Assembly: GCA_025999455.1 (NCBI GenBank)
Contig: AP024683.1
Coordinates: 3,474,451 to 3,538,450, forward strand
Reading direction: 5' to 3'
Source of the DNA: Geminicoccaceae bacterium
Lineage (GTDB): Bacteria; Pseudomonadota; Alphaproteobacteria; Geminicoccales; Geminicoccaceae
DNA: 64,000 nt
Position numbers and translations under genes: made by a program. This document shows, in pieces, positions 1-64,000 of this stretch (within the stretch, counting starts at the first letter, position 1; the number at the start of each line of letters is the position of its first letter). The notes beneath the pieces were generated by a model. The model did no database searches. It was not told where the DNA came from and worked only from the letters and a program-made list of their open reading frames with translations.

Positions 1-1
1 C

Positions 2-496
2 GCGGCGCTCGAGCGTGAAGCCCGCGCCTGGAAGCTCCTGCGCGAGTGCTTGGCGGAGGCCGAGCGGGCCGGAGCGGAACGGCTCGTCGAGCCCGTGACC
101 CGCCGCCTCGAGCCCTATCTCCGCCGTCTCCTGCCCGAGGCGGAGCCGTTGATCGACGCCGAGAGGCTCGTTCCGGTGGGCCTGCGCCGCAGCGACGTCG
201 TGGAACCGCTCGAGGAGCTGAGTGTCGGCACGCGTGAGCAGCTCGCCGTGCTCGTCCGGCTCGCGCTCGGCGAGCTCCTCCTCGAGCGCGAGGGCGAAGC
301 GCCCTGCCTCATCCTCGACGACGCGCTCGTCTTCGCCGACGAGGACCGTTTCGCGCGGATGAAGGCGATCCTCGCCAAGGCCGCGGAGCGGCAACAGATC
401 GTCGTTCTCACCTGCCGGCCGCGCGATTGGCTCGGCCTGCCCGGCACCCGTCTCCGCCTCGAAGATTGCCGCGCGAGCGCTCCGGCGCGCGGTTGA
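2..496 (+). CDS. SMC/RecF-like ATPase, C-terminal part (YhaN-like), 5' partial
   Basis: The reading frame is already open at the window edge, so only the last ~164 residues are present. They run from a coiled-coil-like helix (REARAWKLLRECL) into an ABC signature region (ELSVGTREQLAVLVRLALG) and a Walker B segment (CLILDDALVFAD), then the H/D-loop strand (QQIVVLTCRP). This order is typical of the C-terminal ATPase lobe of long SMC-like proteins such as YhaN, which usually pair with an SbcD-type nuclease. The partner would lie upstream, outside the window. The gene ends convergent with the DUF599 gene, 9 bp away. The subfamily cannot be fixed from a C-terminal fragment. Confidence 0.75.
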   Translation, partial: AALEREARAWKLLRECLAEAERAGAERLVEPVTRRLEPYLRRLLPEAEPLIDAERLVPVGLRRSDVVEPLEELSVGTREQLAVLVRLALGELLLEREGEAPCLILDDALVFADEDRFARMKAILAKAAERQQIVVLTCRPRDWLGLPGTRLRLEDCRASAPARG

Positions 497-505
497 AACC
501 GCGGG

Positions 506-1258
506 TCAGCGGGAAGGCGGAAGGCTCGCCGGCGCGGGCGCGCCACCGTCGAGCGGCTCGCCGACCGGGCCCAGCACGGCGAGGCTCGTCGAACGGAACT
601 CGCGCCGCCACGAGACGAGCACGACCCACACCGTCGCGATCATGAAGAGGAGCGGGTGGACGAACCAAGCGAGGCCGGCGAGCCCGAAATAATAAGCTCG
701 CATCGCCTTGTTGAAATGGTCGGCCGCGCGCGTCGCCATGCGCGCCGCCCGCTCGACGAACCGGGCGGCTGCGGGGGTGGCCGCTTCGGCCGGTGGCGGT
801 GCCGCCCCGATCAGGATCGCCACGTAATTGAACTGCCGGAGCGTCCAGGTGAACTTGAAGAACGCGTAGACGAAAACGAGGACGAGCAGAAGGACCTTGG
901 CGTCGAACACCCGGGGTGCGCTCGGCGCAGCGAGCGGCAGGTCGGAGAGGATCGCGAGCGCCTGATCGCGGGCGCCGAGCACCGCCGCGAGCCCGCCGAT
1001 CAGGATGATCGAAGAGCTCGCGAAGAAGGCGATGTTCTGGACCAGCACCTGGACGACCTGCAGATCGGTGATCCGGTTGTCACGGGCGAGCATCTGCCGC
1101 ATCCAGGCGACCCGGTATTCGTGCATGCGCGCCATGAGACTGGGCCGGCCGGGCCCGTCGGCCCAGCGCGCGTAACCGACCCAGGCGAGCAGGAAGACGA
1201 GCGGTGCGGCGGCGTCGAGCAGCGGCACGGCGAGCCGGCTCTCGAGCTCGGCGAGCAT
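506..1258 (-). CDS. DUF599 family membrane protein
   Basis: A 250-residue protein with about four hydrophobic segments, near residues 15-28, 75-95, 120-140 and 195-220. The N-terminal half reads as DUF599: a helix followed by a YARWAD segment, a WMRQML motif and the NRITDLQVVQVLVQNIAFF block, then a helix with ASSSIILIGG. The C-terminal half keeps the FKFTWTLRQFNY stretch typical of the family. The function is unknown. The ATG start is preceded by a purine-rich site (ggagaggggg). It ends convergent with the SMC-like gene and is divergent from the C26 peptidase gene 50 bp away. Confidence 0.85.
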   Translation of the reverse strand: MLAELESRLAVPLLDAAAPLVFLLAWVGYARWADGPGRPSLMARMHEYRVAWMRQMLARDNRITDLQVVQVLVQNIAFFASSSIILIGGLAAVLGARDQALAILSDLPLAAPSAPRVFDAKVLLLVLVFVYAFFKFTWTLRQFNYVAILIGAAPPPAEAATPAAARFVERAARMATRAADHFNKAMRAYYFGLAGLAWFVHPLLFMIATVWVVLVSWRREFRSTSLAVLGPVGEPLDGGAPAPASLPPSR

Positions 1259-1308
1259 CTCCCCCTCTCCTTGCAGCGACCCCGGGCGATCGCTACCTCT
1301 GCGCGGCC

Positions 1309-2049
1309 ATGCGCACGAGTCCCCGTCCCGCGATCGGCGTCACGCTCGACAGCGAGCCCCCGGGTGGCTACGCGAAGCAGCCCTGGTACGCGCTCCGCGA
1401 GAATTATTGCGACGTGCTCGCCGAGGCGGGCGGTCTGCCACTCGCCTTGCCGCACGAACCGGATCTCGTCGAGGACTATCTCGCCCGGCTCGACGGGCTC
1501 GTCATCACGGGCGGCGCGTTCGACATCGACCCGGCGCTCTACGGGGCGACCGAACGCCACGCCACCGTTCGCCTCAAGGAGCGGCGCACCCGCTTCGAAT
1601 GGGCGATCACCGAACGCGCCCTCGCCCTCGACCTACCGATCCTCGGCATCTGCGGCGGCCAGCAGCTCTTGAACGTCGTCCTGGGTGGGCGGCTCATCCA
1701 GCACATCCCGGATTCCGTGCCCGATGCCCTGCCACACGAGCAGCCGAACCCGCGGACCGAGCCGGGCCACGAGGTCCTGGTCGAGCCCGGCACGCTCCTG
1801 CACCGTCTCACCCGGGCCGAGCGGCTGCTCGTCAACAGCGCCCATCACCAGGCCGCCGAGACCGTGGGGCCGGGGGTCGTCGTGAGCGGACGCGCGCCCG
1901 ACGGGGTGATCGAGGCGATCGAAGACCCTCGGCGCCGCTTCTGTCTGGGCGTGCAATGGCATCCCGAATACCGGATCGACGCGGGCGACACGGCGATCCT
2001 CGAAGGCTTCGTGGTCGCCTGCCGCGAGCGGCAGCGGCGGGCCGGATGA
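1309..2049 (+). CDS. Gamma-glutamyl-gamma-aminobutyrate hydrolase family (peptidase C26) protein
   Basis: A class I glutamine amidotransferase-like hydrolase of about 246 residues, the usual size for the PuuD/C26 family. The oxyanion segment LDGLVITGGAFDIDP precedes the nucleophile Cys in GICGGQQLLN, and the catalytic His-Glu follow in QWHPEY. PuuD cleaves gamma-glutamyl-GABA in putrescine breakdown, but family members also hydrolyse other gamma-glutamyl compounds. No other polyamine gene is nearby, so the substrate is open. I chose the ATG at 1309 because homology begins there; the open frame upstream looks non-native. It overlaps the next gene by 4 bp (ATGA), which implies an operon. Confidence 0.88.
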   Translation: MRTSPRPAIGVTLDSEPPGGYAKQPWYALRENYCDVLAEAGGLPLALPHEPDLVEDYLARLDGLVITGGAFDIDPALYGATERHATVRLKERRTRFEWAITERALALDLPILGICGGQQLLNVVLGGRLIQHIPDSVPDALPHEQPNPRTEPGHEVLVEPGTLLHRLTRAERLLVNSAHHQAAETVGPGVVVSGRAPDGVIEAIEDPRRRFCLGVQWHPEYRIDAGDTAILEGFVVACRERQRRAG

Positions 2050-2915
2050 ACACTCCTGCGCAGGGCGGATCGTCGCGACCCGAGCGACCTCGGTCACCGC
2101 GCCGCCCGACCGAAGCCTCCTCGGCGAAGATCGGCGAGCGGCTCGCCAAGCGGATCGCCCGGGCGGGCCTCTGCTCGCGGCGCGAGGCCGAGGCTTGGAT
2201 CCGCGCCGGCCGGGTCGCGGTCGACGGGGTGACGGTCGAGAGCCCGGCTCTGGACGTGACACCCGAGCAGCGGATCACGGTCGACGGCCGGCCGCTGCCC
2301 GAACCCGAGCCGACCCGGCTCTTCCGCTGGCACAAGCCGCGCGGCGTGGTCGTGACCGCCCGCGACCCCGAGGGTCGCCCGACCTATCTCGAGCGGCTGC
2401 CGCCCGGCCTGCCGCGGCTCGTGCCCGTGGGCCGGCTCGACCTCAATTCCGAAGGTCTCCTCCTCTTGACCAACGACGGCGAGCTCAAGCGCCGGCTCGA
2501 ACTGCCGAGCACGGGCTGGACCCGCCGCTACCGGGTGCGGGCGTTCGGCAAGGTCGACGAGAAAGCCCTCGCCGAGCTCGCCCGCGGCACCGTGGTGGAC
2601 GGCGTCGCCTACGGGCCGATCGAGGCGAAGATCGACCAGGTCCGCGGCGCCAATCTCTGGCTCACCGTGAGCTTGAAGGAGGGCAAGAACCGCGAGGTGC
2701 GCCGGGTGCTCGAATCGCTCGGGCTCGTGGTGAACCGGCTCATCCGGGTCGCCTACGGCCCCTTCCAACTCGGCAACCTGCCGCGCGGCGCGATCGAGGA
2801 AGTGCCGCGCAAAGTTTTGCGGGAACAGCTCGGTGCCGCGTTCGCGCCCGCACCCTCGCGCGCTCGGCGGTCGCCCGCACGAGCCGCTTCGGGCTCGGTG
2901 GAGGCCGAGCGGTGA
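2046..2915 (+). CDS. rluB: Pseudouridine synthase, RsuA/RluB family
   Basis: An S4 RNA-binding domain (about residues 30-85, with RIARAGLCSRREAEAWIRAG) is followed by the RsuA/RluB/RluE catalytic domain. The catalytic Asp sits in the VGRLDLNSEGLLLLTNDG motif, and the later KEGKNREVRRV motif is also conserved. RluB modifies U2605 in 23S rRNA; RluB fits better than RsuA because the S4 domain is complete and the C-terminal tail is basic. The ATG overlaps the stop of the upstream hydrolase, and the stop overlaps the GTG of rsmD. An rluB-rsmD pairing is common in alphaproteobacteria. Confidence 0.9.
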   Translation: MNTPAQGGSSRPERPRSPRRPTEASSAKIGERLAKRIARAGLCSRREAEAWIRAGRVAVDGVTVESPALDVTPEQRITVDGRPLPEPEPTRLFRWHKPRGVVVTARDPEGRPTYLERLPPGLPRLVPVGRLDLNSEGLLLLTNDGELKRRLELPSTGWTRRYRVRAFGKVDEKALAELARGTVVDGVAYGPIEAKIDQVRGANLWLTVSLKEGKNREVRRVLESLGLVVNRLIRVAYGPFQLGNLPRGAIEEVPRKVLREQLGAAFAPAPSRARRSPARAASGSVEAER

Positions 2916-3526
2916 GGATCATCGCGGGCCGCCACCGCGGCAGGCGGATCCAAGCACCGCCCGGGCTCGGCACGCGACCGACCTCGGACCGGGCCCGCGA
3001 AGCCCTCATGGGCATCCTGGAGCACGGCGAGCCGCCGCTCGCCGGGGCCCGCTTCCTCGACCTCTTCGCGGGCACGGGCGCGGTCGGCCTCGAGGCCGCC
3101 TCGCGCGGGGCGAGCGACGTGCTCCTGGTCGAGAACGATCCGGCCGCGATCGCCGTCATCCGCAAGAACATCGAGCATCTGGGTGAAAAGGGGCGGGTCC
3201 GCCTCCTGGTCGCCGATGCGAGCCGTCTCGGCGCCGCCACGGCGCCGTTCGACCTCGTCTTCCTCGACCCGCCCTGGCGGTCCGGCCTCGCCGGTCCCGC
3301 CCTCGAGGCGCTCCGCGACGGTGGCTGGCTCGTCCCGGGCGGGCGGGTCGTCGTCGAGCTCGCCGCCGCCGAGCCCTTCGAGCCCCCGGCGGGCTTCGAG
3401 CTCGAGCAGGAGCGACGCTACGGCCGCACCCGCTTCGTCTTCCTGCGCCCGAGCGCGGCGCCGCCGCCACGGCCGAGGCGGCGTCGCATCCGGCGCGCAC
3501 CGGCCGGAGAGGCGGCGATCGACTGA
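2912..3526 (+). CDS. rsmD: 16S rRNA (guanine966-N2)-methyltransferase RsmD
   Basis: A 204-residue SAM-dependent methyltransferase. It opens with the RsmD signature RIIAGRHRGRRI, followed by RPTSDRAREALM, the SAM motif I (FLDLFAGTGAVGLEAASRG) and the catalytic motif IV DPPW in LVFLDPPW, the equivalent of DPPY. RsmD methylates G966 of 16S rRNA in assembled 30S particles. The GTG start overlaps the rluB stop (GTGA), so translation is probably coupled. The last ~25 residues form an Arg-rich tail beyond the usual fold. Confidence 0.93.
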   Translation: MRIIAGRHRGRRIQAPPGLGTRPTSDRAREALMGILEHGEPPLAGARFLDLFAGTGAVGLEAASRGASDVLLVENDPAAIAVIRKNIEHLGEKGRVRLLVADASRLGAATAPFDLVFLDPPWRSGLAGPALEALRDGGWLVPGGRVVVELAAAEPFEPPAGFELEQERRYGRTRFVFLRPSAAPPPRPRRRRIRRAPAGEAAID

Positions 3527-3587
3527 CCCCTTGTCGGCCGGGCCGCGCGGACGCATCTGCGGCGGCGGTGCGAAGGAGGTGGCGGTC

Positions 3588-4292
3588 GTGTTGACCCGCG
3601 AGCGCATCCGCGCCGGCTGGGTGCAGGAACTCGTGCGCGCGCACGGCGTGCCGGGCGTCCTCGACGAGGAGGAACTCGCCGCCTCGCGCGCTGCTTGCCT
3701 CGCGAAGCGACCGCCCGGTGCGCCGGTCTGGGTGTTCGGCTACGGCTCGCTGATCTGGAACCCCTGTTTCCACTACGTGGAGCGGCGGGTCGTCACCGTG
3801 GTCGGTTGGCACCGCCGCTTCTGCCTCTGGACGAGCATCGGCCGCGGCACGCCCGATCGACCGGGCCTGATGCTCGGCCTCGAGCCGGGCGGCTCGTGCC
3901 GCGGGGTCGCGTTCCGCATCGCCGAAGACGAGGTCGAAACCGAGCTCGACATCATCTGGCGGCGCGAGATGGTGACCGCGGCTTATCGCCCCACCTGGGT
4001 CACGGCGAAAGGCGAGGGCGAGACCTTGCGGGCGATCGCCTTCACGATCAACCGCACCCATCCGCGCTACGCCGGCCGGCTGCCCGAGGCGCGAATCGTC
4101 GAGGCACTCGCCACGGCCCGTGGCCCGGTGGGTCCCTGCTGCGACTATCTGTTCAACACCGTGGCGCATCTCGAGGAGCTCGGCGTGCCGGACCGGCGGC
4201 TCGCGGCGCTGTGCCACGCCGTTCGCGAACGCCAAGCGCGGGCCGCCTTCGCCGATCGACCGGCACCCGCGCGAACGGCCCGCGAGGGTTGA
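3588..4292 (+). CDS. Gamma-glutamylcyclotransferase, ChaC family
   Basis: About 234 residues with the ChaC substrate-binding loop VFGYGSLIWNP near residue 47 and the acidic ETELDIIWRREM segment that carries the catalytic Glu. The ChaC family converts gamma-glutamyl peptides, chiefly glutathione, to 5-oxoproline and the remaining dipeptide in the cytosol. The GTG at 3588 is chosen because a strong Shine-Dalgarno (aaggaggt, 3573-3580) lies 7 nt upstream; a TTG follows immediately. The gene is separated from rsmD by 61 bp and may have its own promoter. Confidence 0.9.
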   Translation: MLTRERIRAGWVQELVRAHGVPGVLDEEELAASRAACLAKRPPGAPVWVFGYGSLIWNPCFHYVERRVVTVVGWHRRFCLWTSIGRGTPDRPGLMLGLEPGGSCRGVAFRIAEDEVETELDIIWRREMVTAAYRPTWVTAKGEGETLRAIAFTINRTHPRYAGRLPEARIVEALATARGPVGPCCDYLFNTVAHLEELGVPDRRLAALCHAVRERQARAAFADRPAPARTAREG

Positions 4293-4299
4293 CGACCGG

Positions 4300-4330
4300 T
4301 TAACGCGGCATCGTACGACGATGCCGTTAA
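4300..4330. promoter_or_regulatory. Inverted repeat upstream of the RTX gene
   Basis: Two arms, ttaac(gc)ggcatcgt and acgatgccgttaa, flank a 3-nt centre (acg), 105 bp before the RTX start. There is no T-run, so it is not an ordinary intrinsic terminator. It could be an operator or a stem in the leader. A further ttaacc lies at 4338-4343. Confidence 0.4.
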
Positions 4331-4434
4331 GTCCCTCTTAACCAAGCGATCTCTCCCCCCGGCGGGAATACCGGGAGCGACGACGCACACCGCCGCGGGT
4401 CGCCCTCCGCGCGGTCCAGCCGGGATGAGAGACC

Positions 4435-6360
4435 GTGAGCACCATCACCCTCGCGCGCAGTTTCGACCGCCTGCTCGACCCCTTCGAGCCGTCTTCCGCG
4501 CACTCTTGGAGCCGAGAGTTCGGGACGACCAACTTCAGCTGGAGGGTGCGTCCTTACGACGCCGACGACGTGCCTCTGGTGAAGCTCTCGCTGAGGGGCA
4601 CGCCGGGCAACAAGACGCTCGACGTCGGCATGGGCGACCGTGGGTTCGGCAAGGTGGGGGCGCTCGCCCTCTCCGCCGACGATGCCCTCATGGCCGAGGT
4701 CTCGAAGATCAACATCAAGAACTTCGCCGACGTGCGGATCGACCTCGGCGACGGCATCTTCGCGGGCCCCGCGACCGAGGAGGTCACGGTCCGCATCACG
4801 AACTTCGTCCGCGGCGCGCTCGACGCCACCGACATGGACGGGCCGCTGCGGCTGCATCTCGACCTGCTCAACAATTCGCTGACCAAGCCGAACCTCTTCA
4901 CCGCGAACCTGAGCGAGCACGACGACTGGATCGAGGTCGGCTCGGGCTGGCTCGGCAAGGGCAAGAAAGCGATCCCCGCCTACAACGGCCGCGACACCGA
5001 GATCCGCATCGATCTCGGGAACGGCGACGACACCTATCTCTCGAACGTCGCCTTCGCCTCCAAGGACACGATCGTCGGCGGCTTCGGACGGGACAAGATC
5101 TACGGGGGATCGGGCGACGATCTGATCTTCGGCGACCAGGACGAGCGCGGCTTCACGTCCACGCTCGACGTCAAGCTCGAGGTCCGGTTCGTCTCCGAAA
5201 GCGCCGATTTCCGCAACGTCGTCGGGTGGTACGATCGGACGACCGGCGAGGCGCACATCCTCCTCGCCAACACCGACCTCGACAGCGATCCGAACGTCGT
5301 CCGCTTCCTGGCCGAGCTGCAGCTCACGCCGGAGCAGTACCGTAATCTCGAGTTCTTCTTGATCCCGAACGGCTATGCCGAGAACCCGTGGCTCGCCGAG
5401 GGTGACCCGACCCAGCTCGAGCTGCGAGTGGTCCGCGAGGGCGGTCATTGGGTCTTGAAGGAGCTCGAGACCGGCACGGTCCTGCGCGGCTTCGACGGCG
5501 TCGACGCGCTCTTCACGCAAACGAGCAAGAACCCGGACGGCTGGCACGCCGGCCATCTCGTCGACCTCGACGGCGGCAGCCGCGATTTCGCGCTGCGCTT
5601 CGAAGACCTGCCGTCCCGCTCGGGTGATTTCGACGATGCCGTCTTCGGCGTGCGTGCCCGGGTCGAGAGCGGGCTACCGGGCAACGATTACGTGAACGGC
5701 GGCGCCGGCGACGATCACCTCTGGGGCGGCAAGGACAACGGTCGCTACGCTCTCAAATACCTCATCGACGGTGACTTCGACCTGTTCGGCGAAACCTACG
5801 CCGCATCCGATGCCTTCGCCGAGGCTTACGTCAACGAGTTCGGCAACATCGTCGTGACGATCGGCGGCTCGCTGCAGGCACTCGCCTTGCTGGAGCTCGA
5901 CGACGGCGAACGCGTCTTGATGCTCATCCAGCTCACGGGCGAGCTCTACGGCGAAGCCAACGTCACGATCACCAACGACTTCCTGGTCGACACGTTCGCG
6001 ACCTTCGGCGGTGACGTGAACGTCGAGGTCATCCCTGTCGAGGATTTCACCGGTCCACTCGTCCTCTTCAACGAGGTCGAGATCCTCTCGGGTGACCATC
6101 TCCTGGGGGAGGCGGGTCGGGACACCTTCTGGTTCGACGACGGCGACGGGGTCGACATCATCGGCGACTTCAAACGCGGCGTCGACCAACTCAAGCTCGA
6201 GCGGGGCGAGCCGATCCGCCAGACCGTGGTGACCGATGCCACCTACGGCCGCGGCCTCCTGATCGAGCACGGCGGCGACGGGGACGCGGTCTTCCTCAAA
6301 GGTGTCGAGGACGTGCTCAACCTCGTCCACTCGGGCGGCGGCTACGACACCTACACCTGA
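4435..6360 (+). CDS. RTX-like Ca2+-binding secreted protein with a DUF4114 domain
   Basis: 641 residues, acidic, Gly/Asp-rich, almost free of Cys, with no N-terminal signal peptide; all of this fits type I secretion. Two short clusters of RTX nonapeptides are visible: GGFGRDKIYGGSGDDLIFGD near residue 215 and GNDYVNGGAGDDHLWGG near 420. Between them, residues ~260-405 read as a DUF4114 domain (NVVGWYD, FFLIPNGY, HLVDLDGG, LRFEDLPSRSGDFDDAVFGV). The C-terminus has a final DTFWFDDGDGVDIIGDF block common near type I secretion signals. No ABC transporter, membrane-fusion protein or TolC is in the window. It sits directly upstream of the small Sec/double-glycine genes and is probably part of the same surface programme; that link is inferred from position only. 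Confidence 0.85.
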   Translation: MSTITLARSFDRLLDPFEPSSAHSWSREFGTTNFSWRVRPYDADDVPLVKLSLRGTPGNKTLDVGMGDRGFGKVGALALSADDALMAEVSKINIKNFADVRIDLGDGIFAGPATEEVTVRITNFVRGALDATDMDGPLRLHLDLLNNSLTKPNLFTANLSEHDDWIEVGSGWLGKGKKAIPAYNGRDTEIRIDLGNGDDTYLSNVAFASKDTIVGGFGRDKIYGGSGDDLIFGDQDERGFTSTLDVKLEVRFVSESADFRNVVGWYDRTTGEAHILLANTDLDSDPNVVRFLAELQLTPEQYRNLEFFLIPNGYAENPWLAEGDPTQLELRVVREGGHWVLKELETGTVLRGFDGVDALFTQTSKNPDGWHAGHLVDLDGGSRDFALRFEDLPSRSGDFDDAVFGVRARVESGLPGNDYVNGGAGDDHLWGGKDNGRYALKYLIDGDFDLFGETYAASDAFAEAYVNEFGNIVVTIGGSLQALALLELDDGERVLMLIQLTGELYGEANVTITNDFLVDTFATFGGDVNVEVIPVEDFTGPLVLFNEVEILSGDHLLGEAGRDTFWFDDGDGVDIIGDFKRGVDQLKLERGEPIRQTVVTDATYGRGLLIEHGGDGDAVFLKGVEDVLNLVHSGGGYDTYT

Positions 6361-6430
6361 TCCCGTCGGCGCCGGGGGCGGTCGTCGCGGCCGCCCCCGC
6401 TTCCCCGCGACACGAGGAGGAGACCTCGAG

Positions 6431-6694
6431 ATGCGCTTCAGGACCCTTCTGTTGACGACGACGTTCCTGACGTTCGCGAGCTTCGTCCGGGCGGAGCCCG
6501 TGATGCTCGACGGCACGGCTCTGGACGGCGTCGTGGCCGGGCGCCTGCGAGCCACCTTCTTCACGGTCGGCGCCATGGCGACGGCCACGGCGAACGGGGT
6601 CGAATCCCGCTCGGACGCGACCGCCACCATGTCGGCCGATCGCCGGTCGATGTCGGCGCGGACCGTGAGCCGCGCCGCAGCCCGCTGGCGTTGA
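6431..6694 (+). CDS. Small secreted protein with Sec signal plus AG-type leader (paralogue 1)
   Basis: 87 residues. A Sec signal peptide ends at about SFVRA (residue 21) and is followed by EPVMLDGTALDGVVAG, which ends in the L-D-x-V-x-A-G site shared by four other small proteins in this cluster. The remainder is Ala/Thr/Ser-rich, with an Arg-rich end. It is preceded by a gaggagg ribosome site, and the ATG at 6431 places the signal peptide at the N-terminus. It is 70 bp after the RTX gene. I infer that it is exported by Sec and then trimmed by the cluster's C39 peptidase. It is the shortest and least repetitive paralogue and may be damaged at its 3' end. Confidence 0.7.
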   Translation: MRFRTLLLTTTFLTFASFVRAEPVMLDGTALDGVVAGRLRATFFTVGAMATATANGVESRSDATATMSADRRSMSARTVSRAAARWR

Positions 6695-6714
6695 GCGGGA
6701 CGGCTACGTCGAAG

Positions 6715-6800
6715 GGAGGATGCACCTCCGCGCCCTTGCACCACCCGGCCCGCCCGCGCACTCTGTGCCGTCGATGGGGACGGAGGTCTCGGCACCTCCG
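6715..6800 (+). promoter_or_regulatory. Two short inverted repeats in the leader of paralogue 2
   Basis: ggagg-atgca-cctcc lies at 6715-6729 and cggaggt-ctcggc-acctccg at 6781-6800, just before the ribosome site (gggagg, 6801-6806) of the gene at 6812. The second stem abuts the ribosome site and could affect initiation. This is a sequence observation; no regulation is demonstrated. Confidence 0.3.
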
Positions 6801-6811
6801 GGGAGGGATCG

Positions 6812-7249
6812 ATGCGGGGAGCGGGCCTCGGAATCCTGATCGCGGCGGGTTTGCTCGTAGTGGCGGCGAGCGATGCGCGCGCGGCCGACGACGTCTTGGG
6901 GCCGGCCCAACTCGACGAGATCGTGGCGGGTGGGGCCGCGCGAACGAAGCTCGGCCGACTGGAGCGGCTGCGGCTCAAACTCGAGATGCTGGAAAAGCGC
7001 GGCGCGAGCGAGAAGGCCCGCCAGCGTCTCGCCGCGGCCATCGCGCGGCTCGAGGCGAAGGCCACCGGAACCGGCGGGAAGGTCGAGGTCGAGGCGGAAG
7101 CGAGCGCCTCGGGTGATCGGACCTCGACCGCCACGACGAAACGTACGGGCAGTTCGAGCGGGTCGGCGAGCGCGTCGGCCTCGGCGAGCTCGAGCGGCGG
7201 CCGAAGCGCGAGCGCGTCGAGCTCGGCATCGGTCACGGTTCGCAACTGA
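6812..7249 (+). CDS. Small secreted Ser/Ala-rich protein with Sec signal plus GG leader (paralogue 2)
   Basis: 145 residues. The signal peptide ends near SDARA and is followed by ADDVLGPAQLDEIVAGG, the family leader with a true double glycine. After it comes a basic, helix-forming stretch (residues ~45-90, with heptad-like Leu/Glu/Arg spacing) and a C-terminal Ser/Ala/Gly low-complexity tail with repeated SAS units, ending SVTVRN. Alternating small and polar residues are typical of fibre or amyloid-like material. The ribosome site gggagg precedes the ATG by 5 nt. A clear hairpin terminator follows. It is probably a substrate of the C39 peptidase and pore encoded 5 kb away. Confidence 0.75.
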   Translation: MRGAGLGILIAAGLLVVAASDARAADDVLGPAQLDEIVAGGAARTKLGRLERLRLKLEMLEKRGASEKARQRLAAAIARLEAKATGTGGKVEVEAEASASGDRTSTATTKRTGSSSGSASASASASSSGGRSASASSSASVTVRN

Positions 7250-7270
7250 CCCGGTCCCGGTCGAGGTCGA

Positions 7271-7304
7271 AAGCCGCGTCGGTGACGGCCGACGCGGCTT
7301 TTCG
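7271..7304. terminator. Intrinsic terminator after paralogue 2
   Basis: A perfect stem (aagccgcgtcgg / ccgacgcggctt) with a short loop is followed by tttcg. It lies 21 bp past the stop of the plus-strand gene and 13 bp from the 3' end of the convergent GT41 gene, so it may serve both. Confidence 0.8.
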
Positions 7305-7316
7305 TTCGGTTGCGCT

Positions 7317-9725
7317 TCAGCCGGCGCTCCGCGCGAGCCAATCTTCCCACATGGTGCGGAACGCGTCCGCGAGCTCCCGCGCCGCTCGCCCGGGATCGCA
7401 GAGCGGGCTGCGCCGGACTTGCTCGCGCTGCCCGAGCCTGATGCCGGCGAGGCGTCCCACGTCTTCGGCGAGTTCGAGGGCCACCTCGACATAATCCTCG
7501 GGATCGTCAGCGATCCATTCCGGCCGACGGATCGCCTCGAGCAGCATCGCACCTTGGCGCGAGACGGGCTGCCAACTCGGCAGCGTCACCAAAGGAACAC
7601 CCATCCACAGCGCATCGAGGCTGGTCTGACCGCCCCCGAACGGAAACGGATCGAGGGCGATGTCCACGTCGCCGTACTGCGCGAGCATCTCGACGTAGCC
7701 CGAGGCCGGACGCAGGACGAGGCGCTCCGGGTCGATCCCGTGTGCGGCGAAGGCGGCGCGGACTTCGGCGACGACCACGGGATCGGCGAGCGTGCGCCAC
7801 TTCAAGATCAGGCGCGAGTCCGGCAGCCGGCGCAAGATCGTGGCCCAGGTCGCGACCACCTCGGGCGTGACCTTGGAGAGATTGTTGAAACTGCCGAAGG
7901 TGATCCGCCCGCTCGTGAGCGCGGGGGGCAGCGCGACGGGCGGTGCCCCGCTCGGCGGCTCGAGGACGTAGCGTCCGCCGGGAAGGTGGATCACCCGTTC
8001 GACGAACATGTCCTCGTCTTCGGGCCGAACCGAGATCGGGTCCATCAGGATCCAGTCGATCTCGCGCAGCCCGGTCGTGAACGGGTAGCCGAGCCAACTG
8101 GCCTGGACGGGTGCAGGGCGGAGCGCGAAACAACCGAGTCGGTTGCCCGCGGTGTGGCCCGCGAGATCGACCAGGATGTCGATCCGCTCGCTGCGGACGA
8201 GCTCGGCGAGCGCTCGATCGCCGAGGCCCCCCACCCGATGCCAGGCCGTACCGAGCCGGCGCAGCCGCTCGCTCACGGCGTCTTCCTTGGCGCCGGTCGA
8301 GTAGAAGAAGACCGGGAATCGGTCGCGGTCGAGCGCGCCGAGCACCCCGACGAGCATGAAGCCCACGGGGTGGCGGTTGAGATCGGCCGAGACGAAGCCG
8401 ATCCGCAGCGGCCGGTTCGAGCTCCGTTCGTTGGGCCAATCGCGGAACCGATCGGGACGGTCGCCGAAGCGCTCGCCGAAGCGGCGGTGCGCGGCAACCA
8501 CGCTGTTCCGATCGAGCTTCGGGTCGTAACAACAGCACCAGAGGAGATTGTCGAAGGCGGCGACCATCCCGGGGTCGAGCTCGAGCGCCCGCTCGAAGGC
8601 GGCCCGAGCCTCCTCGAGACGGCCCATGTCCATGAGGATGTTGCCGCGATTGCTGTGGATCGCGGCGTTGCCGGGTTGCAGCGCCAGGGCCGCCTCGTAG
8701 GCGGCGACCGCCTCGCTGGCGCGCCCCAAGGTCCGCAGAACGTTGCCACGTTCGACGAGCGCCTCACAGAACCGTGGATCGAGCTCGAGCGCGCGATCGA
8801 TCGCCGCGAGCGCCTCGCTCGCTCGCCCGAGCTGATGCAGCGCGATGCCTCGACCGAGCAGGCTCACCGGGAGCTCGCCGCCGCAGCGGCACGATCGGTC
8901 GAACGCCGAGATCGCCTCCTCCTCGCGATCGAGTTGGAGGAGAACGAGGCCCCGCTCGCAATAGGCGCGGGCATGCTCCGGGTCGATCTCGACCGCCTCC
9001 TCGAGGGCGGTGAGGGCGTCCTCGTGTCGGCCCACCCCGCGCAGCGCACAGCCCCGCCAATAAAGCAGCTCCGCCGAGCGGGCGCCGGCCGCGAGGGCCT
9101 CGTCGGTCGCCGCGACCGCCTCCTCGAACCGACGCTGGCGAACGAGGAACTCCGCTTGATTGAGCCGCGCGGGCAGATAGGCTGGATCGTTCGCCACCGC
9201 CGCCGCGAAGGCCGCGAGCGCCTCCTCCGTGCGACCGAGGGCGCGGAGCACGAGGCCGCGGTCGTTGTGCGCGGCGGCGGATCGCGGTGCCGACACGAGC
9301 GCGCGATCGAGGGCGGCCAGCGCCTCGTCGAGCCGACCCGTTCGCCACAGGACGCGGCCGAGATCGGCCCGGACCTCGGCGTCGGCTCCCGGCAGCCCGG
9401 CCGCGACCTCGAGATCGGCCACCGCCTCGTCGATCCGCCCGAGATGCTCGAGGAGCAGGGCACGATTGTGGCGTGCGAGGAGGAGCGCGGGGTCGCGTTC
9501 CACGGCACGGTCCCAACCAGCGAGAGCCGCATCGTATCGGCCGTGGGCTTGATCCAAGGCCGCCCCGATCGCGGCGTGCCGCGCGCTCGTGGGATCGAGC
9601 GCGTCGCGCAAGCGCGCGGCTTCGTCGTAGTTCCCGTGGGCGAGCGCGCGCAGGGCAAGGCGCCAGTTTTCGTCTTCCGCTTGCCTCGCGGTCGCCGAGG
9701 CCGTCTGCTCTTGCTCCCGCAGCAT
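7317..9725 (-). CDS. TPR-containing GT41 (SPINDLY/OGT-type) glycosyltransferase
   Basis: 802 residues. Residues ~20-400 are about eleven tandem tetratricopeptide repeats, with recurring A-x-x-x-x-x-A-L-x-L-x-P units. The catalytic part (~420-800) has the GT41 landmarks: RIGFVSADLNRHPVGFM with the catalytic His, DILVDLAGHTAGNR, PAPVQASWLGYPFTTG, FGSFNNLSKVTPEV and DPFPFGGGQTSLDALWMGVP. GT41 enzymes transfer sugars from nucleotide donors to Ser/Thr (OGT) or, in the HMW1C branch, to Asn of adhesins in the cytoplasm before export. It sits among genes for Ser/Thr/Asn-rich secreted proteins, which makes those proteins its best candidate substrates. That substrate link is inference. Confidence 0.9.
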   Translation of the reverse strand: MLREQEQTASATARQAEDENWRLALRALAHGNYDEAARLRDALDPTSARHAAIGAALDQAHGRYDAALAGWDRAVERDPALLLARHNRALLLEHLGRIDEAVADLEVAAGLPGADAEVRADLGRVLWRTGRLDEALAALDRALVSAPRSAAAHNDRGLVLRALGRTEEALAAFAAAVANDPAYLPARLNQAEFLVRQRRFEEAVAATDEALAAGARSAELLYWRGCALRGVGRHEDALTALEEAVEIDPEHARAYCERGLVLLQLDREEEAISAFDRSCRCGGELPVSLLGRGIALHQLGRASEALAAIDRALELDPRFCEALVERGNVLRTLGRASEAVAAYEAALALQPGNAAIHSNRGNILMDMGRLEEARAAFERALELDPGMVAAFDNLLWCCCYDPKLDRNSVVAAHRRFGERFGDRPDRFRDWPNERSSNRPLRIGFVSADLNRHPVGFMLVGVLGALDRDRFPVFFYSTGAKEDAVSERLRRLGTAWHRVGGLGDRALAELVRSERIDILVDLAGHTAGNRLGCFALRPAPVQASWLGYPFTTGLREIDWILMDPISVRPEDEDMFVERVIHLPGGRYVLEPPSGAPPVALPPALTSGRITFGSFNNLSKVTPEVVATWATILRRLPDSRLILKWRTLADPVVVAEVRAAFAAHGIDPERLVLRPASGYVEMLAQYGDVDIALDPFPFGGGQTSLDALWMGVPLVTLPSWQPVSRQGAMLLEAIRRPEWIADDPEDYVEVALELAEDVGRLAGIRLGQREQVRRSPLCDPGRAARELADAFRTMWEDWLARSAG

Positions 9726-9816
9726 CGCTCCGCTCCGCCGGATCCACGGACAAGCCGCCGTCGAGAAGGAAGGTACCGCGCGGCGTGACCCGTGTCGTCC
9801 GCTTCGCCAGCCGGAC

Positions 9817-9847
9817 GAAAAGCGGGCATCGCTCGCGCGATGCCCGC
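9817..9847 (-). terminator. Terminator-like hairpin with no gene assigned to it
   Basis: On the minus strand, gcgggcatcg and cgatgcccgc form a perfect 10-bp stem followed by cttttcg. Paralogue 3 already has its own terminator 220 bp upstream, so this one may end an unannotated short transcript or act as a second barrier before the GT41 gene. Confidence 0.55.
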
Positions 9848-10065
9848 CTCGTCGTCCTGCCTCTGGCGTTGCCGCCGCCGGTCGCCTGGATCACGCCTGC
9901 GGTCGCCGATGCCTCCGCTCTTCCCTTTCGGCTCGCTCGCTCCTCTCAGGGAGGAGGCGGCTGGATCGAACTCGAAGGCTCGGCTTTCGCCGCCGCTCCC
10001 GACCGCCGGCACCAGAAACGCATGCCCTTCGCACCTTCCGCCGGAAGCGACGCGCTAGGTTCCGG

Positions 10066-10103
10066 AAAAAGGGCTGCCGCACGGCGATCGACGCGGCAGC
10101 CCT
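10066..10103 (-). terminator. Intrinsic terminator after paralogue 3
   Basis: On the minus strand an agggctgccgc / gcggcagccct stem is followed by a run of T (cctttttcc). It begins 13 bp past the stop of the gene ending at 10116. Confidence 0.8.
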
Positions 10104-10115
10104 CCGTCCGGTCGG

Positions 10116-10532
10116 TCAGGGTGTCACGACCCGAAGCCGGAGCGAGAGATCCCCGGCCGAGCTGTAGCCGCCACCGACCGCAGTGGAGCCGGTCCCGCTC
10201 GCGTTGGCGCTCGTCGACGAGCTCGCCATACGCGTCGAGGTCGTGCTGATCGACGTAGTCGAGCCGGCGCTCGACGTCGTCTCGCTGGAGTTCAGCGTGT
10301 CGTTCGTGCTCGCGCTGTTGCTCGTCGAGATGCTGGCGCTCGTATTACCGGCAGCCGCGGCGTCCGAGGTCGCCGCCGCCCACGAGAGCTGCAGCCTCGC
10401 CCTGATCCGCAAGCCGCCCGACACCTCGTCTAGCTGGTCGGCGGTGAGCTTGATCGGCTCGGCGGCCCACGCACCGCCCGCCAGGACGAGGCCGGCCGCA
10501 CCGGCCATCAACGACTTCGAGAGAGTCTTCAT
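10116..10532 (-). CDS. Small secreted Ser/Thr/Asn-rich protein with Sec signal plus GG leader (paralogue 3)
   Basis: 138 residues. A canonical Sec signal (MKTLSKSLMAG... to GAWA) is followed by AEPIKLTADQLDEVSGG, the clearest double-glycine leader of the family: it resembles bacteriocin leaders, yet lies behind a Sec signal. The mature part is almost entirely Ser, Thr, Ala, Asn and Gly (about residues 55-120) with no Cys, closing with a short amphipathic strand (LSLRLRVVTP). The ATG is preceded by gaggaggg. It is followed by a strong terminator and is the last of three minus-strand paralogues. Predicted role: secreted fibre or matrix subunit. Confidence 0.8.
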   Translation of the reverse strand: MKTLSKSLMAGAAGLVLAGGAWAAEPIKLTADQLDEVSGGLRIRARLQLSWAAATSDAAAAGNTSASISTSNSASTNDTLNSSETTSSAGSTTSISTTSTRMASSSTSANASGTGSTAVGGGYSSAGDLSLRLRVVTP

Positions 10533-10599
10533 AGGCGTTTCCCTCCTCACCACTCGGGTCGGTTCGTACCGGACCACCCGGCCGTCGGCCGACCCCTCC

Positions 10600-10619
10600 G
10601 AAACCTCGCGGAAACCTCG
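10600..10619. promoter_or_regulatory. Direct repeat upstream of paralogue 3
   Basis: The 9-bp sequence gaaacctcg occurs twice, at 10600-10608 and 10611-10619, 11 bp apart (about one helical turn) and 68-87 bp upstream of the start codon. The spacing suits a dimeric regulator on one DNA face. The LuxR-type protein of this cluster is a candidate binder. Confidence 0.4.
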
Positions 10620-10651
10620 GCCACAAGGCAACGGTCCGCACACCTCGATGC

Positions 10652-11020
10652 TCAACCGTCGGCCGGGACCTTGCTCGCCGACACGATCAGGAACCCGCCG
10701 ACACCCGCCGAGGATGCTCCCGGGCCCGAGCCGGAGGCCGAGCCGCTGGCGCTCGCGGAAACGTCCACCGACGAGCCGGTCTCGACGCCGTTCTTCTCCT
10801 GATAGGTGCTCTTGAAGTTCGCCTTGTTGGCGGTCCGGATACTCGCCCTGGCACCGCCGGTCGCCTGCGCGCCCACGCTCGAAACGGCGTAGCCTTGCCA
10901 GCGGCCGGCCGTCACGGCGTCGAGGTCGGCATCGCCCAGTCGCACCGCGTCGCCGGCCGAAGCCACGCCGCCCGCCGTCCCGATCAGGACCGCCATCGCG
11001 ATCGCGCTCATCCAACGCAT
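10652..11020 (-). CDS. Small secreted Ser/Ala/Gly-rich protein with Sec signal plus AG leader (paralogue 4)
   Basis: 122 residues. The signal peptide MRWMSAIAMAVLIG... ends near GVASA and is followed by GDAVRLGDADLDAVTAG, the shared leader. The mature part begins RWQGYAVSSVGAQATGG, has a middle segment with polar and charged residues (KANFKSTYQEKN) and then an SASASGSASGSG-type tail ending in a hydrophobic strand (VGGFLIVSAS). The ATG at 11020 is chosen because it places the signal sequence at the N-terminus; a second Met lies three codons later. It is 207 bp downstream of paralogue 5 on the same strand. Confidence 0.78.
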   Translation of the reverse strand: MRWMSAIAMAVLIGTAGGVASAGDAVRLGDADLDAVTAGRWQGYAVSSVGAQATGGARASIRTANKANFKSTYQEKNGVETGSSVDVSASASGSASGSGPGASSAGVGGFLIVSASKVPADG

Positions 11021-11227
11021 GCTGTCGCTCCGTTGCCCGGGGCCACGATCGACCGGCGATCGGGCCGATTTCTCTTGTTCACCATGCCCTCGGACCTGCA
11101 CGTTCCACAACGGCGCATTGGGCGGATCACCGAAAGGGTGAATCGTACCGCCCAGAGCGGTCCGGCCGACCCCCTTCGGTCGCACGAGCACGGGTCGCCC
11201 CCCGAAGCCCAGCCGGTCGGACGCCGT

Positions 11228-11674
11228 TCAGGGCGTGGACGGCATCTTCATCGCCACGACGACGACGAAGCTGTAATCGACTTGATAGAAGCGCCCGCCG
11301 AACCGCCGTTTGATTTCGCGGCGGATCACCCGATCGAACGGTCCGCTCACCTGCACGTCGGCGTTGCTCGAGGCCTGCGGATTTTCGCCGATACCGACAC
11401 CGATGGCCGAAGCCGAGCCCGTGGCGGTCGCGCTGTTACCGTTCGTGTTGGCCGAAAGGTCGAGATTCGCGGTCGAGCTCGAGCCCATGCTGCCGTTGCC
11501 CGACGCCTCGGCCTCGCCGGCGATCCCGTAGGTGGCACCGGCCACGACCCGATCGAGCGCGGCCAAATCCAGCCGAACCGGCGCCGAGTCCTCGGCGGCC
11601 CATACCGTCCCGACGAGCAGACTGCCCAACACACAGCCGAGACTCGCGACGGGACGAATCACGCGCTCGATCAT
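11228..11674 (-). CDS. Small secreted Asn/Ser/Ala-rich protein with Sec signal plus AG leader (paralogue 5)
   Basis: 148 residues. The signal peptide ends near GTVWA, followed by AEDSAPVRLDLAALDRVVAG, three or four residues longer than in the paralogues but with the same L-D-x-V-x-A-G end. The mature region has Gly/Ser/Asn/Ala stretches (SANTNGNSATATGSASA) and, unlike the others, a structured basic end (VIRREIKRRFGGRFYQVDY) followed by a hydrophobic strand. That C-terminus might act as a nucleator or anchor. The ribosome site aggaggg precedes the ATG. It is transcribed divergently from the C39 peptidase gene, which shares its 289-bp upstream region. Confidence 0.78.
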   Translation of the reverse strand: MIERVIRPVASLGCVLGSLLVGTVWAAEDSAPVRLDLAALDRVVAGATYGIAGEAEASGNGSMGSSSTANLDLSANTNGNSATATGSASAIGVGIGENPQASSNADVQVSGPFDRVIRREIKRRFGGRFYQVDYSFVVVVAMKMPSTP

Positions 11675-11963
11675 GTTCTCACCCTCCTGGTCCCTCCCGG
11701 TCGACCGTCGTGGACGACCGGTGGCCGTTTCCTCCCGGCTTCGGTGCACTCGACGCCGGCACACGCCCGCCATTTCCCGGGCGTTAACCAACCTGATCGG
11801 TGCCGAGGCTTCAAGCGAGCAAAAGGTGGAACGCCTACCACCTTCGTGCGAGGTGACCGTGGCCGCGCGATCACCGGGACCACCGGCGGCTGCCCCGCCG
11901 AACCGGTTTCGATTGACAGCGCTTCCCTTTCGCCCGAATCGACGGTCGCAAGGGGATGCCGAC
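11675..11963. promoter_or_regulatory. Divergent promoter region of the secretion cluster
   Basis: These 289 bp separate paralogue 5 (minus) from the C39 peptidase (plus). Within them, aaggtgg and ccacctt form a perfect 7-bp inverted repeat with an 8-bp spacer at 11823-11844, the best operator candidate. A locally A/T-richer stretch (gcgttaacc) lies at 11781-11789. I cannot assign -35/-10 boxes with confidence. Confidence 0.5.
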
Positions 11964-12644
11964 ATGAAGCGCTCGGCTCGACGTGAACTCAGCGGACCGG
12001 CATCGCAGCCCCCGCGCCCGAGACGGGGCACCGTTGCCGCCGTTTTTGTGTCGGCGGCGATCGGCGTGGGCTGGCCCGCCCTCGCGGCGGAGCCACGGCC
12101 GCCCGTCCGATCCTTGCTCGAAGTCCGACAGTCGGGTGTGGTCATCCAGAAGTTCGACATCAGCTGTGGCGCCGCCGCCCTCGCCACCATCCTCCGCTAC
12201 CAACACGGCGACATGGTCGAGGAACGCGAGGTCGCGATCGGCCTGATGGGCCGTGCCGAATATCTCGAGCGGCCGGAAATCGTGCGGATCCGGCAGGGCT
12301 TTTCGCTCCTCGACCTCAAGCGCTTCGTCGACGCGCGCGGCTACGAAGGGGTCGGCTACGGGCGCATGGATCTCGACGATCTGATCGCCAAAGCGCCGGC
12401 GATCGTCCCGGTGTCCGTCAACGACTACAACCACTTCGTCGTGTTCCGCGGCCGGCTCGGCAACCGCGTGCTGATTGCCGATCCGGCGTTCGGCAACGTG
12501 ACGATGACGGTCGAGGCCTTCGAGCGCGCCTGGATCGACTACGGCGACATCGGCAAGGTGGCCTTCGTAGTCCAACGCCGCGACGGCCCGGCACCGCCCG
12601 GTCGCCTGGCGGCGCGCCCCGAGGAATTCTTGTTCCTGCGCTGA
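11964..12644 (+). CDS. Periplasmic C39 family cysteine peptidase, FapD-like
   Basis: 226 residues. An N-terminal signal segment (after RRGTVAAVFVSAAIG, ending near ALAAE, residue 42) sends it to the periplasm. The C39 catalytic residues are in order: Cys68 in FDISCGAAALAT, His157 in NDYNHFVVFRG and Asp173 in VLIADPAFGNV. Standalone periplasmic C39 peptidases of this size with the DxSCGAAxLAT motif include FapD of the Pseudomonas Fap functional-amyloid operon. Here five nearby Sec substrates carry double-glycine-like sites, the sequence C39 peptidases cut, so this is their probable processing enzyme. The ribosome site aagggga precedes the ATG. The outer-membrane pore gene follows 29 bp later. 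Confidence 0.88.
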   Translation: MKRSARRELSGPASQPPRPRRGTVAAVFVSAAIGVGWPALAAEPRPPVRSLLEVRQSGVVIQKFDISCGAAALATILRYQHGDMVEEREVAIGLMGRAEYLERPEIVRIRQGFSLLDLKRFVDARGYEGVGYGRMDLDDLIAKAPAIVPVSVNDYNHFVVFRGRLGNRVLIADPAFGNVTMTVEAFERAWIDYGDIGKVAFVVQRRDGPAPPGRLAARPEEFLFLR

Positions 12645-12673
12645 GCGACGGCTGATGACGGGGAGAGGGTGAC

Positions 12674-13891
12674 GTGCAGAGGACGAGCGTCGGCGCGGTC
12701 GCGTGGCTCATGGGGGGTGCCGCTGCCCTCGCGCTCCTGGCCGGCGAGCCCGGGCGGGCGGTCGCTCAGACCTCGGTGCCCACGGCCGAGGAGTTGCAGC
12801 GGCAGTTGCGGCAGCGCGATCAAGCCATCGCGGTCCTGCGGCGGCGGCTCGACGCCCTCGAAAAGCGTCTCGCCGAGACGGAGAAGCTCGCCAGGGGTGC
12901 GGTGCAGATGGGCGAGACCCAGCCGGTCGCGGCACCGGCTCCCGCACCCGCTCCGCCCGTGGCGCCGGCACCTCAGCCGCCGGCCCCGGCGGTCGCCGAG
13001 CGACCGCGCGCACCCGGCCAGGTCGAGGTGGACTTGCTCGCGGCCGAGCGAGCGCTCGAGCGCGTCCTCGTGCGGACCGGCGCGCTCCTGCTCGGCCCCG
13101 GCCAAGCCGAGCTCGAGCCGAGCTTCACCTATCAGTACAACGAGTCCTCGGGCCCGGTTCTGTTCCTCGACGGCGCCGGCAACATCGTGGGCGTCGGAAA
13201 CCGCAAGCTCCGCCGCGAGCTCTGGCAACCGGAGCTCGGCTTGCGGGTGGGCCTACCCTTCGACAGCCAGATCGAATTCTCGATCCCCTACAATTACGTC
13301 GACCAGGCCTTGATCGACGAGGAGGGGCAGGTGCCGGTCGGCGGCCGTTACGATCGGGGTGGCGCGATCGGGGATCTGAACATCGCGTTCGCGAAGACCC
13401 TCTTGCGCGAGGACGGCTGGGTCCCCGACCTCATCGGCCGGCTGAGCTGGGATACGGCGACCGGCGAAACCCGTGACGGCGGAGTGTCCCTGCCGGCCGG
13501 GTTCCACGAGGTCCAGGCCCAGCTCGTCGCCATCAAGCGCAACGACCCGCTCGTGTTCCTCCTGTCGGGCAGCTACCAGTACGCGTTCGAGAACGACGAC
13601 GTGAAGCCGGGCCAGCAGCTCGGCCTCACCTTCGGTTCGATCCTCGCCACGAGCCCGTCGACGTCCTTGCGGGCGAGCTTCGAAACGGTGTTCGGCACCC
13701 GCGCCGAGGTCAATGGACAGGAGCTCAAAGGCTCCGACTTCACGGCGGCGAGCCTCAATCTCGGCGCCTCGATCGTCCTGGCTCCTCGGATCCTCTTCGA
13801 CATCGTCGGGACGATCGGTGTCACCGAGGACGCCGCCGACTACGCCGTCAAAGTGTCGGTACCGATTCGATTCGATACGCCCATCTTCTGA
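12674..13891 (+). CDS. Outer-membrane beta-barrel export pore, FapF-like
   Basis: 405 residues. A signal peptide ends near GRAVAQ (residue ~34). A coiled coil follows at ~38-78 (TAEELQRQLRQRDQAIAVLR and so on), then an Ala/Pro linker (~83-115) and a beta-strand-rich barrel (~140-405) ending in aromatic Phe (IRFDTPIF), as outer-membrane proteins do. This order of coiled coil, linker and barrel is that of FapF, the trimeric pore for Fap amyloid subunits; the start of the barrel (GPGQAELEPSFTYQYNES) resembles that of the FapF family. The GTG start has a ggggagagggtg site upstream. It is probably cotranscribed with the C39 peptidase. Confidence 0.8.
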   Translation: MQRTSVGAVAWLMGGAAALALLAGEPGRAVAQTSVPTAEELQRQLRQRDQAIAVLRRRLDALEKRLAETEKLARGAVQMGETQPVAAPAPAPAPPVAPAPQPPAPAVAERPRAPGQVEVDLLAAERALERVLVRTGALLLGPGQAELEPSFTYQYNESSGPVLFLDGAGNIVGVGNRKLRRELWQPELGLRVGLPFDSQIEFSIPYNYVDQALIDEEGQVPVGGRYDRGGAIGDLNIAFAKTLLREDGWVPDLIGRLSWDTATGETRDGGVSLPAGFHEVQAQLVAIKRNDPLVFLLSGSYQYAFENDDVKPGQQLGLTFGSILATSPSTSLRASFETVFGTRAEVNGQELKGSDFTAASLNLGASIVLAPRILFDIVGTIGVTEDAADYAVKVSVPIRFDTPIF

Positions 13892-13944
13892 ACGGCGGCG
13901 CCGGAGGCTCGGGCGCGCGGCGCACCGAGCCTCGGCTCCGGATC

Positions 13945-13972
13945 GCCGGGACCGACGACTGTCGGCCCCGGC
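13945..13972. terminator. Strong hairpin between convergent pore and regulator genes
   Basis: gccggg-a-ccgac / gtcgg-c-cccggc pair around a 4-nt loop (gact) with a single mismatch. There is no long T-run on either side, so it may act as a Rho-independent or merely stabilising 3' hairpin for either gene. Confidence 0.5.
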
Positions 13973-13977
13973 GCGTG

Positions 13978-14799
13978 TCAATGCTGGGGGACGAGTTCGC
14001 GCAGCTTCAAAGCGACCTCGGTGCGGTTTCTCGCGCCCAGTTTGCGCATGATCTGGCGGACGTGAACCTTCACCGTGCTCTCGCACATCGCCAAGCGCTG
14101 GGCGATGACCTTGTTCGGTCGCCCTTGCCCCAGGAGCTCCAGGACCTGGCGCTGGCGCGGTGTGAGGTTCCCCAGGGGCCCGCAGCTCCCGTTCTCGTAG
14201 GAAACCGGTTCGCTCGGCTCCGCCAGCCGAGCGGCTGCACGGTGCTCGTTCGTGAGGAACGGCTCGACCGGCGCGTAGATGCTGCCGGCGAGCACGACCC
14301 CGAGGGCGTGGCGGACAACCTCCGGTGCGACGCTGGTCGGCAAGTAGCCCCGCACCCCCACACGCAAGGCGGCCAAGATGCTTTCGCGGTCGCCGCGCTC
14401 GGCGAGCAACACGACGGGCACCTGCGGCATCTCGGTACGCAGCCGACGCAGATCGTCGGCAACCGGCGCGTCGTCCACGGTCATGCCGCCGATGCTCAAG
14501 ATGACGAGCTCGATCGGCGCTCCCCCGTCGGTGAGCAGCGGCGCGATCTCGGCAGCACTGGAGAGCGGCACGGTCCGCCCGCCCACGTCCCACCGTTCGA
14601 GGCTCGTCACGAGGCAGGCACAGCGCAGCGGTTGCCGATCGATCAACACGAAACGGGCCGTCACCGGTTGCGTGACCCTCTCGCCTTCGATCGCCGAAGC
14701 GACGGGGACCGAACCGACCTCGCTAGGCCTGCTCGCCGGACCGCGAGACTTCGCGCGCTCCTGCCCGTTGTGACCGTTGAGCCCGTAGACTCTGCTCAC
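13978..14799 (-). CDS. LuxR/NarL-type regulator with degenerate receiver
   Basis: About 273 residues. The C-terminal HTH is a full LuxR domain (NLTPRQRQVLELLGQGRPNK, then IAQRLAMCESTVKVHVRQIM). The N-terminal part has the receiver pattern, including LVAERGDRES-like and GVRGYLPTS elements, but the strand that should carry the phospho-acceptor Asp reads ELVILSIGG, with no Asp. It is therefore probably not phosphorylated, as in CsgD, the regulator of curli amyloid. The GTG at 14799 is preferred (ggggga 6 nt upstream); a TTG at 14817 is possible. It lies next to the pore gene and is the obvious candidate regulator of the cluster. Confidence 0.85.
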   Translation of the reverse strand: MSRVYGLNGHNGQERAKSRGPASRPSEVGSVPVASAIEGERVTQPVTARFVLIDRQPLRCACLVTSLERWDVGGRTVPLSSAAEIAPLLTDGGAPIELVILSIGGMTVDDAPVADDLRRLRTEMPQVPVVLLAERGDRESILAALRVGVRGYLPTSVAPEVVRHALGVVLAGSIYAPVEPFLTNEHRAAARLAEPSEPVSYENGSCGPLGNLTPRQRQVLELLGQGRPNKVIAQRLAMCESTVKVHVRQIMRKLGARNRTEVALKLRELVPQH

Positions 14800-14910
14800 C
14801 GCGTTTCCCCCGCCCAACTTTCAATTGATCGACAAATTTCGGATTCGCTCAGCCCGTAGGTCGTCTGCCCTTCGTTTTCTCCCCCGTTTCGTCGAGCCTT
14901 CCTCACGAAT

Positions 14911-14927
14911 GACAAGGATGCCTTGTC
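14911..14927. promoter_or_regulatory. Perfect inverted repeat upstream of the LuxR-type gene
   Basis: gacaagg-atg-ccttgtc, with 7-bp arms and a 3-bp centre, lies 112 bp upstream of the GTG in an otherwise gene-free and A/T-richer region (14800-15017). It is a plausible autoregulatory operator. Confidence 0.5.
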
Positions 14928-15017
14928 GCTACTCGCTTAACAAGTCATTACCTCGGGGCGGGGGATCGCAAAAGCCACAGGTCACCTCGGCAGCCCCCGG
15001 GTACGCGAGACAGGTGC

Positions 15018-15761
15018 CTAAGACTTGCCGCAAAGGGCCCGTTCCGTGAGCCGAGCGGCGAACCGGGGATAAGCGTCGGCCAAGGCGCGGGCGACCGGGC
15101 CGCGGATCGTCTCGAGCGTCGCGGCGTCCGGAACCGAACTCGTCGCAACCGGCGTCGCGACGGTGAAGGCGAAGCCGGTCGCGGCCCGCACGCTCGCGAC
15201 CGTCTCGCCCGGGTGGAGGCGCTCGAGGACGAAGCCTTCGCCCGTGAAGCGGAACAGACAGCGGCCGGTGAGCAGGAAGGCGGGTCCGCCCGGGCGGTGG
15301 ACCCCGGGCGGGCCGGACCCGGGCGCGCTCACGAAATCGACCCGCTCGACCAAGGTCGCGGGCGTGTGCTCCTCGCGGAAGAGGATGAGCCGCGGCACGA
15401 GGAAGGCGAGGTAGGGTGCGCCGAAGCAGCCCTGGAAGCGCCGCTCGAAGCGCGGATAGGAGCCGCCCACGCCCAAAAGGTTGACGTTGCCGCGCCCGTC
15501 GATCTGCGCGCCGGACAGGAAGAACGCGTCGATCCGCCCCTGGGCGGCGCAGTCGAAGAGCTCCTTGCCGCCGTCGGTGAAGCCGTTGTGGGCGGGGCTG
15601 CCCAAGAGGCTCACCCGGAGCCCGGGGTCGCGGGTCCGGGCGAGCAGCGCCCCGGCGGCCGGGATCGGCGAGGCCGCGCCGACGGCGACGTGCCGGCAGC
15701 CGGCCAAGAGTTCGGCGATCGTGGCGATCAGGAGCTCGCGACGGCTCGCCGGTGCGCTCAT
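15018..15761 (-). CDS. CoA-transferase family protein, beta subunit
   Basis: 247 residues of the CoA-transferase family I beta-type fold (GctB/IpdB-like), with the AQGRIDAFFLSGAQIDGRGN stretch and the GGSYPRFERRFQGCFGAPYL region. These enzymes work as alpha-beta pairs that move CoA between acids or, in IpdAB, open a CoA-bound ring. I do not see the usual E-x-G active-site motif at its normal place (the region reads LLGSPAHNG), as in IpdB-like members, so classical CoA transfer is uncertain. It starts inside the end of the alpha-subunit gene (ATGA overlap). Confidence 0.8.
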   Translation of the reverse strand: MSAPASRRELLIATIAELLAGCRHVAVGAASPIPAAGALLARTRDPGLRVSLLGSPAHNGFTDGGKELFDCAAQGRIDAFFLSGAQIDGRGNVNLLGVGGSYPRFERRFQGCFGAPYLAFLVPRLILFREEHTPATLVERVDFVSAPGSGPPGVHRPGGPAFLLTGRCLFRFTGEGFVLERLHPGETVASVRAATGFAFTVATPVATSSVPDAATLETIRGPVARALADAYPRFAARLTERALCGKS

Positions 15762-16567
15762 CGCGAAAGCCAAGCCTCGAGCCAGGTGGCGAAGCCGGCC
15801 TCGCTCGCCGCCGCCGCCGCGGCGTAGGCTTCGAGGGCCGCGAGATCGGCCCCTTCGCCCCAGAGCGCGGTCGGGTGGGCGCCACCCGGTGCGAGCGCGA
15901 GGGCGTCGACGTAGAGCGCCGGGATCGTCCCGGGCGCAGCGAGCGGGTCGGCCAAGAGCGAGCCCTCGTGCACCCGTTCGACCGAGACGAGTGTGGACTT
16001 CGCCGCGTGCGCCATCAGCATGAGCTCCCGGCGCACCCCGATCCACACGTTCCCCTCGCGATCGGCGAGCGGCGCGTGGAACAGGGCCACGTCCGGGCGG
16101 ATGGCCGGGACGAGCAGGATCGGATCGTGCGGCGGGAAGGGGTTGTCGACGACCTTCCAATCCGGCCGCGCCGCCACGAGATCGCTGCCGAGCACCCCGC
16201 GCAGCGGCAGGAACGGCACGCCCTTCTCGGCGGCCTGGAGCGCCGAGTGGATCGCCGGGCAGGTGCTGTCGACGACACCGAGCCGGCCCGCCCGTCGCGC
16301 CCGCTCGAAGCAGGGAGCGGTGCCGAGCTCGCCGAGCCCGATCGCCGCGGTCTCGATCGCCGCGACGCAGCCGGCGCCGATCAGGACGTCGGCCGGGAGC
16401 CCGAGCTGCGGGACGCCGAGGAGACGGAGATCACGCGCGCCGCGGCGGATCAGCTCGCGGACGACGGCCATCGGCGCCCCGGCATAATCGGGCGCGAGGG
16501 CGACGAGCGCACCGTCGGGCAGGCGGGCGGCGAGCGCGGCGACGTCCGGGAGCCAGCTCGGCTGCAC
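15758..16567 (-). CDS. CoA-transferase family protein, alpha subunit
   Basis: 269 residues of the GctA/IpdA type. It has the early ALVALAPDYAGAPMAVVREL segment with a Gly/Ala-rich binding loop, RDLRLLGVPQLGLPADVLIG, then GVPFLPLRGVLGSDL and the late ADREGNVWIG signature. It pairs with the beta subunit encoded immediately downstream. The start is GTG at 16567. The substrate is unknown; the next gene upstream on this strand is an altronate dehydratase, 36 bp away, so a sugar-acid or ring-degradation operon is possible. Confidence 0.82.
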   Translation of the reverse strand: MQPSWLPDVAALAARLPDGALVALAPDYAGAPMAVVRELIRRGARDLRLLGVPQLGLPADVLIGAGCVAAIETAAIGLGELGTAPCFERARRAGRLGVVDSTCPAIHSALQAAEKGVPFLPLRGVLGSDLVAARPDWKVVDNPFPPHDPILLVPAIRPDVALFHAPLADREGNVWIGVRRELMLMAHAAKSTLVSVERVHEGSLLADPLAAPGTIPALYVDALALAPGGAHPTALWGEGADLAALEAYAAAAAASEAGFATWLEAWLSR

Positions 16568-16603
16568 GGCCCGCCCCTCGCGCTTGCGAACCCTCCGCCC
16601 GGT

Positions 16604-18130
16604 CTACATGACGGCGCCGATCTGCCAGGGCACGAATTCGTGGTCGCCCACGCCCAGGAGCTCCGACTTCGACCGCTCGCCCGAGGCGACCCGCAGGAGG
16701 AGATCGAAGATCCGCCGCCCGGCCTCCTCGATCGTCTCCTCGCCGTCGACGATGGTCCCGCAATTGAGGTCCATGTCGTCGATCATCCGCCGGTACATGG
16801 GCGTGTTCGTGGCGATCTTGATCGACGGCACGGGCTTGAAGCCGAAGCAGGAGCCGCGCCCGGTCGTGAAGGCGATGATGTTCGCCCCCGACGCCACCTG
16901 GCCCGTGACCGAACAGGGATCGTAGCCGGGGCTGTCCATGAAGACGAAGCCCTTGGTCGTGATCGGCTCGGCGTAGTGGAAGACCCCGGTGAGGTTCGTG
17001 GTACCGCCCTTGGCGGCCGCGCCCAAGGACTTTTCGAGGATCGTCGTGAGCCCGCCCGCCTTGTTGCCCGGCGAGGGATTGTTGTTCATCTCGCCGCCGT
17101 TCGTCGCGGTGTAGCGCTCCCACCAGCGGATCCGCTCGATCAACCGCTCGCCGACCTTGCGGTCGACGGCGCGGCGGGTGAGGAGATGTTCCGCACCGTA
17201 GATCTCCGGGGTCTCGGAGAGGATCGCCGTGCCGCCGTGGCGGACCAAGATGTCGGCGGCGTGGCCGAGCGCCGGGTTGGCGCCGATCCCGGAATAGCCG
17301 TCCGAGCCGCCGCACTGGAGCGCGAGGGTGAGCTCGCTCGCCGAGACGCGCTGCCGCTTCGCTTCGGCGGCGTGCGGCAGCATCTCGGCGAGCGCCCCGA
17401 TCGCCCGGTCGATCGTCTTGGCCGTGCCGCCCGTCTCCTGCATCGTCATCGTACGGAACCAGGGGCCCGGCTGGAGCCCGTAGGCCTCCATCAAGAAGTC
17501 GATCTGGTTGACCTCGCACCCCAGACCGATCAACAGCACGCCCGCGAAATTGGGATGGCCCGCGAAGCCCCAGAGCGTGCGCTGCAAGGTGGCGAACCCT
17601 TCGCCGCGGTCGGCCATGCCGCAGCCGGTGGCGTGGGTGATCGCCACGACCCCGTCGACGTTCGGGTATCGCTCGAGGAGCCGGCGAGGGAAGCGTTCGG
17701 CCACGAGCTTGCAGACCGTGGCCGAGCAATTCACGGTCGAGAGCACACCCAGATAATTGCGCGTGCCGACCTTACCGTTCTCGCGTACGAAGCCCATGAA
17801 GCTCGCCCGCTCGGCTTCCGGCACGAACGCGGTCGGCTTGACCTCGCTGCCGATCGCGTAGTCGCGCGCGAAATCGTGCAGGCCGCAATTGTGGACGTGG
17901 ACGTGCGCACCCGGGGCGATCGGCGTGGTCGCGAAGCCGATGATCTGGCCGTATTTGCGGATCGGCTCGCCCTCGGCGATCGGTCGGGTCGCGACCTTGT
18001 GGCCGGCCGGCACGTGCACCTGGACCCGCACCCCCTCGCCCGGGAGCTCGGTGCCGGGCAAGAGATCGAGCCGGGCGACGACGACGTTGTCGTTCGGATC
18101 GAGGCGGATGGTGAGGGGGGCGGCCGACAT
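16604..18130 (-). CDS. uxaA: Altronate dehydratase, UxaA family
   Basis: 508 residues, full length for a UxaA protein with the N-terminal SAF domain fused (residues ~1-95, RLDPNDNVVVARLDLL) to the catalytic part. Family motifs visible are GFVRENGKVGTRNYLGVL, AITHATGCGM, GLGCEVNQ, ALQCGGSDGYSGIGANPALG and GGEMNNNPSPGNKAGGL, with conserved Cys and His likely holding Fe. It dehydrates D-altronate to 2-keto-3-deoxygluconate in hexuronate breakdown; related members act on galactarate. It is the first gene of a run with the CoA-transferase pair. Confidence 0.9.
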   Translation of the reverse strand: MSAAPLTIRLDPNDNVVVARLDLLPGTELPGEGVRVQVHVPAGHKVATRPIAEGEPIRKYGQIIGFATTPIAPGAHVHVHNCGLHDFARDYAIGSEVKPTAFVPEAERASFMGFVRENGKVGTRNYLGVLSTVNCSATVCKLVAERFPRRLLERYPNVDGVVAITHATGCGMADRGEGFATLQRTLWGFAGHPNFAGVLLIGLGCEVNQIDFLMEAYGLQPGPWFRTMTMQETGGTAKTIDRAIGALAEMLPHAAEAKRQRVSASELTLALQCGGSDGYSGIGANPALGHAADILVRHGGTAILSETPEIYGAEHLLTRRAVDRKVGERLIERIRWWERYTATNGGEMNNNPSPGNKAGGLTTILEKSLGAAAKGGTTNLTGVFHYAEPITTKGFVFMDSPGYDPCSVTGQVASGANIIAFTTGRGSCFGFKPVPSIKIATNTPMYRRMIDDMDLNCGTIVDGEETIEEAGRRIFDLLLRVASGERSKSELLGVGDHEFVPWQIGAVM

Positions 18131-18206
18131 CGCTCGAGATCTCCCGCGGAACGCGGGCCCGATCCTAGCCGGCCGAGCGGCCGCCGTCAGGTGCGCGGGG
18201 CGCGGG

Positions 18207-20090
18207 TCAGGCCGCGCGGCGACGCGCGAGCCGCCGCCGGCCGTCGGCGGGCTCGAAGAGCGCCGAGAGCTGGCCGAGCATGGCGCCGCCGAGCTGCTCC
18301 GGGTCGGAAATCGTGAGGGCGCGTCGATAATAGCGGGTGACGTCGTGGCCGATGCCGATCGCCAAGAGATCGACCTCGCCGCGGGCCTCGACCCAGGCGA
18401 TCACCTCGCGCAGATGCCGCTCCAGATAGTTGCCGGGATTGGCCGACAGCGTACTGTCGTCGACCGGCGCGCCGTCCGAGATGACCATCAAGATCCGCCG
18501 CTGCTCGGGTCGCTGGACGAGCCGCCCGTGCGCCCAGAGGATCGCCTCGCCGTCGATGTTCTCCTTGAGCAGACCCTCGCGCAGCATCAAGCCGAGATTG
18601 ATCCGCGCGCGTCGCCAGGGCGCGTCGGCGGACTTGTAGATGATGTGGCGCAGATCGTTGAGCCGGCCGGGATTTTGCGGCTTGCCGGCCCGGAGCCACG
18701 CCTCGCGCGATTGGCCCCCTTTCCAGGCCCGCGTCGTGAAGCCCAAGATCTCGACCTTCACACCGCAGCGCTCGAGGGTGCGGGCCAGGATGTCGGCGCT
18801 CATCGCCGCGACGGCGATCGGCCGGCCGCGCATCGAGCCCGAATTGTCGATCAAGAGACAGACGACCGTGTCGCGGAAGTCGGTCTCCTTCTCTTGTTTG
18901 AAGGAGAGCGGGGTCGCGGGATTGACGACGACCCGGGAGAGCCGCGCCGCGTCGAGGATGCCCTCGTCGAGGTCGAACTCCCAGGAGCGCTGCTGCTGGG
19001 CCATGAGCTTGCGCTGCAGCCGGTTGGCCATCCGCGCGATCATGCCTTCGAAGCGCGCGAGCGACTGGTCGAGCTGAGCGCGCAGGCGGGCGAGCTCGGC
19101 CTGGCCGCAGAGCTCCTCGACCGTCACGACCTCGTCGAAGGCGGTCGTGAAGACGCGGTAGGCCGGGGTGGGCAGACCCTGTGGCCAGTTCGGCCGCCAG
19201 GGCCGCGCGGCGTCGCTCTCGCGCTCGTCGCCGCCCGGCTCGCGCGCCGTCTCGCCGGCCGCTTCGGCGGCCTCGCTCGCCTCTTGTCCGGGCTCGCCCT
19301 GGCTCTCCGCCACGGTCTGCTCGCCGCCGGTCTCGTCGCCGGTCTCGGCGGCACTCTGGCCCGGCCCGCCCTCGGGTTTCCCTTCGGCCTGCTGCGGCTC
19401 GGCCTCGGGCTCCTCGGCGCCCTCGCCCTCCTCTCCTTCCTCGAGGCTCTCCTCGCTGAGGCCGAGATGGACGAGCATCTCGCGCACGCGCCGGGCGAAG
19501 GTTTCCTGATCGGCGAGGCACGACTCGAGCGCCGGCAGCTCGGCTGCGACCTTGCCGTCGAGCCAATCGCGCCAGCGCGCGAGGAGCTCGCGCTGCCCCT
19601 CCGCCGGCTCGATCCCGAGCAGCCGCTCGCGGACGTAGAGATCGACGATGTCGGCCATCGTCGTGTCGACGCCGCGGCCGTCGCGTTGCGCGCCGAAGCG
19701 GGCCCGGTGGGCGATCGCGAGGTTGCGCCGCACGCCCAGAAGATGCTCGGAGCCCACCGCCTCGATCCGGACCTGCTCGAGCCGATCGAACAGGAGGGCG
19801 GCGAGCTCGCTCGAGGGCGCGAAGCGGCGGTGAACGGCCGGGTCGTGCAGCCGCTCGCGCAGCGCCGCCTTGTCGGCCTCGCCGCGGATCCGGGCCAGTT
19901 CGACCGGGTCGAGGTCGGGGCGCAGCGGCGGCAAGCGGATGGTCCGGGCGGCCGAGCGCGCGGCCGGAGCGGCCGGCTGGGCGCGGAACGCGACCTCGAG
20001 GTCGGCTTTACCGGCGAGCGCGCGAACGGTGGCGGCGAGCGCCTGCTCGCGCCGTTCGAGCTCGGTCGTGGGATGCTCCGGAGCGCTCAC
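18207..20090 (-). CDS. cobT: Cobaltochelatase subunit CobT
   Basis: 627 residues. The N-terminal CobT domain (~1-200) is followed by an acidic Glu/Gln/Gly-rich linker (~215-290) and a C-terminal von Willebrand A domain with a MIDAS motif (DNSGSM, near residue 420) and [16 protein letters not shown] near the end. CobT works with CobS as the AAA+ chaperone of CobN, inserting Co2+ into hydrogenobyrinic acid diamide in aerobic cobalamin synthesis. The long acidic linker is normal for CobT. It overlaps cobS by 4 bp. cobN is not in the window. Confidence 0.95.
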
Positions 20091-21109
20091 GCCGCGACCA
20101 GGTCGCCCACCGGCGCGTCACTCAGCTCGCTGCCGAAGCAGCGCTGATAATATTCGGCGATGATGTGCCGTTCGGCCTCGTCGCACTTGTTGAGGAAGGT
20201 GACGCGGAAAGCGAACGGCACCGAGCCGAAGATCCGCGCGTTCTCCGCCCAGGTGATCACGGTGCGCGGCGACATCACGGTCGAGATGTCACCCGCCATG
20301 AAACCGTGGCGGGTGAGGCCGGCCAGGCTGATCATCGCGTGCAGGGTGCGGCGCCCCTCGGGCGTGTCGTATTCCGGACACTTGGCCAGCACGATGCGCA
20401 TCTCGTCGTCGTGCGGCAGATAGTTGAGCTGGGTGACGATGCTCCAGCGGTCCATCTGCCCTTGATTGATCTGCTGCGTGCCGTGATAGAGGCCCGAGGT
20501 GTCGCCCAGACCCACCGTGTTCGTCGTCGCGAACAGGCGGAAGGAGGGATGCGGGCGGATCACCCGGTTCTGATCGAGCAGCGTCAGTCGCCCCTGCGCC
20601 TCGAGGACGCGCTGGATCACGAACATGACGTCCGGCCGGCCGGCGTCGTACTCGTCGAAGACCAGAGCGACGGGTCGCTGGAGCGCCCAGGGCAGGATGC
20701 CTTCGCGGTACTCCGTGACCTGCTTGCCCTCGCGCAGGACGATCGCGTCCTTGCCGACCAGGTCGATCCGGCTGATGTGGCTGTCGAGATTGACCCGCAC
20801 GCAGGGCCAGTTGAGCCGCGCCGCCACCTGCTCGATGTGGGTGGATTTCCCGGTGCCGTGGAAACCCTGGATCATCACCCGCCGGTTGTGGGTGAAACCG
20901 GCCAGGATGGCGAGCGTGGTCGCCCGGTCGAACTGATAGGTCGGGTCGATGTCCGGCACGTATTCGGTTCGAATGGAAAAGGCCCCGACCTCGAGGTCGG
21001 AGGCGATCCCGAACGTCGCCGCCACCGAAACCTTGACGTCCGGCCGTTCGGGCAGGATCCGCGCCAGATCCTCACCCGTTCCGACCGTCACCGTGTCCTG
21101 CACCGTCAC
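20087..21109 (-). CDS. cobS: Cobaltochelatase subunit CobS
   Basis: 340 residues of the MoxR-like AAA+ type. Walker A is GFHGTGKST, Walker [10 protein letters not shown] and sensor 1 FRLFATTNT; the N-terminal segment [11 protein letters not shown] is typical of CobS. It forms a hexameric ring with CobT that powers cobalt insertion by CobN. The start is GTG with aggggt upstream. A J-domain gene lies 128 bp upstream on the same strand, a conserved arrangement in alphaproteobacteria. Confidence 0.95.
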
Positions 21110-21237
21110 CGTTTACCCCTCGTCCCGGACCGAGACGCGCTTATGCCGCGCCGCCCGCGGCGCCGGCAAGAGCGTTGCCGCCGGCCCGACATGCCACGCC
21201 GCAGCCCTGCGAGAGGTGGTCCTCGGCACCTCCGTCC

Positions 21238-21813
21238 TCAAGCGTGCAGCCGATGGTCCAAGAGATAGCGATAGGCCTCGATGATCTCGCGCAGCCGCGC
21301 CTCCGCCGCCCGATCGCCACCGTTGAGGTCCGGGTGGTGCCGTTTGGCGAGGGCCTTGAAGCGCCGTTTGAGCTCGTCGAGCGTGAAGCCGGGCTCGAGG
21401 CCGAGCCGGCGCATCATGACGAGCGCCCGCGGCTCCTCCCGGGTGGCCCGACGCGGGCCGTGCCCGTTCAGGATCCCGTGCGGGTCGACGAAGCTCGTCG
21501 CGAAGTACCGGTCGGCGGGCCGCACCCCGAACCGCCAGCTCGGCCGGTGCCAGGTGACGTCGGCCCGCCGGTGCCGCTCGATCTCTTCGGGGCTCATGCC
21601 GGCGAAATAGTCCCAGCGCCGATTGTGCTCGCGGACGTGTTCGAGGCACAGCCAGCGATAATTGCGCAGCTCCTCGCGCGAGCGGGGCGCCCGGTACCGG
21701 CCTTCGGCGTCGCAGCCCGGCCACTCGCAGCGACGCGGCGGCGGCCGCTGCCGCTCGGCCCAGGGCCGGGCGAGATGGGCGTCGATGGCGGCGCTACGGG
21801 ACGGATCGCTCAT
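21238..21813 (-). CDS. J-domain protein
   Basis: 191 residues with the J-domain at the C-terminus (residues ~130-187): GFTLDELKRRFKALAKRHHP carries the HPD motif and is followed by DLNGGD. The N-terminal half has two Cys in a CEWPGCD segment and a Trp-rich YRWLCLEHVREHN region that may bind metal or a partner. The family is regularly encoded upstream of cobS in alphaproteobacteria. A Hsp70 cochaperone role follows from the HPD motif; the client is unknown. Confidence 0.88.
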   Translation of the reverse strand: MSDPSRSAAIDAHLARPWAERQRPPPRRCEWPGCDAEGRYRAPRSREELRNYRWLCLEHVREHNRRWDYFAGMSPEEIERHRRADVTWHRPSWRFGVRPADRYFATSFVDPHGILNGHGPRRATREEPRALVMMRRLGLEPGFTLDELKRRFKALAKRHHPDLNGGDRAAEARLREIIEAYRYLLDHRLHA

Positions 21814-23239
21814 GGCGGGATCATGACGCGCGGCCGATCACGCGGCAAGCCGACGCCCGAGGCGGCACGTCCTCCGCCGGCGCCGGTGGCCCGCCGGTCG
21901 CACGGATCCGGCCGCGGGATCGCACCCGCCCGGCCCCGTCGCTCCATCGAACGCCCGAGCGCGCGACGACGTTCGGTGAGGTCGCAGACGATGCCGTCGT
22001 ACCCCATCCGACGCCCGAGCGCGCGACGGCCCGTCGTTCGAGCGCGGGTCGGAGGGCCGAGGTGCGAGCGCGCGGGCGGACCGTGATCCACCGAGGGGGC
22101 CCCTTCGAACGCGGTTCGAGGCGCCGAGCGCACGAGGTCTCGACCCGGTCGCGATCGATGTCTTCTCGCCGCCCCCGAGCGCGGTCCGACACGCCGAGCG
22201 CACGAGGGCGACCGACCGGGCATCGAAACGGACCTCCGACGCCCGCGCTCGCCCTTTCGGCGCGACTTCGAGCGGATCCCTCCCGACGAGCGCTCGTCGC
22301 GCTCGGCGGGGGCATGGTCGCGCGCCGGTCCTTCGCTGCGGCGAGCCGGCTGGCCGTTCCGCCCCGATCGGTCCACCGTCCAGGAGCCGCCGCCGCACCA
22401 CTTACGGATGGCCGGTCTCGCCGAGCTTGGGGAGACCGGGCGGGTTCGGCTCGTTCCCGGTTCGCGACGCCGCGTGGGCACAGAGTCGCACGCCGACGGA
22501 TCTCTACGACGCCCAGGCTCGCTTTCCCTCCGCGACCGCTCCAGGTGCGCCACCGATCGGGCGCCGCATCGGCACGGCGAACGACCGTCCGGTCGCCCCC
22601 GCCACCCGAGCGACGAGTCGACCGCGGCCGGCGCGAGGGCAGGGTTCTGGTCCGACACTCGGTCGCACGCCGACACGGTGCATGGCGAATGGTACCCTCC
22701 TCTGCTCGGTGACCGCTCCACCTACCCGGAGCTGCCGAGCCCTGAACGACCGGCCGGTCGCCCGCGCTGCCGGGACCAGGAGGCGCTCGCGACGGCCGCG
22801 ACGACGTGTTGCCGCCCGAGCAAATGATCGGACACCGTGCAGCCGGTTCGAGACCAGCCCGGACCTTTCCTCCACGATCGGCGGGTCGGTCGACTGCTGC
22901 GCCGGGACGTCGACCGAACCACCCCTCGCAGCCGGAGCCGCGGAGGTGGAAGGTCCGATCCGAACGGGGTCGCGGCACTCCGAGCGCACTCGGTCCGACG
23001 CCGACCCGGCTCCGCGACGACGGGGCCGGCCTTGCGGCAGCGACCGGCCGACCGGCCGGAAACCGCCGCGCCGTTCGGAACGATCGGCCGGTTGCGCTCG
23101 GCGGCGAGAGAACCGGTAGATGCCGGCCGACGAGGGCACGTGGGCTCCGGGCGGGCGCGCGGCGGCGGCCGCTCCTGCCTCTGCCCCGGGCGGCCTCGGC
23201 GTTCCGGTCGATCCCGCGCGACCCGTCGCGAGCCGCGGC
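21814..23239. other. About 1.4 kb of apparently non-coding, internally repetitive DNA
   Basis: No frame here has a convincing ribosome site, domain or normal residue make-up; the long open frames are Arg/Ser/Pro-rich and present on both strands. Imperfect direct repeats are visible. A 25-bp unit at 21944-21968 recurs at 22004-22028 (23/25 identical, 60 bp apart). A 31-bp unit at 22107-22137 recurs at 22177-22207 (27/31, 70 bp apart). The core cgccgagcgcac and related words appear again further on. It could be degraded coding DNA, a long RNA leader for the XRE gene or J-domain gene, or a decayed repeat array. Confidence 0.6.
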
Positions 23240-23668
23240 TCACCCCTCGCCCTCGCCTTCCCCCTCGGGCTCGGCCGACGCGAGCGCGCGGGCGAGGTTG
23301 CAGATCGCGTCCTGATATTTCCGGTTCGGCATCGCCACGAAATTGCGCGCGAGCTCGAGCAGCATGCGCTGCTGCGGCGTCGGCTTGAAGCGCGGCTCGC
23401 CGTTCAGCCCCTCGAAGAAGTAGCTCACGTCGACGCCGAGGGCCTGGGCGATCGTGTAGAGCCGGCCGGCGGCGATGCGGTTGATGCCCTTCTCGTATTT
23501 GTGCGCCTGCTGGTAGGTGACGCCGATGAGCTCGGCCATCTGCTGCTGGGTGAGCCCGAGCATGATACGCCGCTCGCGCATCCGCGCGCCGACGTGGCGG
23601 TCGATGTCCTGGGCGCGCGAGCGCCCGGGCCCGCTGCGGGGCACGCTCTTGACGTTCGAGGAAACCAT
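23240..23668 (-). CDS. XRE-family transcriptional regulator (PraR/Phr-like)
   Basis: 142 residues. The helix-turn-helix (~26-85) contains RMRERRIMLGLTQQQMAELI followed by GVTYQQAHKYEKGINRI and LYTIAQALGVDVSYFFEGL, the pattern of alphaproteobacterial PraR/Phr regulators, which in rhizobia affect biofilm and quorum sensing. The tail ends in an acidic EPEGEGEGEG run. The ATG at 23668 is chosen for its ggagaggg site. A perfect palindrome at 23796-23808 upstream suggests autoregulation. Confidence 0.85.
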   Translation of the reverse strand: MVSSNVKSVPRSGPGRSRAQDIDRHVGARMRERRIMLGLTQQQMAELIGVTYQQAHKYEKGINRIAAGRLYTIAQALGVDVSYFFEGLNGEPRFKPTPQQRMLLELARNFVAMPNRKYQDAICNLARALASAEPEGEGEGEG

Positions 23669-23795
23669 GACCCTCTCCCAACCGGCTCGACCTTCGGGCG
23701 GCGACGTGCCGACGGCGGCGCCGGGCACACACCGGATGCGGCCGCGAGCTTCCGGCCGCGCTCTACCTCGAGGTTAGGCGCCGGGTGGTTGAAAC

Positions 23796-23808
23796 TTCGT
23801 TAAACGAA
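23796..23808. promoter_or_regulatory. Palindrome in the XRE/bolA divergent region
   Basis: ttcgtt-a-aacgaa is a perfect inverted repeat with single-base centre, 128 bp upstream of the XRE start and 136 bp upstream of bolA, in a stretch noticeably richer in A/T than its surroundings. It is a candidate operator for the XRE protein. Confidence 0.5.
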
Positions 23809-23943
23809 TCGTTACCTGGTTGACCCCGAGTCGGGGATCGATCCGACCGCCAGCGGTACCCGGATGCGCGATCCGGCGCCCCGGGGAACGCCGCGCGCGA
23901 CGGCCGAGCCCGGCTCACCCCACCGAAGAGGGAGGATCGCGTC

Positions 23944-24213
23944 GTGAGCGTGCGCGAAACCATCGAGCGCCGGTTGCGCGAGGCCCTCGCCCCCGAACGG
24001 CTCGAGATCGTCGACGAGTCGGCCCGCCACGTCGGCCACGCCGGGGCTCGCCCGGAAGGCGAGACGCATTTCCGGGTGACCGTGGTGAGCGCCGCCTTCG
24101 CGGGCCTCGGCCGGCTCGAGCGGCAGCGGCGCGTCCACGCGCTCTTGGCCGATCTGTTGCGCGAGCGCGTCCACGCGCTCTCCCTCCTCTGCCGGGCCCC
24201 GGGCGAGCTCTGA
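23944..24213 (+). CDS. bolA: BolA family protein
   Basis: 89 residues with the BolA fold pattern: SVRETIERRLREALAPERLE, then DESARHVGHAG, THFRVTVVSAAFAGL and the C-terminal HALSLLCRAPGE. The invariant His in the final helix region is present. BolA proteins bind [2Fe-2S] glutaredoxins and influence iron homeostasis and envelope stress. The GTG start follows a gggaggatc ribosome site. It is convergent with the pyrophosphatase gene. Confidence 0.9.
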   Translation: MSVRETIERRLREALAPERLEIVDESARHVGHAGARPEGETHFRVTVVSAAFAGLGRLERQRRVHALLADLLRERVHALSLLCRAPGEL

Positions 24214-24241
24214 GGAGGATCGGATCGCCGGCGGGCCGCGT

Positions 24242-24784
24242 TCAGGCGCCGGGCGGCCGCCAGCCGGACCGGGCGATCGCCTCGGTGATGAGCGCGTGGG
24301 CGCGTTCGGGTTCCGCCCAGCCCAGGACCTTGACCCACTTGTTCGGCTCGAGGTCCTTGTAGTGCTCGAAGAAATGGGCGATCCGGGCCAGGTCGATCTC
24401 CGGGATGTCCCGGTAGGTCTTGGTGTTCTTGTGGATCTGGGTGATCCGGTCGATCGGTACCGCCAAGATCTTCTCGTCCGGCCCGGCTTCGTCCTCCATC
24501 TCGAGCACACCGATCGGCCGGGCGCGCAAGATCGCCCCCGGGATCACCGGCATCCGCCCCACCACCATGACGTCGACCGGGTCACCGTCACCGGCGAGCG
24601 TGTTGGGGATGAACCCGTAGTTGCACGGGTAGAACATCGTCGTGTAGAGATAACGATCGACGAAAATGAAACCGGTCTCCTTGTCGAATTCGTACTTGAT
24701 CGGATCGGAGCGCAGCGGGACCTCGATCAGCACGTTGATCTCGTAGGGCGGGTTGCGGCCGGGCGGAAGCTTGGCGATGTCCAT
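24242..24784 (-). CDS. ppa: Inorganic pyrophosphatase
   Basis: 180 residues, a full-length class I soluble PPase. It has the active-site signature DGDPVDVMV, the N-terminal PPYEINVLIEVP strand, KYEFDKETG, and C-terminal KWVKVLGW with the conserved Lys/Trp. It hydrolyses PPi in the cytosol with Mg2+. The ATG at 24784 fits the family start. hemF lies 26 bp upstream on the same strand. Confidence 0.96.
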   Translation of the reverse strand: MDIAKLPPGRNPPYEINVLIEVPLRSDPIKYEFDKETGFIFVDRYLYTTMFYPCNYGFIPNTLAGDGDPVDVMVVGRMPVIPGAILRARPIGVLEMEDEAGPDEKILAVPIDRITQIHKNTKTYRDIPEIDLARIAHFFEHYKDLEPNKWVKVLGWAEPERAHALITEAIARSGWRPPGA

Positions 24785-24810
24785 GGACGGGCTCCGGACG
24801 GGAGAGGCGG

Positions 24811-25665
24811 TCAGGGCCAGGCGACGAGCGGCGGCAGCGACATCAAGATCGCCTCGGGATTGCCACCCGTGGCGAGGCCGAATTTCGTGCCGCGGTCGTA
24901 GAGCAGGTTGAACTCGACGTAGCGGCCGCGGCGGACGAGCTGGAAGCGGCGCTCCTCGTCCGTCCAAGGCCGGTCCATGTGGCGGCGGACGATCGCCGGG
25001 TAGACCTCGAGGAAGGCCTCGCCCACCGCGCGCGTGAAGGCGAAGGTCTTCTCGAAATCGCCTTCGAGATAGTCGTAGAAGATGCCGCCCACCCCGCGCG
25101 GCTCACCCCGGTGCGGGATGAAGAAATATTCGTCGGCCCATTTCTTGAAACGCGGATAGGCATCCGGCGCGTACACGGCGCAGGCCGCCTCGAGCCGGGC
25201 GTGGAAGCGGGCCGTGTCCTCGGCATCGGGCACGATCGGGTTGAGGTCGGCCCCGCCGCCGAACCAGCTCCGGGTCGTGCGGATGTGGCGGGTGTTCATG
25301 TGCGCGGGCGGCACGTGCGGCGAGCGGAGATGGGCGACGAGCGAGATCCCCGAGGCCCAGAAGCGCGGATCCTCCTCGGCGCCCGGGATCTCGCGGGCGA
25401 AGCGCGGGTCGAAGGTCCCCCAGACGGTCGAGACGTTGACGCCCACCTTCTCGAAGACCCGGCCGCGCATGATCGCCATGACGCCACCACCACCGCCCGG
25501 CCGCTGCCAAGCGGTCCGCTCGAACCGCCCGGGTGGGAGGTCAGCGACGAGCGGGTTGCGGCAGTCGTCTTCGATCGCCTCGAAAGCGGCGCAGATCCGA
25601 TCCCGCAAGCTCTCGAACCAGGTCCGCGCCCGGGTCTGTTCCGGTCCTTCCTCGCCGTGCGTCAC
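24811..25665 (-). CDS. hemF: Oxygen-dependent coproporphyrinogen III oxidase
   Basis: 284 residues. HemF motifs present are [42 protein letters not shown] and the C-terminal [18 protein letters not shown]. It decarboxylates two propionates of coproporphyrinogen III using O2, which fits an aerobic organism. The start is GTG at 25665, with gagaggggcg upstream and a 4-bp overlap with the trmL stop. Confidence 0.95.
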
Positions 25666-26207
25666 CGCCCCTCTCCCGCCACGCGCGCCGCGAGTGCGTC
25701 GAGCACCCCGGTCCTGCGCAACGCCTCGCCGAGCACGATCGCACCGGCCACGACCAGGTTCAACGCACGCCGCGCCGGCGCCATCGGCACCACGAGCCGA
25801 AGATCCGCCCGCTCGTGCAACCAATCGGGCGCGCCGCGCCGCTCGTTGCCGACGAGCAGGAGGTCGCCCGGCCGGAACTCCGCCCGGTGGTAGGGGAGTG
25901 CGCCCCGCGTCGTGAGCAACAAGATGCGCCGACCCCGTGCTTCGGCCCAACTGCAGAAAGCCCGTGCGTCGAGATGGCGGAGAGGCTCGAGGTGGCTGCC
26001 GTAGTCGAGCGCGGCTTCTCGGATCCGCCGGTCGCTCATCGGGAAACCGAGCGGCTCGATCACGTGCAGTGGCACGCCGAGACAGGCGCAGAGCCGGATC
26101 GCGGCCCCCAGATTGTGGGGCCGTTCGGTCTCCAACAGAGCGAGCCCTGGCGGCTCCTGACCCGTCGTTCGCGGTTGGTCGTTGCGACCTTCGGTCGCTT
26201 GCTGCAC
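25662..26207 (-). CDS. trmL: tRNA (cytidine/uridine-2'-O)-methyltransferase TrmL
   Basis: A SPOUT-class methyltransferase of about 181 residues. [20 protein letters not shown] and [20 protein letters not shown] are the TrmL N-terminal motifs; the SAM knot is formed by [13 protein letters not shown] and [20 protein letters not shown]. It methylates the wobble nucleotide of tRNA-Leu isoacceptors. The start is uncertain: GTG at 26207 is the most economical; a GTG at 26267 would crowd the divergent petA start at 26288. Confidence 0.88.
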
Positions 26208-26287
26208 CTTCGGCCGGTCCCTAGCTTCCGCCGCGCGCGGCCGAACGGCACGCGCCCGACCGTTCACGCGATCCGAGGAGCCCGTCG

Positions 26288-26836
26288 ATGGCCGATGCGA
26301 CCGGCACTGTCCAGCAGGGCGAGGGCGGCAAGCGCCGCGACTTCCTGGAGCTCGTCACCTGGTCGACGGTCGCGGTCGGCACCGCCGCCATGGTCTGGCC
26401 GCTGATCCACCAGATGAACCCGTCGGCCGACGTCTTGGCGCTCGCCTCGACCGAGGTCGACCTCTCGAAGATCCCCGAAGGCTCGGCGATCAAGGTCATG
26501 TGGCGGGGCAAGCCGGTCTTCGTCCGCCACCGCACGGCCGAGGAGATCGCCGCGGCCGAGGCCGTCCCGCTCGCCGAGCTCCGCGACCCCGAGCCGGACA
26601 GCGCGCGGGTCAAGAAGCCCGAATGGCTCATCATGGTGGGGGTGTGCACGCATCTGGGCTGCATCCCGCTGGGCACCGCGGCCGGTGAGCCCAAGGGCGA
26701 GTACGGCGGCTGGTTCTGCCCCTGCCACGGATCGCACTACGACACCTCGGGGCGCATCCGCAAAGGTCCCGCGCCCACCAACTTGCCCGTCCCGCCCTAC
26801 ACCTTCCTGTCCGACACGCTGGTGCGGATCGGCTGA
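26288..26836 (+). CDS. petA: Ubiquinol-cytochrome c reductase iron-sulfur (Rieske) subunit
   Basis: 182 residues. A twin-arginine-like start ([18 protein letters not shown]) gives the single membrane anchor. The Rieske [2Fe-2S] ligands lie in CTHLGC and CPCHGSHYD. It carries electrons from ubiquinol to cytochrome c1 in the bc1 complex. It is the first gene of a petABC operon with a gaggag ribosome site; petB follows after 46 bp. Confidence 0.97.
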
Positions 26837-26882
26837 GCGGGGGAGCCCGCCGGCCGCACCCACAACCGCACGGAGCTTCCGC

Positions 26883-28151
26883 ATGGCGAGCGATGTCGAG
26901 CCCTTGGTGCTGAAGAGCCCGACGCTGCGGTGGATCGAGCACCGCCTGCCGATCATCGGCTTCGGCTACCGGCACCTGGTCGCCTACCAGACGCCGCGCA
27001 ATCTGAACTATTGGTGGAACTTCGGCTCGCTGGCCGGCATCTGCCTGATGCTGCAGATCGTCACGGGCGTGGTGCTGGCCATGCACTACACCCCGCACGT
27101 CGCGCACGCCTTCGACAGCGTCGAACACATCATGCGCGACGTGAACTGGGGCTGGCTGTTGCGCTACGCCCACGCCAACGGCGCCTCGATGTTTTTCCTC
27201 GTCGTCTACATCCACATCTTCCGCGGCCTTTATTACGGTTCCTACAAGGCTCCGCGCGAGCTTCTGTGGATGCTCGGCGTCGTCATCTTGTTCTTGATGA
27301 TGGCGACCGCCTTCATGGGCTACGTGCTGCCCTGGGGTCAGATGAGCTTCTGGGCCGCCACGGTCATCACCAATCTCTTCTCGGCGATCCCGCTGGTCGG
27401 TGAGTCGATCGTCACCTGGCTCTGGGGCGGCTTCTCGGTCGACAACCCGACCCTGCAGCGCTTCTTCTCGCTCCACTACCTCCTGCCGTTCGTGATCGTG
27501 GGCGTCGTTTTCCTCCACCTCGTCGCCCTCCACACCCACGGCTCGAACAACCCGGTCGGGATCGACCTCACCAAGAAGGACAAGATCCCCTTCCACCCCT
27601 ACTACACGGTGAAGGACATGTTCGGCCTCGCCGTGTTCCTCCTCGTGTTCGCCGGGTTCGTGTTCTTCGCCCCGAACGTTCTCGGCCATCCGGACAACTA
27701 CATCCCGGCCAACCCGCTCGTGACTCCGCCGCACATCGTGCCCGAGTGGTACTTTTTGCCGTTCTACGCGATCTTGCGCGCCATCACCTTCGACATCTTC
27801 TGGATCATTCCGGCCAAGCTCGGCGGCGTGATCGCGATGTTCGCCGCGGTGGGCGTCCTTTTCTTCTTACCCTGGCTCGACACCTCGAAGGTCAGGAGCG
27901 CGCGCTACCGGCCGATCTACCGGATCTTCTTCTGGCTCCTCGTCGTCGACTGCTTCATCCTGGGCTATGTCGGGGCGCACCCGCCCGAGGGCTTCCTCGT
28001 GACCTTGGGCCTGATCGCCACGATCTGGTACTTCGCTCACTTCCTGATCATCCTGCCGATCCTCGGCAAGCTCGAGCGGCCGCTGCCTGTGCCGGAGAGC
28101 TTGAGCACGCCCGTACTCGGCCGCGGCATGGCCCCGGCTCCGGCGGAGTGA
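26883..28151 (+). CDS. petB: Cytochrome b subunit of the bc1 complex
   Basis: 422 residues with the eight transmembrane helices of a full-length cytochrome b. Haem-ligand His pairs lie in helices B and D (for example [20 protein letters not shown] and [20 protein letters not shown]), and the Qo-site PEW motif in [16 protein letters not shown]. It oxidises ubiquinol at the periplasmic side and reduces ubiquinone at the Qi site. It lies between petA and petC. Confidence 0.97.
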
Positions 28152-28156
28152 CCCGT

Positions 28157-28924
28157 ATGTCGCGTATCCTTCGCTCGCTCGCCGCCCTCGCCGTCGCGGG
28201 TGTGCTCCTGCCGACCGCGGCCCGAGCGGCCGGCGAGGCCGTGCCGCCGCTGCGCGAGAGCTGGCCGCACCACGGCATCTTCGGCACTTACGACCGGGCG
28301 GCCCTGCAGCGCGGCTTCCAGGTCTACAAGGAGGTCTGCTCGGCCTGCCACGGCACGAAATATCTGGCGTTCCGCAACCTCCAGGCGCTCGGCTACAGCG
28401 AGGAGGAGGTCAAGGCCATCGCCGCCGAATACACGGTGATGGACGGGCCGAACGATCAGGGCGAGATGTTCGAGCGGCCGGCGCGTCCCTCCGACCGCAA
28501 GCCCTCGCCCTATCCCAACGAGCAGGCGGCCCGCGCCGCCAACAACGGTGCTTATCCGCCCGATCTCTCGCTGATCGTGAAGGCCCGCGCCGGCGGCGAG
28601 AACTACATCTACAGCCTCTTGATCGGCTACGAGGAGCCGCCGGCCGGTGTGACGGTGCCGGACGGGATGTACTACAACAAGTACTTCCCGGGGCACTTCA
28701 TCGTCATGCCGCCGATTCTCCAGCCCGACGGCGTGACCTACGCCGACGGTACCAAGGCCACGGTCGCGCAGATGGCCCGCGACGTGACCCAGTTCCTGGC
28801 CTGGCTCGCCGAGCCGAAGCTCGAGGAGCGCAAGCGGACCGGCATCAAGGTCATGCTGTTCCTGATCGTGCTCACGGGCCTGCTCTACGCCTACAAGCGG
28901 CGGATCTGGGCCGACGTGCACTGA
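28157..28924 (+). CDS. petC: Cytochrome c1
   Basis: 255 residues. A signal peptide (to about AARAA) is followed by the haem c site CSACH and the axial Met in GHFIVMPP, with a C-terminal membrane anchor (KVMLFLIVLTGLLYAYKRR). It receives electrons from the Rieske centre and passes them to soluble cytochrome c. It starts 5 bp after petB. The operon ends with a strong hairpin. Confidence 0.96.
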   Translation: MSRILRSLAALAVAGVLLPTAARAAGEAVPPLRESWPHHGIFGTYDRAALQRGFQVYKEVCSACHGTKYLAFRNLQALGYSEEEVKAIAAEYTVMDGPNDQGEMFERPARPSDRKPSPYPNEQAARAANNGAYPPDLSLIVKARAGGENYIYSLLIGYEEPPAGVTVPDGMYYNKYFPGHFIVMPPILQPDGVTYADGTKATVAQMARDVTQFLAWLAEPKLEERKRTGIKVMLFLIVLTGLLYAYKRRIWADVH

Positions 28925-28957
28925 AATCGGGACGTCGCCTCCTTCCCGACGAAAAGG

Positions 28958-28995
28958 AACGGGCCGGATCGGGTGATCCGGCCCGTTTCGTTTCG
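28958..28995. terminator. Terminator after petABC
   Basis: A 13-bp perfect stem (aacgggccggatc / gatccggcccgtt) with a 4-nt loop is followed by tcgtttcg. It lies between petC and a convergent minus-strand gene and may stop transcription both ways. Confidence 0.85.
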
Positions 28996-29023
28996 CTCGA
29001 CGTTCGGCGCCGAGCCGGCGGGC

Positions 29024-29977
29024 TCAGCGCACGAATCCGCGCAGCACCATGTCCGGGGCACTCGTATTGTGCCGCGACGGGACGACCCGGCCTGCCCAGA
29101 GCTCGCGGCCCTCGCCCTCGCGGAAGGCCATGACCGGCGCCTCCTCGAAATGCCCGGCCCGGGTCCGCCAGGCGAGGCGCGCGACGTCGGCATTGTGCTC
29201 CGTGACGTACATCGAGCGCAGCGCGGCGAACGGGCGCCCATCTTCGACCGGGCGGTCGAAGGCGATCTCGAGCTCGATGCGCTCCTGATCGAGCCGGGCG
29301 AGGCGGAGCGTGCCCTTGCCGCCGCGCACGAAGTCGAACGAGAAGGTCTTGCTCTCGGGATCGAACGCCATCGCCGCGATGTCGACGATCGGCCGCCCGT
29401 CGGTCTCGACCGGCCCCACGAGGAACGAGGTGCCGTAGGCCGTCCAGCGCAAATGCGCGGGCGGCAAAGGCCGGGCGCGCCAATAGCCGTCACCCGGATA
29501 GACGACGAGGATCTCTTCCGCGCGCTCCTGGAAACGGGTCCAGAGCTGGAGCACGTGGAAGCCCTCGTGGACCGTCTCGCCCACCCGGAACGGCACCAGG
29601 CTCGGCCGCCAGAACTTGGCGAAGACGTAGCCGATCAGTTGCCACTCGACCGTCTCGTAGATCGTCTTGCGCGCCGGGTGGAAGCTGTAGACCGGGGCCG
29701 TCGAGACGACCTGTTCGCAATGGCTGAGGTCGGGCAGCCAGCGGTCGACGTTCAAGGTCCCGATGTAGGCGGGGTGGATCGCCTCGACCGTGAACCGTCG
29801 GACCTCCGGGGAGACGAGCTCGATCGTGACGTTGTCCTTCTCGGCGCAGGCCGTGGGCTCGCTGCGGTTGACGATCTTCACGGCGAGCTCGTCCGCGGCC
29901 TGCCCCGTGGGAGCGACCCCGCCCGCAGCGAGCAGGCACGTCCCGCCCAAGAGCGCACGCCTTCGATCGATCCTCAC
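29024..29977 (-). CDS. Exported protein of unknown function in the opgH operon
   Basis: About 317 residues. The N-terminus (DRRRALLGG..., then an Ala/Gly-rich core to about PTGQA) looks like a twin-arginine or Sec signal. The mature part is beta-rich, with two early Cys (TACAEKD and LSHCEQ) and conserved-looking Trp/Tyr patches. I do not recognise the family; it is not OpgG/OpgD-like in length or sequence. The GTG at 29977 overlaps the stop of the FkbM-type gene, which itself overlaps opgH, so a role in periplasmic glucan synthesis or modification is a reasonable inference. Confidence 0.6.
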   Translation of the reverse strand: MRIDRRRALLGGTCLLAAGGVAPTGQAADELAVKIVNRSEPTACAEKDNVTIELVSPEVRRFTVEAIHPAYIGTLNVDRWLPDLSHCEQVVSTAPVYSFHPARKTIYETVEWQLIGYVFAKFWRPSLVPFRVGETVHEGFHVLQLWTRFQERAEEILVVYPGDGYWRARPLPPAHLRWTAYGTSFLVGPVETDGRPIVDIAAMAFDPESKTFSFDFVRGGKGTLRLARLDQERIELEIAFDRPVEDGRPFAALRSMYVTEHNADVARLAWRTRAGHFEEAPVMAFREGEGRELWAGRVVPSRHNTSAPDMVLRGFVR

Positions 29978-30735
29978 CACGGCTCCCTGACCTCGAGTCG
30001 CGCGTAGACGTCGCCCGAATTCGCTTCGTGCGGCAGCCCCTCGATCAAGGACGCCATCTCCTCGGCCTCGACCCAGCGACCGAGCTCGAGTCTTTGGCTC
30101 TCGCCGAGCGCGTAGTCGAACCGGTACGGGCCGAGCGCGCGGAGCCGCTCCAAGCACCTCAGGGCGACGTCGCGGGCGATCGTCGTGAACTCGAAGGAAA
30201 GCGCCGGGAGCGGACGAGACAGACCGGCGAGCACCTGGTCTTCGAAGCCCTCGACGTCGATCTTGACGAAGGCCGGCTCGCCCCAGCGGGCGATCAGCTC
30301 GTCGAGGGTCGTGACCTCGACCTCGAGCTCGCGGTCCCAAACCTGACCTTCCCAGCCCGGTGCGCCCTCGGCCGAGCGGACGAAGGCTTCCGAGGCCGTC
30401 GAGACGGTCGGGTTGCGGGCGTTGATCTTGAGGCGGATCCGGCCCGGCCGCGCCCCGGCCGCGAGCGGCAACACGGTCACCATGGGGTCGAAGCCGCGCA
30501 GCAGACGGATCACGCGCGCCGGCGCGGGCTGCGGCTCGAGGGCGACGACCCGCGCGCCCAGCCGGCGGAAGGAGGCGACCCGATCGCCCACGTGGGCGCC
30601 GATGTCGAACACGAGATCGCCCGGCTTCACGAAGCGCCGATAGAGCGCGTCCATGGCCCGATGGTGGGCGCGGTCGAGATGGTAGATGCGAACCGAGCGC
30701 CAAAGCCCCGCGAGCGTGCCGAGCCCGCCCATCAT
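29974..30735 (-). CDS. FkbM family methyltransferase
   Basis: 253 residues. The SAM-binding motif I is VFDIGAHVGDRVASFRRLGA, followed by VVALEPQP, the variable INARNPTVST region, and the FkbM signature TLDELIARW...AFVKIDVEGFEDQVLAG. FkbM-type enzymes O-methylate polyketides and bacterial glycans. It sits in an ATGA-coupled trio with opgH upstream and an exported unknown downstream, so a glucan substituent is a possible target. Confidence 0.85.
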   Translation of the reverse strand: MMGGLGTLAGLWRSVRIYHLDRAHHRAMDALYRRFVKPGDLVFDIGAHVGDRVASFRRLGARVVALEPQPAPARVIRLLRGFDPMVTVLPLAAGARPGRIRLKINARNPTVSTASEAFVRSAEGAPGWEGQVWDRELEVEVTTLDELIARWGEPAFVKIDVEGFEDQVLAGLSRPLPALSFEFTTIARDVALRCLERLRALGPYRFDYALGESQRLELGRWVEAEEMASLIEGLPHEANSGDVYARLEVREPW

Positions 30736-32537
30736 CGGGCCCCCTCGGCCGCTTCGAGCGCCCGGATCTCCGCGGGCGGATCGAGATCCTCGGGGATCGC
30801 GCACAGGCCCGCCCGCGCGGCGCGCGCCCCGAGTTCCGGGTCGGCCGTGAGCACCGCGAAGGGCACGGCCACGAGGAAACCGAGGAGCAGCGGCATGCCC
30901 CACAGGAACACGGCCGGGGCCTGCCAGAGCAGGAGACCGCAGACGACGCTCCCGAAGAGGAGCTGCGGCCAGAGACCGGCGAAGGCCGTGGCCCAGGAGA
31001 GGGCGTGGACGTCGCGCGCCTGGCCGCTCCAGACCGCCGAGCGGCCGAAGGCGAGGCCGATCATGAAGAGGGTGATACGGAAGGTGGTCGCGGCCCCCAG
31101 CAAGAAGGAGAAGACGAGCTCGACGAGGGCGCCGAGCATGAACCGGGCGCGGCCGCCGTAGCGCGCCGCCGCCCCGGGCGAGACGAGCACGTCGACGAAC
31201 CCCGCGAGCTTGGGCGCCAGATACATCACGAGGAAAGAGAGGTAGAGCGCGATCCCGAGTCCCACGGGGAAGCTGCCCGCGGGGTCGGAATCGAAAGGCT
31301 TGAGGGCCGCGAGCGCGATCAAAAGCGTCCAGGCCGGCACGCCGATGAACATGAGCACGGCCCAAACGAGCTGGAAGCGGCTCGTGGGCAACAGACCGGG
31401 CATCCCCAAGAGCTTGAGATATTGGAGATTGCCCTGGCACCAGCGGACGTCGCGGCGGGAGAATTCGAGGAGCGTGGGCGGGTTCTCCTCCCAGGAGCCC
31501 TCTTCGACCGGCAGGACGCGCACCTCGAAGCCGCCACGCCGCATGAGGGCCGCCTCGACCTGGTCGTGCGACATGACGTGGCCGCCGAGCGGCGGCTTGC
31601 CGGGGAGCATGGGCAGATCGCAGTGCCGGACGAAAGGCTCGATCCGGACCATGGCGTTGTGGCCCCAGAACGGGCCGCAATCGCCGACCCACCAGGCCTG
31701 GCCCATCGTGTAGGTGCGCATGCCGGCGCGCATCCCGAACTGGAAGATGCGCGCGAACAGGCTCCGGGACGGCATGCCCACGACCAGGCTCTGCAGGATC
31801 CCGAGCTTCGGGTGGGCCTGCATGATCCGCGCGAGGCGCAGGATCGTCCGGCCGCTCATCAAGCTGTCGGCGTCGAGCGGCAGCATGAGCTCGTAGTTGG
31901 CACCCCAGCGCGCGCAGAAATCGCGCAAGTTCCCGGCCTTGAAGCCGGTGTTGCGCTCCCGCCGCCGGTAGACGAGACGGCCCGGTTCGCCCACGTCCTC
32001 GGCCCAGCGGGCGAAGGCCGCTTCCTCGCGGCGGGCGATCTCCGGATCCGAGGTGTCCGAGAGCACGAAATAGTCGAAGGCGCCGCCCTCGCCCGTGGCA
32101 TCGAGGCTCGCCTTGATCACCCGCAGCCGCGCGAAGGCCCGGGCCGGGTCCTCGTTCCTCAGGAACATCAAGACGGCACAGCGCAGCCGCAACGGCTCCG
32201 GGCGGTCGGCCGCGGCGGCGAAGGGGGCCACCCGGGCGAGCCCGTCCTTCACACCGTGCAGCAGCCAGAAGCCCAAAAGGGCGTTCCAGAAGCCCAACAC
32301 GCTCCAGGGCAGGCCCACGAGGAAGCAGAGGAAGATGCCGAGATCGACGGCACTCCATCCGCCGGCGCCCAGCACCTCGGCGGCGAGCCACGCCACGAGG
32401 GCGTAAGCCGCGAGGTTGAGGCCGAACACGAAGAGCCGGCGCCGGCGCAGCTCGGCCAGGCTGTCGAGGCCCGTGGGCGTGCGATCGGCCGGAACGCTCG
32501 CCGGGGCGAGCCCGAGGTCCTGCGGAGCGACGCGCAT
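30732..32537 (-). CDS. opgH: Glucans biosynthesis glucosyltransferase OpgH/MdoH
   Basis: 601 residues, the compact alphaproteobacterial form. Two N-terminal membrane helices (~38-90) precede a GT2 domain with FVLSDTSDPEI, MLPLDADSLMSG and the RRDVRWCQGNLQYL (QxxRW-type) motif, then five or six C-terminal helices. OpgH polymerises the beta-1,2 glucan backbone of osmoregulated periplasmic glucans from UDP-glucose at the inner membrane. No opgG is in the window. The first gene of a three-gene operon. Confidence 0.92.
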   Translation of the reverse strand: MRVAPQDLGLAPASVPADRTPTGLDSLAELRRRRLFVFGLNLAAYALVAWLAAEVLGAGGWSAVDLGIFLCFLVGLPWSVLGFWNALLGFWLLHGVKDGLARVAPFAAAADRPEPLRLRCAVLMFLRNEDPARAFARLRVIKASLDATGEGGAFDYFVLSDTSDPEIARREEAAFARWAEDVGEPGRLVYRRRERNTGFKAGNLRDFCARWGANYELMLPLDADSLMSGRTILRLARIMQAHPKLGILQSLVVGMPSRSLFARIFQFGMRAGMRTYTMGQAWWVGDCGPFWGHNAMVRIEPFVRHCDLPMLPGKPPLGGHVMSHDQVEAALMRRGGFEVRVLPVEEGSWEENPPTLLEFSRRDVRWCQGNLQYLKLLGMPGLLPTSRFQLVWAVLMFIGVPAWTLLIALAALKPFDSDPAGSFPVGLGIALYLSFLVMYLAPKLAGFVDVLVSPGAAARYGGRARFMLGALVELVFSFLLGAATTFRITLFMIGLAFGRSAVWSGQARDVHALSWATAFAGLWPQLLFGSVVCGLLLWQAPAVFLWGMPLLLGFLVAVPFAVLTADPELGARAARAGLCAIPEDLDPPAEIRALEAAEGAR

Positions 32538-32612
32538 GCGGGGACGAGCCCGGAATCGTGATCCGCGGGCGAGATAGCGCGGCCCGTGGGCCTCGGCCAG
32601 TGAGCCGGAGCC

Positions 32613-33173
32613 TCAGCCCGTACGGCCGAACAGCATCCGCTGCATCACCCCGTCGCGGCGGATCAGCGCATGGTAGAGGGCCCCCGCCACGTGGAGGAGG
32701 ACGAGCCCCGCGAGGGTGGAAGCGAAGAGGCCGTGGGCGCCCAAGAGGATCTCGGAGAGCGGCTCGTTCCTCGGCAGGATCGGCGGCAGCTCGAAGAGCC
32801 CCCAGACGACGATCGGCGCGCCGAAGGCCGAGGTCCCGGCCCAGCCCAGGATCGGCACGACGAAGAAGAGCAGGTAGAGGAGATGGTGGACGGCGACCGA
32901 GAGGGTCCGCTGCCAGGGTGCGAGCGAGGGGTGCGGGGGCGGTGCGCCGGCGACCCGGCGGACGACGACGCGGACGAGCGCGAGGGCGAGGACGGTGACA
33001 CCGATCGAGCGGTGGAGGTGGTAGAGCGCGTCCTGCAACGGCCCGGGCTCGAGGTCCCCCATCCGCCAGCCGATCGGAATGGCCGCGAGGATGAGCGCCG
33101 CCATCGTCCAATGGAGGAGGATGAGCGCCGCCGGGTAGCGCTCGACCCCGCTCGCAACCGCCGCCGTCGCCAA
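32613..33173 (-). CDS. Cytochrome b561 family protein
   Basis: 186 residues with four membrane helices and His ligands in ALILLHWTMAALI, LYHLHRSIGVTVL, SVAVHHLLYLLFF and LLHVAGALYHALI, the bacterial b561 (CybB) pattern. It probably passes electrons between quinol and a periplasmic acceptor such as superoxide. The TTG start is supported by a ggaggaac site upstream. It is divergent from the YfhO gene. Confidence 0.9.
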   Translation of the reverse strand: MATAAVASGVERYPAALILLHWTMAALILAAIPIGWRMGDLEPGPLQDALYHLHRSIGVTVLALALVRVVVRRVAGAPPPHPSLAPWQRTLSVAVHHLLYLLFFVVPILGWAGTSAFGAPIVVWGLFELPPILPRNEPLSEILLGAHGLFASTLAGLVLLHVAGALYHALIRRDGVMQRMLFGRTG

Positions 33174-33331
33174 GCCCGTTCCTCCCGCTGAAGCCGGACA
33201 GGATATTGTCGCGCCGCGCGGCTTCTTGACAGCCCCCGCACCGGCCGGCTCCTGCCCCGCGTCAGCGCTGGAGCCCGACGATCGACCGCTTCTCCCCCTT
33301 CCCCTCGCCGGCGCCCGCCCTCGCCGGCCTC

Positions 33332-35584
33332 GTGGCGGGCTGGCTCCTCTACGCCTGGCCTTGGCTTTCGGGTGCCGTCACCATCCCTTGGGACGCGAAG
33401 TCCCAGTTCTGGCCGCACTATCGGGTGCTGGCCGAGAGCCTCGCCCGGAGCGAGCTGCCGCTCTGGCTGCCCGAACTCTTCGCCGGCACGGCACACGTCG
33501 CCGACCCGCAATCCTTCCTCTTCTCGCCCTATTTCTTGCTCTGGGCACTCGTCGACCCGGAACCGAGCTTCCGGAGTTTCGATGCCGCCGTGCTGGGCCT
33601 GCCGCTGCTCGGCGGCCTCGGCGTTTTCGCCTGGTCGGCGGCCAGAGGGCTCCATCCGCTCGGCGCCCTTCTGACGGGATTCGCCTTCCTGGCCGGTGGC
33701 TCGGTCGCCTGGCGGCTGCAGCACGTGGGCCAGCTCCATTCGCTCGCAGCACTGCCCTGGCTCCTCTTCGCCCTCGACCGGACGATCGCGCGGGGCTCCT
33801 GGCGCGCCGGCATCGCTTCCGGTCTCCTGGCGGCGATCCTCCTCACCGGCCGCGATCAGGTGGCCCTCCTCGGCGCTTATCTGGCCTTGGGCTTCGTCCT
33901 CTGGCGCTGGCTCGAGGCGTCGGACCGACGCGCGACCTTCGCCCGCTCGATCGGCCCGCTCCTGCTCGGCGCCCTTCTCGCGGCCCTGCTCGCCGCCCCG
34001 CCGCTCCTGCTGACCGCCCTCGAGGCCGCCCGTTCGAACCGCCCGGCGATCGACCTCGACGGCGCCGGCCGCGGCTCGCTCCACCCCGCCCTCCTCGCGA
34101 CGGTCCTCACCCCGCACCTCTTCGGCTCGGGCGGGCCCATGGCCGAGTTCTGGGGCCCGCCCTCCTTCGCCTGGCCGGACACGGGCCTCTTCGTCGCCCA
34201 GAACATGGGCGTGCTCTATCTCGGCGCCCCGGCTCTCTTCTGTCTCCTCGCCGCCGGCCGCCAACTCGCCCGCGCGCCCGACGGCCGGTTCCTGCTCGCG
34301 GCCACCGCTATCGTCCTCCTCTACGCCCTCGGCTGGTACACGCCCGTTTTCGCCCTCGCCTGGCACTTTCTGCCCGGGGTCGATCTCTTCCGGAGGCCCG
34401 CCGATGCGACCTTCCTCCTCACGATGCTCCTGGCCCTCCTCGCCGGGCGGGCGTTCGACCGGCTCCTGCGCGAGCCGCCGCCCGGCGGCCTCGCGATCGC
34501 CGCCGTCGCGATCGTGGGGAGCTTCGCGGCCGCCTTCGGCCTCGCCCTCGCCCGCGACCGGCTCGCTCGCGCCGCCCCGGCGCTCCTCGAGGCCTTTCTT
34601 TGGTTCGCCGGCTCGGGGCTCCTTCTGGTCCTCCTGATCCGCAGCCCCGAAAAGCGCCGATCGCTCCTGGCCTCGGCCCTCCTCGTCCTCACCACCTTCG
34701 ACCTCGCCCGGAACGACGGGCCGAACGGGGCCACGGGTCTGCCCGTCCGCGGCGAGGTCGATTGGTCGGTCCTCGATCCCTCGAGCCCCGAGCCCCTGCT
34801 CGACCAGCTCGCCGAACTGGTCGCGCGGAGCCGCGTGGAGGGCCGGCGCGACCGCGTCGAGCTCGTGGGCCTGGGCTATGCCTGGCCGAACGCGCCCCTC
34901 GTGCGCTGGCTCGAGCACACGCTCGGCCACAACCCGGTCCGCTCGGCCCGCTACGTGCAGGCGGTGGGCGCGGAGGACACGATCGCCGTCCCGGAGCAAC
35001 GCCGCTTCACGCCCGCCTTCCCCTCCTGGCGCTCGCCGCTCGCCGAGCTTTTGGGCCTGCGCTGGATCGCGACACCGGTCCCGATCGAGCGCCTCGACCC
35101 GCGCCTTGCGGCCGATCCTTTGCCGCTCGTCGCCCGGATCGGCACGACCTTCCTCTACGAGAACCCGAATGCTCTGCCCCGCCTCCGCCTCGTGGGCGCG
35201 TGGGAGCCGCTCGACGCCGCGGCCGTCCTCGAGCGGGGACGCTGGCCCGAGGTCGATCCGTCCCGGACCGTGCTGCTCGAGGAGCCGCCACCCTTCGCCC
35301 CCGCCTCCCCGGCCGGACCCGGACGGGTCGCGATCCTCGGCTGGGAACGGGATCGGATCGCGCTCGAGGTCGAGGCCCCCTCGGGCGGATTCCTCGTCCT
35401 CCACGATCCCTGGCATCCTTGGTGGCGGGCCCGGCTCGACGGTGAACGGGTCCCGATCCTGCGCGCGGATCTGCTCTTCCGCGCCGTCGCCCTCCCACCC
35501 GGCCGACGCCGGCTCGTCTTCACCTTCGAGCCCTTCGCGGGCGCCCTCGAGGAGCTTCTCGCCCGCCTCGGCGCCCGCGCGTGA
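33332..35584 (+). CDS. YfhO-like polytopic membrane protein
   Basis: 750 residues, with about 10-12 hydrophobic segments up to residue ~470 and an extracytoplasmic beta-rich C-terminal domain. The opening WDAKSQFWPHYRVLAESLARS has the Asp-containing first loop of GT-C glycosyltransferases, and the later GGFLVLHDPWHPWWRA motif is typical of YfhO proteins, which in Gram-positives decorate lipoteichoic acid with sugars. A lipid-linked sugar transferase is likely; the substrate is unknown. The GTG start is the first in frame. It is convergent with the carbamoyltransferase gene, 6 bp away. Confidence 0.75.
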   Translation: MAGWLLYAWPWLSGAVTIPWDAKSQFWPHYRVLAESLARSELPLWLPELFAGTAHVADPQSFLFSPYFLLWALVDPEPSFRSFDAAVLGLPLLGGLGVFAWSAARGLHPLGALLTGFAFLAGGSVAWRLQHVGQLHSLAALPWLLFALDRTIARGSWRAGIASGLLAAILLTGRDQVALLGAYLALGFVLWRWLEASDRRATFARSIGPLLLGALLAALLAAPPLLLTALEAARSNRPAIDLDGAGRGSLHPALLATVLTPHLFGSGGPMAEFWGPPSFAWPDTGLFVAQNMGVLYLGAPALFCLLAAGRQLARAPDGRFLLAATAIVLLYALGWYTPVFALAWHFLPGVDLFRRPADATFLLTMLLALLAGRAFDRLLREPPPGGLAIAAVAIVGSFAAAFGLALARDRLARAAPALLEAFLWFAGSGLLLVLLIRSPEKRRSLLASALLVLTTFDLARNDGPNGATGLPVRGEVDWSVLDPSSPEPLLDQLAELVARSRVEGRRDRVELVGLGYAWPNAPLVRWLEHTLGHNPVRSARYVQAVGAEDTIAVPEQRRFTPAFPSWRSPLAELLGLRWIATPVPIERLDPRLAADPLPLVARIGTTFLYENPNALPRLRLVGAWEPLDAAAVLERGRWPEVDPSRTVLLEEPPPFAPASPAGPGRVAILGWERDRIALEVEAPSGGFLVLHDPWHPWWRARLDGERVPILRADLLFRAVALPPGRRRLVFTFEPFAGALEELLARLGARA

Positions 35585-35590
35585 GCCCAC

Positions 35591-37348
35591 TCACCCCGCC
35601 CGCCGCACGATCGTCCGGCCGAGGACCAGGAGGTCCATCTTCGTCCGCAAAAAGCAGTCGAGCGCTTCCTCGGGCCGGCAGACGATCGGCTCGTTCTCGT
35701 TGAAGCTCGTGTTCAAGAGGATCGGCACGCTCGTGCGCCGTTCGAAGGCGGCGATCAGATCGTAGTAACGCGGGTTGGCGGCGCGCGTGACGGTCTGGAG
35801 CCGCCCCGAGCCGTCGACGTGGGTCGTGGCCGGCACCTGGCCGCGGCGTTCGGGACGGACCTGGAAGACCTGCATCATGAAGGGGACGTCGTCCTCTTCC
35901 TCGAACCAGTCGGCGACGCGCTCGCGCAGGATGGCCGGGGCGAACGGACGGAAACTCTCGCGCCGTTTGATCTTGAGGTTCAAGACGTCCTTCATGTCGG
36001 CACGGCGCGGATCGGCCAGGATCGAGCGGTTGCCGAGCGCCCGCGGGCCCCACTCCATCCGTCCCTGGAACCAGCCGACCACCGCGCCCTCGGCGATCGC
36101 CGCCGCCACCTTCTCGACGAGCGCCCGATCGTCGGGCGCCGTCTCGATCGTGCAGCCCTCGCTTTCGATCGCCGGCCGTTGCCGCTCGACGAAGCGGGCG
36201 AGGTCCGCGTCGCTCCAGCCCGGGCCCCACGAGGCGCGGTCCATGACGAAGCGGCGCGGGGCTTGCGAGACCGCGTGCCAGACCACGAAAGCCGCGCCGA
36301 TCGCGCCGCCCGCGTCGCCCGCCGCGGCGGGCAAATAGAGCTCGCGGAAGCGGGTCCGCCGATAGACCTTGCCGTTGGCGACCGAGTTCATGGCGCAGCC
36401 GCCCGCGAGGCAGAGCCGGTCGAGTCCGGTCTCGCGTTGGACGATGTCGAGGAGGTGGAAGAGTGCCCGTTCGTACATCGCCTGGGCCGAGGCGGCGATG
36501 TCGGCGTGCCGCTCGTCGAGGGCTTCGTCCTTCTTGCGCGCGGGGCCCAGGAGCTCCTCGAGCGCCGGGGTGAAGATCCGCCCGACCTCGGGGTAGCCCC
36601 CCTGCCAGACCATCTCCACCCCCTCGGCATGGTGGCGGAAATAATCGAGGCCCAAGGTGTAGCTGCCGTCCGGGTGGAGCTGGACGAGCCGCTCCATCTC
36701 GGGCAGGCGGGTGGGCCGGCCGTAGGGCGCGAAGCCCATGACCTTGTATTCGTCGCCGTACGACCAGAAGCCGAGATATTGCGTGATCGCCTGGTAGAAG
36801 AGGCCGAGCGAGTGGGGGAAGAAGACCCGGCCGCGGACCTCGATCCGGCTGCCGTGCCCGACCCCCCACATGGCCGAGAGGAAATCGCCGAAGCCGTCGA
36901 CCGAAACGAGGGCCGCTTCTTCGAAGGGCGAAACCAGGAAGGCCGAAGCGAGGTGCGCCAGATGGTGCTCCACGGGGTGGAGCCGCGCCCGGACGCGATC
37001 GCGCGGCACGGAGAGCGCCGCGGCGAGCTCGTCGAGGGGTGAGCCCACCTTGGCGGCGTTGGCGAGCCGGTCGCGAATGAGCCCGAGCGAGGGGCGGCGT
37101 TTGAAGGCGAAGAGCGCCTTTTGGAAGAGATGCGCCTTCGGGTCGCGGTTGATCGCGACGTGGTCGACCTCCTCGAGCCCGATGCCCGCCTCGGCGAGGC
37201 AGTAGCGGACCGCCTCGACCGGCAGCCCGGCCCAGTGCTTCACTCGCCGGAACCGCTCCTCCTCCGCCGCGGCGAGGAGCTCGCCGTCGCGCAAAAGGCA
37301 GGCGGAGCTGTCGGCATGGTAGGCGTTGAGGCCCAGGATCCAGGTCAT
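35591..37348 (-). CDS. Carbamoyltransferase, NodU/CmcH family
   Basis: 585 residues. The N-terminal Kae1-like domain starts ILGLNAYHADSSACLLRDGE, with a metal-binding His in HPVEHHLAHLASAF; the C-terminal domain has LCLAGGCAMNSVANGKV, EWGPRALGNRSILADPR and ILLNTSFNENEPIV. These enzymes use carbamoyl phosphate and ATP to carbamoylate sugars or antibiotics (NodU acts on Nod factor). It overlaps its upstream neighbour by 4 bp (ATGA). The YfhO-like gene next door hints at a glycan target. Confidence 0.92.
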   Translation of the reverse strand: MTWILGLNAYHADSSACLLRDGELLAAAEEERFRRVKHWAGLPVEAVRYCLAEAGIGLEEVDHVAINRDPKAHLFQKALFAFKRRPSLGLIRDRLANAAKVGSPLDELAAALSVPRDRVRARLHPVEHHLAHLASAFLVSPFEEAALVSVDGFGDFLSAMWGVGHGSRIEVRGRVFFPHSLGLFYQAITQYLGFWSYGDEYKVMGFAPYGRPTRLPEMERLVQLHPDGSYTLGLDYFRHHAEGVEMVWQGGYPEVGRIFTPALEELLGPARKKDEALDERHADIAASAQAMYERALFHLLDIVQRETGLDRLCLAGGCAMNSVANGKVYRRTRFRELYLPAAAGDAGGAIGAAFVVWHAVSQAPRRFVMDRASWGPGWSDADLARFVERQRPAIESEGCTIETAPDDRALVEKVAAAIAEGAVVGWFQGRMEWGPRALGNRSILADPRRADMKDVLNLKIKRRESFRPFAPAILRERVADWFEEEDDVPFMMQVFQVRPERRGQVPATTHVDGSGRLQTVTRAANPRYYDLIAAFERRTSVPILLNTSFNENEPIVCRPEEALDCFLRTKMDLLVLGRTIVRRAG

Positions 37349-38226
37349 CGCGAACTCCGCTTCGGAGGTGACGCGTCCATGGTCCGTGCCGCCCGGGCGC
37401 GTGCCAACCGCTCGAGCCCGCGCAGATCGCCGTTGGCGAAGAGCTGATCCTCGATCACCCGGGCGCGCGCGGCATCGACCGGCGCGTGCGGCCTCGGCTC
37501 GGGCCGCGGCGTACCAACGGGATCGGCCGTCCTCGCGCGTTCGACGGCCCGGGCGGGCTCCCCCGACCGCACGGGATCCGCACCCGACGCGGCGGGCGCC
37601 GGCTCGGGATCGGCAGCGGGGTCGTCGGGCTCGGGTTCGTTCCGCAACATTTCCTCGTCGGGTTCGGCGGCGAGCTCGGCCGGAACGGGATCCGCGGTCT
37701 CGGGCTCGGCCGGCTCCGCCGGCTCGATCGCGGCGCGCTCGGCCAAGGTCCGCAAGAGCCTGTGAACCTCGCGCTGGAGCTGGACCTGGTGGCGCAGGAC
37801 GACGCCGAGCTCGGGCACGCGCGAGAGGAGCCGCGGCAGGCCGGGCTCGGGGAAGAGCCGGCCGTCGGGGCAGCGCGGCTCGATCGTCGCGAGCCGGGCC
37901 TCGAGCCGGTCGCAGCGGGCGAGCTTCCAGAAGGCGACCGCCAGCCGCTCGACGAGGAGCGCGTCGGAAGTGGTGCGCGGCGCGTGCTCGGCGCGGAGCT
38001 CGGCCAGGAGGGCCGCGAAGGCCGCCGGATCCTCGCCCGGGGCCAGGATGTTCTCCGACCAGAGGCCGTGGCGGAAGGCGTTCTTGGACGCGCGCGCCTT
38101 GCCCTCGGCCGTGACCGGCCCCCGCGAGCGGGCGCCGTTGGCGCGTGAGGCGGCGCGTTGCGCCTCGGAGCGTGGGCGGGCGTGCGGCGCCGTGGCCGGC
38201 GCACCGAATTCGGGTCGGGCCTGCAT
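37345..38226 (-). CDS. Hypothetical protein with an RANGARSRGPVTAEGK motif
   Basis: About 293 residues. The N-terminal section has AASRANGARSRGPVTAEGKA followed by RASKNAFRHGL, a motif I have seen in many unannotated proteins from Proteobacteria and Planctomycetes, with no known function. Residues ~70-160 are helical and Leu/Arg-rich, ~165-230 are Glu/Pro/Ala-rich and look disordered, and the end is basic. The ATG at 38226 is preferred; one at 38262 lacks a ribosome site. It is the first gene of an operon with the carbamoyltransferase. Confidence 0.6.
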   Translation of the reverse strand: MQARPEFGAPATAPHARPRSEAQRAASRANGARSRGPVTAEGKARASKNAFRHGLWSENILAPGEDPAAFAALLAELRAEHAPRTTSDALLVERLAVAFWKLARCDRLEARLATIEPRCPDGRLFPEPGLPRLLSRVPELGVVLRHQVQLQREVHRLLRTLAERAAIEPAEPAEPETADPVPAELAAEPDEEMLRNEPEPDDPAADPEPAPAASGADPVRSGEPARAVERARTADPVGTPRPEPRPHAPVDAARARVIEDQLFANGDLRGLERLARARAARTMDASPPKRSSR

Positions 38227-38331
38227 GGACCTGCTCCCGTCGATGGACGATGCGCCCATCATAGGGATTCAGGCCTATTCGTCAACCGACCCCGGCGGCC
38301 CGTCGCGCGGCCGCCCGGCGCCGCGGTGGGC

Positions 38332-39831
38332 TCAGGAGCACCACCAGGGCCAATCGCCCCGGATCTTGGCCATGCGGGTGGGGCCGAGCGGCTCCGGCGC
38401 CCAGACCACCGGAGCGGCGGGCGCCGGCGGTGGCGTCGCGGGCGACGGTGGGGGAGCCGACACGTTCTCCGTCGCGGGCGAGCGGCCCGTCGGTGCGGCT
38501 CGCTTCGACCTTCTCCGGCGGCGCCGCTCGGCCGCCCGATCCCCGGCCGGTTCGCTGCCGCCCGAGTCGGGCGGGTGGGCAGGTCGCGCGCCGGGCGGCC
38601 GGGCCTCGGGCGGGAGGATCGGCCGGGTCGACTTGCCGTCGGGGGCGGGACGCGGGGTGCTGGCCGCGGCGGCGGCGCGGGCTTCGGCCGTCGTCCCGTC
38701 CTCGGCCGACCAAGGCCAGCTCGGCGCCGGTTCGGGCGGGCGTGGCCCGACCCCCGCCGGCCAAACGGGCGACGAGACCACAGGTTCGGCCGGCTTCGCT
38801 TCGTCGAGTGGGAGGCCGGTGCGCGGGTCGCGCGGCTTGCCGTGCCAGCCCGGGCAGAGCGGCCAGGGCTCACGCCCGACGGGCGGCTCGGCACACGGCG
38901 CCGGCGCGTGTGTCGCGGGCGAGGAGGGCTCGGGATCCCGGGCTCGGCCGGCATGGGGCCGCACGGGCACGCCGAGTTCGCGGGCGTGACGCGCCCAGGC
39001 CTCGGCCTCGCGTCGGGCCCGGCCTGCGCCGTGATAGGCTTCGGCCTCCGCGCCCAGGAGCACGAGACGGGCGTGGAAGCCGGGATCGCGCCCCGCGGCG
39101 GGATCCGGCGCCGCCGTCTCGCGCATGCCGATCGCCGGATCCGGCCCGACCGGTTCGGGCGAGCACGGTTCGCCCGAGACGTCCGGTCCGCCCCCGGCAC
39201 CGGCCGATGGGCGATCGCTCGGTGGTCCGGCATCGAGGGCGCCCACGAAGGCGGGGTGATCGCGCCCGGGGTCGAGCCCGGCGCGGCGGAAATGGTCGAG
39301 GACGCGGGCGCGTTCGGCCGGATCCTCGACGCGGGTGAGCTCCTCGAGCACGCGCCGGCGGTCGGCCGGCGTCACCCACTCGGCGGTCAAGGAAGCGAGC
39401 GGCCGCCGCCCGGTGCCGGGCGGGACGACCCAGTTCGCATAACTCGCCGCCTCCCACTCGGCCCGGGCCTCGGGATCGCGCGGGAGGAGCGCCTCGCCGG
39501 CCGGCTCCTCATCCTCGGGTTCCGCGAAGCTGCGCGGCCCGAGCAACCGCGCCATCCGCCCCGCCTCGCCGACCCGCCCCTGGGCGAGGAGCTGGTCGAT
39601 CGCGACCTCGAACCGCGCCGCCCGATTCGCCGGGCTCGGATCGTCGGGCCGCCGCGCGAGCTGCGCTTCGAGGGTCGAGAGGCGGGGATCGTCGAAGACG
39701 TTCGCGTCGAGGCCGAGCTCGGCTGCACCCGCCGCGTCGTCGAGGCCGGCCAGGCGGCAGCGGGCGATCCAGGCGAGGAGCGCGAGCGGCGCGGATTCCG
39801 CAGATTGCAAGAACATTTCCCTATCACCCAC
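38332..39831 (-). CDS. Hypothetical Ala/Pro-rich protein
   Basis: 499 residues. The first ~200 are helical (LLAWIARCRLAGLDDAAGAA, QVAIDQLLAQGR-like repeats) and resemble a tandem helical module; from ~205 on it is Pro/Ala/Arg-rich and probably disordered, with an Arg run (RRRRRRSK) near residue 445. No signal peptide and no recognised domain. The GTG at 39831 is the longest start; an ATG lies five codons later. Codon use is normal for the genome, which supports real coding. Confidence 0.5.
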   Translation of the reverse strand: MGDREMFLQSAESAPLALLAWIARCRLAGLDDAAGAAELGLDANVFDDPRLSTLEAQLARRPDDPSPANRAARFEVAIDQLLAQGRVGEAGRMARLLGPRSFAEPEDEEPAGEALLPRDPEARAEWEAASYANWVVPPGTGRRPLASLTAEWVTPADRRRVLEELTRVEDPAERARVLDHFRRAGLDPGRDHPAFVGALDAGPPSDRPSAGAGGGPDVSGEPCSPEPVGPDPAIGMRETAAPDPAAGRDPGFHARLVLLGAEAEAYHGAGRARREAEAWARHARELGVPVRPHAGRARDPEPSSPATHAPAPCAEPPVGREPWPLCPGWHGKPRDPRTGLPLDEAKPAEPVVSSPVWPAGVGPRPPEPAPSWPWSAEDGTTAEARAAAAASTPRPAPDGKSTRPILPPEARPPGARPAHPPDSGGSEPAGDRAAERRRRRRSKRAAPTGRSPATENVSAPPPSPATPPPAPAAPVVWAPEPLGPTRMAKIRGDWPWWCS

Positions 39832-39993
39832 AAGTCGCCCCTGCCGAGACGGCTCGGCGAGCTTCCCTCGGAACGGCGAACATCTCCGGGAAAATCGAGG
39901 AAAAGACGGCGCGAATCCGTAGCGATCGCGCTGGAGCGACGAGGGATTTTCAGCTATTTGCAGGACCGAGATCCTTCCAGGCGGAGGAAAACG

Positions 39994-40353
39994 ATGACCT
40001 TCCGGCTCGACGCCCCGTGCGACGCCTTCGCGGCCCGGGGCGAAAAAGGCCTCGGGGTTCGGACCTACGTTACGACCGATTCGCGCGAGGAGGTCCTGCA
40101 GCCCGGCTGTTTCCTTCGCGCGGCGCCGATCTTGCGCACGGGTGATCCGATCTTCTCGGGCATCGCCCCTTTGCCGAACCCGCCGCCCCGGCTGAACCGG
40201 CCGCAGGAGACGCGCCGGGCGCTCTCGATGGTCGCCCCGATGGAGCCCGGCCAGCCGATTTCGACGCGGCTCGTCCTCGATTTCGGCCGGCCCGAGGATC
40301 CGAGCGCGGCCTTCACCCGGAAACCGACCCGCCCGACCCGTAAGTCCGGCTGA
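39994..40353 (+). CDS. Hypothetical small protein
   Basis: 119 residues, with no hydrophobic segment. It has GLGVRTYVTTDSREEVLQPG and FGRPEDPSAAFTRKP as its clearer stretches and is Pro/Arg-rich. I do not recognise a family. The ATG follows a good gcggaggaa ribosome site after a 162-bp A/T-richer leader. It stands alone, convergent with the truncated FkbM gene. Confidence 0.55.
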   Translation: MTFRLDAPCDAFAARGEKGLGVRTYVTTDSREEVLQPGCFLRAAPILRTGDPIFSGIAPLPNPPPRLNRPQETRRALSMVAPMEPGQPISTRLVLDFGRPEDPSAAFTRKPTRPTRKSG

Positions 40354-40394
40354 CCCACCCGGCGCCGGGCTCGTCCGGGCCCGGTCCCCGTCTT

Positions 40395-40850
40395 TCAGCT
40401 GCGCCCCGACCCCGCCGGCTGCAGCTCCGCTCGCCCACTGGCGACGATCGGCGCCGGCCGCTCGGCGGGCACGGCGAGCGTGTCCCAGGTGCAGCGGTCG
40501 ATCTCGGGGAAGCCCTTCTCGGGCTCGGCGGCGTCGTGGAGGCGGTAGCCGGCGCGACGGAACCGCTCGGTCGCGGCCTCCGCGTTCTCGGCCGCGACCT
40601 CGACGAGAAGCGTCGGCCGCACCTCGCGCAACAGCCGCTCGGCGCCGTCCAGGACCAGGAGCTCCGCCCCTTCGACGTCGATCTTGACGAGATCCGGTGG
40701 GAAGGCAGCCTCGAGGAGCTGGTCGAGGGTGGCGGTCGGAACCAGGAGCTCCTCGCGCACCCCACCCATCTGGCTGCTGCCGTATCCCGAAAGTGCGTTC
40801 GCCGCTCTCCCGCGCGCGGCGATCGCGAACCGGGCGACATTAACTGCCAT
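40395..40850 (-). pseudogene. FkbM-type methyltransferase, 5'-truncated remnant
   Basis: The C-terminal ~145 residues of an FkbM methyltransferase are intact (TLDQLLEAAFPPDLVKIDVE, then GAELLVLDGAERLLREVRPT), preceded by the typical GRAANALSGYGSSQMGG segment. The SAM-binding motif I (VFDIGAN-type) is missing. The homology breaks at about 40,840-40,850, exactly where the DNA becomes clearly A/T-richer, so an insertion or recombination has replaced the 5' part. An open frame continues to 40,883 but that start is accidental. Confidence 0.7.
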
Positions 40851-40979
40851 CAGCACGCCACGACGAAAGTGACTATCCCACAACCAACGAAAAACGAAAC
40901 AACGTCAGCGGATGTTGTCAATTTCCGTGCGCTACGCGTACCCCTGTGAGATAACCTACAACCGATCGTTCAGGCGGGC

Positions 40980-41618
40980 TCATGACGGCACCTTCGCACG
41001 GCAGATCATATCCTTCCACAATCCCGGTGCACGTCCTGCATATCGAAACTTGGCTTCGGTGAAACCGCTATTTTCAAGCATCGCAGCGAGCGTCCGCCTC
41101 GAAAAAAACTTGATATGACCACCCTCATGATGAACGTGGAAATGCCTATCCCACGCATTGAGCAAAGCCAATGCTAAATTTTTCATATAGCCATGATAGG
41201 GCGTCGTGATGATGATACACCCACCTGGCTTGAGCGCATGGTATGCATTATGGAGGAAACGCTGGGGCGAGTAGAGATGCTCGATCACTTCCACGGCGGT
41301 TACGACGTCCCACCCACGCTCGGGTTTGAGCTTGGACCAATCGTCGTAAGCGCTCGCGACTTCGAAGCGGACATTACCCGACACCGCTTTCCGTGCTATC
41401 GCAATACCGTCCTCTGCGGTGTCGATGCCGGTGACCGAGTGCCCGAGTTCCGCGAGAGCGGCCGCAACGAAACCGGTTCCACATCCTACGTCCAGAATCG
41501 AAAGCGACGCTCCTTCGGGAAGGAGGCTTCGGATGATCGGCAAGAGCAAGCGATGGTGGGCCTCCTCGCGGAACATTACATAGCCATAGCGCGTACCCAT
41601 TTCAGTTGTTGTGCTCAT
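40980..41618 (-). CDS. Class I SAM-dependent methyltransferase
   Basis: 212 residues of the UbiG/Methyltransf_11 type. Motif I is ILDVGCGTGFVAAALAELGH, the acidic end of strand 2 is VTGIDTAEDGI, and post-I is DVVTAVEVIEHLYSPQRFL. It probably acts on a sugar, lipid-linked or cell-surface intermediate given its place in a polysaccharide locus. Its DNA is A/T-richer than average for the window, suggesting transfer. It overlaps the upstream GT2 gene by 17 bp. Confidence 0.85.
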   Translation of the reverse strand: MSTTTEMGTRYGYVMFREEAHHRLLLPIIRSLLPEGASLSILDVGCGTGFVAAALAELGHSVTGIDTAEDGIAIARKAVSGNVRFEVASAYDDWSKLKPERGWDVVTAVEVIEHLYSPQRFLHNAYHALKPGGCIIITTPYHGYMKNLALALLNAWDRHFHVHHEGGHIKFFSRRTLAAMLENSGFTEAKFRYAGRAPGLWKDMICRAKVPS

Positions 41619-42411
41619 GTGATTTCGGCTCGAAGTGGTTACGACCGGACTCGGTCAGCTTTCGCTCGGCGATCTCGAGGGCGATGATACCTTCCGCCAA
41701 GAGCCGCTGCAGTGCGTAATGCCAACCCGGGAGGCCGTCGAGGATACACCTCCTCCAAACCAGAACGTAGAAGGGCACGGCAATCACGAGCGGCCAGCCC
41801 AGTCTCCGTAGCCGATCGATCCAACCGAGCTCGTGGCCCGAACTCGTGAGCAGGAAGCGGGCCTCATCCCGGGCGTAACGCTGTTGTGAGCGGAGCCACC
41901 GCGACAAAGGCTTGCGGTCGTCGTGCAAGCACTTGCCACGCAGATCTCGTACCTCGCCATCGATCACGAGGCGGTGGCCGTGGCCTTCGTTGCGATATCG
42001 ACCGAGTTTTCGACGATAGAGCACCGTGCGAGGGGGATAGAGCGAACCACGCAGTGGACGGCCGTGCACACAGAAGATGAAATGAACTCTGTAGCCAGCG
42101 ACATGCGGCGGGGGAGCGAGATCCTGGATCTCCTGCGCGAGGTCATCACTCAGGACGTAGTCGGCGTCGATCGAAAGCACCCATTCCGTTCGAACACGCT
42201 CGAGCCCGAAATTGCATTGCTCGGCAAACGTGTCGAACGGCCTGTGGACGACCTCGACGTTGGGAAATCCGGCCAGGATCTCGAGCGTACCGTCATCGCT
42301 GCCGCTGTCGACGACCAAGACTTTGGGCACCCATCGAAGCCGGTCCAGAGTCCGACCGATGTTCGGGGCCTCGTTCCAGGTGATCACGAGGGCGGTCAAC
42401 TCCTCGCGCAC
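41602..42411 (-). CDS. Family 2 glycosyltransferase (WaaE/KdtX-like)
   Basis: 269 residues. The GT-A features are ALVITWNEAPNIGRTLDRL, VVDSGSDDGTLEI, the DxD-like LSIDADYVLSDDL, and a C-terminal region with one or two hydrophobic helices (WPLVIAVPFYVLVWRRCIL). The closest known types are WaaE/KdtX, which add a sugar to LPS core or act on lipid carriers. The GTG start follows a gene gap of 118 bp from the GT4 gene. It is a member of the polysaccharide operon. Confidence 0.88.
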   Translation of the reverse strand: MREELTALVITWNEAPNIGRTLDRLRWVPKVLVVDSGSDDGTLEILAGFPNVEVVHRPFDTFAEQCNFGLERVRTEWVLSIDADYVLSDDLAQEIQDLAPPPHVAGYRVHFIFCVHGRPLRGSLYPPRTVLYRRKLGRYRNEGHGHRLVIDGEVRDLRGKCLHDDRKPLSRWLRSQQRYARDEARFLLTSSGHELGWIDRLRRLGWPLVIAVPFYVLVWRRCILDGLPGWHYALQRLLAEGIIALEIAERKLTESGRNHFEPKSHEHNN

Positions 42412-42528
42412 GTGGCCCTAGAGTTCGAGGGTCGCGCGCCGCTCGACGGGAGAGCAAGCTCTCGAACATTCCGTCGCGTCGGCACTCGATCGGTCGACAC
42501 GATGACGGAGACGAGCGGCTCGGGCATG

Positions 42529-43737
42529 TCAGTCGAGTGCCGCTGCGGCGGAGACCGGGACCGAAGCGTGGCGGCGCTTCTCGGCGAGAAGCTGCGCGTA
42601 GACGTCCACCATCGCTCGCGCGACCGCCGCGTGGCTGAAGTTCTGACCGATCACTCCCTTCGCGCGCTCGCCCATCGCGCGCCGTCGCTCGGGCGCGGCG
42701 AGCAGTTCGCGGATCGCCGCGGCGAGCGAAGCCGGGCTGCCCTCGACCACGGCGCCGAGCTCGTGGCGGCGGACGAGCTCGGCAGCACCCACGCCCGCGC
42801 CCGCCACGACCGGCGTGCCCACACCGAGAGCTTCGCTCACGACGATGCCCCAGTTCTCGCTCGGAGATGGGAGGACGAGCAAATCGGCTCCGGCGAGTAA
42901 GGCCCATTTTTCCGCTCCGTGGGCCGGTCCGACGAACTCGACGCGGTCCGCAACCCCGACCTCGCGCGCCAGAGCTTCGAGCCCGCTGGTCGTGTCACGC
43001 TCGTCGTTACCCACGTTCCGCAGCAAGGCGTAGGGCACGTCGACCAGGGCGCGGATCACACGGTCGATTCCTTTCTCCCAACTGATCCGTCCGAGGAACA
43101 GAAGGCGGCGGCCGCGCGGGTGGGGCGCCCAGGCGCGCTCGGCTTCCTGCTCACTGGGCAGCGGGTCCGGCAGGTCGACGCCGTTCGGCACCTCGACGAG
43201 CGGCGCGAGATCGAGCCCGAGCGCACGAATCGCCTCCCCCTCGCGCGCCGAGGTGACGTGGATCGCCGTGGCACGGGCGAGCGTCCGCCGCTCGATCAGC
43301 GCGAGCCAAACCTTTTTGGCGAGCGGCGACTTCCTCGCGATGAGCTCCTCGACGAGCATCCCGCGGGGCGAGAGGATGTAGGGCACATTCGCCCGAAACG
43401 CGGCACGGGCGCCGAACCAGGTCGGCCATTGCCAGACCGCGTGGAGATGAACGAGGTCGACCTCGGGCAGGAGCCGCTCGAGCTCGGCACGCATGGCCGG
43501 TGCCCGGGTGATCCGCCGCGGCCGCCCGACCGGGCAGTAGCGGACCTCGACACCGTCGAGCTCGACCCATCGGTCGGTCGGCACCTCGAGCCGCCCGGGT
43601 CCGTCGATGTCCGTGGTGAGCACGCGGACACGGTGGCCGAGTCGGACGAGCTCCCGCGCGAGCCCGTGCACCGATCGCACCGGTCCGCCGTAGCGGACGG
43701 CGGGGAGGTAGGAGGGGATCAGGTGGAGCAGCTCCAA
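42529..43737 (-). CDS. Family 4 glycosyltransferase
   Basis: About 402 residues of the GT-B fold. The N-terminal GGPVRSVHGLARELVRLGHR is the acceptor-side motif; the C-terminal side has LLFLGRISWEKGIDRVI and the E-x7-E motif in PSPSENWGIVVSEALGVGTP. It transfers a nucleotide-sugar residue to a growing repeat unit at the cytoplasmic face. TTG at 43737 is preferred because ggagagg lies upstream; a frame open further back includes non-family sequence. Confidence 0.88.
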   Translation of the reverse strand: MELLHLIPSYLPAVRYGGPVRSVHGLARELVRLGHRVRVLTTDIDGPGRLEVPTDRWVELDGVEVRYCPVGRPRRITRAPAMRAELERLLPEVDLVHLHAVWQWPTWFGARAAFRANVPYILSPRGMLVEELIARKSPLAKKVWLALIERRTLARATAIHVTSAREGEAIRALGLDLAPLVEVPNGVDLPDPLPSEQEAERAWAPHPRGRRLLFLGRISWEKGIDRVIRALVDVPYALLRNVGNDERDTTSGLEALAREVGVADRVEFVGPAHGAEKWALLAGADLLVLPSPSENWGIVVSEALGVGTPVVAGAGVGAAELVRRHELGAVVEGSPASLAAAIRELLAAPERRRAMGERAKGVIGQNFSHAAVARAMVDVYAQLLAEKRRHASVPVSAAAALD

Positions 43738-43759
43738 TCCCCTACCTCTCCGCCCCAGC

Positions 43760-45316
43760 TCAACCACGTAACTCCAGCCCCCGCATGTGACGTCGCCGTC
43801 GCAACCACCGCGACTCCTCCGCGGCCTGTCCGTGCAGTCGGATCGCACCCTTACTTCGTGCCTTCGTCATCGAATATCTCTCTCGTGTCTGATCGTTCGC
43901 AATCACATTTTGGCGCCCCTTCACCAACCAAAGCGGCCCCCGTCCGCCTATCGCCCTCCATACCAGAGCCGCAGTACCCATCTTCACGACAACCACGACC
44001 ACACCAGTCGCCAGCGATGATTGCAATATGTCCACTCCAACGCTCCACCAAAGGGCCGTCCAGCGCAGAAATGCCGACAAATCCACCCTCGCACGTTCTG
44101 CCAGCCCGTCCACGCGAGCTGCCGCGTAACCAAACAATGGCATGAGCAACAAACCGAGAACGCCAAAGTTCAACAACAGACCCCCAATGAGTCCGGGCGG
44201 ATACCCTGCCCCGGTGAAGTGCCCGTAGACAACCTCCGCTACGAACACCCCCTCGTGAATTGTCGGCTTCTCGGGCCACACCCGCCGAGGGATGAAAGCC
44301 AGCAGCGCCGCAACCAGAGAACCTCCTGTCGGAAACGTGTTTTCTCCCCGCATCACGTAGTCAGCAATGTAACCTACTCTGTCAACCGCCAAGAAATGCC
44401 CGCTCGTGCCAACCCAATCCAATACATTCCACATTGCATCCCGTATTTGCAAAGCCTGTTCGACTTTGATTTGATCGCCTTCCATGCGAATACGGCCCTG
44501 CAGCGCGATAACTGCAATCACAACTAGAAGTGAAACCGCGGCTCCAACAACATATTTCCAACCAACACGTCCCCGGACGACGGCCCACCCCACCATGAAC
44601 GTCGCTACTGTAGCGAACACTCCGAAGCGTGATCCCGCAAGCAATCCCGGGACAGCAGCCGACAAGGTTACGACCGAAACCAAGACTGCGTAACTCGCAT
44701 ATTCAACGTTCCGTCTGTCCGACCCCGCGACTGCCTTCCAAATGAGCACCGCGCCTATCTGATTTCCGAAGAACGTCACCACCCCAAGAAACGCATCGTT
44801 TCCTTCCATTCCACCGATATCGTACGTTCGGAATCTCGACACCTCAAAAAATACATAAACTGGATCTAAATACGGAAGTCCTCGGGCAGCAGTGGAAAAC
44901 CAATATGCGCTCACCGCTGCCAACGCGCACATGCCTGCCAATACGCTGCATTTGGCAAGCGAAAGCGTTTCGTCCCACCGTCGACGGGCGATTTCGTCCC
45001 TCCGTTCGACGGCGTTTGATTTACGTTGCCAACGGCCGATCACATAGCCGAGAAACGCCAAAACAGAAGCTATCCCGATCACCAAGAGGCCGAGCCTTAC
45101 CGCCTCCCATTCGTCGAGGTGCGGCGCTTCGATCGTGCCGAGTCCGTTTGCCAAGGCAATCGCCCGAAGCACGACCCCGACGAACAAATTTACCATAATC
45201 ACAATAAGCATCGGTGTCTTCAACACACCTAGCTTTAAAGTGGCGATCACGAAAGGCGCCACGATAAGCATGCCAACGAATGCTTCAGCGGGGATCGTGC
45301 TACTCACGAATAGCAA
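43760..45316 (-). CDS. Wzy-like O-antigen/polysaccharide polymerase
   Basis: 518 residues with about 11-12 membrane helices and a long periplasmic loop near residues 300-360, the layout of Wzy polymerases. Sequence identity in this family is always weak, so the call rests on topology and place: the same operon holds a flippase, a priming transferase and glycosyltransferases. The DNA is clearly A/T-richer than its neighbours. The start is uncertain between TTG 45316 and GTG 45307; neither has a strong ribosome site. Confidence 0.65.
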   Translation of the reverse strand: MLFVSSTIPAEAFVGMLIVAPFVIATLKLGVLKTPMLIVIMVNLFVGVVLRAIALANGLGTIEAPHLDEWEAVRLGLLVIGIASVLAFLGYVIGRWQRKSNAVERRDEIARRRWDETLSLAKCSVLAGMCALAAVSAYWFSTAARGLPYLDPVYVFFEVSRFRTYDIGGMEGNDAFLGVVTFFGNQIGAVLIWKAVAGSDRRNVEYASYAVLVSVVTLSAAVPGLLAGSRFGVFATVATFMVGWAVVRGRVGWKYVVGAAVSLLVVIAVIALQGRIRMEGDQIKVEQALQIRDAMWNVLDWVGTSGHFLAVDRVGYIADYVMRGENTFPTGGSLVAALLAFIPRRVWPEKPTIHEGVFVAEVVYGHFTGAGYPPGLIGGLLLNFGVLGLLLMPLFGYAAARVDGLAERARVDLSAFLRWTALWWSVGVDILQSSLATGVVVVVVKMGTAALVWRAIGGRGPLWLVKGRQNVIANDQTRERYSMTKARSKGAIRLHGQAAEESRWLRRRRHMRGLELRG

Positions 45317-45387
45317 CCGTCTTTACCTGCCCTTCCGATCTTTTCGAGTCCGACCCGTCTTCGGCGAACCATCACGCTATGGTCTCC

Positions 45388-46497
45388 TTACGGCACCTTG
45401 AGGTATCGTAGGCACTCCGATGCAAGCCACGCACCAAATCGCTCCTCGGCCTCCGGCGTGAGGTGCGAGAAAAGGTCCGAAGGCCATCGGAAAAGATTGC
45501 GCAGATCCCGACCATAAATACCCTCCATATTCGAAGCAGCGTCTGAAAAATGCACATTCCGGCCAAGCGACCGCTCTAGTACGTCTTGAAGAACGTTCGC
45601 CACGCGGAATCGGTAGCGTTTGCTCTCGTCGTTGATCAGATGAAGAAAGTGCGGATGTGTGGTTATCACTACGGGTACATGTTCGTTTTCATTCCGCAGT
45701 CGCTGAATCATTTCTTTCACGCGCGCTTCAAACCACTTCACCGCCCCGTCATACTTTCCGTCCGCAAGACCTTCCCTTTGAGGCGCCATAATGGATTTGT
45801 AGTCCGGCAGCATCCCGAGCCGCGCAATTGACAACCGAACACCCGGTAACAATACATATCTTAAATACATATACTCCGCAAATCTTAGCGTATAGAGTGG
45901 GCGCGCACTTATAGAGGAAAGCCCAGCGTAATATATCATTTCCGGAAGATCCGGTACAAAAGGCACAACAGCGATCGTACGCCCATCAGACGCTTCGACG
46001 CGTGACGGTCTGTAGCGCACCCACTCATCCATGAGGTCGGTTTCATCAATATGTATCACGATCAGGTCCGCACGACCATGTTCCTTCATCGCCGCAATCA
46101 GTTTTGCCGTGATCGTAGTCGGCGCAAAAGAGCCGGTTCCCGTGTTTATGATCTCTGCGCAGCGCCCTTCCATTTCTCGGCTGAATCGCATCGCAATCGT
46201 GTCTACAAATGATTGGAACACCACTTGAGACTGTACCCAGCTATCACCTCCGATATAAATTCTGGTCGAAGGCTCCGTACACCCCACTGGCGCTCGAGCG
46301 ATATCGACGCTGCTACGTCCCGGGGGCCGATCATGATGCCAGTCGAGACGATACCGGAGCAGGGCGCTCGCTTCAAGATCGAGAGGTAAGTGTACCGGAT
46401 CAGTTGCCAAACGCAAGACTATCTCGGCTACAATAAGTCCACCAAGTACACCGGCGAGAATTGCCACCGCGCCAAGCACAACCCTCTTCGGTCGCAT
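45388..46497 (-). CDS. SGNH-hydrolase-like membrane-anchored protein
   Basis: 369 residues. An N-terminal hydrophobic segment (VVLGAVAILAGVLGGLIVAE) anchors it, and the rest is extracytoplasmic. The SGNH block I is YIGGDSWVQSQ (GDS), block II/III IINTGTGSFAPTT, and the C-terminal DLFSHLTPEAE supplies the His. Such proteins O-acetylate or deacetylate surface polysaccharides (compare AlgX/AlgJ). Its DNA is A/T-rich relative to the chromosome. It probably decorates the polymer made by this locus. Confidence 0.7.
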   Translation of the reverse strand: MRPKRVVLGAVAILAGVLGGLIVAEIVLRLATDPVHLPLDLEASALLRYRLDWHHDRPPGRSSVDIARAPVGCTEPSTRIYIGGDSWVQSQVVFQSFVDTIAMRFSREMEGRCAEIINTGTGSFAPTTITAKLIAAMKEHGRADLIVIHIDETDLMDEWVRYRPSRVEASDGRTIAVVPFVPDLPEMIYYAGLSSISARPLYTLRFAEYMYLRYVLLPGVRLSIARLGMLPDYKSIMAPQREGLADGKYDGAVKWFEARVKEMIQRLRNENEHVPVVITTHPHFLHLINDESKRYRFRVANVLQDVLERSLGRNVHFSDAASNMEGIYGRDLRNLFRWPSDLFSHLTPEAEERFGAWLASECLRYLKVP

Positions 46498-46638
46498 TCC
46501 TGACGTTTCCTTTTACCGTGTCTGATAATTCAGAGCAGGATACTTCTTGCGGCTAACGCCTTCTGTTTTTTCGTTGCCGTGTTCCGATTAGTTCCTTGGG
46601 CGCAGTTTTGAGAGCATCTTGGACTTTTCACAACAATG

Positions 46639-46919
46639 TCAAATGGCGTAGACGTGGTCGCCGAGAATGGACTCTGCTCGCCCGAACACAAACGACGGGT
46701 ACGTGTGTAGGGCTCGCCTACCTAACTGGCCCGGCTGAAGCGGCCTTCGAGGGTGCCTAGCCGCAGCCAACGATGCATAGCAGGAGGGCTCGAACGCCTC
46801 CTTGCCTCGTCCCCTGAGCGGCACTCGGTAAAGAACCGCTCCAAGAGCCCGGCACCCTCTCGGATCCGCGGCGCCGCGTAATGTATCCGCGCCCTGGGCT
46901 GGGCGACCACGATACGCAT
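46639..46919 (-). pseudogene. Glycosyltransferase N-terminal remnant, frameshifted
   Basis: An ATG overlapping the flippase stop (tgatg) opens MRIVVAQPRARIHYAAPRIR, then EGAGLLERFFTECRSG, the N-terminus of a GT4-like glycosyltransferase. That frame ends at 46722; the adjacent frame continues with a compatible segment (GRRALHTYPSFVFGRAESIL) to 46639, then stops. So only ~90 of the ~400 expected residues remain, with a probable frameshift near 46,725-46,735. The gene is broken and truncated. Confidence 0.55.
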
Positions 46920-48223
46920 CAGGCCGCCGCCCTCCTGACGAGGCTGCGGCCGATGGCGAGGGCATCGGCGACCCCCTCCCGCCCGGGCAGCAGCCATGTG
47001 CTCGGGACGATGTCGTGCCGGCTCGCCAGGTGCTGCGCGCACACGAAGAGGCCCGCGAGCTGGCCGAGGAGCCTCGCCGCGGCGATGCCGATCGGCCCGC
47101 CGGCCAGCATGAGGGGCCCGACCGCGAGCACGAAGACGGCGAGGCTCGCGCCTTCGCTCGCCACACCGACCCGCGCCTCACCGAAGGCGCGGACACAACG
47201 AATGATGGTCTCGCGAAGGGCGAGCGGAATCATCGCGAGCAGGAGGGTCGCGGCGATCGGCACCGCGTCGGCGAAGGCCGGCCCGAACAGGAACGGGAGG
47301 AGCCACGGCGTGATCGCTAGGCTCGGCGGCACGACAACGTAGAGCAACAGAACCGTCCGCCGGAGCCAGAGCGCCAGGAGTGCCCGGGCGCGCGCGCGGT
47401 CGGGCTCGGCCGCCATCGCCGGAAACAGAACGAAGCTCACCGCACTCGTGACCGCGGCGAGCCCCGATTGGGCGAAGGTCGTGGCCACGACGTAGTGGCC
47501 GATGTCGGCGTCCGAGAAGGCGAGCAGGAGGACCATGCGATCGGCCTGACTCGCGAGCAGGAAGAGCACCGCATGCGCGTGGAAGCGGAGGCCGACGGAC
47601 AAAAGCGCGGCCAGAGTCGTCTTGTCCGGAACACCGAGGAGTCGACGCCAGCCGAAGAGAAGCCTCAACGCGAGCGTGAGCACCGCGGCCGCCAGCATCG
47701 CCCACGCAAACGCGCGTACGGAAACATTGCCTGTGATCCACAATGAACACAGTCCCGCCAGATACAACGCCGAAGGCGCAATTCTCAAGAGGTTTACAAT
47801 GAAAAATCTCTGACTCGCCTGATCCAGGCCAACCAACATCGCATTCGCATTCCAAACCGGGACCCAGCCGATCGCAAAGCAAAGCGCAAGAATCCGGAAG
47901 TCCGCGCGTTCGGGGCCGAGCAGGTAGGTCAGCGCCGGAGCCAGTATCATTACCGCCGAGGCCCCTGCCAACAGCCCCAACAGCAGCGCCGAGATGCCGA
48001 CCGCTCCCGCGTCTCGGCCGATCGTTGCCGACCGCGCTACGATCGCCTCGGGAAGGCTCAACGTCGCGAGGCCCGCCACGAGCATCGGCCAGAACGTCAC
48101 AGCCGAGAGCAGGCCGCGACCCTCCGGACCGAGCAATCGTGCGGACAACACACCTGTGGCCATACCTGTGACCAGCAGCAAAAGATTTGCGATGACCGTA
48201 TTGAACCATGCCTTCCTAATCAT
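46919..48223 (-). CDS. Wzx-like polysaccharide flippase
   Basis: 434 residues with 12 or so membrane helices of the MATE/Wzx type. It opens FNTVIANLLLLVTGMATGVL followed by SARLLGPEGRGLLSAVTFWP, the usual repeat-unit translocase start (the R-x-LGPEG motif). It flips undecaprenyl-linked repeat units to the periplasm for the Wzy-like polymerase. Its 3' end is coupled to the glycosyltransferase remnant. Confidence 0.88.
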   Translation of the reverse strand: MIRKAWFNTVIANLLLLVTGMATGVLSARLLGPEGRGLLSAVTFWPMLVAGLATLSLPEAIVARSATIGRDAGAVGISALLLGLLAGASAVMILAPALTYLLGPERADFRILALCFAIGWVPVWNANAMLVGLDQASQRFFIVNLLRIAPSALYLAGLCSLWITGNVSVRAFAWAMLAAAVLTLALRLLFGWRRLLGVPDKTTLAALLSVGLRFHAHAVLFLLASQADRMVLLLAFSDADIGHYVVATTFAQSGLAAVTSAVSFVLFPAMAAEPDRARARALLALWLRRTVLLLYVVVPPSLAITPWLLPFLFGPAFADAVPIAATLLLAMIPLALRETIIRCVRAFGEARVGVASEGASLAVFVLAVGPLMLAGGPIGIAAARLLGQLAGLFVCAQHLASRHDIVPSTWLLPGREGVADALAIGRSLVRRAAA

Positions 48224-48285
48224 TTGCCCAAACGTTCACAACGCTGCCACGACGATCCGCGGTCTCGAACCAATGAAATGCAACA

Positions 48286-49050
48286 CTAAATTTGACTATC
48301 GGCAGGTGTTCGCTTTTGGACAAAGAACAAGATGTTGGATTGCAAGAATGCCGGCAAAACACGATCCACCGCCGTCGCGATCCGCCATACCCAAACGCGG
48401 CGTGGAAGGTAGGCGGGCTCTGCGGAGATGCAATAACTACAATGTAGATATCTTTCAGGAGGAAAAAGTCGACGGAGCACGGCGAGCTCGTTCATGCGGT
48501 ACCAAGTGGGGAAGACGTCTTCCTTTTTCCGTTCCGGTTGGAGCCGAGTGAGAAGCTTCTCATGGAGCTTTTCGGGTATCAGGCAAGCGCCGATCGCCAC
48601 GTAGTTCCACCGATTCGGGGTCCGGGCGCAGATCCACCCGCCGGGCCGCAGGACCCGATCCAATTCCGCGGCGCAGCGTTCCGGCTCCGCGATGTGCTCG
48701 AAAACGAAATCGGCGACGATCAGATCGACCGACTCGTCTGCGATGGGCAGAGGCGCTCCCGGCTCGATGTGGTGCGCTTCGTCCAGGCCGGGGTTCAGGT
48801 GAACGGCCTCGTCGACATCGACACCGATCACCTTCCTCACCTTGCCCCGAAGCAACCGCAGCGACTTTCTGTATGGGACCGGGTCGTCGACGAGCCCTGC
48901 CCCCCGTCCCGCGCCGAAATCGAGCACGATACTGTCGGGCCGGAGCAGTGCGTTAACTCGGGTATAGAAAGCCACCGTTCCGTCAACTCTCGAGAATCCG
49001 CCCGCGGCGGATTGCGGAAAGATCGTCGACTTCGGATCGCTCGTCGACAT
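48286..49050 (-). CDS. Class I SAM-dependent methyltransferase
   Basis: About 254 residues. Motif I is SIVLDFGAGRGAGLVDD, followed by VIGVDVDEAV, VDLIVADFVFEHIAEPE and RVLRPGGWICARTPN; the C-terminal third has an extra hydrophobic segment (AVDRVLPAFLQSNILFFVQ). It resembles methyltransferases of capsule loci. The ATG at 49050 fits the family; a GTG at 49101 would run into the neighbouring remnant. Confidence 0.8.
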   Translation of the reverse strand: MSTSDPKSTIFPQSAAGGFSRVDGTVAFYTRVNALLRPDSIVLDFGAGRGAGLVDDPVPYRKSLRLLRGKVRKVIGVDVDEAVHLNPGLDEAHHIEPGAPLPIADESVDLIVADFVFEHIAEPERCAAELDRVLRPGGWICARTPNRWNYVAIGACLIPEKLHEKLLTRLQPERKKEDVFPTWYRMNELAVLRRLFPPERYLHCSYCISAEPAYLPRRVWVWRIATAVDRVLPAFLQSNILFFVQKRTPADSQI

Positions 49051-49097
49051 CGGACTCGTGAAAGTAGATATGGGCTTCCGTGTCGACCGACCTGTGT

Positions 49098-49347
49098 TCA
49101 CAGCGCCGCCGCGACAGGCGCTGCGCTCGGGCGCTCACCCGCCAGCACCTTCGACCAACGCTCGAGCGACCGTTCCCCCGCCCGCTCGGCCGAAACCAGC
49201 CCCGCAGCCGCCTTCCGCAGCTCCTCGACCCCGAGCCCCGGGCGGAGCCGGAGGAGCGGCCTTCCGGCGGCGCGGATGCCGTACACCTTGGATTGGCAGA
49301 GGAGCCCTTCACTGGCCGGATCGAGGCTCAAGAGGCAAAGGTCCTGC
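49098..49347 (-). pseudogene. Duplicated C-terminal fragment of the downstream-duplicated GT4 gene
   Basis: Only ~80 residues, SLDPASEGLLCQSKVYGIRA and on, which match the last ~85 residues of the intact GT4 gene at 51206-52336 (SLDPACEGLLYPSKVYGIRA). A 77-bp stretch is identical between the two copies (49207-49283 and 51315-51391). No N-terminal part exists. It is the scar of a duplication or recombination around asnB. Confidence 0.8.
49207..49283. repeat. 77-bp identical direct repeat, copy 1 (copy 2 at 51315-51391)
   Basis: The segment starting gccgccttccgcagctcctc is identical over 77 bp to 51315-51391, in the same orientation and 2108 bp apart. The homology continues imperfectly on both sides. 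Recombination between copies would delete asnB. Confidence 0.9.
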
Positions 49348-49364
49348 GTGATTTGATTATTTCA

Positions 49365-51201
49365 TTACTCTACCACCGCCGGACGACCGACGCGGTTCGT
49401 CCCGCCTTCGGTCGCGGTCCCCAGCACCCACCCGCGCAGCACCTCTCTCGCCCAGAGCCGCGCCCAGGGGCGACGCGGGTCGATGCCGAGGGCGCGCGCC
49501 GTCCAGGTCCCGACCGGCGTCGAAAAACCGGTCTTGGGCCGCAAGAGCCAGGCCTCGGGCAGTCCTACCGCGCGAGCGAAGGCGGCCTTGCCGGGTGCCC
49601 AGACGGTCGCGGGCAGCAAGGCGCGCCAGAGCGGCGGATCGACGAACGGCACCCGGACCTCGAGGCTGTGCGCCATCGAGGCCCAGTCGATGTCGCGTAG
49701 GAGCTGGTTGCGCAAGTAGAAGGCGGCCTCGAGGAGCGCGACGCGGGCGATCGGCCGGCGCGGGCCGCGGCGAAGGAGAGCTTCGGCCGTGGCGTGCCAG
49801 GCGAGCCGCTCGAGCCCTTCGCGGGCGAGCTCGGGGCCCATGAGCGCCGGCAGCTCGTGCGGCAGGAAGATCCCGCGGCGCAGGAGCCAGGCGCCGGCGA
49901 AGGTCAGCGCGAGCTCCAGAGCCCCCCGGAAGCTTCGGCAGCTGGGCCGAGAGCCCCGGGGCGAGCCGCTCGACGAGGAAGCGCGCGAGCCGGGGCAGCC
50001 CGGGCACGGCGCCCGGCACCCGCGCCAGCGCGTGCCAGCGCGGCACGTCGCGGAAGCTCGGATAGCTCGCCAGGAGCTCGTCACCACCCGTTCCCGAAAG
50101 CGCCACCTTGAAGCCGGCCCGCGCCGTGGCCTCGGCGACGATCCAACTGTTGACCCCGTCGATCGAGGGTTGGTCCATGGCCGCGAGGATCGCCTCGAGA
50201 TCGACGCGGAACTCGCCTTCCTCGATCTCGACGACGCGGTGCCGCACGCCGTAGCGGCGGGCGAGCTCGGCGGCTGACGGCGCTTCGTCGTCGACCCCGC
50301 CGCGGAACTCGGGGAAGGTGACGGTCACGGCCGTCGTCCTCTGGGCGAGCTCGGGGTCGAGCGCGTGGAGGGCCGCGAGGATGGCACCCGAATCGATCCC
50401 GGCCGAAAGGAAGACCGCCACCGGCACGTCGGCCACGAGATGGTGTCGGACGTTGTCGAGGAAGGCTTCGCGCGGGTCGGCCGGCGCGGCGTCCTCGGCC
50501 TCGGCCAGGAGCCGCTCGAGCGGCGCGAAGGGCTCGGGCGGATGGACCCCGGCCGCATCGATCCGGACGAGATGCCCCGCCGGCACGGCGCGGATCGCGC
50601 TGTGGATCGTGAAAGGCTCCGGGACCGAGCCCGTCAGCCAGGAGCCCGCGAGCCCCGCGGGGTCGAGCTCGCGGGCGACGGCCCCGCCCGCGAGCAGCGC
50701 CTTCACTTGCGAGGCGGCGCGGACCGTCCGGCCGTCGTCGGCCAGGTAGAGCGGCTTGATGCCGAACGGATCGCGCGCGAGGAAGAGGGTCCGCGCCTCC
50801 ACGTCCCACAGCGCGAAGGCGTACATCCCGCGCAGTTCGGGCAGGCAGGCCGGGCCGCGCCGGGCCCAGAGCTCGAGGATGACCTCGGTGTCGCTCGTCG
50901 TACGGAGCCGCGCGCCGGCGGCTTCGAGCGACCCGCGGAGGGCGCGGAAATTGGAGATCTCGCCGTTGAAGACGATCCGGAAGCGGCCGCAGGCCGAGCT
51001 CATGGGCTGATCGGCGCGCGGGTCGAGGTCGAGGATGGCGAGCCGCCGGTGGCCGAGGCCGACCTTCCCGTCCGGCGCGATCCACGCGCCGGCCCCGTCC
51101 GGCCCGCGCGCGGCCATGGCGTCGCGCACCGCGAGGAGCTCGGCGCGGTCGACGCGCGCTGCCCCGGCTCCGTAGGCGAAGATGGCCGCGAGGCCGCACA
51201 T
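49365..51201 (-). pseudogene. asnB: Asparagine synthetase-like amidotransferase (AsnB family), frameshifted
   Basis: The N-terminus MCGLAAIFAYG supplies the nucleophile Cys2 of a glutaminase domain, and the synthetase domain has the PP-loop AVFLSAGIDSGAILAAL and VALSGTGGDELLASYP. The frame then runs into a run of six G on the coding strand (six C at 49922-49927). With one base fewer, the sequence would continue ALELALTFAGAWLLRR and then KTGFSTPVGTW, the expected AsnB C-terminus to 49365. As read, the protein is cut at about residue 430 of ~610. In surface-glycan loci AsnB-like proteins amidate uronic acids. The base could also be a sequencing error. Confidence 0.8.
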
Positions 51202-51205
51202 GGGG

Positions 51206-52336
51206 TCAGATCGGCGCCGCGACCGGTTCGGGGGTCGATCGCACGGCTTCCAGCACCGCCGACCAGCGCTCGAGCGATCCGCCGCCCGCCCCCTCGGCCG
51301 AAACCGGCCCCGCCGCCGCCTTCCGCAGCTCCTCGACCCCGAGCCCCGGGCGGAGCCGGAGGAGCGGCCTTCCGGCGGCGCGGATGCCGTAGACCTTCGA
51401 GGGGTAGAGGAGCCCCTCACAGGCCGGATCGAGGCTCACGAGGTGGAGGTCGGGGACCGAGAGGCTTTCCGAAAGACGCTCGCGCGGCTGGAGAGGCACG
51501 AACCGCACGTCGGGGAGCCTCTCTGCCTCGACCACGCGGCGCAGCTCCGCCATCCCCGCCCCGCCACCGACGAAGAGCCAGGTCACCCCCTTACCGGCGG
51601 TGCGGCGGACGAGATCGATCACCCCCTCGGGGTCGTGGGCGCGGCCGAGATTGCCGGAGTAACCCACGACGAATTTTCCCTCGAGGCCCCATGCGCGGCG
51701 CAGCGGGTTCGCCTCCGGCGGGACGGGGCGGATCCGCGGATCGGCCCAGTTCTCGATCACCGTGATCTTCTCGGGCGGGATGCCCTCGGCCTCGAGCCGC
51801 CGGGCCATGGCCTCGCAGATCGCCACGTTCATCCGCGCGCCGCGCAGCGAGGCGTTGCGGAGCCGGCGCAAGAGGCGGCCGAGGGGGCCGGCGGCCCAGC
51901 GCAGGCCGAGGGCGGCGGCGAGCTCGGGGTAGAGGTCCTGGCACCAGTTGACGAGGTCGGCGCCGCGCATCCGGGCCACGAGCCAAGCCGGGACGGAGAG
52001 GAGCGGCGGGTCGGTCTTGGCGAGGATCGTGTCGCCGGGCCGGACTTCGCGGACGAGGGCGAGCGTCGCCGAGATATAGAAGCTCGCATAGTCGAGGGCG
52101 CGGCCGGGCAGCCAGTGACGGCCGAAGCGCGAGGTGCGCACCCGGCGGATGCGGACGCCGTTGCGTTCTTCGAGGGCGGGGAGGTCGGCCGCCGGGTCGT
52201 CGTAGCGCAGCCGGCTCGTGATCACCGTGACGCGCCTTCCCTCCTTCGCCAGCGCCTCGCAGAGGTCGGTCAAGAGCTGTGCGGTGGCGCTCTCGTCGGG
52301 CGCGTAGAAGCGGTTGAGGGCGACGAGGCGGGTCAA
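51206..52336 (-). CDS. Family 4 glycosyltransferase (WbuB-like)
   Basis: About 376 residues. The N-terminal LNRFYAPDESATAQLLTDLC and ICEAMARRLEAEGIP, then KITVIENWAD, FVVGYSGNLGRAHDPEG and the C-terminal PSKVYGIRAAGRPLL follow the WbuB/WcaI-type pattern of N-acetyl-hexosamine transferases. The TTG at 52336 overlaps the methyltransferase stop (ttga). Its 3' end was copied to 49.1-49.35 kb. Confidence 0.85.
   Translation of the reverse strand: MTRLVALNRFYAPDESATAQLLTDLCEALAKEGRRVTVITSRLRYDDPAADLPALEERNGVRIRRVRTSRFGRHWLPGRALDYASFYISATLALVREVRPGDTILAKTDPPLLSVPAWLVARMRGADLVNWCQDLYPELAAALGLRWAAGPLGRLLRRLRNASLRGARMNVAICEAMARRLEAEGIPPEKITVIENWADPRIRPVPPEANPLRRAWGLEGKFVVGYSGNLGRAHDPEGVIDLVRRTAGKGVTWLFVGGGAGMAELRRVVEAERLPDVRFVPLQPRERLSESLSVPDLHLVSLDPACEGLLYPSKVYGIRAAGRPLLRLRPGLGVEELRKAAAGPVSAEGAGGGSLERWSAVLEAVRSTPEPVAAPI
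51315..51391. repeat. 77-bp identical direct repeat, copy 2 (copy 1 at 49207-49283)
   Basis: This copy is inside the intact GT4 gene, where it encodes GIRAAGRPLLRLRPGLGVEE and following residues. It is the probable parent of the remnant at 49.1-49.35 kb. Confidence 0.9.
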
Positions 52337-52992
52337 CGTTCGGGGCGTCTGGCTTCCATGGCGCACGCATCGACGAAACGGCCAGGATCTTCGACGAACG
52401 CAAAGGCGCGCTCGCTCGAGTCTCCGAACTGGGCCCGCCGGATATCGACGAAACCATGCTGTTGTAGGGCTGCCGAGAGCGAACGGTAATCCCACATCCA
52501 AAGATGCCGACTGTTTCCCAGCCACTCTCTAAGAAATTGCCCGAGACCCTTCGGCCGCCGCTCCCAACCCAGATGCGTCTCTCTCATGAAAATCGGCGCT
52601 GCGTCCGAGCCCTTGGTGATCAGATTATCGAGATATTTCCGGGCCGCAGCCTCGAGATCAGGCACGACCAGCCGAAAGATGCCACCCGGACGCAAAATTC
52701 TAAAGGTTTCCGCGAGTGCTTTGTTGAAATCGTCGAGCGCCAAATGCTCGAGAACGTGACTGGCATACACTGCTCTGCAGGAAGCCGTCTCCACAGGCAA
52801 CCCACGCCTCACGTCACCAAATCGTACGTTGGGCGGAAACTTCGGGCCCTTTCGGGGTAGCAGCGCTCCGATCACCGGCACTCGGCCGACGAGCAAAGTC
52901 GGCGATGCGTCGAAGTTGATCCACCCATCGGGCGCACAGAGACCGCAGCCGTACTGAACAAAGAGGCCGAGATCGCTGGAGGTCATCGTCAT
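52333..52992 (-). CDS. SAM-dependent methyltransferase, type 11-like
   Basis: About 219 residues. It lacks a classical glycine-rich motif I at the start but has YGCGLCAPDGWINFDASPT, the YASHVLEHLALDDFNKALAE block and ILRPGGIFRLVVPDLE, a pattern of capsule-locus methyltransferases. The ATG at 52992 has ggaagac upstream; the frame is open to 53046. Its DNA is somewhat A/T-richer than the neighbours. It is coupled to the GT4 gene. Confidence 0.78.
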   Translation of the reverse strand: MTMTSSDLGLFVQYGCGLCAPDGWINFDASPTLLVGRVPVIGALLPRKGPKFPPNVRFGDVRRGLPVETASCRAVYASHVLEHLALDDFNKALAETFRILRPGGIFRLVVPDLEAAARKYLDNLITKGSDAAPIFMRETHLGWERRPKGLGQFLREWLGNSRHLWMWDYRSLSAALQQHGFVDIRRAQFGDSSERAFAFVEDPGRFVDACAMEARRPER

Positions 52993-53143
52993 TGGAAACT
53001 GTCTTCCGGCCAGACTGTCAAAGAGATGATCGGCGCGAAACAACACGCGTTTAGAGCTTTTGATCTTTCAAAGCTACCGCACGCCGGGTGACTCGGCGTC
53101 ACCGGCGTGCATCTTCCCGCACCGCGACCGGGCCGCGGGCGGG

Positions 53144-53791
53144 TCAGGGCAGCGGGAGGAGTTGCTCCCGCTGCAGGATCACCGGGCGCTCGGCACCCAG
53201 GATCTCGAGCAGGACAGCCACCCGGCCCTTCTCGTCGAGGCGCGTGACGGTCGCGAGGCGATCGGCGAAAGGCCCGGCCAGCACCCGGACCTTCTGGCCG
53301 ACCGCCACCTCGAGCCCGTACCGCACGACCCCGTCTGCATCGGCAAGGGCCTGCAGGCCCTCGACCACACCCCGGGGCACGGGCCGCGGCCGGTCGCCGT
53401 CCATGATCAGACCGATCACGCCGAAGGTGCCGTTGACCGAACGCCAGCGGTCGCGCGCGAGGTCGAGGGCGACGAAGCCGTAGCGCGGGAAGAGCGCGGT
53501 CGCGACCGTTCGGACCCGCCGCGCGTGCCGCACGGTGCGGGCGAGCAACGGCAGCCAGCCGCGGAAGCCCTGCCGAGAAAGGTTCTCGAACGCCCAAGCC
53601 TCGCGCCTGGGCTGGGTGTGGACGCAGTACCACCGTTCCCCCGGCCCGAGGGCCGGAGTGGACCAGCGCTCCCCCGACGCGAGCGTCGGAACGGACGAGC
53701 ACGCGCCCGAAGCCTGCGCCCGTGCACCCATGGACCCTTCACCCGCGCGCGGCGGCTCCCCGGCCGAAGTCTCCGAGCCCGGCTCGCTCAT
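53144..53791 (-). CDS. NusG/RfaH-type specialised antiterminator
   Basis: 215 residues. After a ~50-residue Ser/Gly/Ala extension comes an NGN domain (RWYCVHTQPRREAWAFENLS, then FPRYGFVALDL) and a C-terminal KOW-like segment (GQKVRVLAGPFADRLATVTR, REQLLPL end). Paralogues of NusG encoded in long polysaccharide operons (RfaH, UpxY, LoaP, TaA) let RNA polymerase read through to distal genes. It is the second gene of this ~15-kb operon, just after the priming transferase (4-bp overlap), which fits that role. Confidence 0.85.
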   Translation of the reverse strand: MSEPGSETSAGEPPRAGEGSMGARAQASGACSSVPTLASGERWSTPALGPGERWYCVHTQPRREAWAFENLSRQGFRGWLPLLARTVRHARRVRTVATALFPRYGFVALDLARDRWRSVNGTFGVIGLIMDGDRPRPVPRGVVEGLQALADADGVVRYGLEVAVGQKVRVLAGPFADRLATVTRLDEKGRVAVLLEILGAERPVILQREQLLPLP

Positions 53792-55280
53792 GCCGGGGCC
53801 CCCGTGGGTTCGAGCGCGGCGAGCGCGCGCCGCACCTCGACCTCGTTCACCCGCTCGCCGCGGACGACCATGACGAGGGTGAGCCAGAGGATCCGCAGGT
53901 CGAGCGTGAAGCTCGCATGGCGCAGGTACCAGAGGTCGAGCGCGTACTTCTCGCGCGGGCCGAGGATCTGGCCGCCGTTGACCTGGGCCCAGCCGGTGAG
54001 GCCGGGCCGTATCCGGGCGCGCTCGCGGCCACCGTCCGGCAGGGCGGCGAGGTCGGCCTCGACGAGCGGGCGCGGGCCCACGAGCGCCATGTCCCCCACC
54101 AGCACGTTCCAGAGCTGGGGTAATTCGTCGAGCCGGAAGCGGCGTAGGAAGCTGCCGAGCGGGGTCTGCCGCTCGTCCTCGCGCAGGAGCCGGCCGTCCG
54201 GGCCGATCGGGTCCTTCAAGGTCTGGAACTTGACCAGGGTGAAGGGGACGAGGCCGCGGCCGCGGCGGACCTGACGGAACAGGACGGCCCGGTCGATCCC
54301 GACATAAACGGCGAGCCCGATCCCGAGCAGCAACGGTGCGGCCAGCACGAGCAGGACGGCCGCCACCGACGTGTCGAACGCCCGTTTCGTTTCGTGAGGA
54401 CGTAGGCGAGTGCCGCGGGCTCCTGAATCGCCACCGGGGACGCCGCCGGCTGTTCCTCCGCCGTTTCGCCGGCCCAGCGCAGCCGAAGGAGGTCGGAGAG
54501 AAAGTCCACGGGCAACCGCTCGACATAGGCGCGTTCGCGCAGCCGCCGCAGCGCTTCGGCCGGGAAGGCCGTGGGCGGCTCGGTGATCAACAGCCGCGCC
54601 GGGCGCAGGCCGCGGACCTGCAAGCGGGCGATCGCGGCGCCGAGATCGGAAAGGCGCCCCACGACCGGCACGCCCATGACTTCGCGGCCGAGCGTCGCGC
54701 CCTCGTCGAGGATCGCGACGGGCCGGTAGGCTGGCCCGCCGGCGTGGCGCAGGAGCTGGATCGCGAGCGCCGCCCCCTCGCCCGCGCCCACGAGCAGCAC
54801 CGGTCGGAACGCCCTCGGCGCCGTGTCTGCCGTATCGCCTCGCGCCGTCCGCCGCGGTGCGAGCAGCATCCAGCCGATCCGGGCCCCGGCCAGGAGGAGG
54901 AAGGTGAGGATCGCGAAAAGGATCGGCACCGACCGCGGCACCGCCTGGAGCCGGTCGATCAGGAAGAGCGCGACCGTGACCGCGCCCGCGAGGAGCGCGC
55001 TGCCGACCGCCAGGGCGGCGAGATCCGCCGCGGTCGCGAAGCGCCAGAAGGCGCGGTGCACCCCGCCGATCTCGAAGAGGACCACGGCGAGGACCGCGAC
55101 CACGACGAGATCACGCAGGAGGAGGTCGGCGAAGGCGAGGTCGAGGTCGCGGCGCAAGGCGAGGGCGAGCGGCCACGCGGCGATCGCCGCGGCGAGGTCG
55201 TAGCCCCGCGCGATCCGGGCACGGTGACGCTCGACCAGCCCGCCGATACCGGCCGCAATATCCCCGGTCGTAATTGCCAA
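53788..55280 (-). pseudogene. Polyprenyl-phosphate sugar-1-phosphate transferase, split by a 5-bp duplication
   Basis: The N-terminal part has four membrane helices (~20-120) and a Rossmann CoA_binding_3 domain (LLVGAGEGAALAIQLLRHAG); the C-terminal part is the catalytic Bac_transf domain (RQVRRGRGLVPFTLVKFQTL, RLDELPQLWNVLVGDMALVG, RPGLTGWAQVNGG). They lie in different frames, split where the coding strand reads acg-aaacg-aaacg-ggcg. Removing one 5-bp unit (tttcg twice, 54385-54394 on the plus strand) restores TKRAFDTSV, the normal entry to this domain. Together they form a ~495-residue WbaP/WcaJ-like enzyme that starts the repeat unit on undecaprenyl phosphate. The start is TTG at 55280. 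Confidence 0.8.
54385..54394. repeat. Pentanucleotide tandem duplication breaking the priming transferase
   Basis: tttcg occurs twice in tandem. One unit must be removed to join the two halves of the transferase in one frame. Such a short repeat can gain or lose a unit by slippage. Confidence 0.85.
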
Positions 55281-55289
55281 ACTACCACC
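55279..55289 (-). promoter_or_regulatory. ops-like element at the head of the polysaccharide operon
   Basis: The minus strand reads ggtggtagttt, one base from the ops pattern ggcggtagnnt that recruits RfaH to paused RNA polymerase. It ends inside the TTG start codon. A NusG/RfaH-type gene is second in this operon. The ops pattern is known from enterobacteria, so the match may be chance. Confidence 0.25.
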
Positions 55290-55484
55290 CCGAACGGATG
55301 TCGTTCAACACTCGCGGATGGACCCGGCCGCCTGACGGTAGTGCCGCCGGATCCTGAGACTTTCTTAACGAGCGACGACCTCGAGGCAAGCGATTTTCGT
55401 TGAAACTCGGAGAGAATAGTTAGCGACGTCATGAAACCATCGGGCGATCGTCGACGTTCGACGAGCGCCGCCTCACCCACCCCC
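55281..55484 (-). promoter_or_regulatory. Leader and promoter region of the polysaccharide operon
   Basis: About 200 bp with no gene, including an A/T-richer part (ttaagaaagtctc and taactattctctcc on the minus strand, 55355-55425). It is the only plausible promoter site for the long minus-strand locus. No -35/-10 pair can be assigned with confidence. Confidence 0.4.
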
Positions 55485-56495
55485 TCACCCGAACATCGGC
55501 TGCCGGCCCTCGATCGGATAGGCCGGATCGTTGTAGCCGGGCGTGCTCGGATGGCCCACGGGCACGAGCGAATCGACGAGGGCTTCGTCCTCCGGCGCGA
55601 AGGTGAAGGGCAGCGCCGCGAGATAGGCCTCGACTTGCGCGAGGTCGCGCGGGCCCACGATCGGGCTCGTCACGAAGCGGTTGGCGAGCAGCCAGCGCAG
55701 CGCGAATTGCACGGGCGTCATGCCGCGCTGCCTTGCGTGCTCGACGATCCGCTGGGCGATCGCGAGGCTCTCCGCCCGCCACTCGGTCTCCATCATCCGC
55801 TTGTCCTTGCGGCCGGCGCGGCTGTCCTCGGGCGGCGGTTCGCCCGGGCGGTACTTGCCCGTGAGGACCCCGCGGGCGAGCGGGCTGTAAGGTGCCACGC
55901 CGAGCCCGTAGTGACCGCAGGCCGGCAGGATCTCGACCTCGGGTTGGCGGTTCATGATGTTGTAATAAGGCTGGCAGACGACCGGCCGGTCGATCCCGGC
56001 TTGCTCGCACAGCCGGCAGATCTCGGCGATCCGCCAGGCGCGGTAATTCGAGAGGCCCACGTAGCGGATCTTGCCGGCGCGGACGAGATCGGCGAGGGCG
56101 CGGACCGTCTCTTCGAGCGGCGTGCCGTGATCTTCGCGGTGCAGATAGTAGATGTCGATCCAATCCGTGCCGAGCCGGCGCAGCGAGGCCTCGCAGGCTT
56201 CGATCACCCGGCGGCGCGAGAGGCCGCGCTCGTTCGGCCCCGGCCCGGTCGGGTTGGCGACCTTGGTAGCGAGGATCCACCAGGACCGCTCGCCGCGGAT
56301 CGCCCGGCCGGTGATCTCTTCCGACCGGCCCTCGGTGTAGACGTCGGCCGTGTCGACGAAGTTGAGCCCGGCCTCGCGCGCCCGGGCGACGATCCGCCGC
56401 GCGGTCGGCTCGTCGGCCGGCCCGCCGAACATCATCGTGCCGAGGCACAAGGGCGAGACCTTCAGGCCCGAACGGCCGAGCGGTCGATGGTCCAT
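55485..56495 (-). CDS. Aldo/keto reductase
   Basis: 336 residues. The AKR catalytic tetrad appears as Asp and Tyr in GLNFVDTADVYTEG, Lys in WILATKVANPTG and His in IYYLHREDHGTP; the NADPH-binding end is PIVGPRDLAQVEAYLAAL. It resembles YajO/Tas-type reductases. The ATG at 56495 has gggggagga upstream. It lies between the polysaccharide and Dnd loci and its direction matches both, but no functional link is visible. Confidence 0.92.
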   Translation of the reverse strand: MDHRPLGRSGLKVSPLCLGTMMFGGPADEPTARRIVARAREAGLNFVDTADVYTEGRSEEITGRAIRGERSWWILATKVANPTGPGPNERGLSRRRVIEACEASLRRLGTDWIDIYYLHREDHGTPLEETVRALADLVRAGKIRYVGLSNYRAWRIAEICRLCEQAGIDRPVVCQPYYNIMNRQPEVEILPACGHYGLGVAPYSPLARGVLTGKYRPGEPPPEDSRAGRKDKRMMETEWRAESLAIAQRIVEHARQRGMTPVQFALRWLLANRFVTSPIVGPRDLAQVEAYLAALPFTFAPEDEALVDSLVPVGHPSTPGYNDPAYPIEGRQPMFG

Positions 56496-56633
56496 GCGTT
56501 CCTCCCCCGGCCGGCCGCCTCGGCCGACCCACGCCTTCCTGGCGCAGCCCGAACCGGCCGGCAAGCGTCGCGCGCGGAGGTCGTCTGCGACCAGTGACGG
56601 CCCGAAGCGCCTAGCCCTAGGCGGCGGTCCGCT

Positions 56634-58187
56634 TCAGCCGGCGCGCCAGACCACGACCTCGCGTGCCGGCTCGCCCCGGAGCTTCGCGAAGGCGTGGCCC
56701 GAGGCGAGGCGCTCGAGCCGGGCGTTCCCCCCGAAGATCCGCCGCGTCGCGCCGGGTCTGGCGTTCGTCGCGAAGGCCAGCACGAGCCCCATCTCGGCGA
56801 GGAAGTCGTCCTCTTCGCCCTCGAAATCGTCGGGCGATTGCGACACGAGCCAGACCATCCCGCCCTTCGAGCGCGACAGCCGCACGAGGTTCGAGAGCCC
56901 CGGAAGCTTGCGCCCGAGCACCCGATGCGCCTCGTCGATCACCGCGACGATCCGGAGCGCGCGGTTGCCGTCGGCATCGACCGGCGCGTCGGGCCGGCTG
57001 TTCAGCCAGCGGTCGAGGGCATCGGTGACGAGCGTGACGACGACGCTGCGCACGAGGTCCGGCAGATCCTGGCCGATCCGCACGACCCAGGATCGCGCGA
57101 AGAAGGCCGCCGGCGGCAGCTCCGGCGCGAAGAGCTCGAACCGGCAGATGTCGCGGAGGGTGGCCACGGCGCCGTCCTCGGCCTTCTCGCGTTCTCGGTA
57201 GAGCGCCACGAGCGCGTCGCGGACGTCGCTCAGCCGGCACGGACGGTGCTGCGCGAGCGCTCGCTCCGTCGACTCGGCCAAGAGGTCCCGCTGCTGCGCC
57301 CCGAAATCCGATCGTTTCAGGGTGGCGAGGCTGTCGCGCAAGCGTTGCGCGGTGAGTTCGAGTGCGTGCGGCTTCGTCTCGTCGAACGCGAGCACGTCGA
57401 GCGGCAGCGGTCGCTCGAGCGGATCGACGACCTGGGCACCGAACGCCCGGTCGAGTCCGTCTTCGCCGCCGGCGAGATCGCCTTTGAAATCGAAGGCGAG
57501 GATCGGCACGCGTGCCTGCGCCGCGAGCGCGTTGAGCATGAAACGTGCCGTGCGCGTCTTGCCGCTCCCGACCCCACCCATGATCGCGACGTGGGGGCTC
57601 GCGCCGGGGGCGACGGGGCAGAACCGGACGGGTTCGCTATTGTGGGCGTCCAAACCTCTCGGCCCGATCGGCAGAACGATCGGACGCGGCACCAATTCGT
57701 CCGCGTGCCCCGGTGGCCCGATGTCGTCGTCGGGGGGACGGCCGGAGGGCAGTGCGGTCTCAGCCAATCGCCGCCAGAAATTGATCGCACTCCTGTTCGA
57801 ACTCTCGAGGAGTTCGGACAACATCTTCATCCCGCGCACCCAATGGTCGCGCACCCGCCGCTGCAGATCGGCGATGGATTCGATCGGCCGTTCCTCGTAC
57901 TCGATCAACAAAGATAGCCAAGTGGCGAGGACGTCGCCCGTCCCGAACAGCACGTCGCCGCGTATCGTACGGCCCGGCTCGCCCTGCGCGGGTGGCGGGG
58001 CCTCGGGGACCGCGAGCGACCGGGCGATCGCCAGTCGCGCCGGAATGTTGTGCGTGCCGAAGCCCAAGAGGTCCTTGAGCTCCCCGGCCAGCGCGTCCGT
58101 TTCGCGGGTAGCCCGGAACGCGGCGGTCGCGACCTCGTCCAGGGTCACGGCTGGCCCCCCCTCACGTCCGTCGTTGAACGTCATCAT
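56634..58187 (-). CDS. DndE-like domain fused to a HerA-type ATPase
   Basis: 517 residues. Residues ~15-125 match the DndE (DUF1832) pattern: LKDLLGFGTHNIPARLAIAR followed by RTIRGDVLFGTGDVLATWLS and VRDHWVRGM, where DndE itself has TGITPNIAARIAFFRS. Residues ~170-515 are a HerA/FtsK-type ATPase: Walker A GGVGSGKTRTA at 204-214, DFKGDL, Walker B VAVIDEAH at ~414-421 and sensor WLVSQSPDD. DndE is part of the DndCDE phosphorothioation complex; HerA ATPases translocate DNA in other defence systems. The fusion is my reading of one contiguous frame. It overlaps the dndD stop (ATGA) and is the last gene of the locus. Confidence 0.78.
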   Translation of the reverse strand: MMTFNDGREGGPAVTLDEVATAAFRATRETDALAGELKDLLGFGTHNIPARLAIARSLAVPEAPPPAQGEPGRTIRGDVLFGTGDVLATWLSLLIEYEERPIESIADLQRRVRDHWVRGMKMLSELLESSNRSAINFWRRLAETALPSGRPPDDDIGPPGHADELVPRPIVLPIGPRGLDAHNSEPVRFCPVAPGASPHVAIMGGVGSGKTRTARFMLNALAAQARVPILAFDFKGDLAGGEDGLDRAFGAQVVDPLERPLPLDVLAFDETKPHALELTAQRLRDSLATLKRSDFGAQQRDLLAESTERALAQHRPCRLSDVRDALVALYREREKAEDGAVATLRDICRFELFAPELPPAAFFARSWVVRIGQDLPDLVRSVVVTLVTDALDRWLNSRPDAPVDADGNRALRIVAVIDEAHRVLGRKLPGLSNLVRLSRSKGGMVWLVSQSPDDFEGEEDDFLAEMGLVLAFATNARPGATRRIFGGNARLERLASGHAFAKLRGEPAREVVVWRAG

Positions 58188-60280
58188 CGGGACCCCCCAA
58201 CTGCGCCGTCGAGGCCGGTCCCAGGGAAATATCCCGTAACCGGAAACGTGACGCGGATGTCCCCCCGGGTCACGCTCTCCAGCCGATAGGCTTTGGCGAT
58301 CTTGGGGCGGATCGCCTCCAGGTAGGGACCTACCACCTCAGTGTTCGTCGAAATGAGGATCACCTGGCCTTCTCGATCGGCCAGATGTTTCAAGACGTTC
58401 AACCGATGTTCCTCGTCCAGCCGACCGACGGGCGTGTCGATGACGAGGGGAAACGTACGTCCGGAGACTTTGGCGACGGCTGCGAAAAGAGCCTGGGTGA
58501 AGATCTGCTTTTCGCCGGCCGAGAGATCGAACTCCCGCATGTTCCGGCCTTCGCGACTCAGGAGCCTCAGTTCCCCAGACGCCGAGATTTCGACCTTGTG
58601 GAAATAATCCGACCTGTGCGCCATGTTTTGGACAGCTCTTGTCATCTCCCGCCCGATCGCCTCAGCCTGCAAGAGCCACGCTTCGTCAATGAGCGCGCTG
58701 AGCATTTCTCGAAGCTTATCGGCCTGGGCGGCTCGTCGAAGGAACGGTTGAGACCCCTCGACGCGTTCTGTCAGGCGCGCCAACTCTGCCCGCTTCTGCC
58801 TCAACTCCGGCCACTTCGACCTCAAGGCATTCTCGATTTCTCCCTTCTCCCGGTTCAGGCCATCGATCCGCGTCGTAAGCTCCCGAAGCTCTTTCCTTTT
58901 ACCCTCCAAGGCGGGACCAACTACCTGGATCGATTCTATGAGACGTCCCAGCTCTTTGATTTTGGCGCTCGTCTCGTTTATTTTGACAGCGAGGCCTCTG
59001 ATGATTTCTAAGGTAACGTGCCGCGCTCTTTCCAACCGAAGCCGGATCCGCGCGTTTGTACCACCTGTCGCGTGGGGGTGGCGCAGATCAATCGGTATCC
59101 CAGGCGGCGGAGGATTCCAAAGGCGATCGAGCCCCGCTTCGATCGCAGTCCTGACCGCCACACGCTGAGGCGGGGCAATCGGCGGTACGACTTCATCCAA
59201 ACGACGGTCGATCTCGGCCCAAACCATTTCGATCCGGGCACGCGTTTCTTCGCGCCCCACAAGCCAACGTTCGCGCTTTGCTTCCTGTTCGAGCCGTGCG
59301 TCCGTCTTCAGATGCAAATGCGTACCCACAAGCGCAAGCGGCAAGTCCGCTTCCGCAAGAAAGGCGAGCTTGCTTTCCGCCTCCTCGAAAATCTTCTCCT
59401 GACGGGTCCGCTCTTCGATGAGCTCCTGTAGCTGAGCCTGGGTTCCCGGTCCATATCCGCTAAGCTCTTTTAATAGTTTATCTCGCTTTAACTCGGACTC
59501 CACAAGCTCTTTATTTATCTCACTTAACCTTTTTTCCTTCTCCACCAAATTCCCCTCCGCAGACGCAATTTCGCCTTGAAGCCTTACCATTTCCTCGTCA
59601 CAATCCATCGGTATCATTGTCCTCCGATTATCTGCGTATCGCTTCAAATCCTCTGCAAGCCGTCTTAACCAACTGAGACCGAGAAGGCCTTCTATGCTCT
59701 CTCGAATCTGCGTCGTCATGTCGCGCTCGGCGAAGACGGACGCAGCTTCTCCGTCGAATAAGAAGAACGACGCCTGGTTGGTCGGAAGGAAATTTCGGAA
59801 AATCCACTCGCGATACCAACTCTCGCGATACGGTTCATCGTCGGGAGGACCAATCGGCCGCCGCGCGACGCCTTCAAGGACCCTCAACTCTTCGCAATCC
59901 GGCAGCAACTCGCCAGAATCGGAATAATGCCAGATCCTCGTGAGCCGATAGGGCTTCGCGTGACGGTCTTCGAACTCCAAGGTAATCGACGTGGAGCTCC
60001 GCCCAGACGACAATGCTGCGGCATGGAGACAACCTCTCATGAATTTTCGAAACGATACACGCCTTTCTTCCTCATCTATTCCCGGGCGAGCCCGATTGAT
60101 GAGCGAGAGCGCATCACGACCGTAAAGCCCGAGCGCAATCGCCTCGAAAAGCGTGGTTTTTCCGAAGCCATTCAACCCGCCGATGAGAATGACGTTTCGG
60201 CCGCCCTCCGGCCTCGGAAAATCGAACAACGCGTGCTCGTATGCTTTGAAATCACGAAGTTCGATTCTGCGGAGATACAT
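58184..60280 (-). CDS. dndD: DNA sulfur modification ATPase DndD
   Basis: 698 residues, normal for DndD. Walker A is GGLNGFGKTTLFEAI (~34-48), the Q-loop region NFLPTNQASFFLFDGE (~164-179), a long coiled coil runs from ~230 to ~560, and the ABC signature LSAGEKQIFTQAL and Walker B LVIDTPVGRLD lie near 610 and 635. DndD is the SMC-like ATPase that nicks or remodels DNA for sulfur insertion by DndC. The ATG at 60280 is preferred because family homology begins MYLRRIELRDF there. It overlaps the small ORF upstream by 29 bp. Confidence 0.92.
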   Translation of the reverse strand: MYLRRIELRDFKAYEHALFDFPRPEGGRNVILIGGLNGFGKTTLFEAIALGLYGRDALSLINRARPGIDEEERRVSFRKFMRGCLHAAALSSGRSSTSITLEFEDRHAKPYRLTRIWHYSDSGELLPDCEELRVLEGVARRPIGPPDDEPYRESWYREWIFRNFLPTNQASFFLFDGEAASVFAERDMTTQIRESIEGLLGLSWLRRLAEDLKRYADNRRTMIPMDCDEEMVRLQGEIASAEGNLVEKEKRLSEINKELVESELKRDKLLKELSGYGPGTQAQLQELIEERTRQEKIFEEAESKLAFLAEADLPLALVGTHLHLKTDARLEQEAKRERWLVGREETRARIEMVWAEIDRRLDEVVPPIAPPQRVAVRTAIEAGLDRLWNPPPPGIPIDLRHPHATGGTNARIRLRLERARHVTLEIIRGLAVKINETSAKIKELGRLIESIQVVGPALEGKRKELRELTTRIDGLNREKGEIENALRSKWPELRQKRAELARLTERVEGSQPFLRRAAQADKLREMLSALIDEAWLLQAEAIGREMTRAVQNMAHRSDYFHKVEISASGELRLLSREGRNMREFDLSAGEKQIFTQALFAAVAKVSGRTFPLVIDTPVGRLDEEHRLNVLKHLADREGQVILISTNTEVVGPYLEAIRPKIAKAYRLESVTRGDIRVTFPVTGYFPGTGLDGAVGGSR

Positions 60281-60488
60281 CCCCGCCACTCCCTTCGTTG
60301 CCAATCGTGTCAAAGAACTGATCGAAGAAACGCCACAGGCCACGTCGCCGAGCAAGCGAGTCCTTGTCGATCAACTCCTCCAAAAGCCGCTCCAGATCTG
60401 CAACGTTCAGACCGATGTCGCGGCAATGTTTCTCGACGAGGGCTCTTCCAGTGGGATCGTCGAACAGGACGACAGCGCCGCGAGCCAT
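60252..60488 (-). CDS. Small acidic protein between dndC and dndD
   Basis: 78 residues (MARGAVVLFDDPTGRALVEK, then a Leu/Glu/Asp-rich helical stretch and LWRFFDQFFDTIG). It starts 4 bp after the dndC stop and overlaps dndD, so it is part of the operon. It does not match DndE. Small proteins between the modification and SMC-like ATPase genes occur in several Dnd-like and ABC-ATPase defence loci; I cannot name the family with certainty. Confidence 0.7.
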   Translation of the reverse strand: MARGAVVLFDDPTGRALVEKHCRDIGLNVADLERLLEELIDKDSLARRRGLWRFFDQFFDTIGNEGSGGDVSPQNRTS

Positions 60489-60491
60489 GCC

Positions 60492-61628
60492 TCATCCCCC
60501 GACGGCCTGTCGCGCGGCCGCTCCCGCACGCGCAGGCTCTTTGGTCAAATCCTCCGACCAGATCTCGTAGATCCGTTGGATTTCATCTCGAGAGATCAGG
60601 TTATGCCCCACTTGTCGCTCGAGGTCGAGGAGCCTTTCGAGGATTTCCCTGCGAGTTTCGAACGTGAACGGACCGGGGATGAAAGTACCGTTGGGTGCCA
60701 CGGTGTACCGGCCGTCTCGACGCTGCGCAGAACGACGATGCGGATCGTTTCGAATTGCGACGAGCCAGTCTCGGAACTCGAGCAACGGCTCGAACTCTCT
60801 GAACCCGGCTTCGACGAAGCCGGCGAGCGAACGGTCTTTCTCGACGACGGTGCAAGTCCAGCAACCGAATCTGGACGAGGTCGTCCCACAGGAAGGCACA
60901 TCGTCCTTGCTCGTCACAACCGGACATTCACCACCGCCGGCGTCGCGATAAAGCTGGATCAGCGCTTGGTGTGTACCGCCCCAAGGTGGTGGAACCGACG
61001 CCAAAAATTCCCAAACATCGTCGGTCGAGAGCTCGAGGATCGGTCGGTACACCATGCACCCCGGCAGGTCGTTGTGACGGTTCAGCCGTTCCCCGTTGTC
61101 GTACCGGCGCACGCTCTGGCTGCGCGTGGCGCTTTCCCCGCGCCGGACGCCCAACAGCAAGATCACTTCACCGGAAGCCGCTACCTGTTCTTTGACGTAG
61201 CGGCTTGTCGGCAAGATCTTCATGCGCTCCGTGCACCACCGGAACATCCGGTTGGGCGGAGGGTAGCCACGCCCGATCAGGTTGACCCAAAAGGTTTGAT
61301 CGACAGCCGGCCGAGTTATTTTCGTCTCGACGGGCAGCCGCCAAGCCCGCGCCGCGTCTGCGATTTCGGCCAAAACTTTTTGGATGTGTCCGACAACGAG
61401 CGGGCTTTCGACGAGTGTGTCGTTCGCGACGATGTGGACTTTCCGACGTCGCTCGTCGGGGGCGATTTCCAGTAGCGTCTCGAAAACGAGATGCGCCACC
61501 ACCGTACTGTCTTTTCCCCCGGAAAAACCGACGATCCAAGGCTTCTCGTGGGGCTGCTGGTATTCGTCCCGTAGATCGGCCCGGATCGCCGCGATCCTCG
61601 CCTCCAGTTGCGGATCGAGCACGTCCAT
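60492..61628 (-). CDS. dndC: DNA sulfur modification protein DndC
   Basis: 378 residues of the PAPS-reductase-like ATP pyrophosphatase type. The PP-loop is IVGFSGGKDSTVVAHLVFE, followed by VHIVANDTLVESPLV, RMFRWCTERMKI, VILLLGVRRGESATR and a Cys cluster in SCGTTSSRFGCWTC that binds [4Fe-4S]. DndC activates the DNA backbone and accepts sulfur from DndA or an IscS substitute. The ATG at 61628 has a strong gcggagggga site. It is the first gene of a four-gene operon. Confidence 0.95.
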   Translation of the reverse strand: MDVLDPQLEARIAAIRADLRDEYQQPHEKPWIVGFSGGKDSTVVAHLVFETLLEIAPDERRRKVHIVANDTLVESPLVVGHIQKVLAEIADAARAWRLPVETKITRPAVDQTFWVNLIGRGYPPPNRMFRWCTERMKILPTSRYVKEQVAASGEVILLLGVRRGESATRSQSVRRYDNGERLNRHNDLPGCMVYRPILELSTDDVWEFLASVPPPWGGTHQALIQLYRDAGGGECPVVTSKDDVPSCGTTSSRFGCWTCTVVEKDRSLAGFVEAGFREFEPLLEFRDWLVAIRNDPHRRSAQRRDGRYTVAPNGTFIPGPFTFETRREILERLLDLERQVGHNLISRDEIQRIYEIWSEDLTKEPARAGAAARQAVGG

Positions 61629-61736
61629 TCCCCTCCGCCGCACCAATTTCCACCACAAGGCGATATTTCGAGCAAGCGCGGTTCGTACCGACCGAGGATC
61701 GACAAGGGCGCGATCGCGGCCGCGCTCGGGTGGGCC

Positions 61737-62534
61737 TTAAAGCACCTCCCCCGGCCATTGGAAGGGGCCGACGCGGGGGGGTGGTGGGTGCTCGCGTTCC
61801 GCGTCGAGGGCTTCGGCGACCTCCAGCATCGCCGCCTGGGCGAGGAGCGGGGCCGGGGCCTGGAGCCGGAGCGCGTCGTCGGGCAGCCAGAGCGCGCGCG
61901 GATCGGCCGCCGTCCGGCCGAGCCCGAGGGCTTCGCCGACCGGGCCCGCGGCGAGCCCGTTCGGAAAGGCTTCCAGAAGCGCCCGCGCCTCGCTCTCGGC
62001 CTGGGCGCGGGCGGTCGCGAGCCCGGCCGTGACCTCGGCCGCCCAGTGCGCCGCCCCGGCCCCACCCGCCGGCAGGACGGGAGCGGGGGCGAACAGCAGC
62101 TCGAGCACCGGCCGGGCGAGCGCCACGGCGCGCGGATCGCCGCCCAGGAGCAGGACCCGGCCCCGGGGCCCGTCGAGTTCGGCCGCATCGAGATGGTAGA
62201 GGGCGCGGTGGCGCAGCCGGCGGTGGCGGCGCAGCGTGTCGCACCACCAGGAGGTCGAGAAATCGACGACGACGTCGCCGGGCTCGATCTCGCGCGAGGC
62301 CGCATCGATCACCGCGTCGACCTCTTCGACCCGGGCATCGAGCAGAAAAACACGCGGCGGCTCGAGCCGCTCGACGAGCTCCAGGAGCGCGCCCACCGTC
62401 TCGATCGGGCCCGTGGCGGTTCCCCCCGCGGCGTCGAGGTCGGCCGTGCGCACGAACGGCCGGAGCCCCGCCGCCACGGCCCGGTCGAGCCACCGCTCGA
62501 CCTCACCCAAGAGCACGATCCCGAGCTCGCCCAT
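61737..62534 (-). CDS. Divergent 6-phosphogluconate dehydrogenase-like protein
   Basis: 265 residues. The middle reads as a 6PGDH family core (EIEPGDVVVDFSTSWWCDTL, RVLLLGGDPRAVALARPVLE, GAGAAHWAAEVTAGLATARA), where the conserved Lys of true 6PGDH is absent and the N-terminal nucleotide loop lacks the G-x-G-x-x-G motif (it reads GELGIVLLGEVER). The C-terminal ~80 residues are Ala/Leu-rich. I would call it a non-catalytic or re-purposed homologue. It lies between the Dnd locus and a secreted peptide gene. Confidence 0.55.
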   Translation of the reverse strand: MGELGIVLLGEVERWLDRAVAAGLRPFVRTADLDAAGGTATGPIETVGALLELVERLEPPRVFLLDARVEEVDAVIDAASREIEPGDVVVDFSTSWWCDTLRRHRRLRHRALYHLDAAELDGPRGRVLLLGGDPRAVALARPVLELLFAPAPVLPAGGAGAAHWAAEVTAGLATARAQAESEARALLEAFPNGLAAGPVGEALGLGRTAADPRALWLPDDALRLQAPAPLLAQAAMLEVAEALDAEREHPPPPRVGPFQWPGEVL

Positions 62535-62597
62535 GCACGGTCTCCCCGGCCTGCTACGGGAACCTTGCTGGAGGGAGGGGTGTCCCTCGAAAAGCGG

Positions 62598-62623
62598 AAA
62601 GGGCCGGGGACGACCCGGCCCTT
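62598..62623 (-). terminator. Terminator after the small secreted peptide gene
   Basis: aaagggccggg and cccggcccttt form an 11-bp stem around a 4-nt loop, followed on the minus strand by ccgcttttcg. It is 42 bp past the stop of the 57-residue gene. Confidence 0.8.
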
Positions 62624-62664
62624 TCGCCCGACCCCGTGGTCGGCTGCGGTTCGTGTCGAAGCGT

Positions 62665-62838
62665 TCAGCTCTCGGGCGTGGGACGGCTCTGGTTCGACTG
62701 CGCCTGGCTCTGCGCGACCGTCGTTTCCTTGGACTTGGACGCGGTCGCGACCCAGTTCGCGCAGCCACCCTCAGCGAAGGCGGCGCCAGCCGCCGCCACG
62801 AGCATCGCCGCTGCGAGCACGAAGGCAGAGATACGCAC
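62665..62838 (-). CDS. Small secreted peptide, Cys-containing
   Basis: 57 residues from GTG 62838, with an almost ideal ribosome site (aaaggaggtgatcc). A Sec signal peptide (VRISAFVLAAAMLVAAAGAA, ending FAE) gives a mature peptide of about 34 residues that starts near EGGCANWV and then carries a Ser/Thr/Gln/Asn-rich tail (VAQSQAQSNQS) with one Cys. No family is recognised. It has its own terminator, so it is probably expressed alone. Its low-complexity tail recalls the small secreted proteins at 6-12 kb, but it lacks their L-D-x-V-x-A-G site. Confidence 0.75.
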   Translation of the reverse strand: MRISAFVLAAAMLVAAAGAAFAEGGCANWVATASKSKETTVAQSQAQSNQSRPTPES

Positions 62839-62952
62839 TGGATCACCTCCTTTCGCTGTCGTGGCCTACGAACCGAACATGCCCGAGCGGGAGGCGAAAG
62901 CAAGCGGAAAATCGCGACCGATCGCCGCACCCGAGCGGGCGTCGCCGGCGCG

Positions 62953-63804
62953 TCACGGCGGAGCGGGTCGGAGCACGAGGCAGCGCGGGATGCCGGCGAG
63001 ATCGGGCCGCGTCGCGACCGCGAACCCGGCCGCCTCGAAGAGCGCGCGGAGCGCCGGCTCCTGGCCCCGACCGATCTCGAGGCAGGCGACCCCGCCCGGG
63101 GCGAGGAGCCGGACGAGATCGGGCAGGAGCGCGCGGTAGGCGGAAAGCCCGTCCGGCCCGCCGTCGAGGGCGAGCCGCGGTTCGTAGTGGGCGACCTCGG
63201 GGGCGAGCCCGGCGAGCTCGTCGGACGCCACGTAGGGCGGGTTCGCGACGACGAGCTCGAAGCTCCCGGAAAGCGCCCGCCCCCAATCCCCCGCCACGAA
63301 GAACGCCCGGCGGGCGAGGCCGAGCCGGCGGGCGTTCTCGGCGGCGATCGCGAGGGCGCGTTCGGAGCGGTCGACGCCGAGGCCCCGGGCGTTCGGCAAG
63401 TCGTGCAGGAGCGCCAGGAGAAGACAGCCCGAGCCCGTGCCGAGATCGAGGATCCGCAAGCGCGCCTCGCGATCCTGGACGAGCTCGAGGGCCGCCTCGA
63501 CGAGCGTCTCGGTCTCCGGCCGCGGCACGAGCACGCCCGGCGCCACATGGAACGGCAAGGACCAGAACTCGCGCTCGCCCGAAAGATAGGCCATCGGCTC
63601 GCGGGCGGCGCGGCGGGCGACCAGGGCTTCGAAACGGGCGCGTGCGGCCGGATCGAGCCGCCGCTCGCGTTCGACGACGAGAGTTTCGGGGGCGAGGCCC
63701 GTCGCGGCGCGCAAGAGGAGCCGGGCTTCGGCCCGCGGCTCGTCGATCCCCGCGGCCCGCAGCCGGCGCGTCGCCGCACAGAGGGCCGCGGCCATGGTCG
63801 TCAC
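62953..63804 (-). CDS. prmC: Peptide chain release factor N5-glutamine methyltransferase
   Basis: 283 residues. The N-terminal helical domain (~1-75) is followed by the Rossmann SAM domain with [20 protein letters not shown] and the catalytic NPPY motif in [13 protein letters not shown]. PrmC methylates the Gln of the GGQ motif in RF1 and RF2. The GTG overlaps the prfA stop (gtga), a very common pairing. Confidence 0.95.
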
Positions 63805-64000
63805 GCCGCCTCGCCCCTTCCGGCCTCGGCCAATCGGGCGGCTTCGTCCGCGGTGACGAGGGCTTCGACGATCCGGCCGAGCGCCTCGCCGGTCAGGACC
63901 CGGTCGAGGGCGTAGAGGGTGAGGTCGATCCGGTGGTCGGTCACCCGGTTCTGCGGGAAATTGTAGGTGCGGATCCGCTCGCTGCGGTCGCCCGTGCCGA
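63801..64000 (-). CDS. prfA: Peptide chain release factor 1, 5' partial
   Basis: The last ~65 residues of RF1: [20 protein letters not shown], then [15 protein letters not shown] and a Glu/Ala-rich end. The GGQ motif and the rest lie beyond the window edge. RF1 ends translation at UAA and UAG; prmC follows directly. Confidence 0.95.

Follow-up and report, generated by a model that had tools for sequence, protein, structure and literature searches.

A glycosyltransferase of family GT41 is encoded in the midst of a group of genes for small secreted proteins in the window, a stretch of 64,000 nucleotides from a Geminicoccaceae bacterium, and this raises the question of whether the enzyme (hereafter GT41) modifies its neighbors before they leave the cytoplasm. 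To our knowledge, bacterial GT41s of the OGT/SPINDLY type are common and mostly have no known substrate. The features of the locus are collected in Table 1.

Table 1. Features of the GT41 locus (positions in the window).
Feature	Position	Strand	Properties
Leader protein s1	6431..6694	+	87 aa; Sec signal and LDGTALDGVVAG leader
Leader protein s2	6812..7249	+	145 aa; coiled-coil-like segment and Ser/Ala/Gly-rich tail; convergent partner of GT41
GT41 glycosyltransferase	7317..9725	-	802 aa; ATG start to stop codon
Terminator	9822..9847	-	second perfect 11-bp stem; about 100 bp ahead of the GT41 start
Terminator	10070..10103	-	perfect 11-bp stem directly after s3, then TTTTCC
Leader protein s3	10116..10532	-	138 aa; mature part 42% Ser+Thr; directly upstream of GT41 and co-directional
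Leader protein s4	10652..11020	-	122 aa
Leader protein s5	11228..11677	-	149 aa
Exported C39 cysteine peptidase, FapD/FilB-like	11964..12644	+	Cys68, His157 and Asp173 conserved
FapF-like outer-membrane pore	12674..13891	+	N-terminal coiled coil and beta-barrel
LuxR-type regulator	13978..14817	-	conserved neighbor of the pore

The glycosyltransferase and the Fap-like locus

GT41 contains the Glyco_transf_41 domain (PF13844; E 1e-45, 156 bits against a cut-off of 25) and matches many TPR models of Pfam in its N-terminal part, with about eleven TPRs at residues 30-400 followed by a GT-B catalytic domain (residues 400-802); the protein has neither an apparent signal peptide nor an apparent membrane segment. 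An AlphaFold model built from nine homologues (pLDDT 89, pTM 0.82) has the same layout, about 11 TPR hairpins and then the GT-B domain, and in Foldseek it is closest to SPINDLY (SPY), followed by human OGT and 5djs, the OGT homologue of Thermobaculum terrenum (TMt 0.92, 36% identity). The best PDB sequence matches are Arabidopsis SPINDLY (E 2e-105), T. terrenum OGT (1e-87) and human OGT, so that the enzyme with TPRs and a GT41 domain proposed in the initial annotation is borne out by domain, model and fold. That annotation had admitted either the HMW1C branch or the OGT type, and only the second holds: the HMW1C-like N-glycosyltransferase of the PDB gives E 1e-9 only, and the HMW1C/NGT model NF049992 (NCBIfam) scores 24.8 bits, below its cut-off of 1000, which rules out the HMW1C branch. 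By sequence, GT41 is thus a member of the OGT/SPINDLY branch, predicted to modify Ser/Thr, in which a TPR superhelix is joined to the catalytic domain. Orthologues with 69-76% identity occur in three sister species, and a plasmid search for close GT41s returned only Azospirillum-type and other GT41s (32-41% identical). A plus-strand ORF overlapping the gene (6873-9788) was read as an antisense artefact of GC-rich sequence.

All five leader proteins (87-149 aa) carry a Sec signal and then a C39-type leader that ends in LxxLDxVxAG or GG. GT41 lies between s2 and s3, as initially described, convergent with the former (67-bp gap) and co-directional with the latter (390-bp gap). The neighbors had also been called rich in Ser, Thr and Asn, which is correct for Ser and Thr (20-42% of the mature s1-s5, against a median of 9% in the larger ORFs of the window) and overstated for Asn (1-7%). 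N-x-S/T sequons are found four times in s3, once in s5 and not at all in s1, s2 and s4. The best acceptor candidate for GT41 is predicted to be s3. Other alphaproteobacterial families have the same leader next to FapD-like C39 genes (L151-L155).

The C39 peptidase matches FilB (E 1e-32) and FapD (E 9e-26), both under curated cut-offs, and its catalytic triad is kept, which places it with the exported C39 peptidases of the FapD type. The model of the adjoining pore has FapF as its top 18 PDB matches (Foldseek; E 1e-17, TMt about 0.8) and its N-terminal helix (38-78) fits the FapF coiled coil, so it is assigned to the FapF type on its predicted fold, with an NCBIfam FapF score below the cut-off (E 6e-9). 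Models of the FapB, FapC and FapE subunits had no match among the four leader proteins scanned (s2-s5; s1 lay outside the scan), and such subunits do occur in L163 and L173. Because of the FapD/FilB match, the conserved triad and the fold and coiled coil of the pore, the locus is a Fap-like amyloid-secretion apparatus with substrates of its own other than FapB, FapC and FapE, whose fibers are predicted to be amyloid; the initial annotation had named the C39/pore pair but had not identified it as a Fap-type apparatus. It shares with the Pseudomonas Fap system (fapABCDEF) the periplasmic C39 peptidase (FapD), the pore fold and the small secreted substrates, and differs from it in that the Pseudomonas system is a six-gene operon without GT41 and its Fap proteins have no canonical C39 leader (PMC5557850), whereas the substrates in the window are short and bear a Sec signal and an AG leader. 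The catalytic Cys of Pseudomonas FapD is needed for FapC secretion, and its substrate has been reported as unclear (PMC5557850). The Sec signal plus LxxLDxVxAG leader offers a concrete predicted cleavage site, and hence a substrate, for a periplasmic FapD-like peptidase. Possible C39 leaders can also be seen in true fap operons, where DDALADMRG or DNELGELRGG motifs follow the signal of FapE-like or exported proteins (L163 8425-9396, L166 8719-9495).

No terminators were found between s5, s4 and s3, and two strong ones separate s3 from GT41 (Table 1), which makes co-transcription doubtful; similar hairpins are present in the same gap of L053-L056 and L060. A single operon with GT41 as the last gene after s5-s4-s3 is weakened by the terminators that follow s3 in most loci, and we infer that the substrates form one strong transcription unit and that GT41 is made separately or by lower-level read-through. 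A scan of positions 4000-15000 found no Rfam RNA families, and a promoter scan of the locus, with models that cover high-GC organisms of this sort poorly, gave no match. The RTX/DUF4114 protein encoded at 4435-6360 (641 aa, without an evident Sec signal) adjoins the locus in genus g1 only, and it was discarded as a general GT41 acceptor since it has no homologue near GT41 in genus g16.

It is moderately probable that GT41 is a dedicated cytoplasmic O-glycosyltransferase of the leader-bearing fiber proteins, which it would modify before Sec export.

Linkage, phylogeny and covariation

The family sample comprised 32 genomes (the order holds the identical 32), 15 of which contain the C39 gene. 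GT41 is found at the C39 locus in eight of these 15, in seven cases on one contig and no more than about 6 kb apart (G000, G022, G023 with two copies, G024, G025, G030 and G031) and in one, G021, across a contig break, the linkage being deduced from the fact that the contigs carrying GT41 and C39 both break near s3-type genes, of which its relative G025 has tandem repeats. The initial annotation had proposed a survey of related genomes and took a lack of co-occurrence of GT41 with the C39/pore pair as evidence against its idea; the opposite was found, and in two genera. Of the family's C39 loci, half lack a linked GT41 (G002, G012, G014, G016, G020, G027 and G029), so it is dispensable for secretion.

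Synteny in genus g1 extends over the entire region from RsuA to genes on the far side of LuxR, and therefore these genomes are not independent and the linkage there amounts to few independent events. This favors an alternative in which the neighborhood is neutral or historical, GT41 modifying other cytoplasmic proteins like eukaryotic OGT and SPY and owing its position to inherited gene order. Eukaryotic GT41s have many substrates, which agrees with such a role, as do the intergenic terminators that decouple GT41 expression from s3. This alternative appears unlikely, since the linkage is maintained in genus g16 despite different outer flanks, with the order s5-s4-s3-GT41 and the convergent leader gene kept as in g1, at identities of 45% (GT41), 55-60% (C39) and 43-44% (pore). 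Genomic context supports an association of GT41 with the C39/pore locus and its Ser/Thr-rich leader proteins.

The phylogeny also argues against mere inheritance of position. A tree built from 86 GT41 domains groups the nine locus-linked enzymes in a clade to themselves (support 0.992) and places the unlinked GT41s of the family elsewhere. The sister group is made up of the GT41s of L163, L166, L171, L072 and L073, and that of L163, from another alphaproteobacterial family, heads a co-directional and near-complete fap operon (GT41-FapB-FapC-FapD-FapE-x-FapF; NCBIfam E 1e-21, 7e-34, 2e-74, 1e-16 and 2e-117 for FapB, FapC, FapD, FapE and FapF, all under curated cut-offs), again at odds with a neutral neighborhood. 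The enzymes of L166 and L171 lie beside second FapF/C39-type loci or their substrates, and that of L072 (in G084) is separated by about 7 kb from a FapF-like gene and by about 12 kb from a C39 gene, with sugar-nucleotide genes in the interval; L073 has no C39 gene on the stretch examined.

Outside these two alphaproteobacterial lineages, linkage of GT41 to Fap-type loci is rare. A FapD-like gene is present in 46 of the 398 genomes of the phylum sample, and among the 43 checked, 18 also contain a GT41, linked in one. In G623, a member of another order drawn as 'same phylum' and not as same class, the one GT41 detected is encoded upstream of a gene for a sigma-54 regulator and a fap operon and belongs to another part of the tree than the linked clade; within its order, a GT41 is near two of 38 FapD-type loci, one of them probably by chance. 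Among the GT41 loci of named genomes, the nearest 80 include a single one with a C39 gene within 10 kb, L071, which is the G031 locus. A GT41 located 5 kb from C39 in L203 was rejected as chance, because unrelated genes lie in between.

The type of the convergent partner varies together with the type of GT41, which is likewise not expected of a neutral neighborhood. GT41-A copies (window, G023 and G024) have partners of one coiled-coil s2-type family, and GT41-B copies (G021, G025 and, more weakly, G023) have partners of another, unrelated family, with alignment scores of 211-261 within the A type, 46-216 within the B type and at background across types. G023 carries both pairs, each GT41 with its own partner. 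A duplicated cassette (RTX-end / s1 / partner / GT41) is visible at positions 3441-9296 of L054 from this genome, and the repeated RTX gene fragment suggests that it arose by segmental duplication. Loci with GT41 have 4-7 leader proteins and those without it 1-3 (p 0.0002, the loci being treated as independent though they are not). Mean Ser+Thr is also higher with GT41 (p 0.0005, and 0.005 within the family, under the same simplification), a difference that partly reflects the larger number of genes per locus, and a locus without GT41 (L068) also encodes a protein with 40% Ser/Thr. The proposal of glycosylation before export, in which the modification itself is putative, has survived the co-occurrence survey and gained support from phylogeny and covariation.

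Active site and sugar donor

Residues were mapped through an alignment with SPY. H452, N614 and K618 of GT41 correspond to H495, N661 and K665 of SPY and are invariant in all nine linked copies, so the catalytic and phosphate-binding residues (SPY H495 and K665; OGT H558), whose roles in SPY have been described (PMC9715652), are present. The size of the pocket is set by the position of SPY Y744 and OGT C917 (PMC9715652), which is occupied by Phe in the copies of the window and of g16 and by Tyr in those of the GT41-B type. The GDP-fucose pocket of SPINDLY is not retained (Tyr744 and Thr748 are replaced by F696 and Q700 in the window), and neither is the small residue of OGT, every linked copy having Phe or Tyr at the C917 position, where a bulky residue was argued to leave no room for GlcNAc (PMC9715652). 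Because of this Phe or Tyr, the donor is probably not UDP-GlcNAc. The linked copies also depart from SPY at H728 (Glu/Asp/Gln) and T748 (Gln/Met/Val/Ala), another residue takes the place of the nucleotide-stacking His of SPY in their clade, and the loop after the Y744 position reads GGG-[QMVA]-T, versus mostly [NG]-G-T-T-T in the unlinked GT41s of the family. The nucleotide pocket is thus unlike those of both OGT and SPINDLY. SPINDLY, the plant and protist protein O-fucosyltransferase, remains the nearest known enzyme in architecture (TPRs plus GT-B), sequence, fold and catalytic residues, and the differences lie in these pocket positions and in the placement of the GT41 gene in a secretion locus. 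With the T. terrenum homologue and human OGT the GT41 fold is common and the C917 equivalent differs; we know of no secretion-locus link for either of them.

The genome content does not discriminate between donors. The gmd gene (GDP-fucose supply) is above the cut-off in all linked genomes but in many others too, so it does not single out GDP-fucose as the donor, and RfbF, as an indicator of CDP-glucose, does not discriminate across genomes either. RfbF directly adjoins sister-clade GT41s in L072, L073 and L166. A glucose-1-phosphate cytidylyltransferase follows sister-clade GT41s (L170 10949-16441, L166 17437-18219, L073 3686-5512), often accompanied by epimerase and methyltransferase-like genes. 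A CDP-deoxysugar donor is hinted at for the sister-clade species.

The altered sugar-nucleotide loop would also suit an enzyme that works mainly as a TPR chaperone, keeping fiber subunits unfolded in the cytoplasm, with little or no glycosylation. The eleven TPRs are compatible with this, and the GT41 of L163 occupies the place of fapA in Pseudomonas, which has been proposed as a chaperone or regulator (PMC3684753, PMC6173800), although an intact GT-B domain with catalytic residues invariant over nine divergent copies is unexpected for a pure chaperone, and we regard this role as quite improbable. N-glycosylation of the HMW1C type (glucose onto Asn of N-x-S/T sequons in the secreted proteins), the branch that the initial annotation had also named, is very improbable in spite of the Phe at the Y744 position, shared with F517 of A. 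pleuropneumoniae HMW1C (PMC9715652), and of the sequons of s3, given that GT41 is far nearer to SPY/OGT than to NGT in sequence, that its N-terminal domain is TPR, and that sequons are lacking in three leader proteins and single in s5.

Proposed mode of action and known systems

If GT41 is a dedicated O-glycosyltransferase of the fiber proteins, its TPR superhelix would bind the new, unfolded Ser/Thr-rich chains, above all the adjoining s3 type and the convergent s2, and the GT-B domain would add a small sugar on Ser/Thr. The glycosylated protein would then be exported by Sec, the periplasmic C39 peptidase would remove the LxxLDxVxAG leader, and the FapF-like pore (proposed to be trimeric) would deliver the mature polypeptide to the cell surface. 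What has been observed is the gene content, the conservation of the GT41 and C39 active sites, the folds of pore and glycosyltransferase, the shared leader, the conserved linkage and the covariation, and from these we infer all enzymatic steps, the identity of the acceptors and the sugar.

A precedent by analogy for this order of events could be FlmG of Caulobacter, an enzyme of TPRs plus a GT-B domain whose TPRs bind the flagellins that it modifies in the cytoplasm (PMC7591256). The likeness is one of mode of action, the O-glycosylation of several paralogous exported filament proteins guided by TPRs, and the differences are that FlmG uses pseudaminic acid and that its substrates leave by the flagellar apparatus and not through Sec, C39 and FapF. 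HMW1C/ApNGT also pairs a GT41 enzyme with a secreted surface protein modified before Sec export, although it belongs to another GT41 branch, is N-linked and operates with two-partner secretion. The streptococcal Fap1 system (unrelated to Pseudomonas Fap) is Gram-positive and has unrelated enzymes and accessory Sec export. Its serine-rich repeat adhesins are comparable in that a Ser-rich surface protein is glycosylated by enzymes encoded in its locus (PMC5207161).

A candidate substrate set for GT41 is named by the conserved neighborhood, the covariation and the composition, and proteins of this small size should be easy to test. The literature searched yielded no report of sugar addition to Fap-type fibers before export: a full-text search for the Fap operon together with glycosylation gave none, and 'glycos' is absent from PMC3684753 and PMC6173800. 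We tentatively suggest, at roughly balanced chances, that the linked enzymes constitute a separate GT41 clade, which has a sugar-nucleotide pocket of its own and has specialized in glycosylating Fap-type amyloid subunits before export, with subtypes matched to subunit families and giving rise to glycosylated amyloid surface fibers. If this is true, glycosylation of a Fap-type amyloid is possible, and the view of fiber assembly and sticking would have to be revised.

Elsewhere in the window, a region of lower GC (56634-61658) encodes DndC (E 6e-122), a protein similar to DndD/PbeC (E 2e-251) and another with weak similarity to DndH, and is probably a defense system of the DNA phosphorothioation type.
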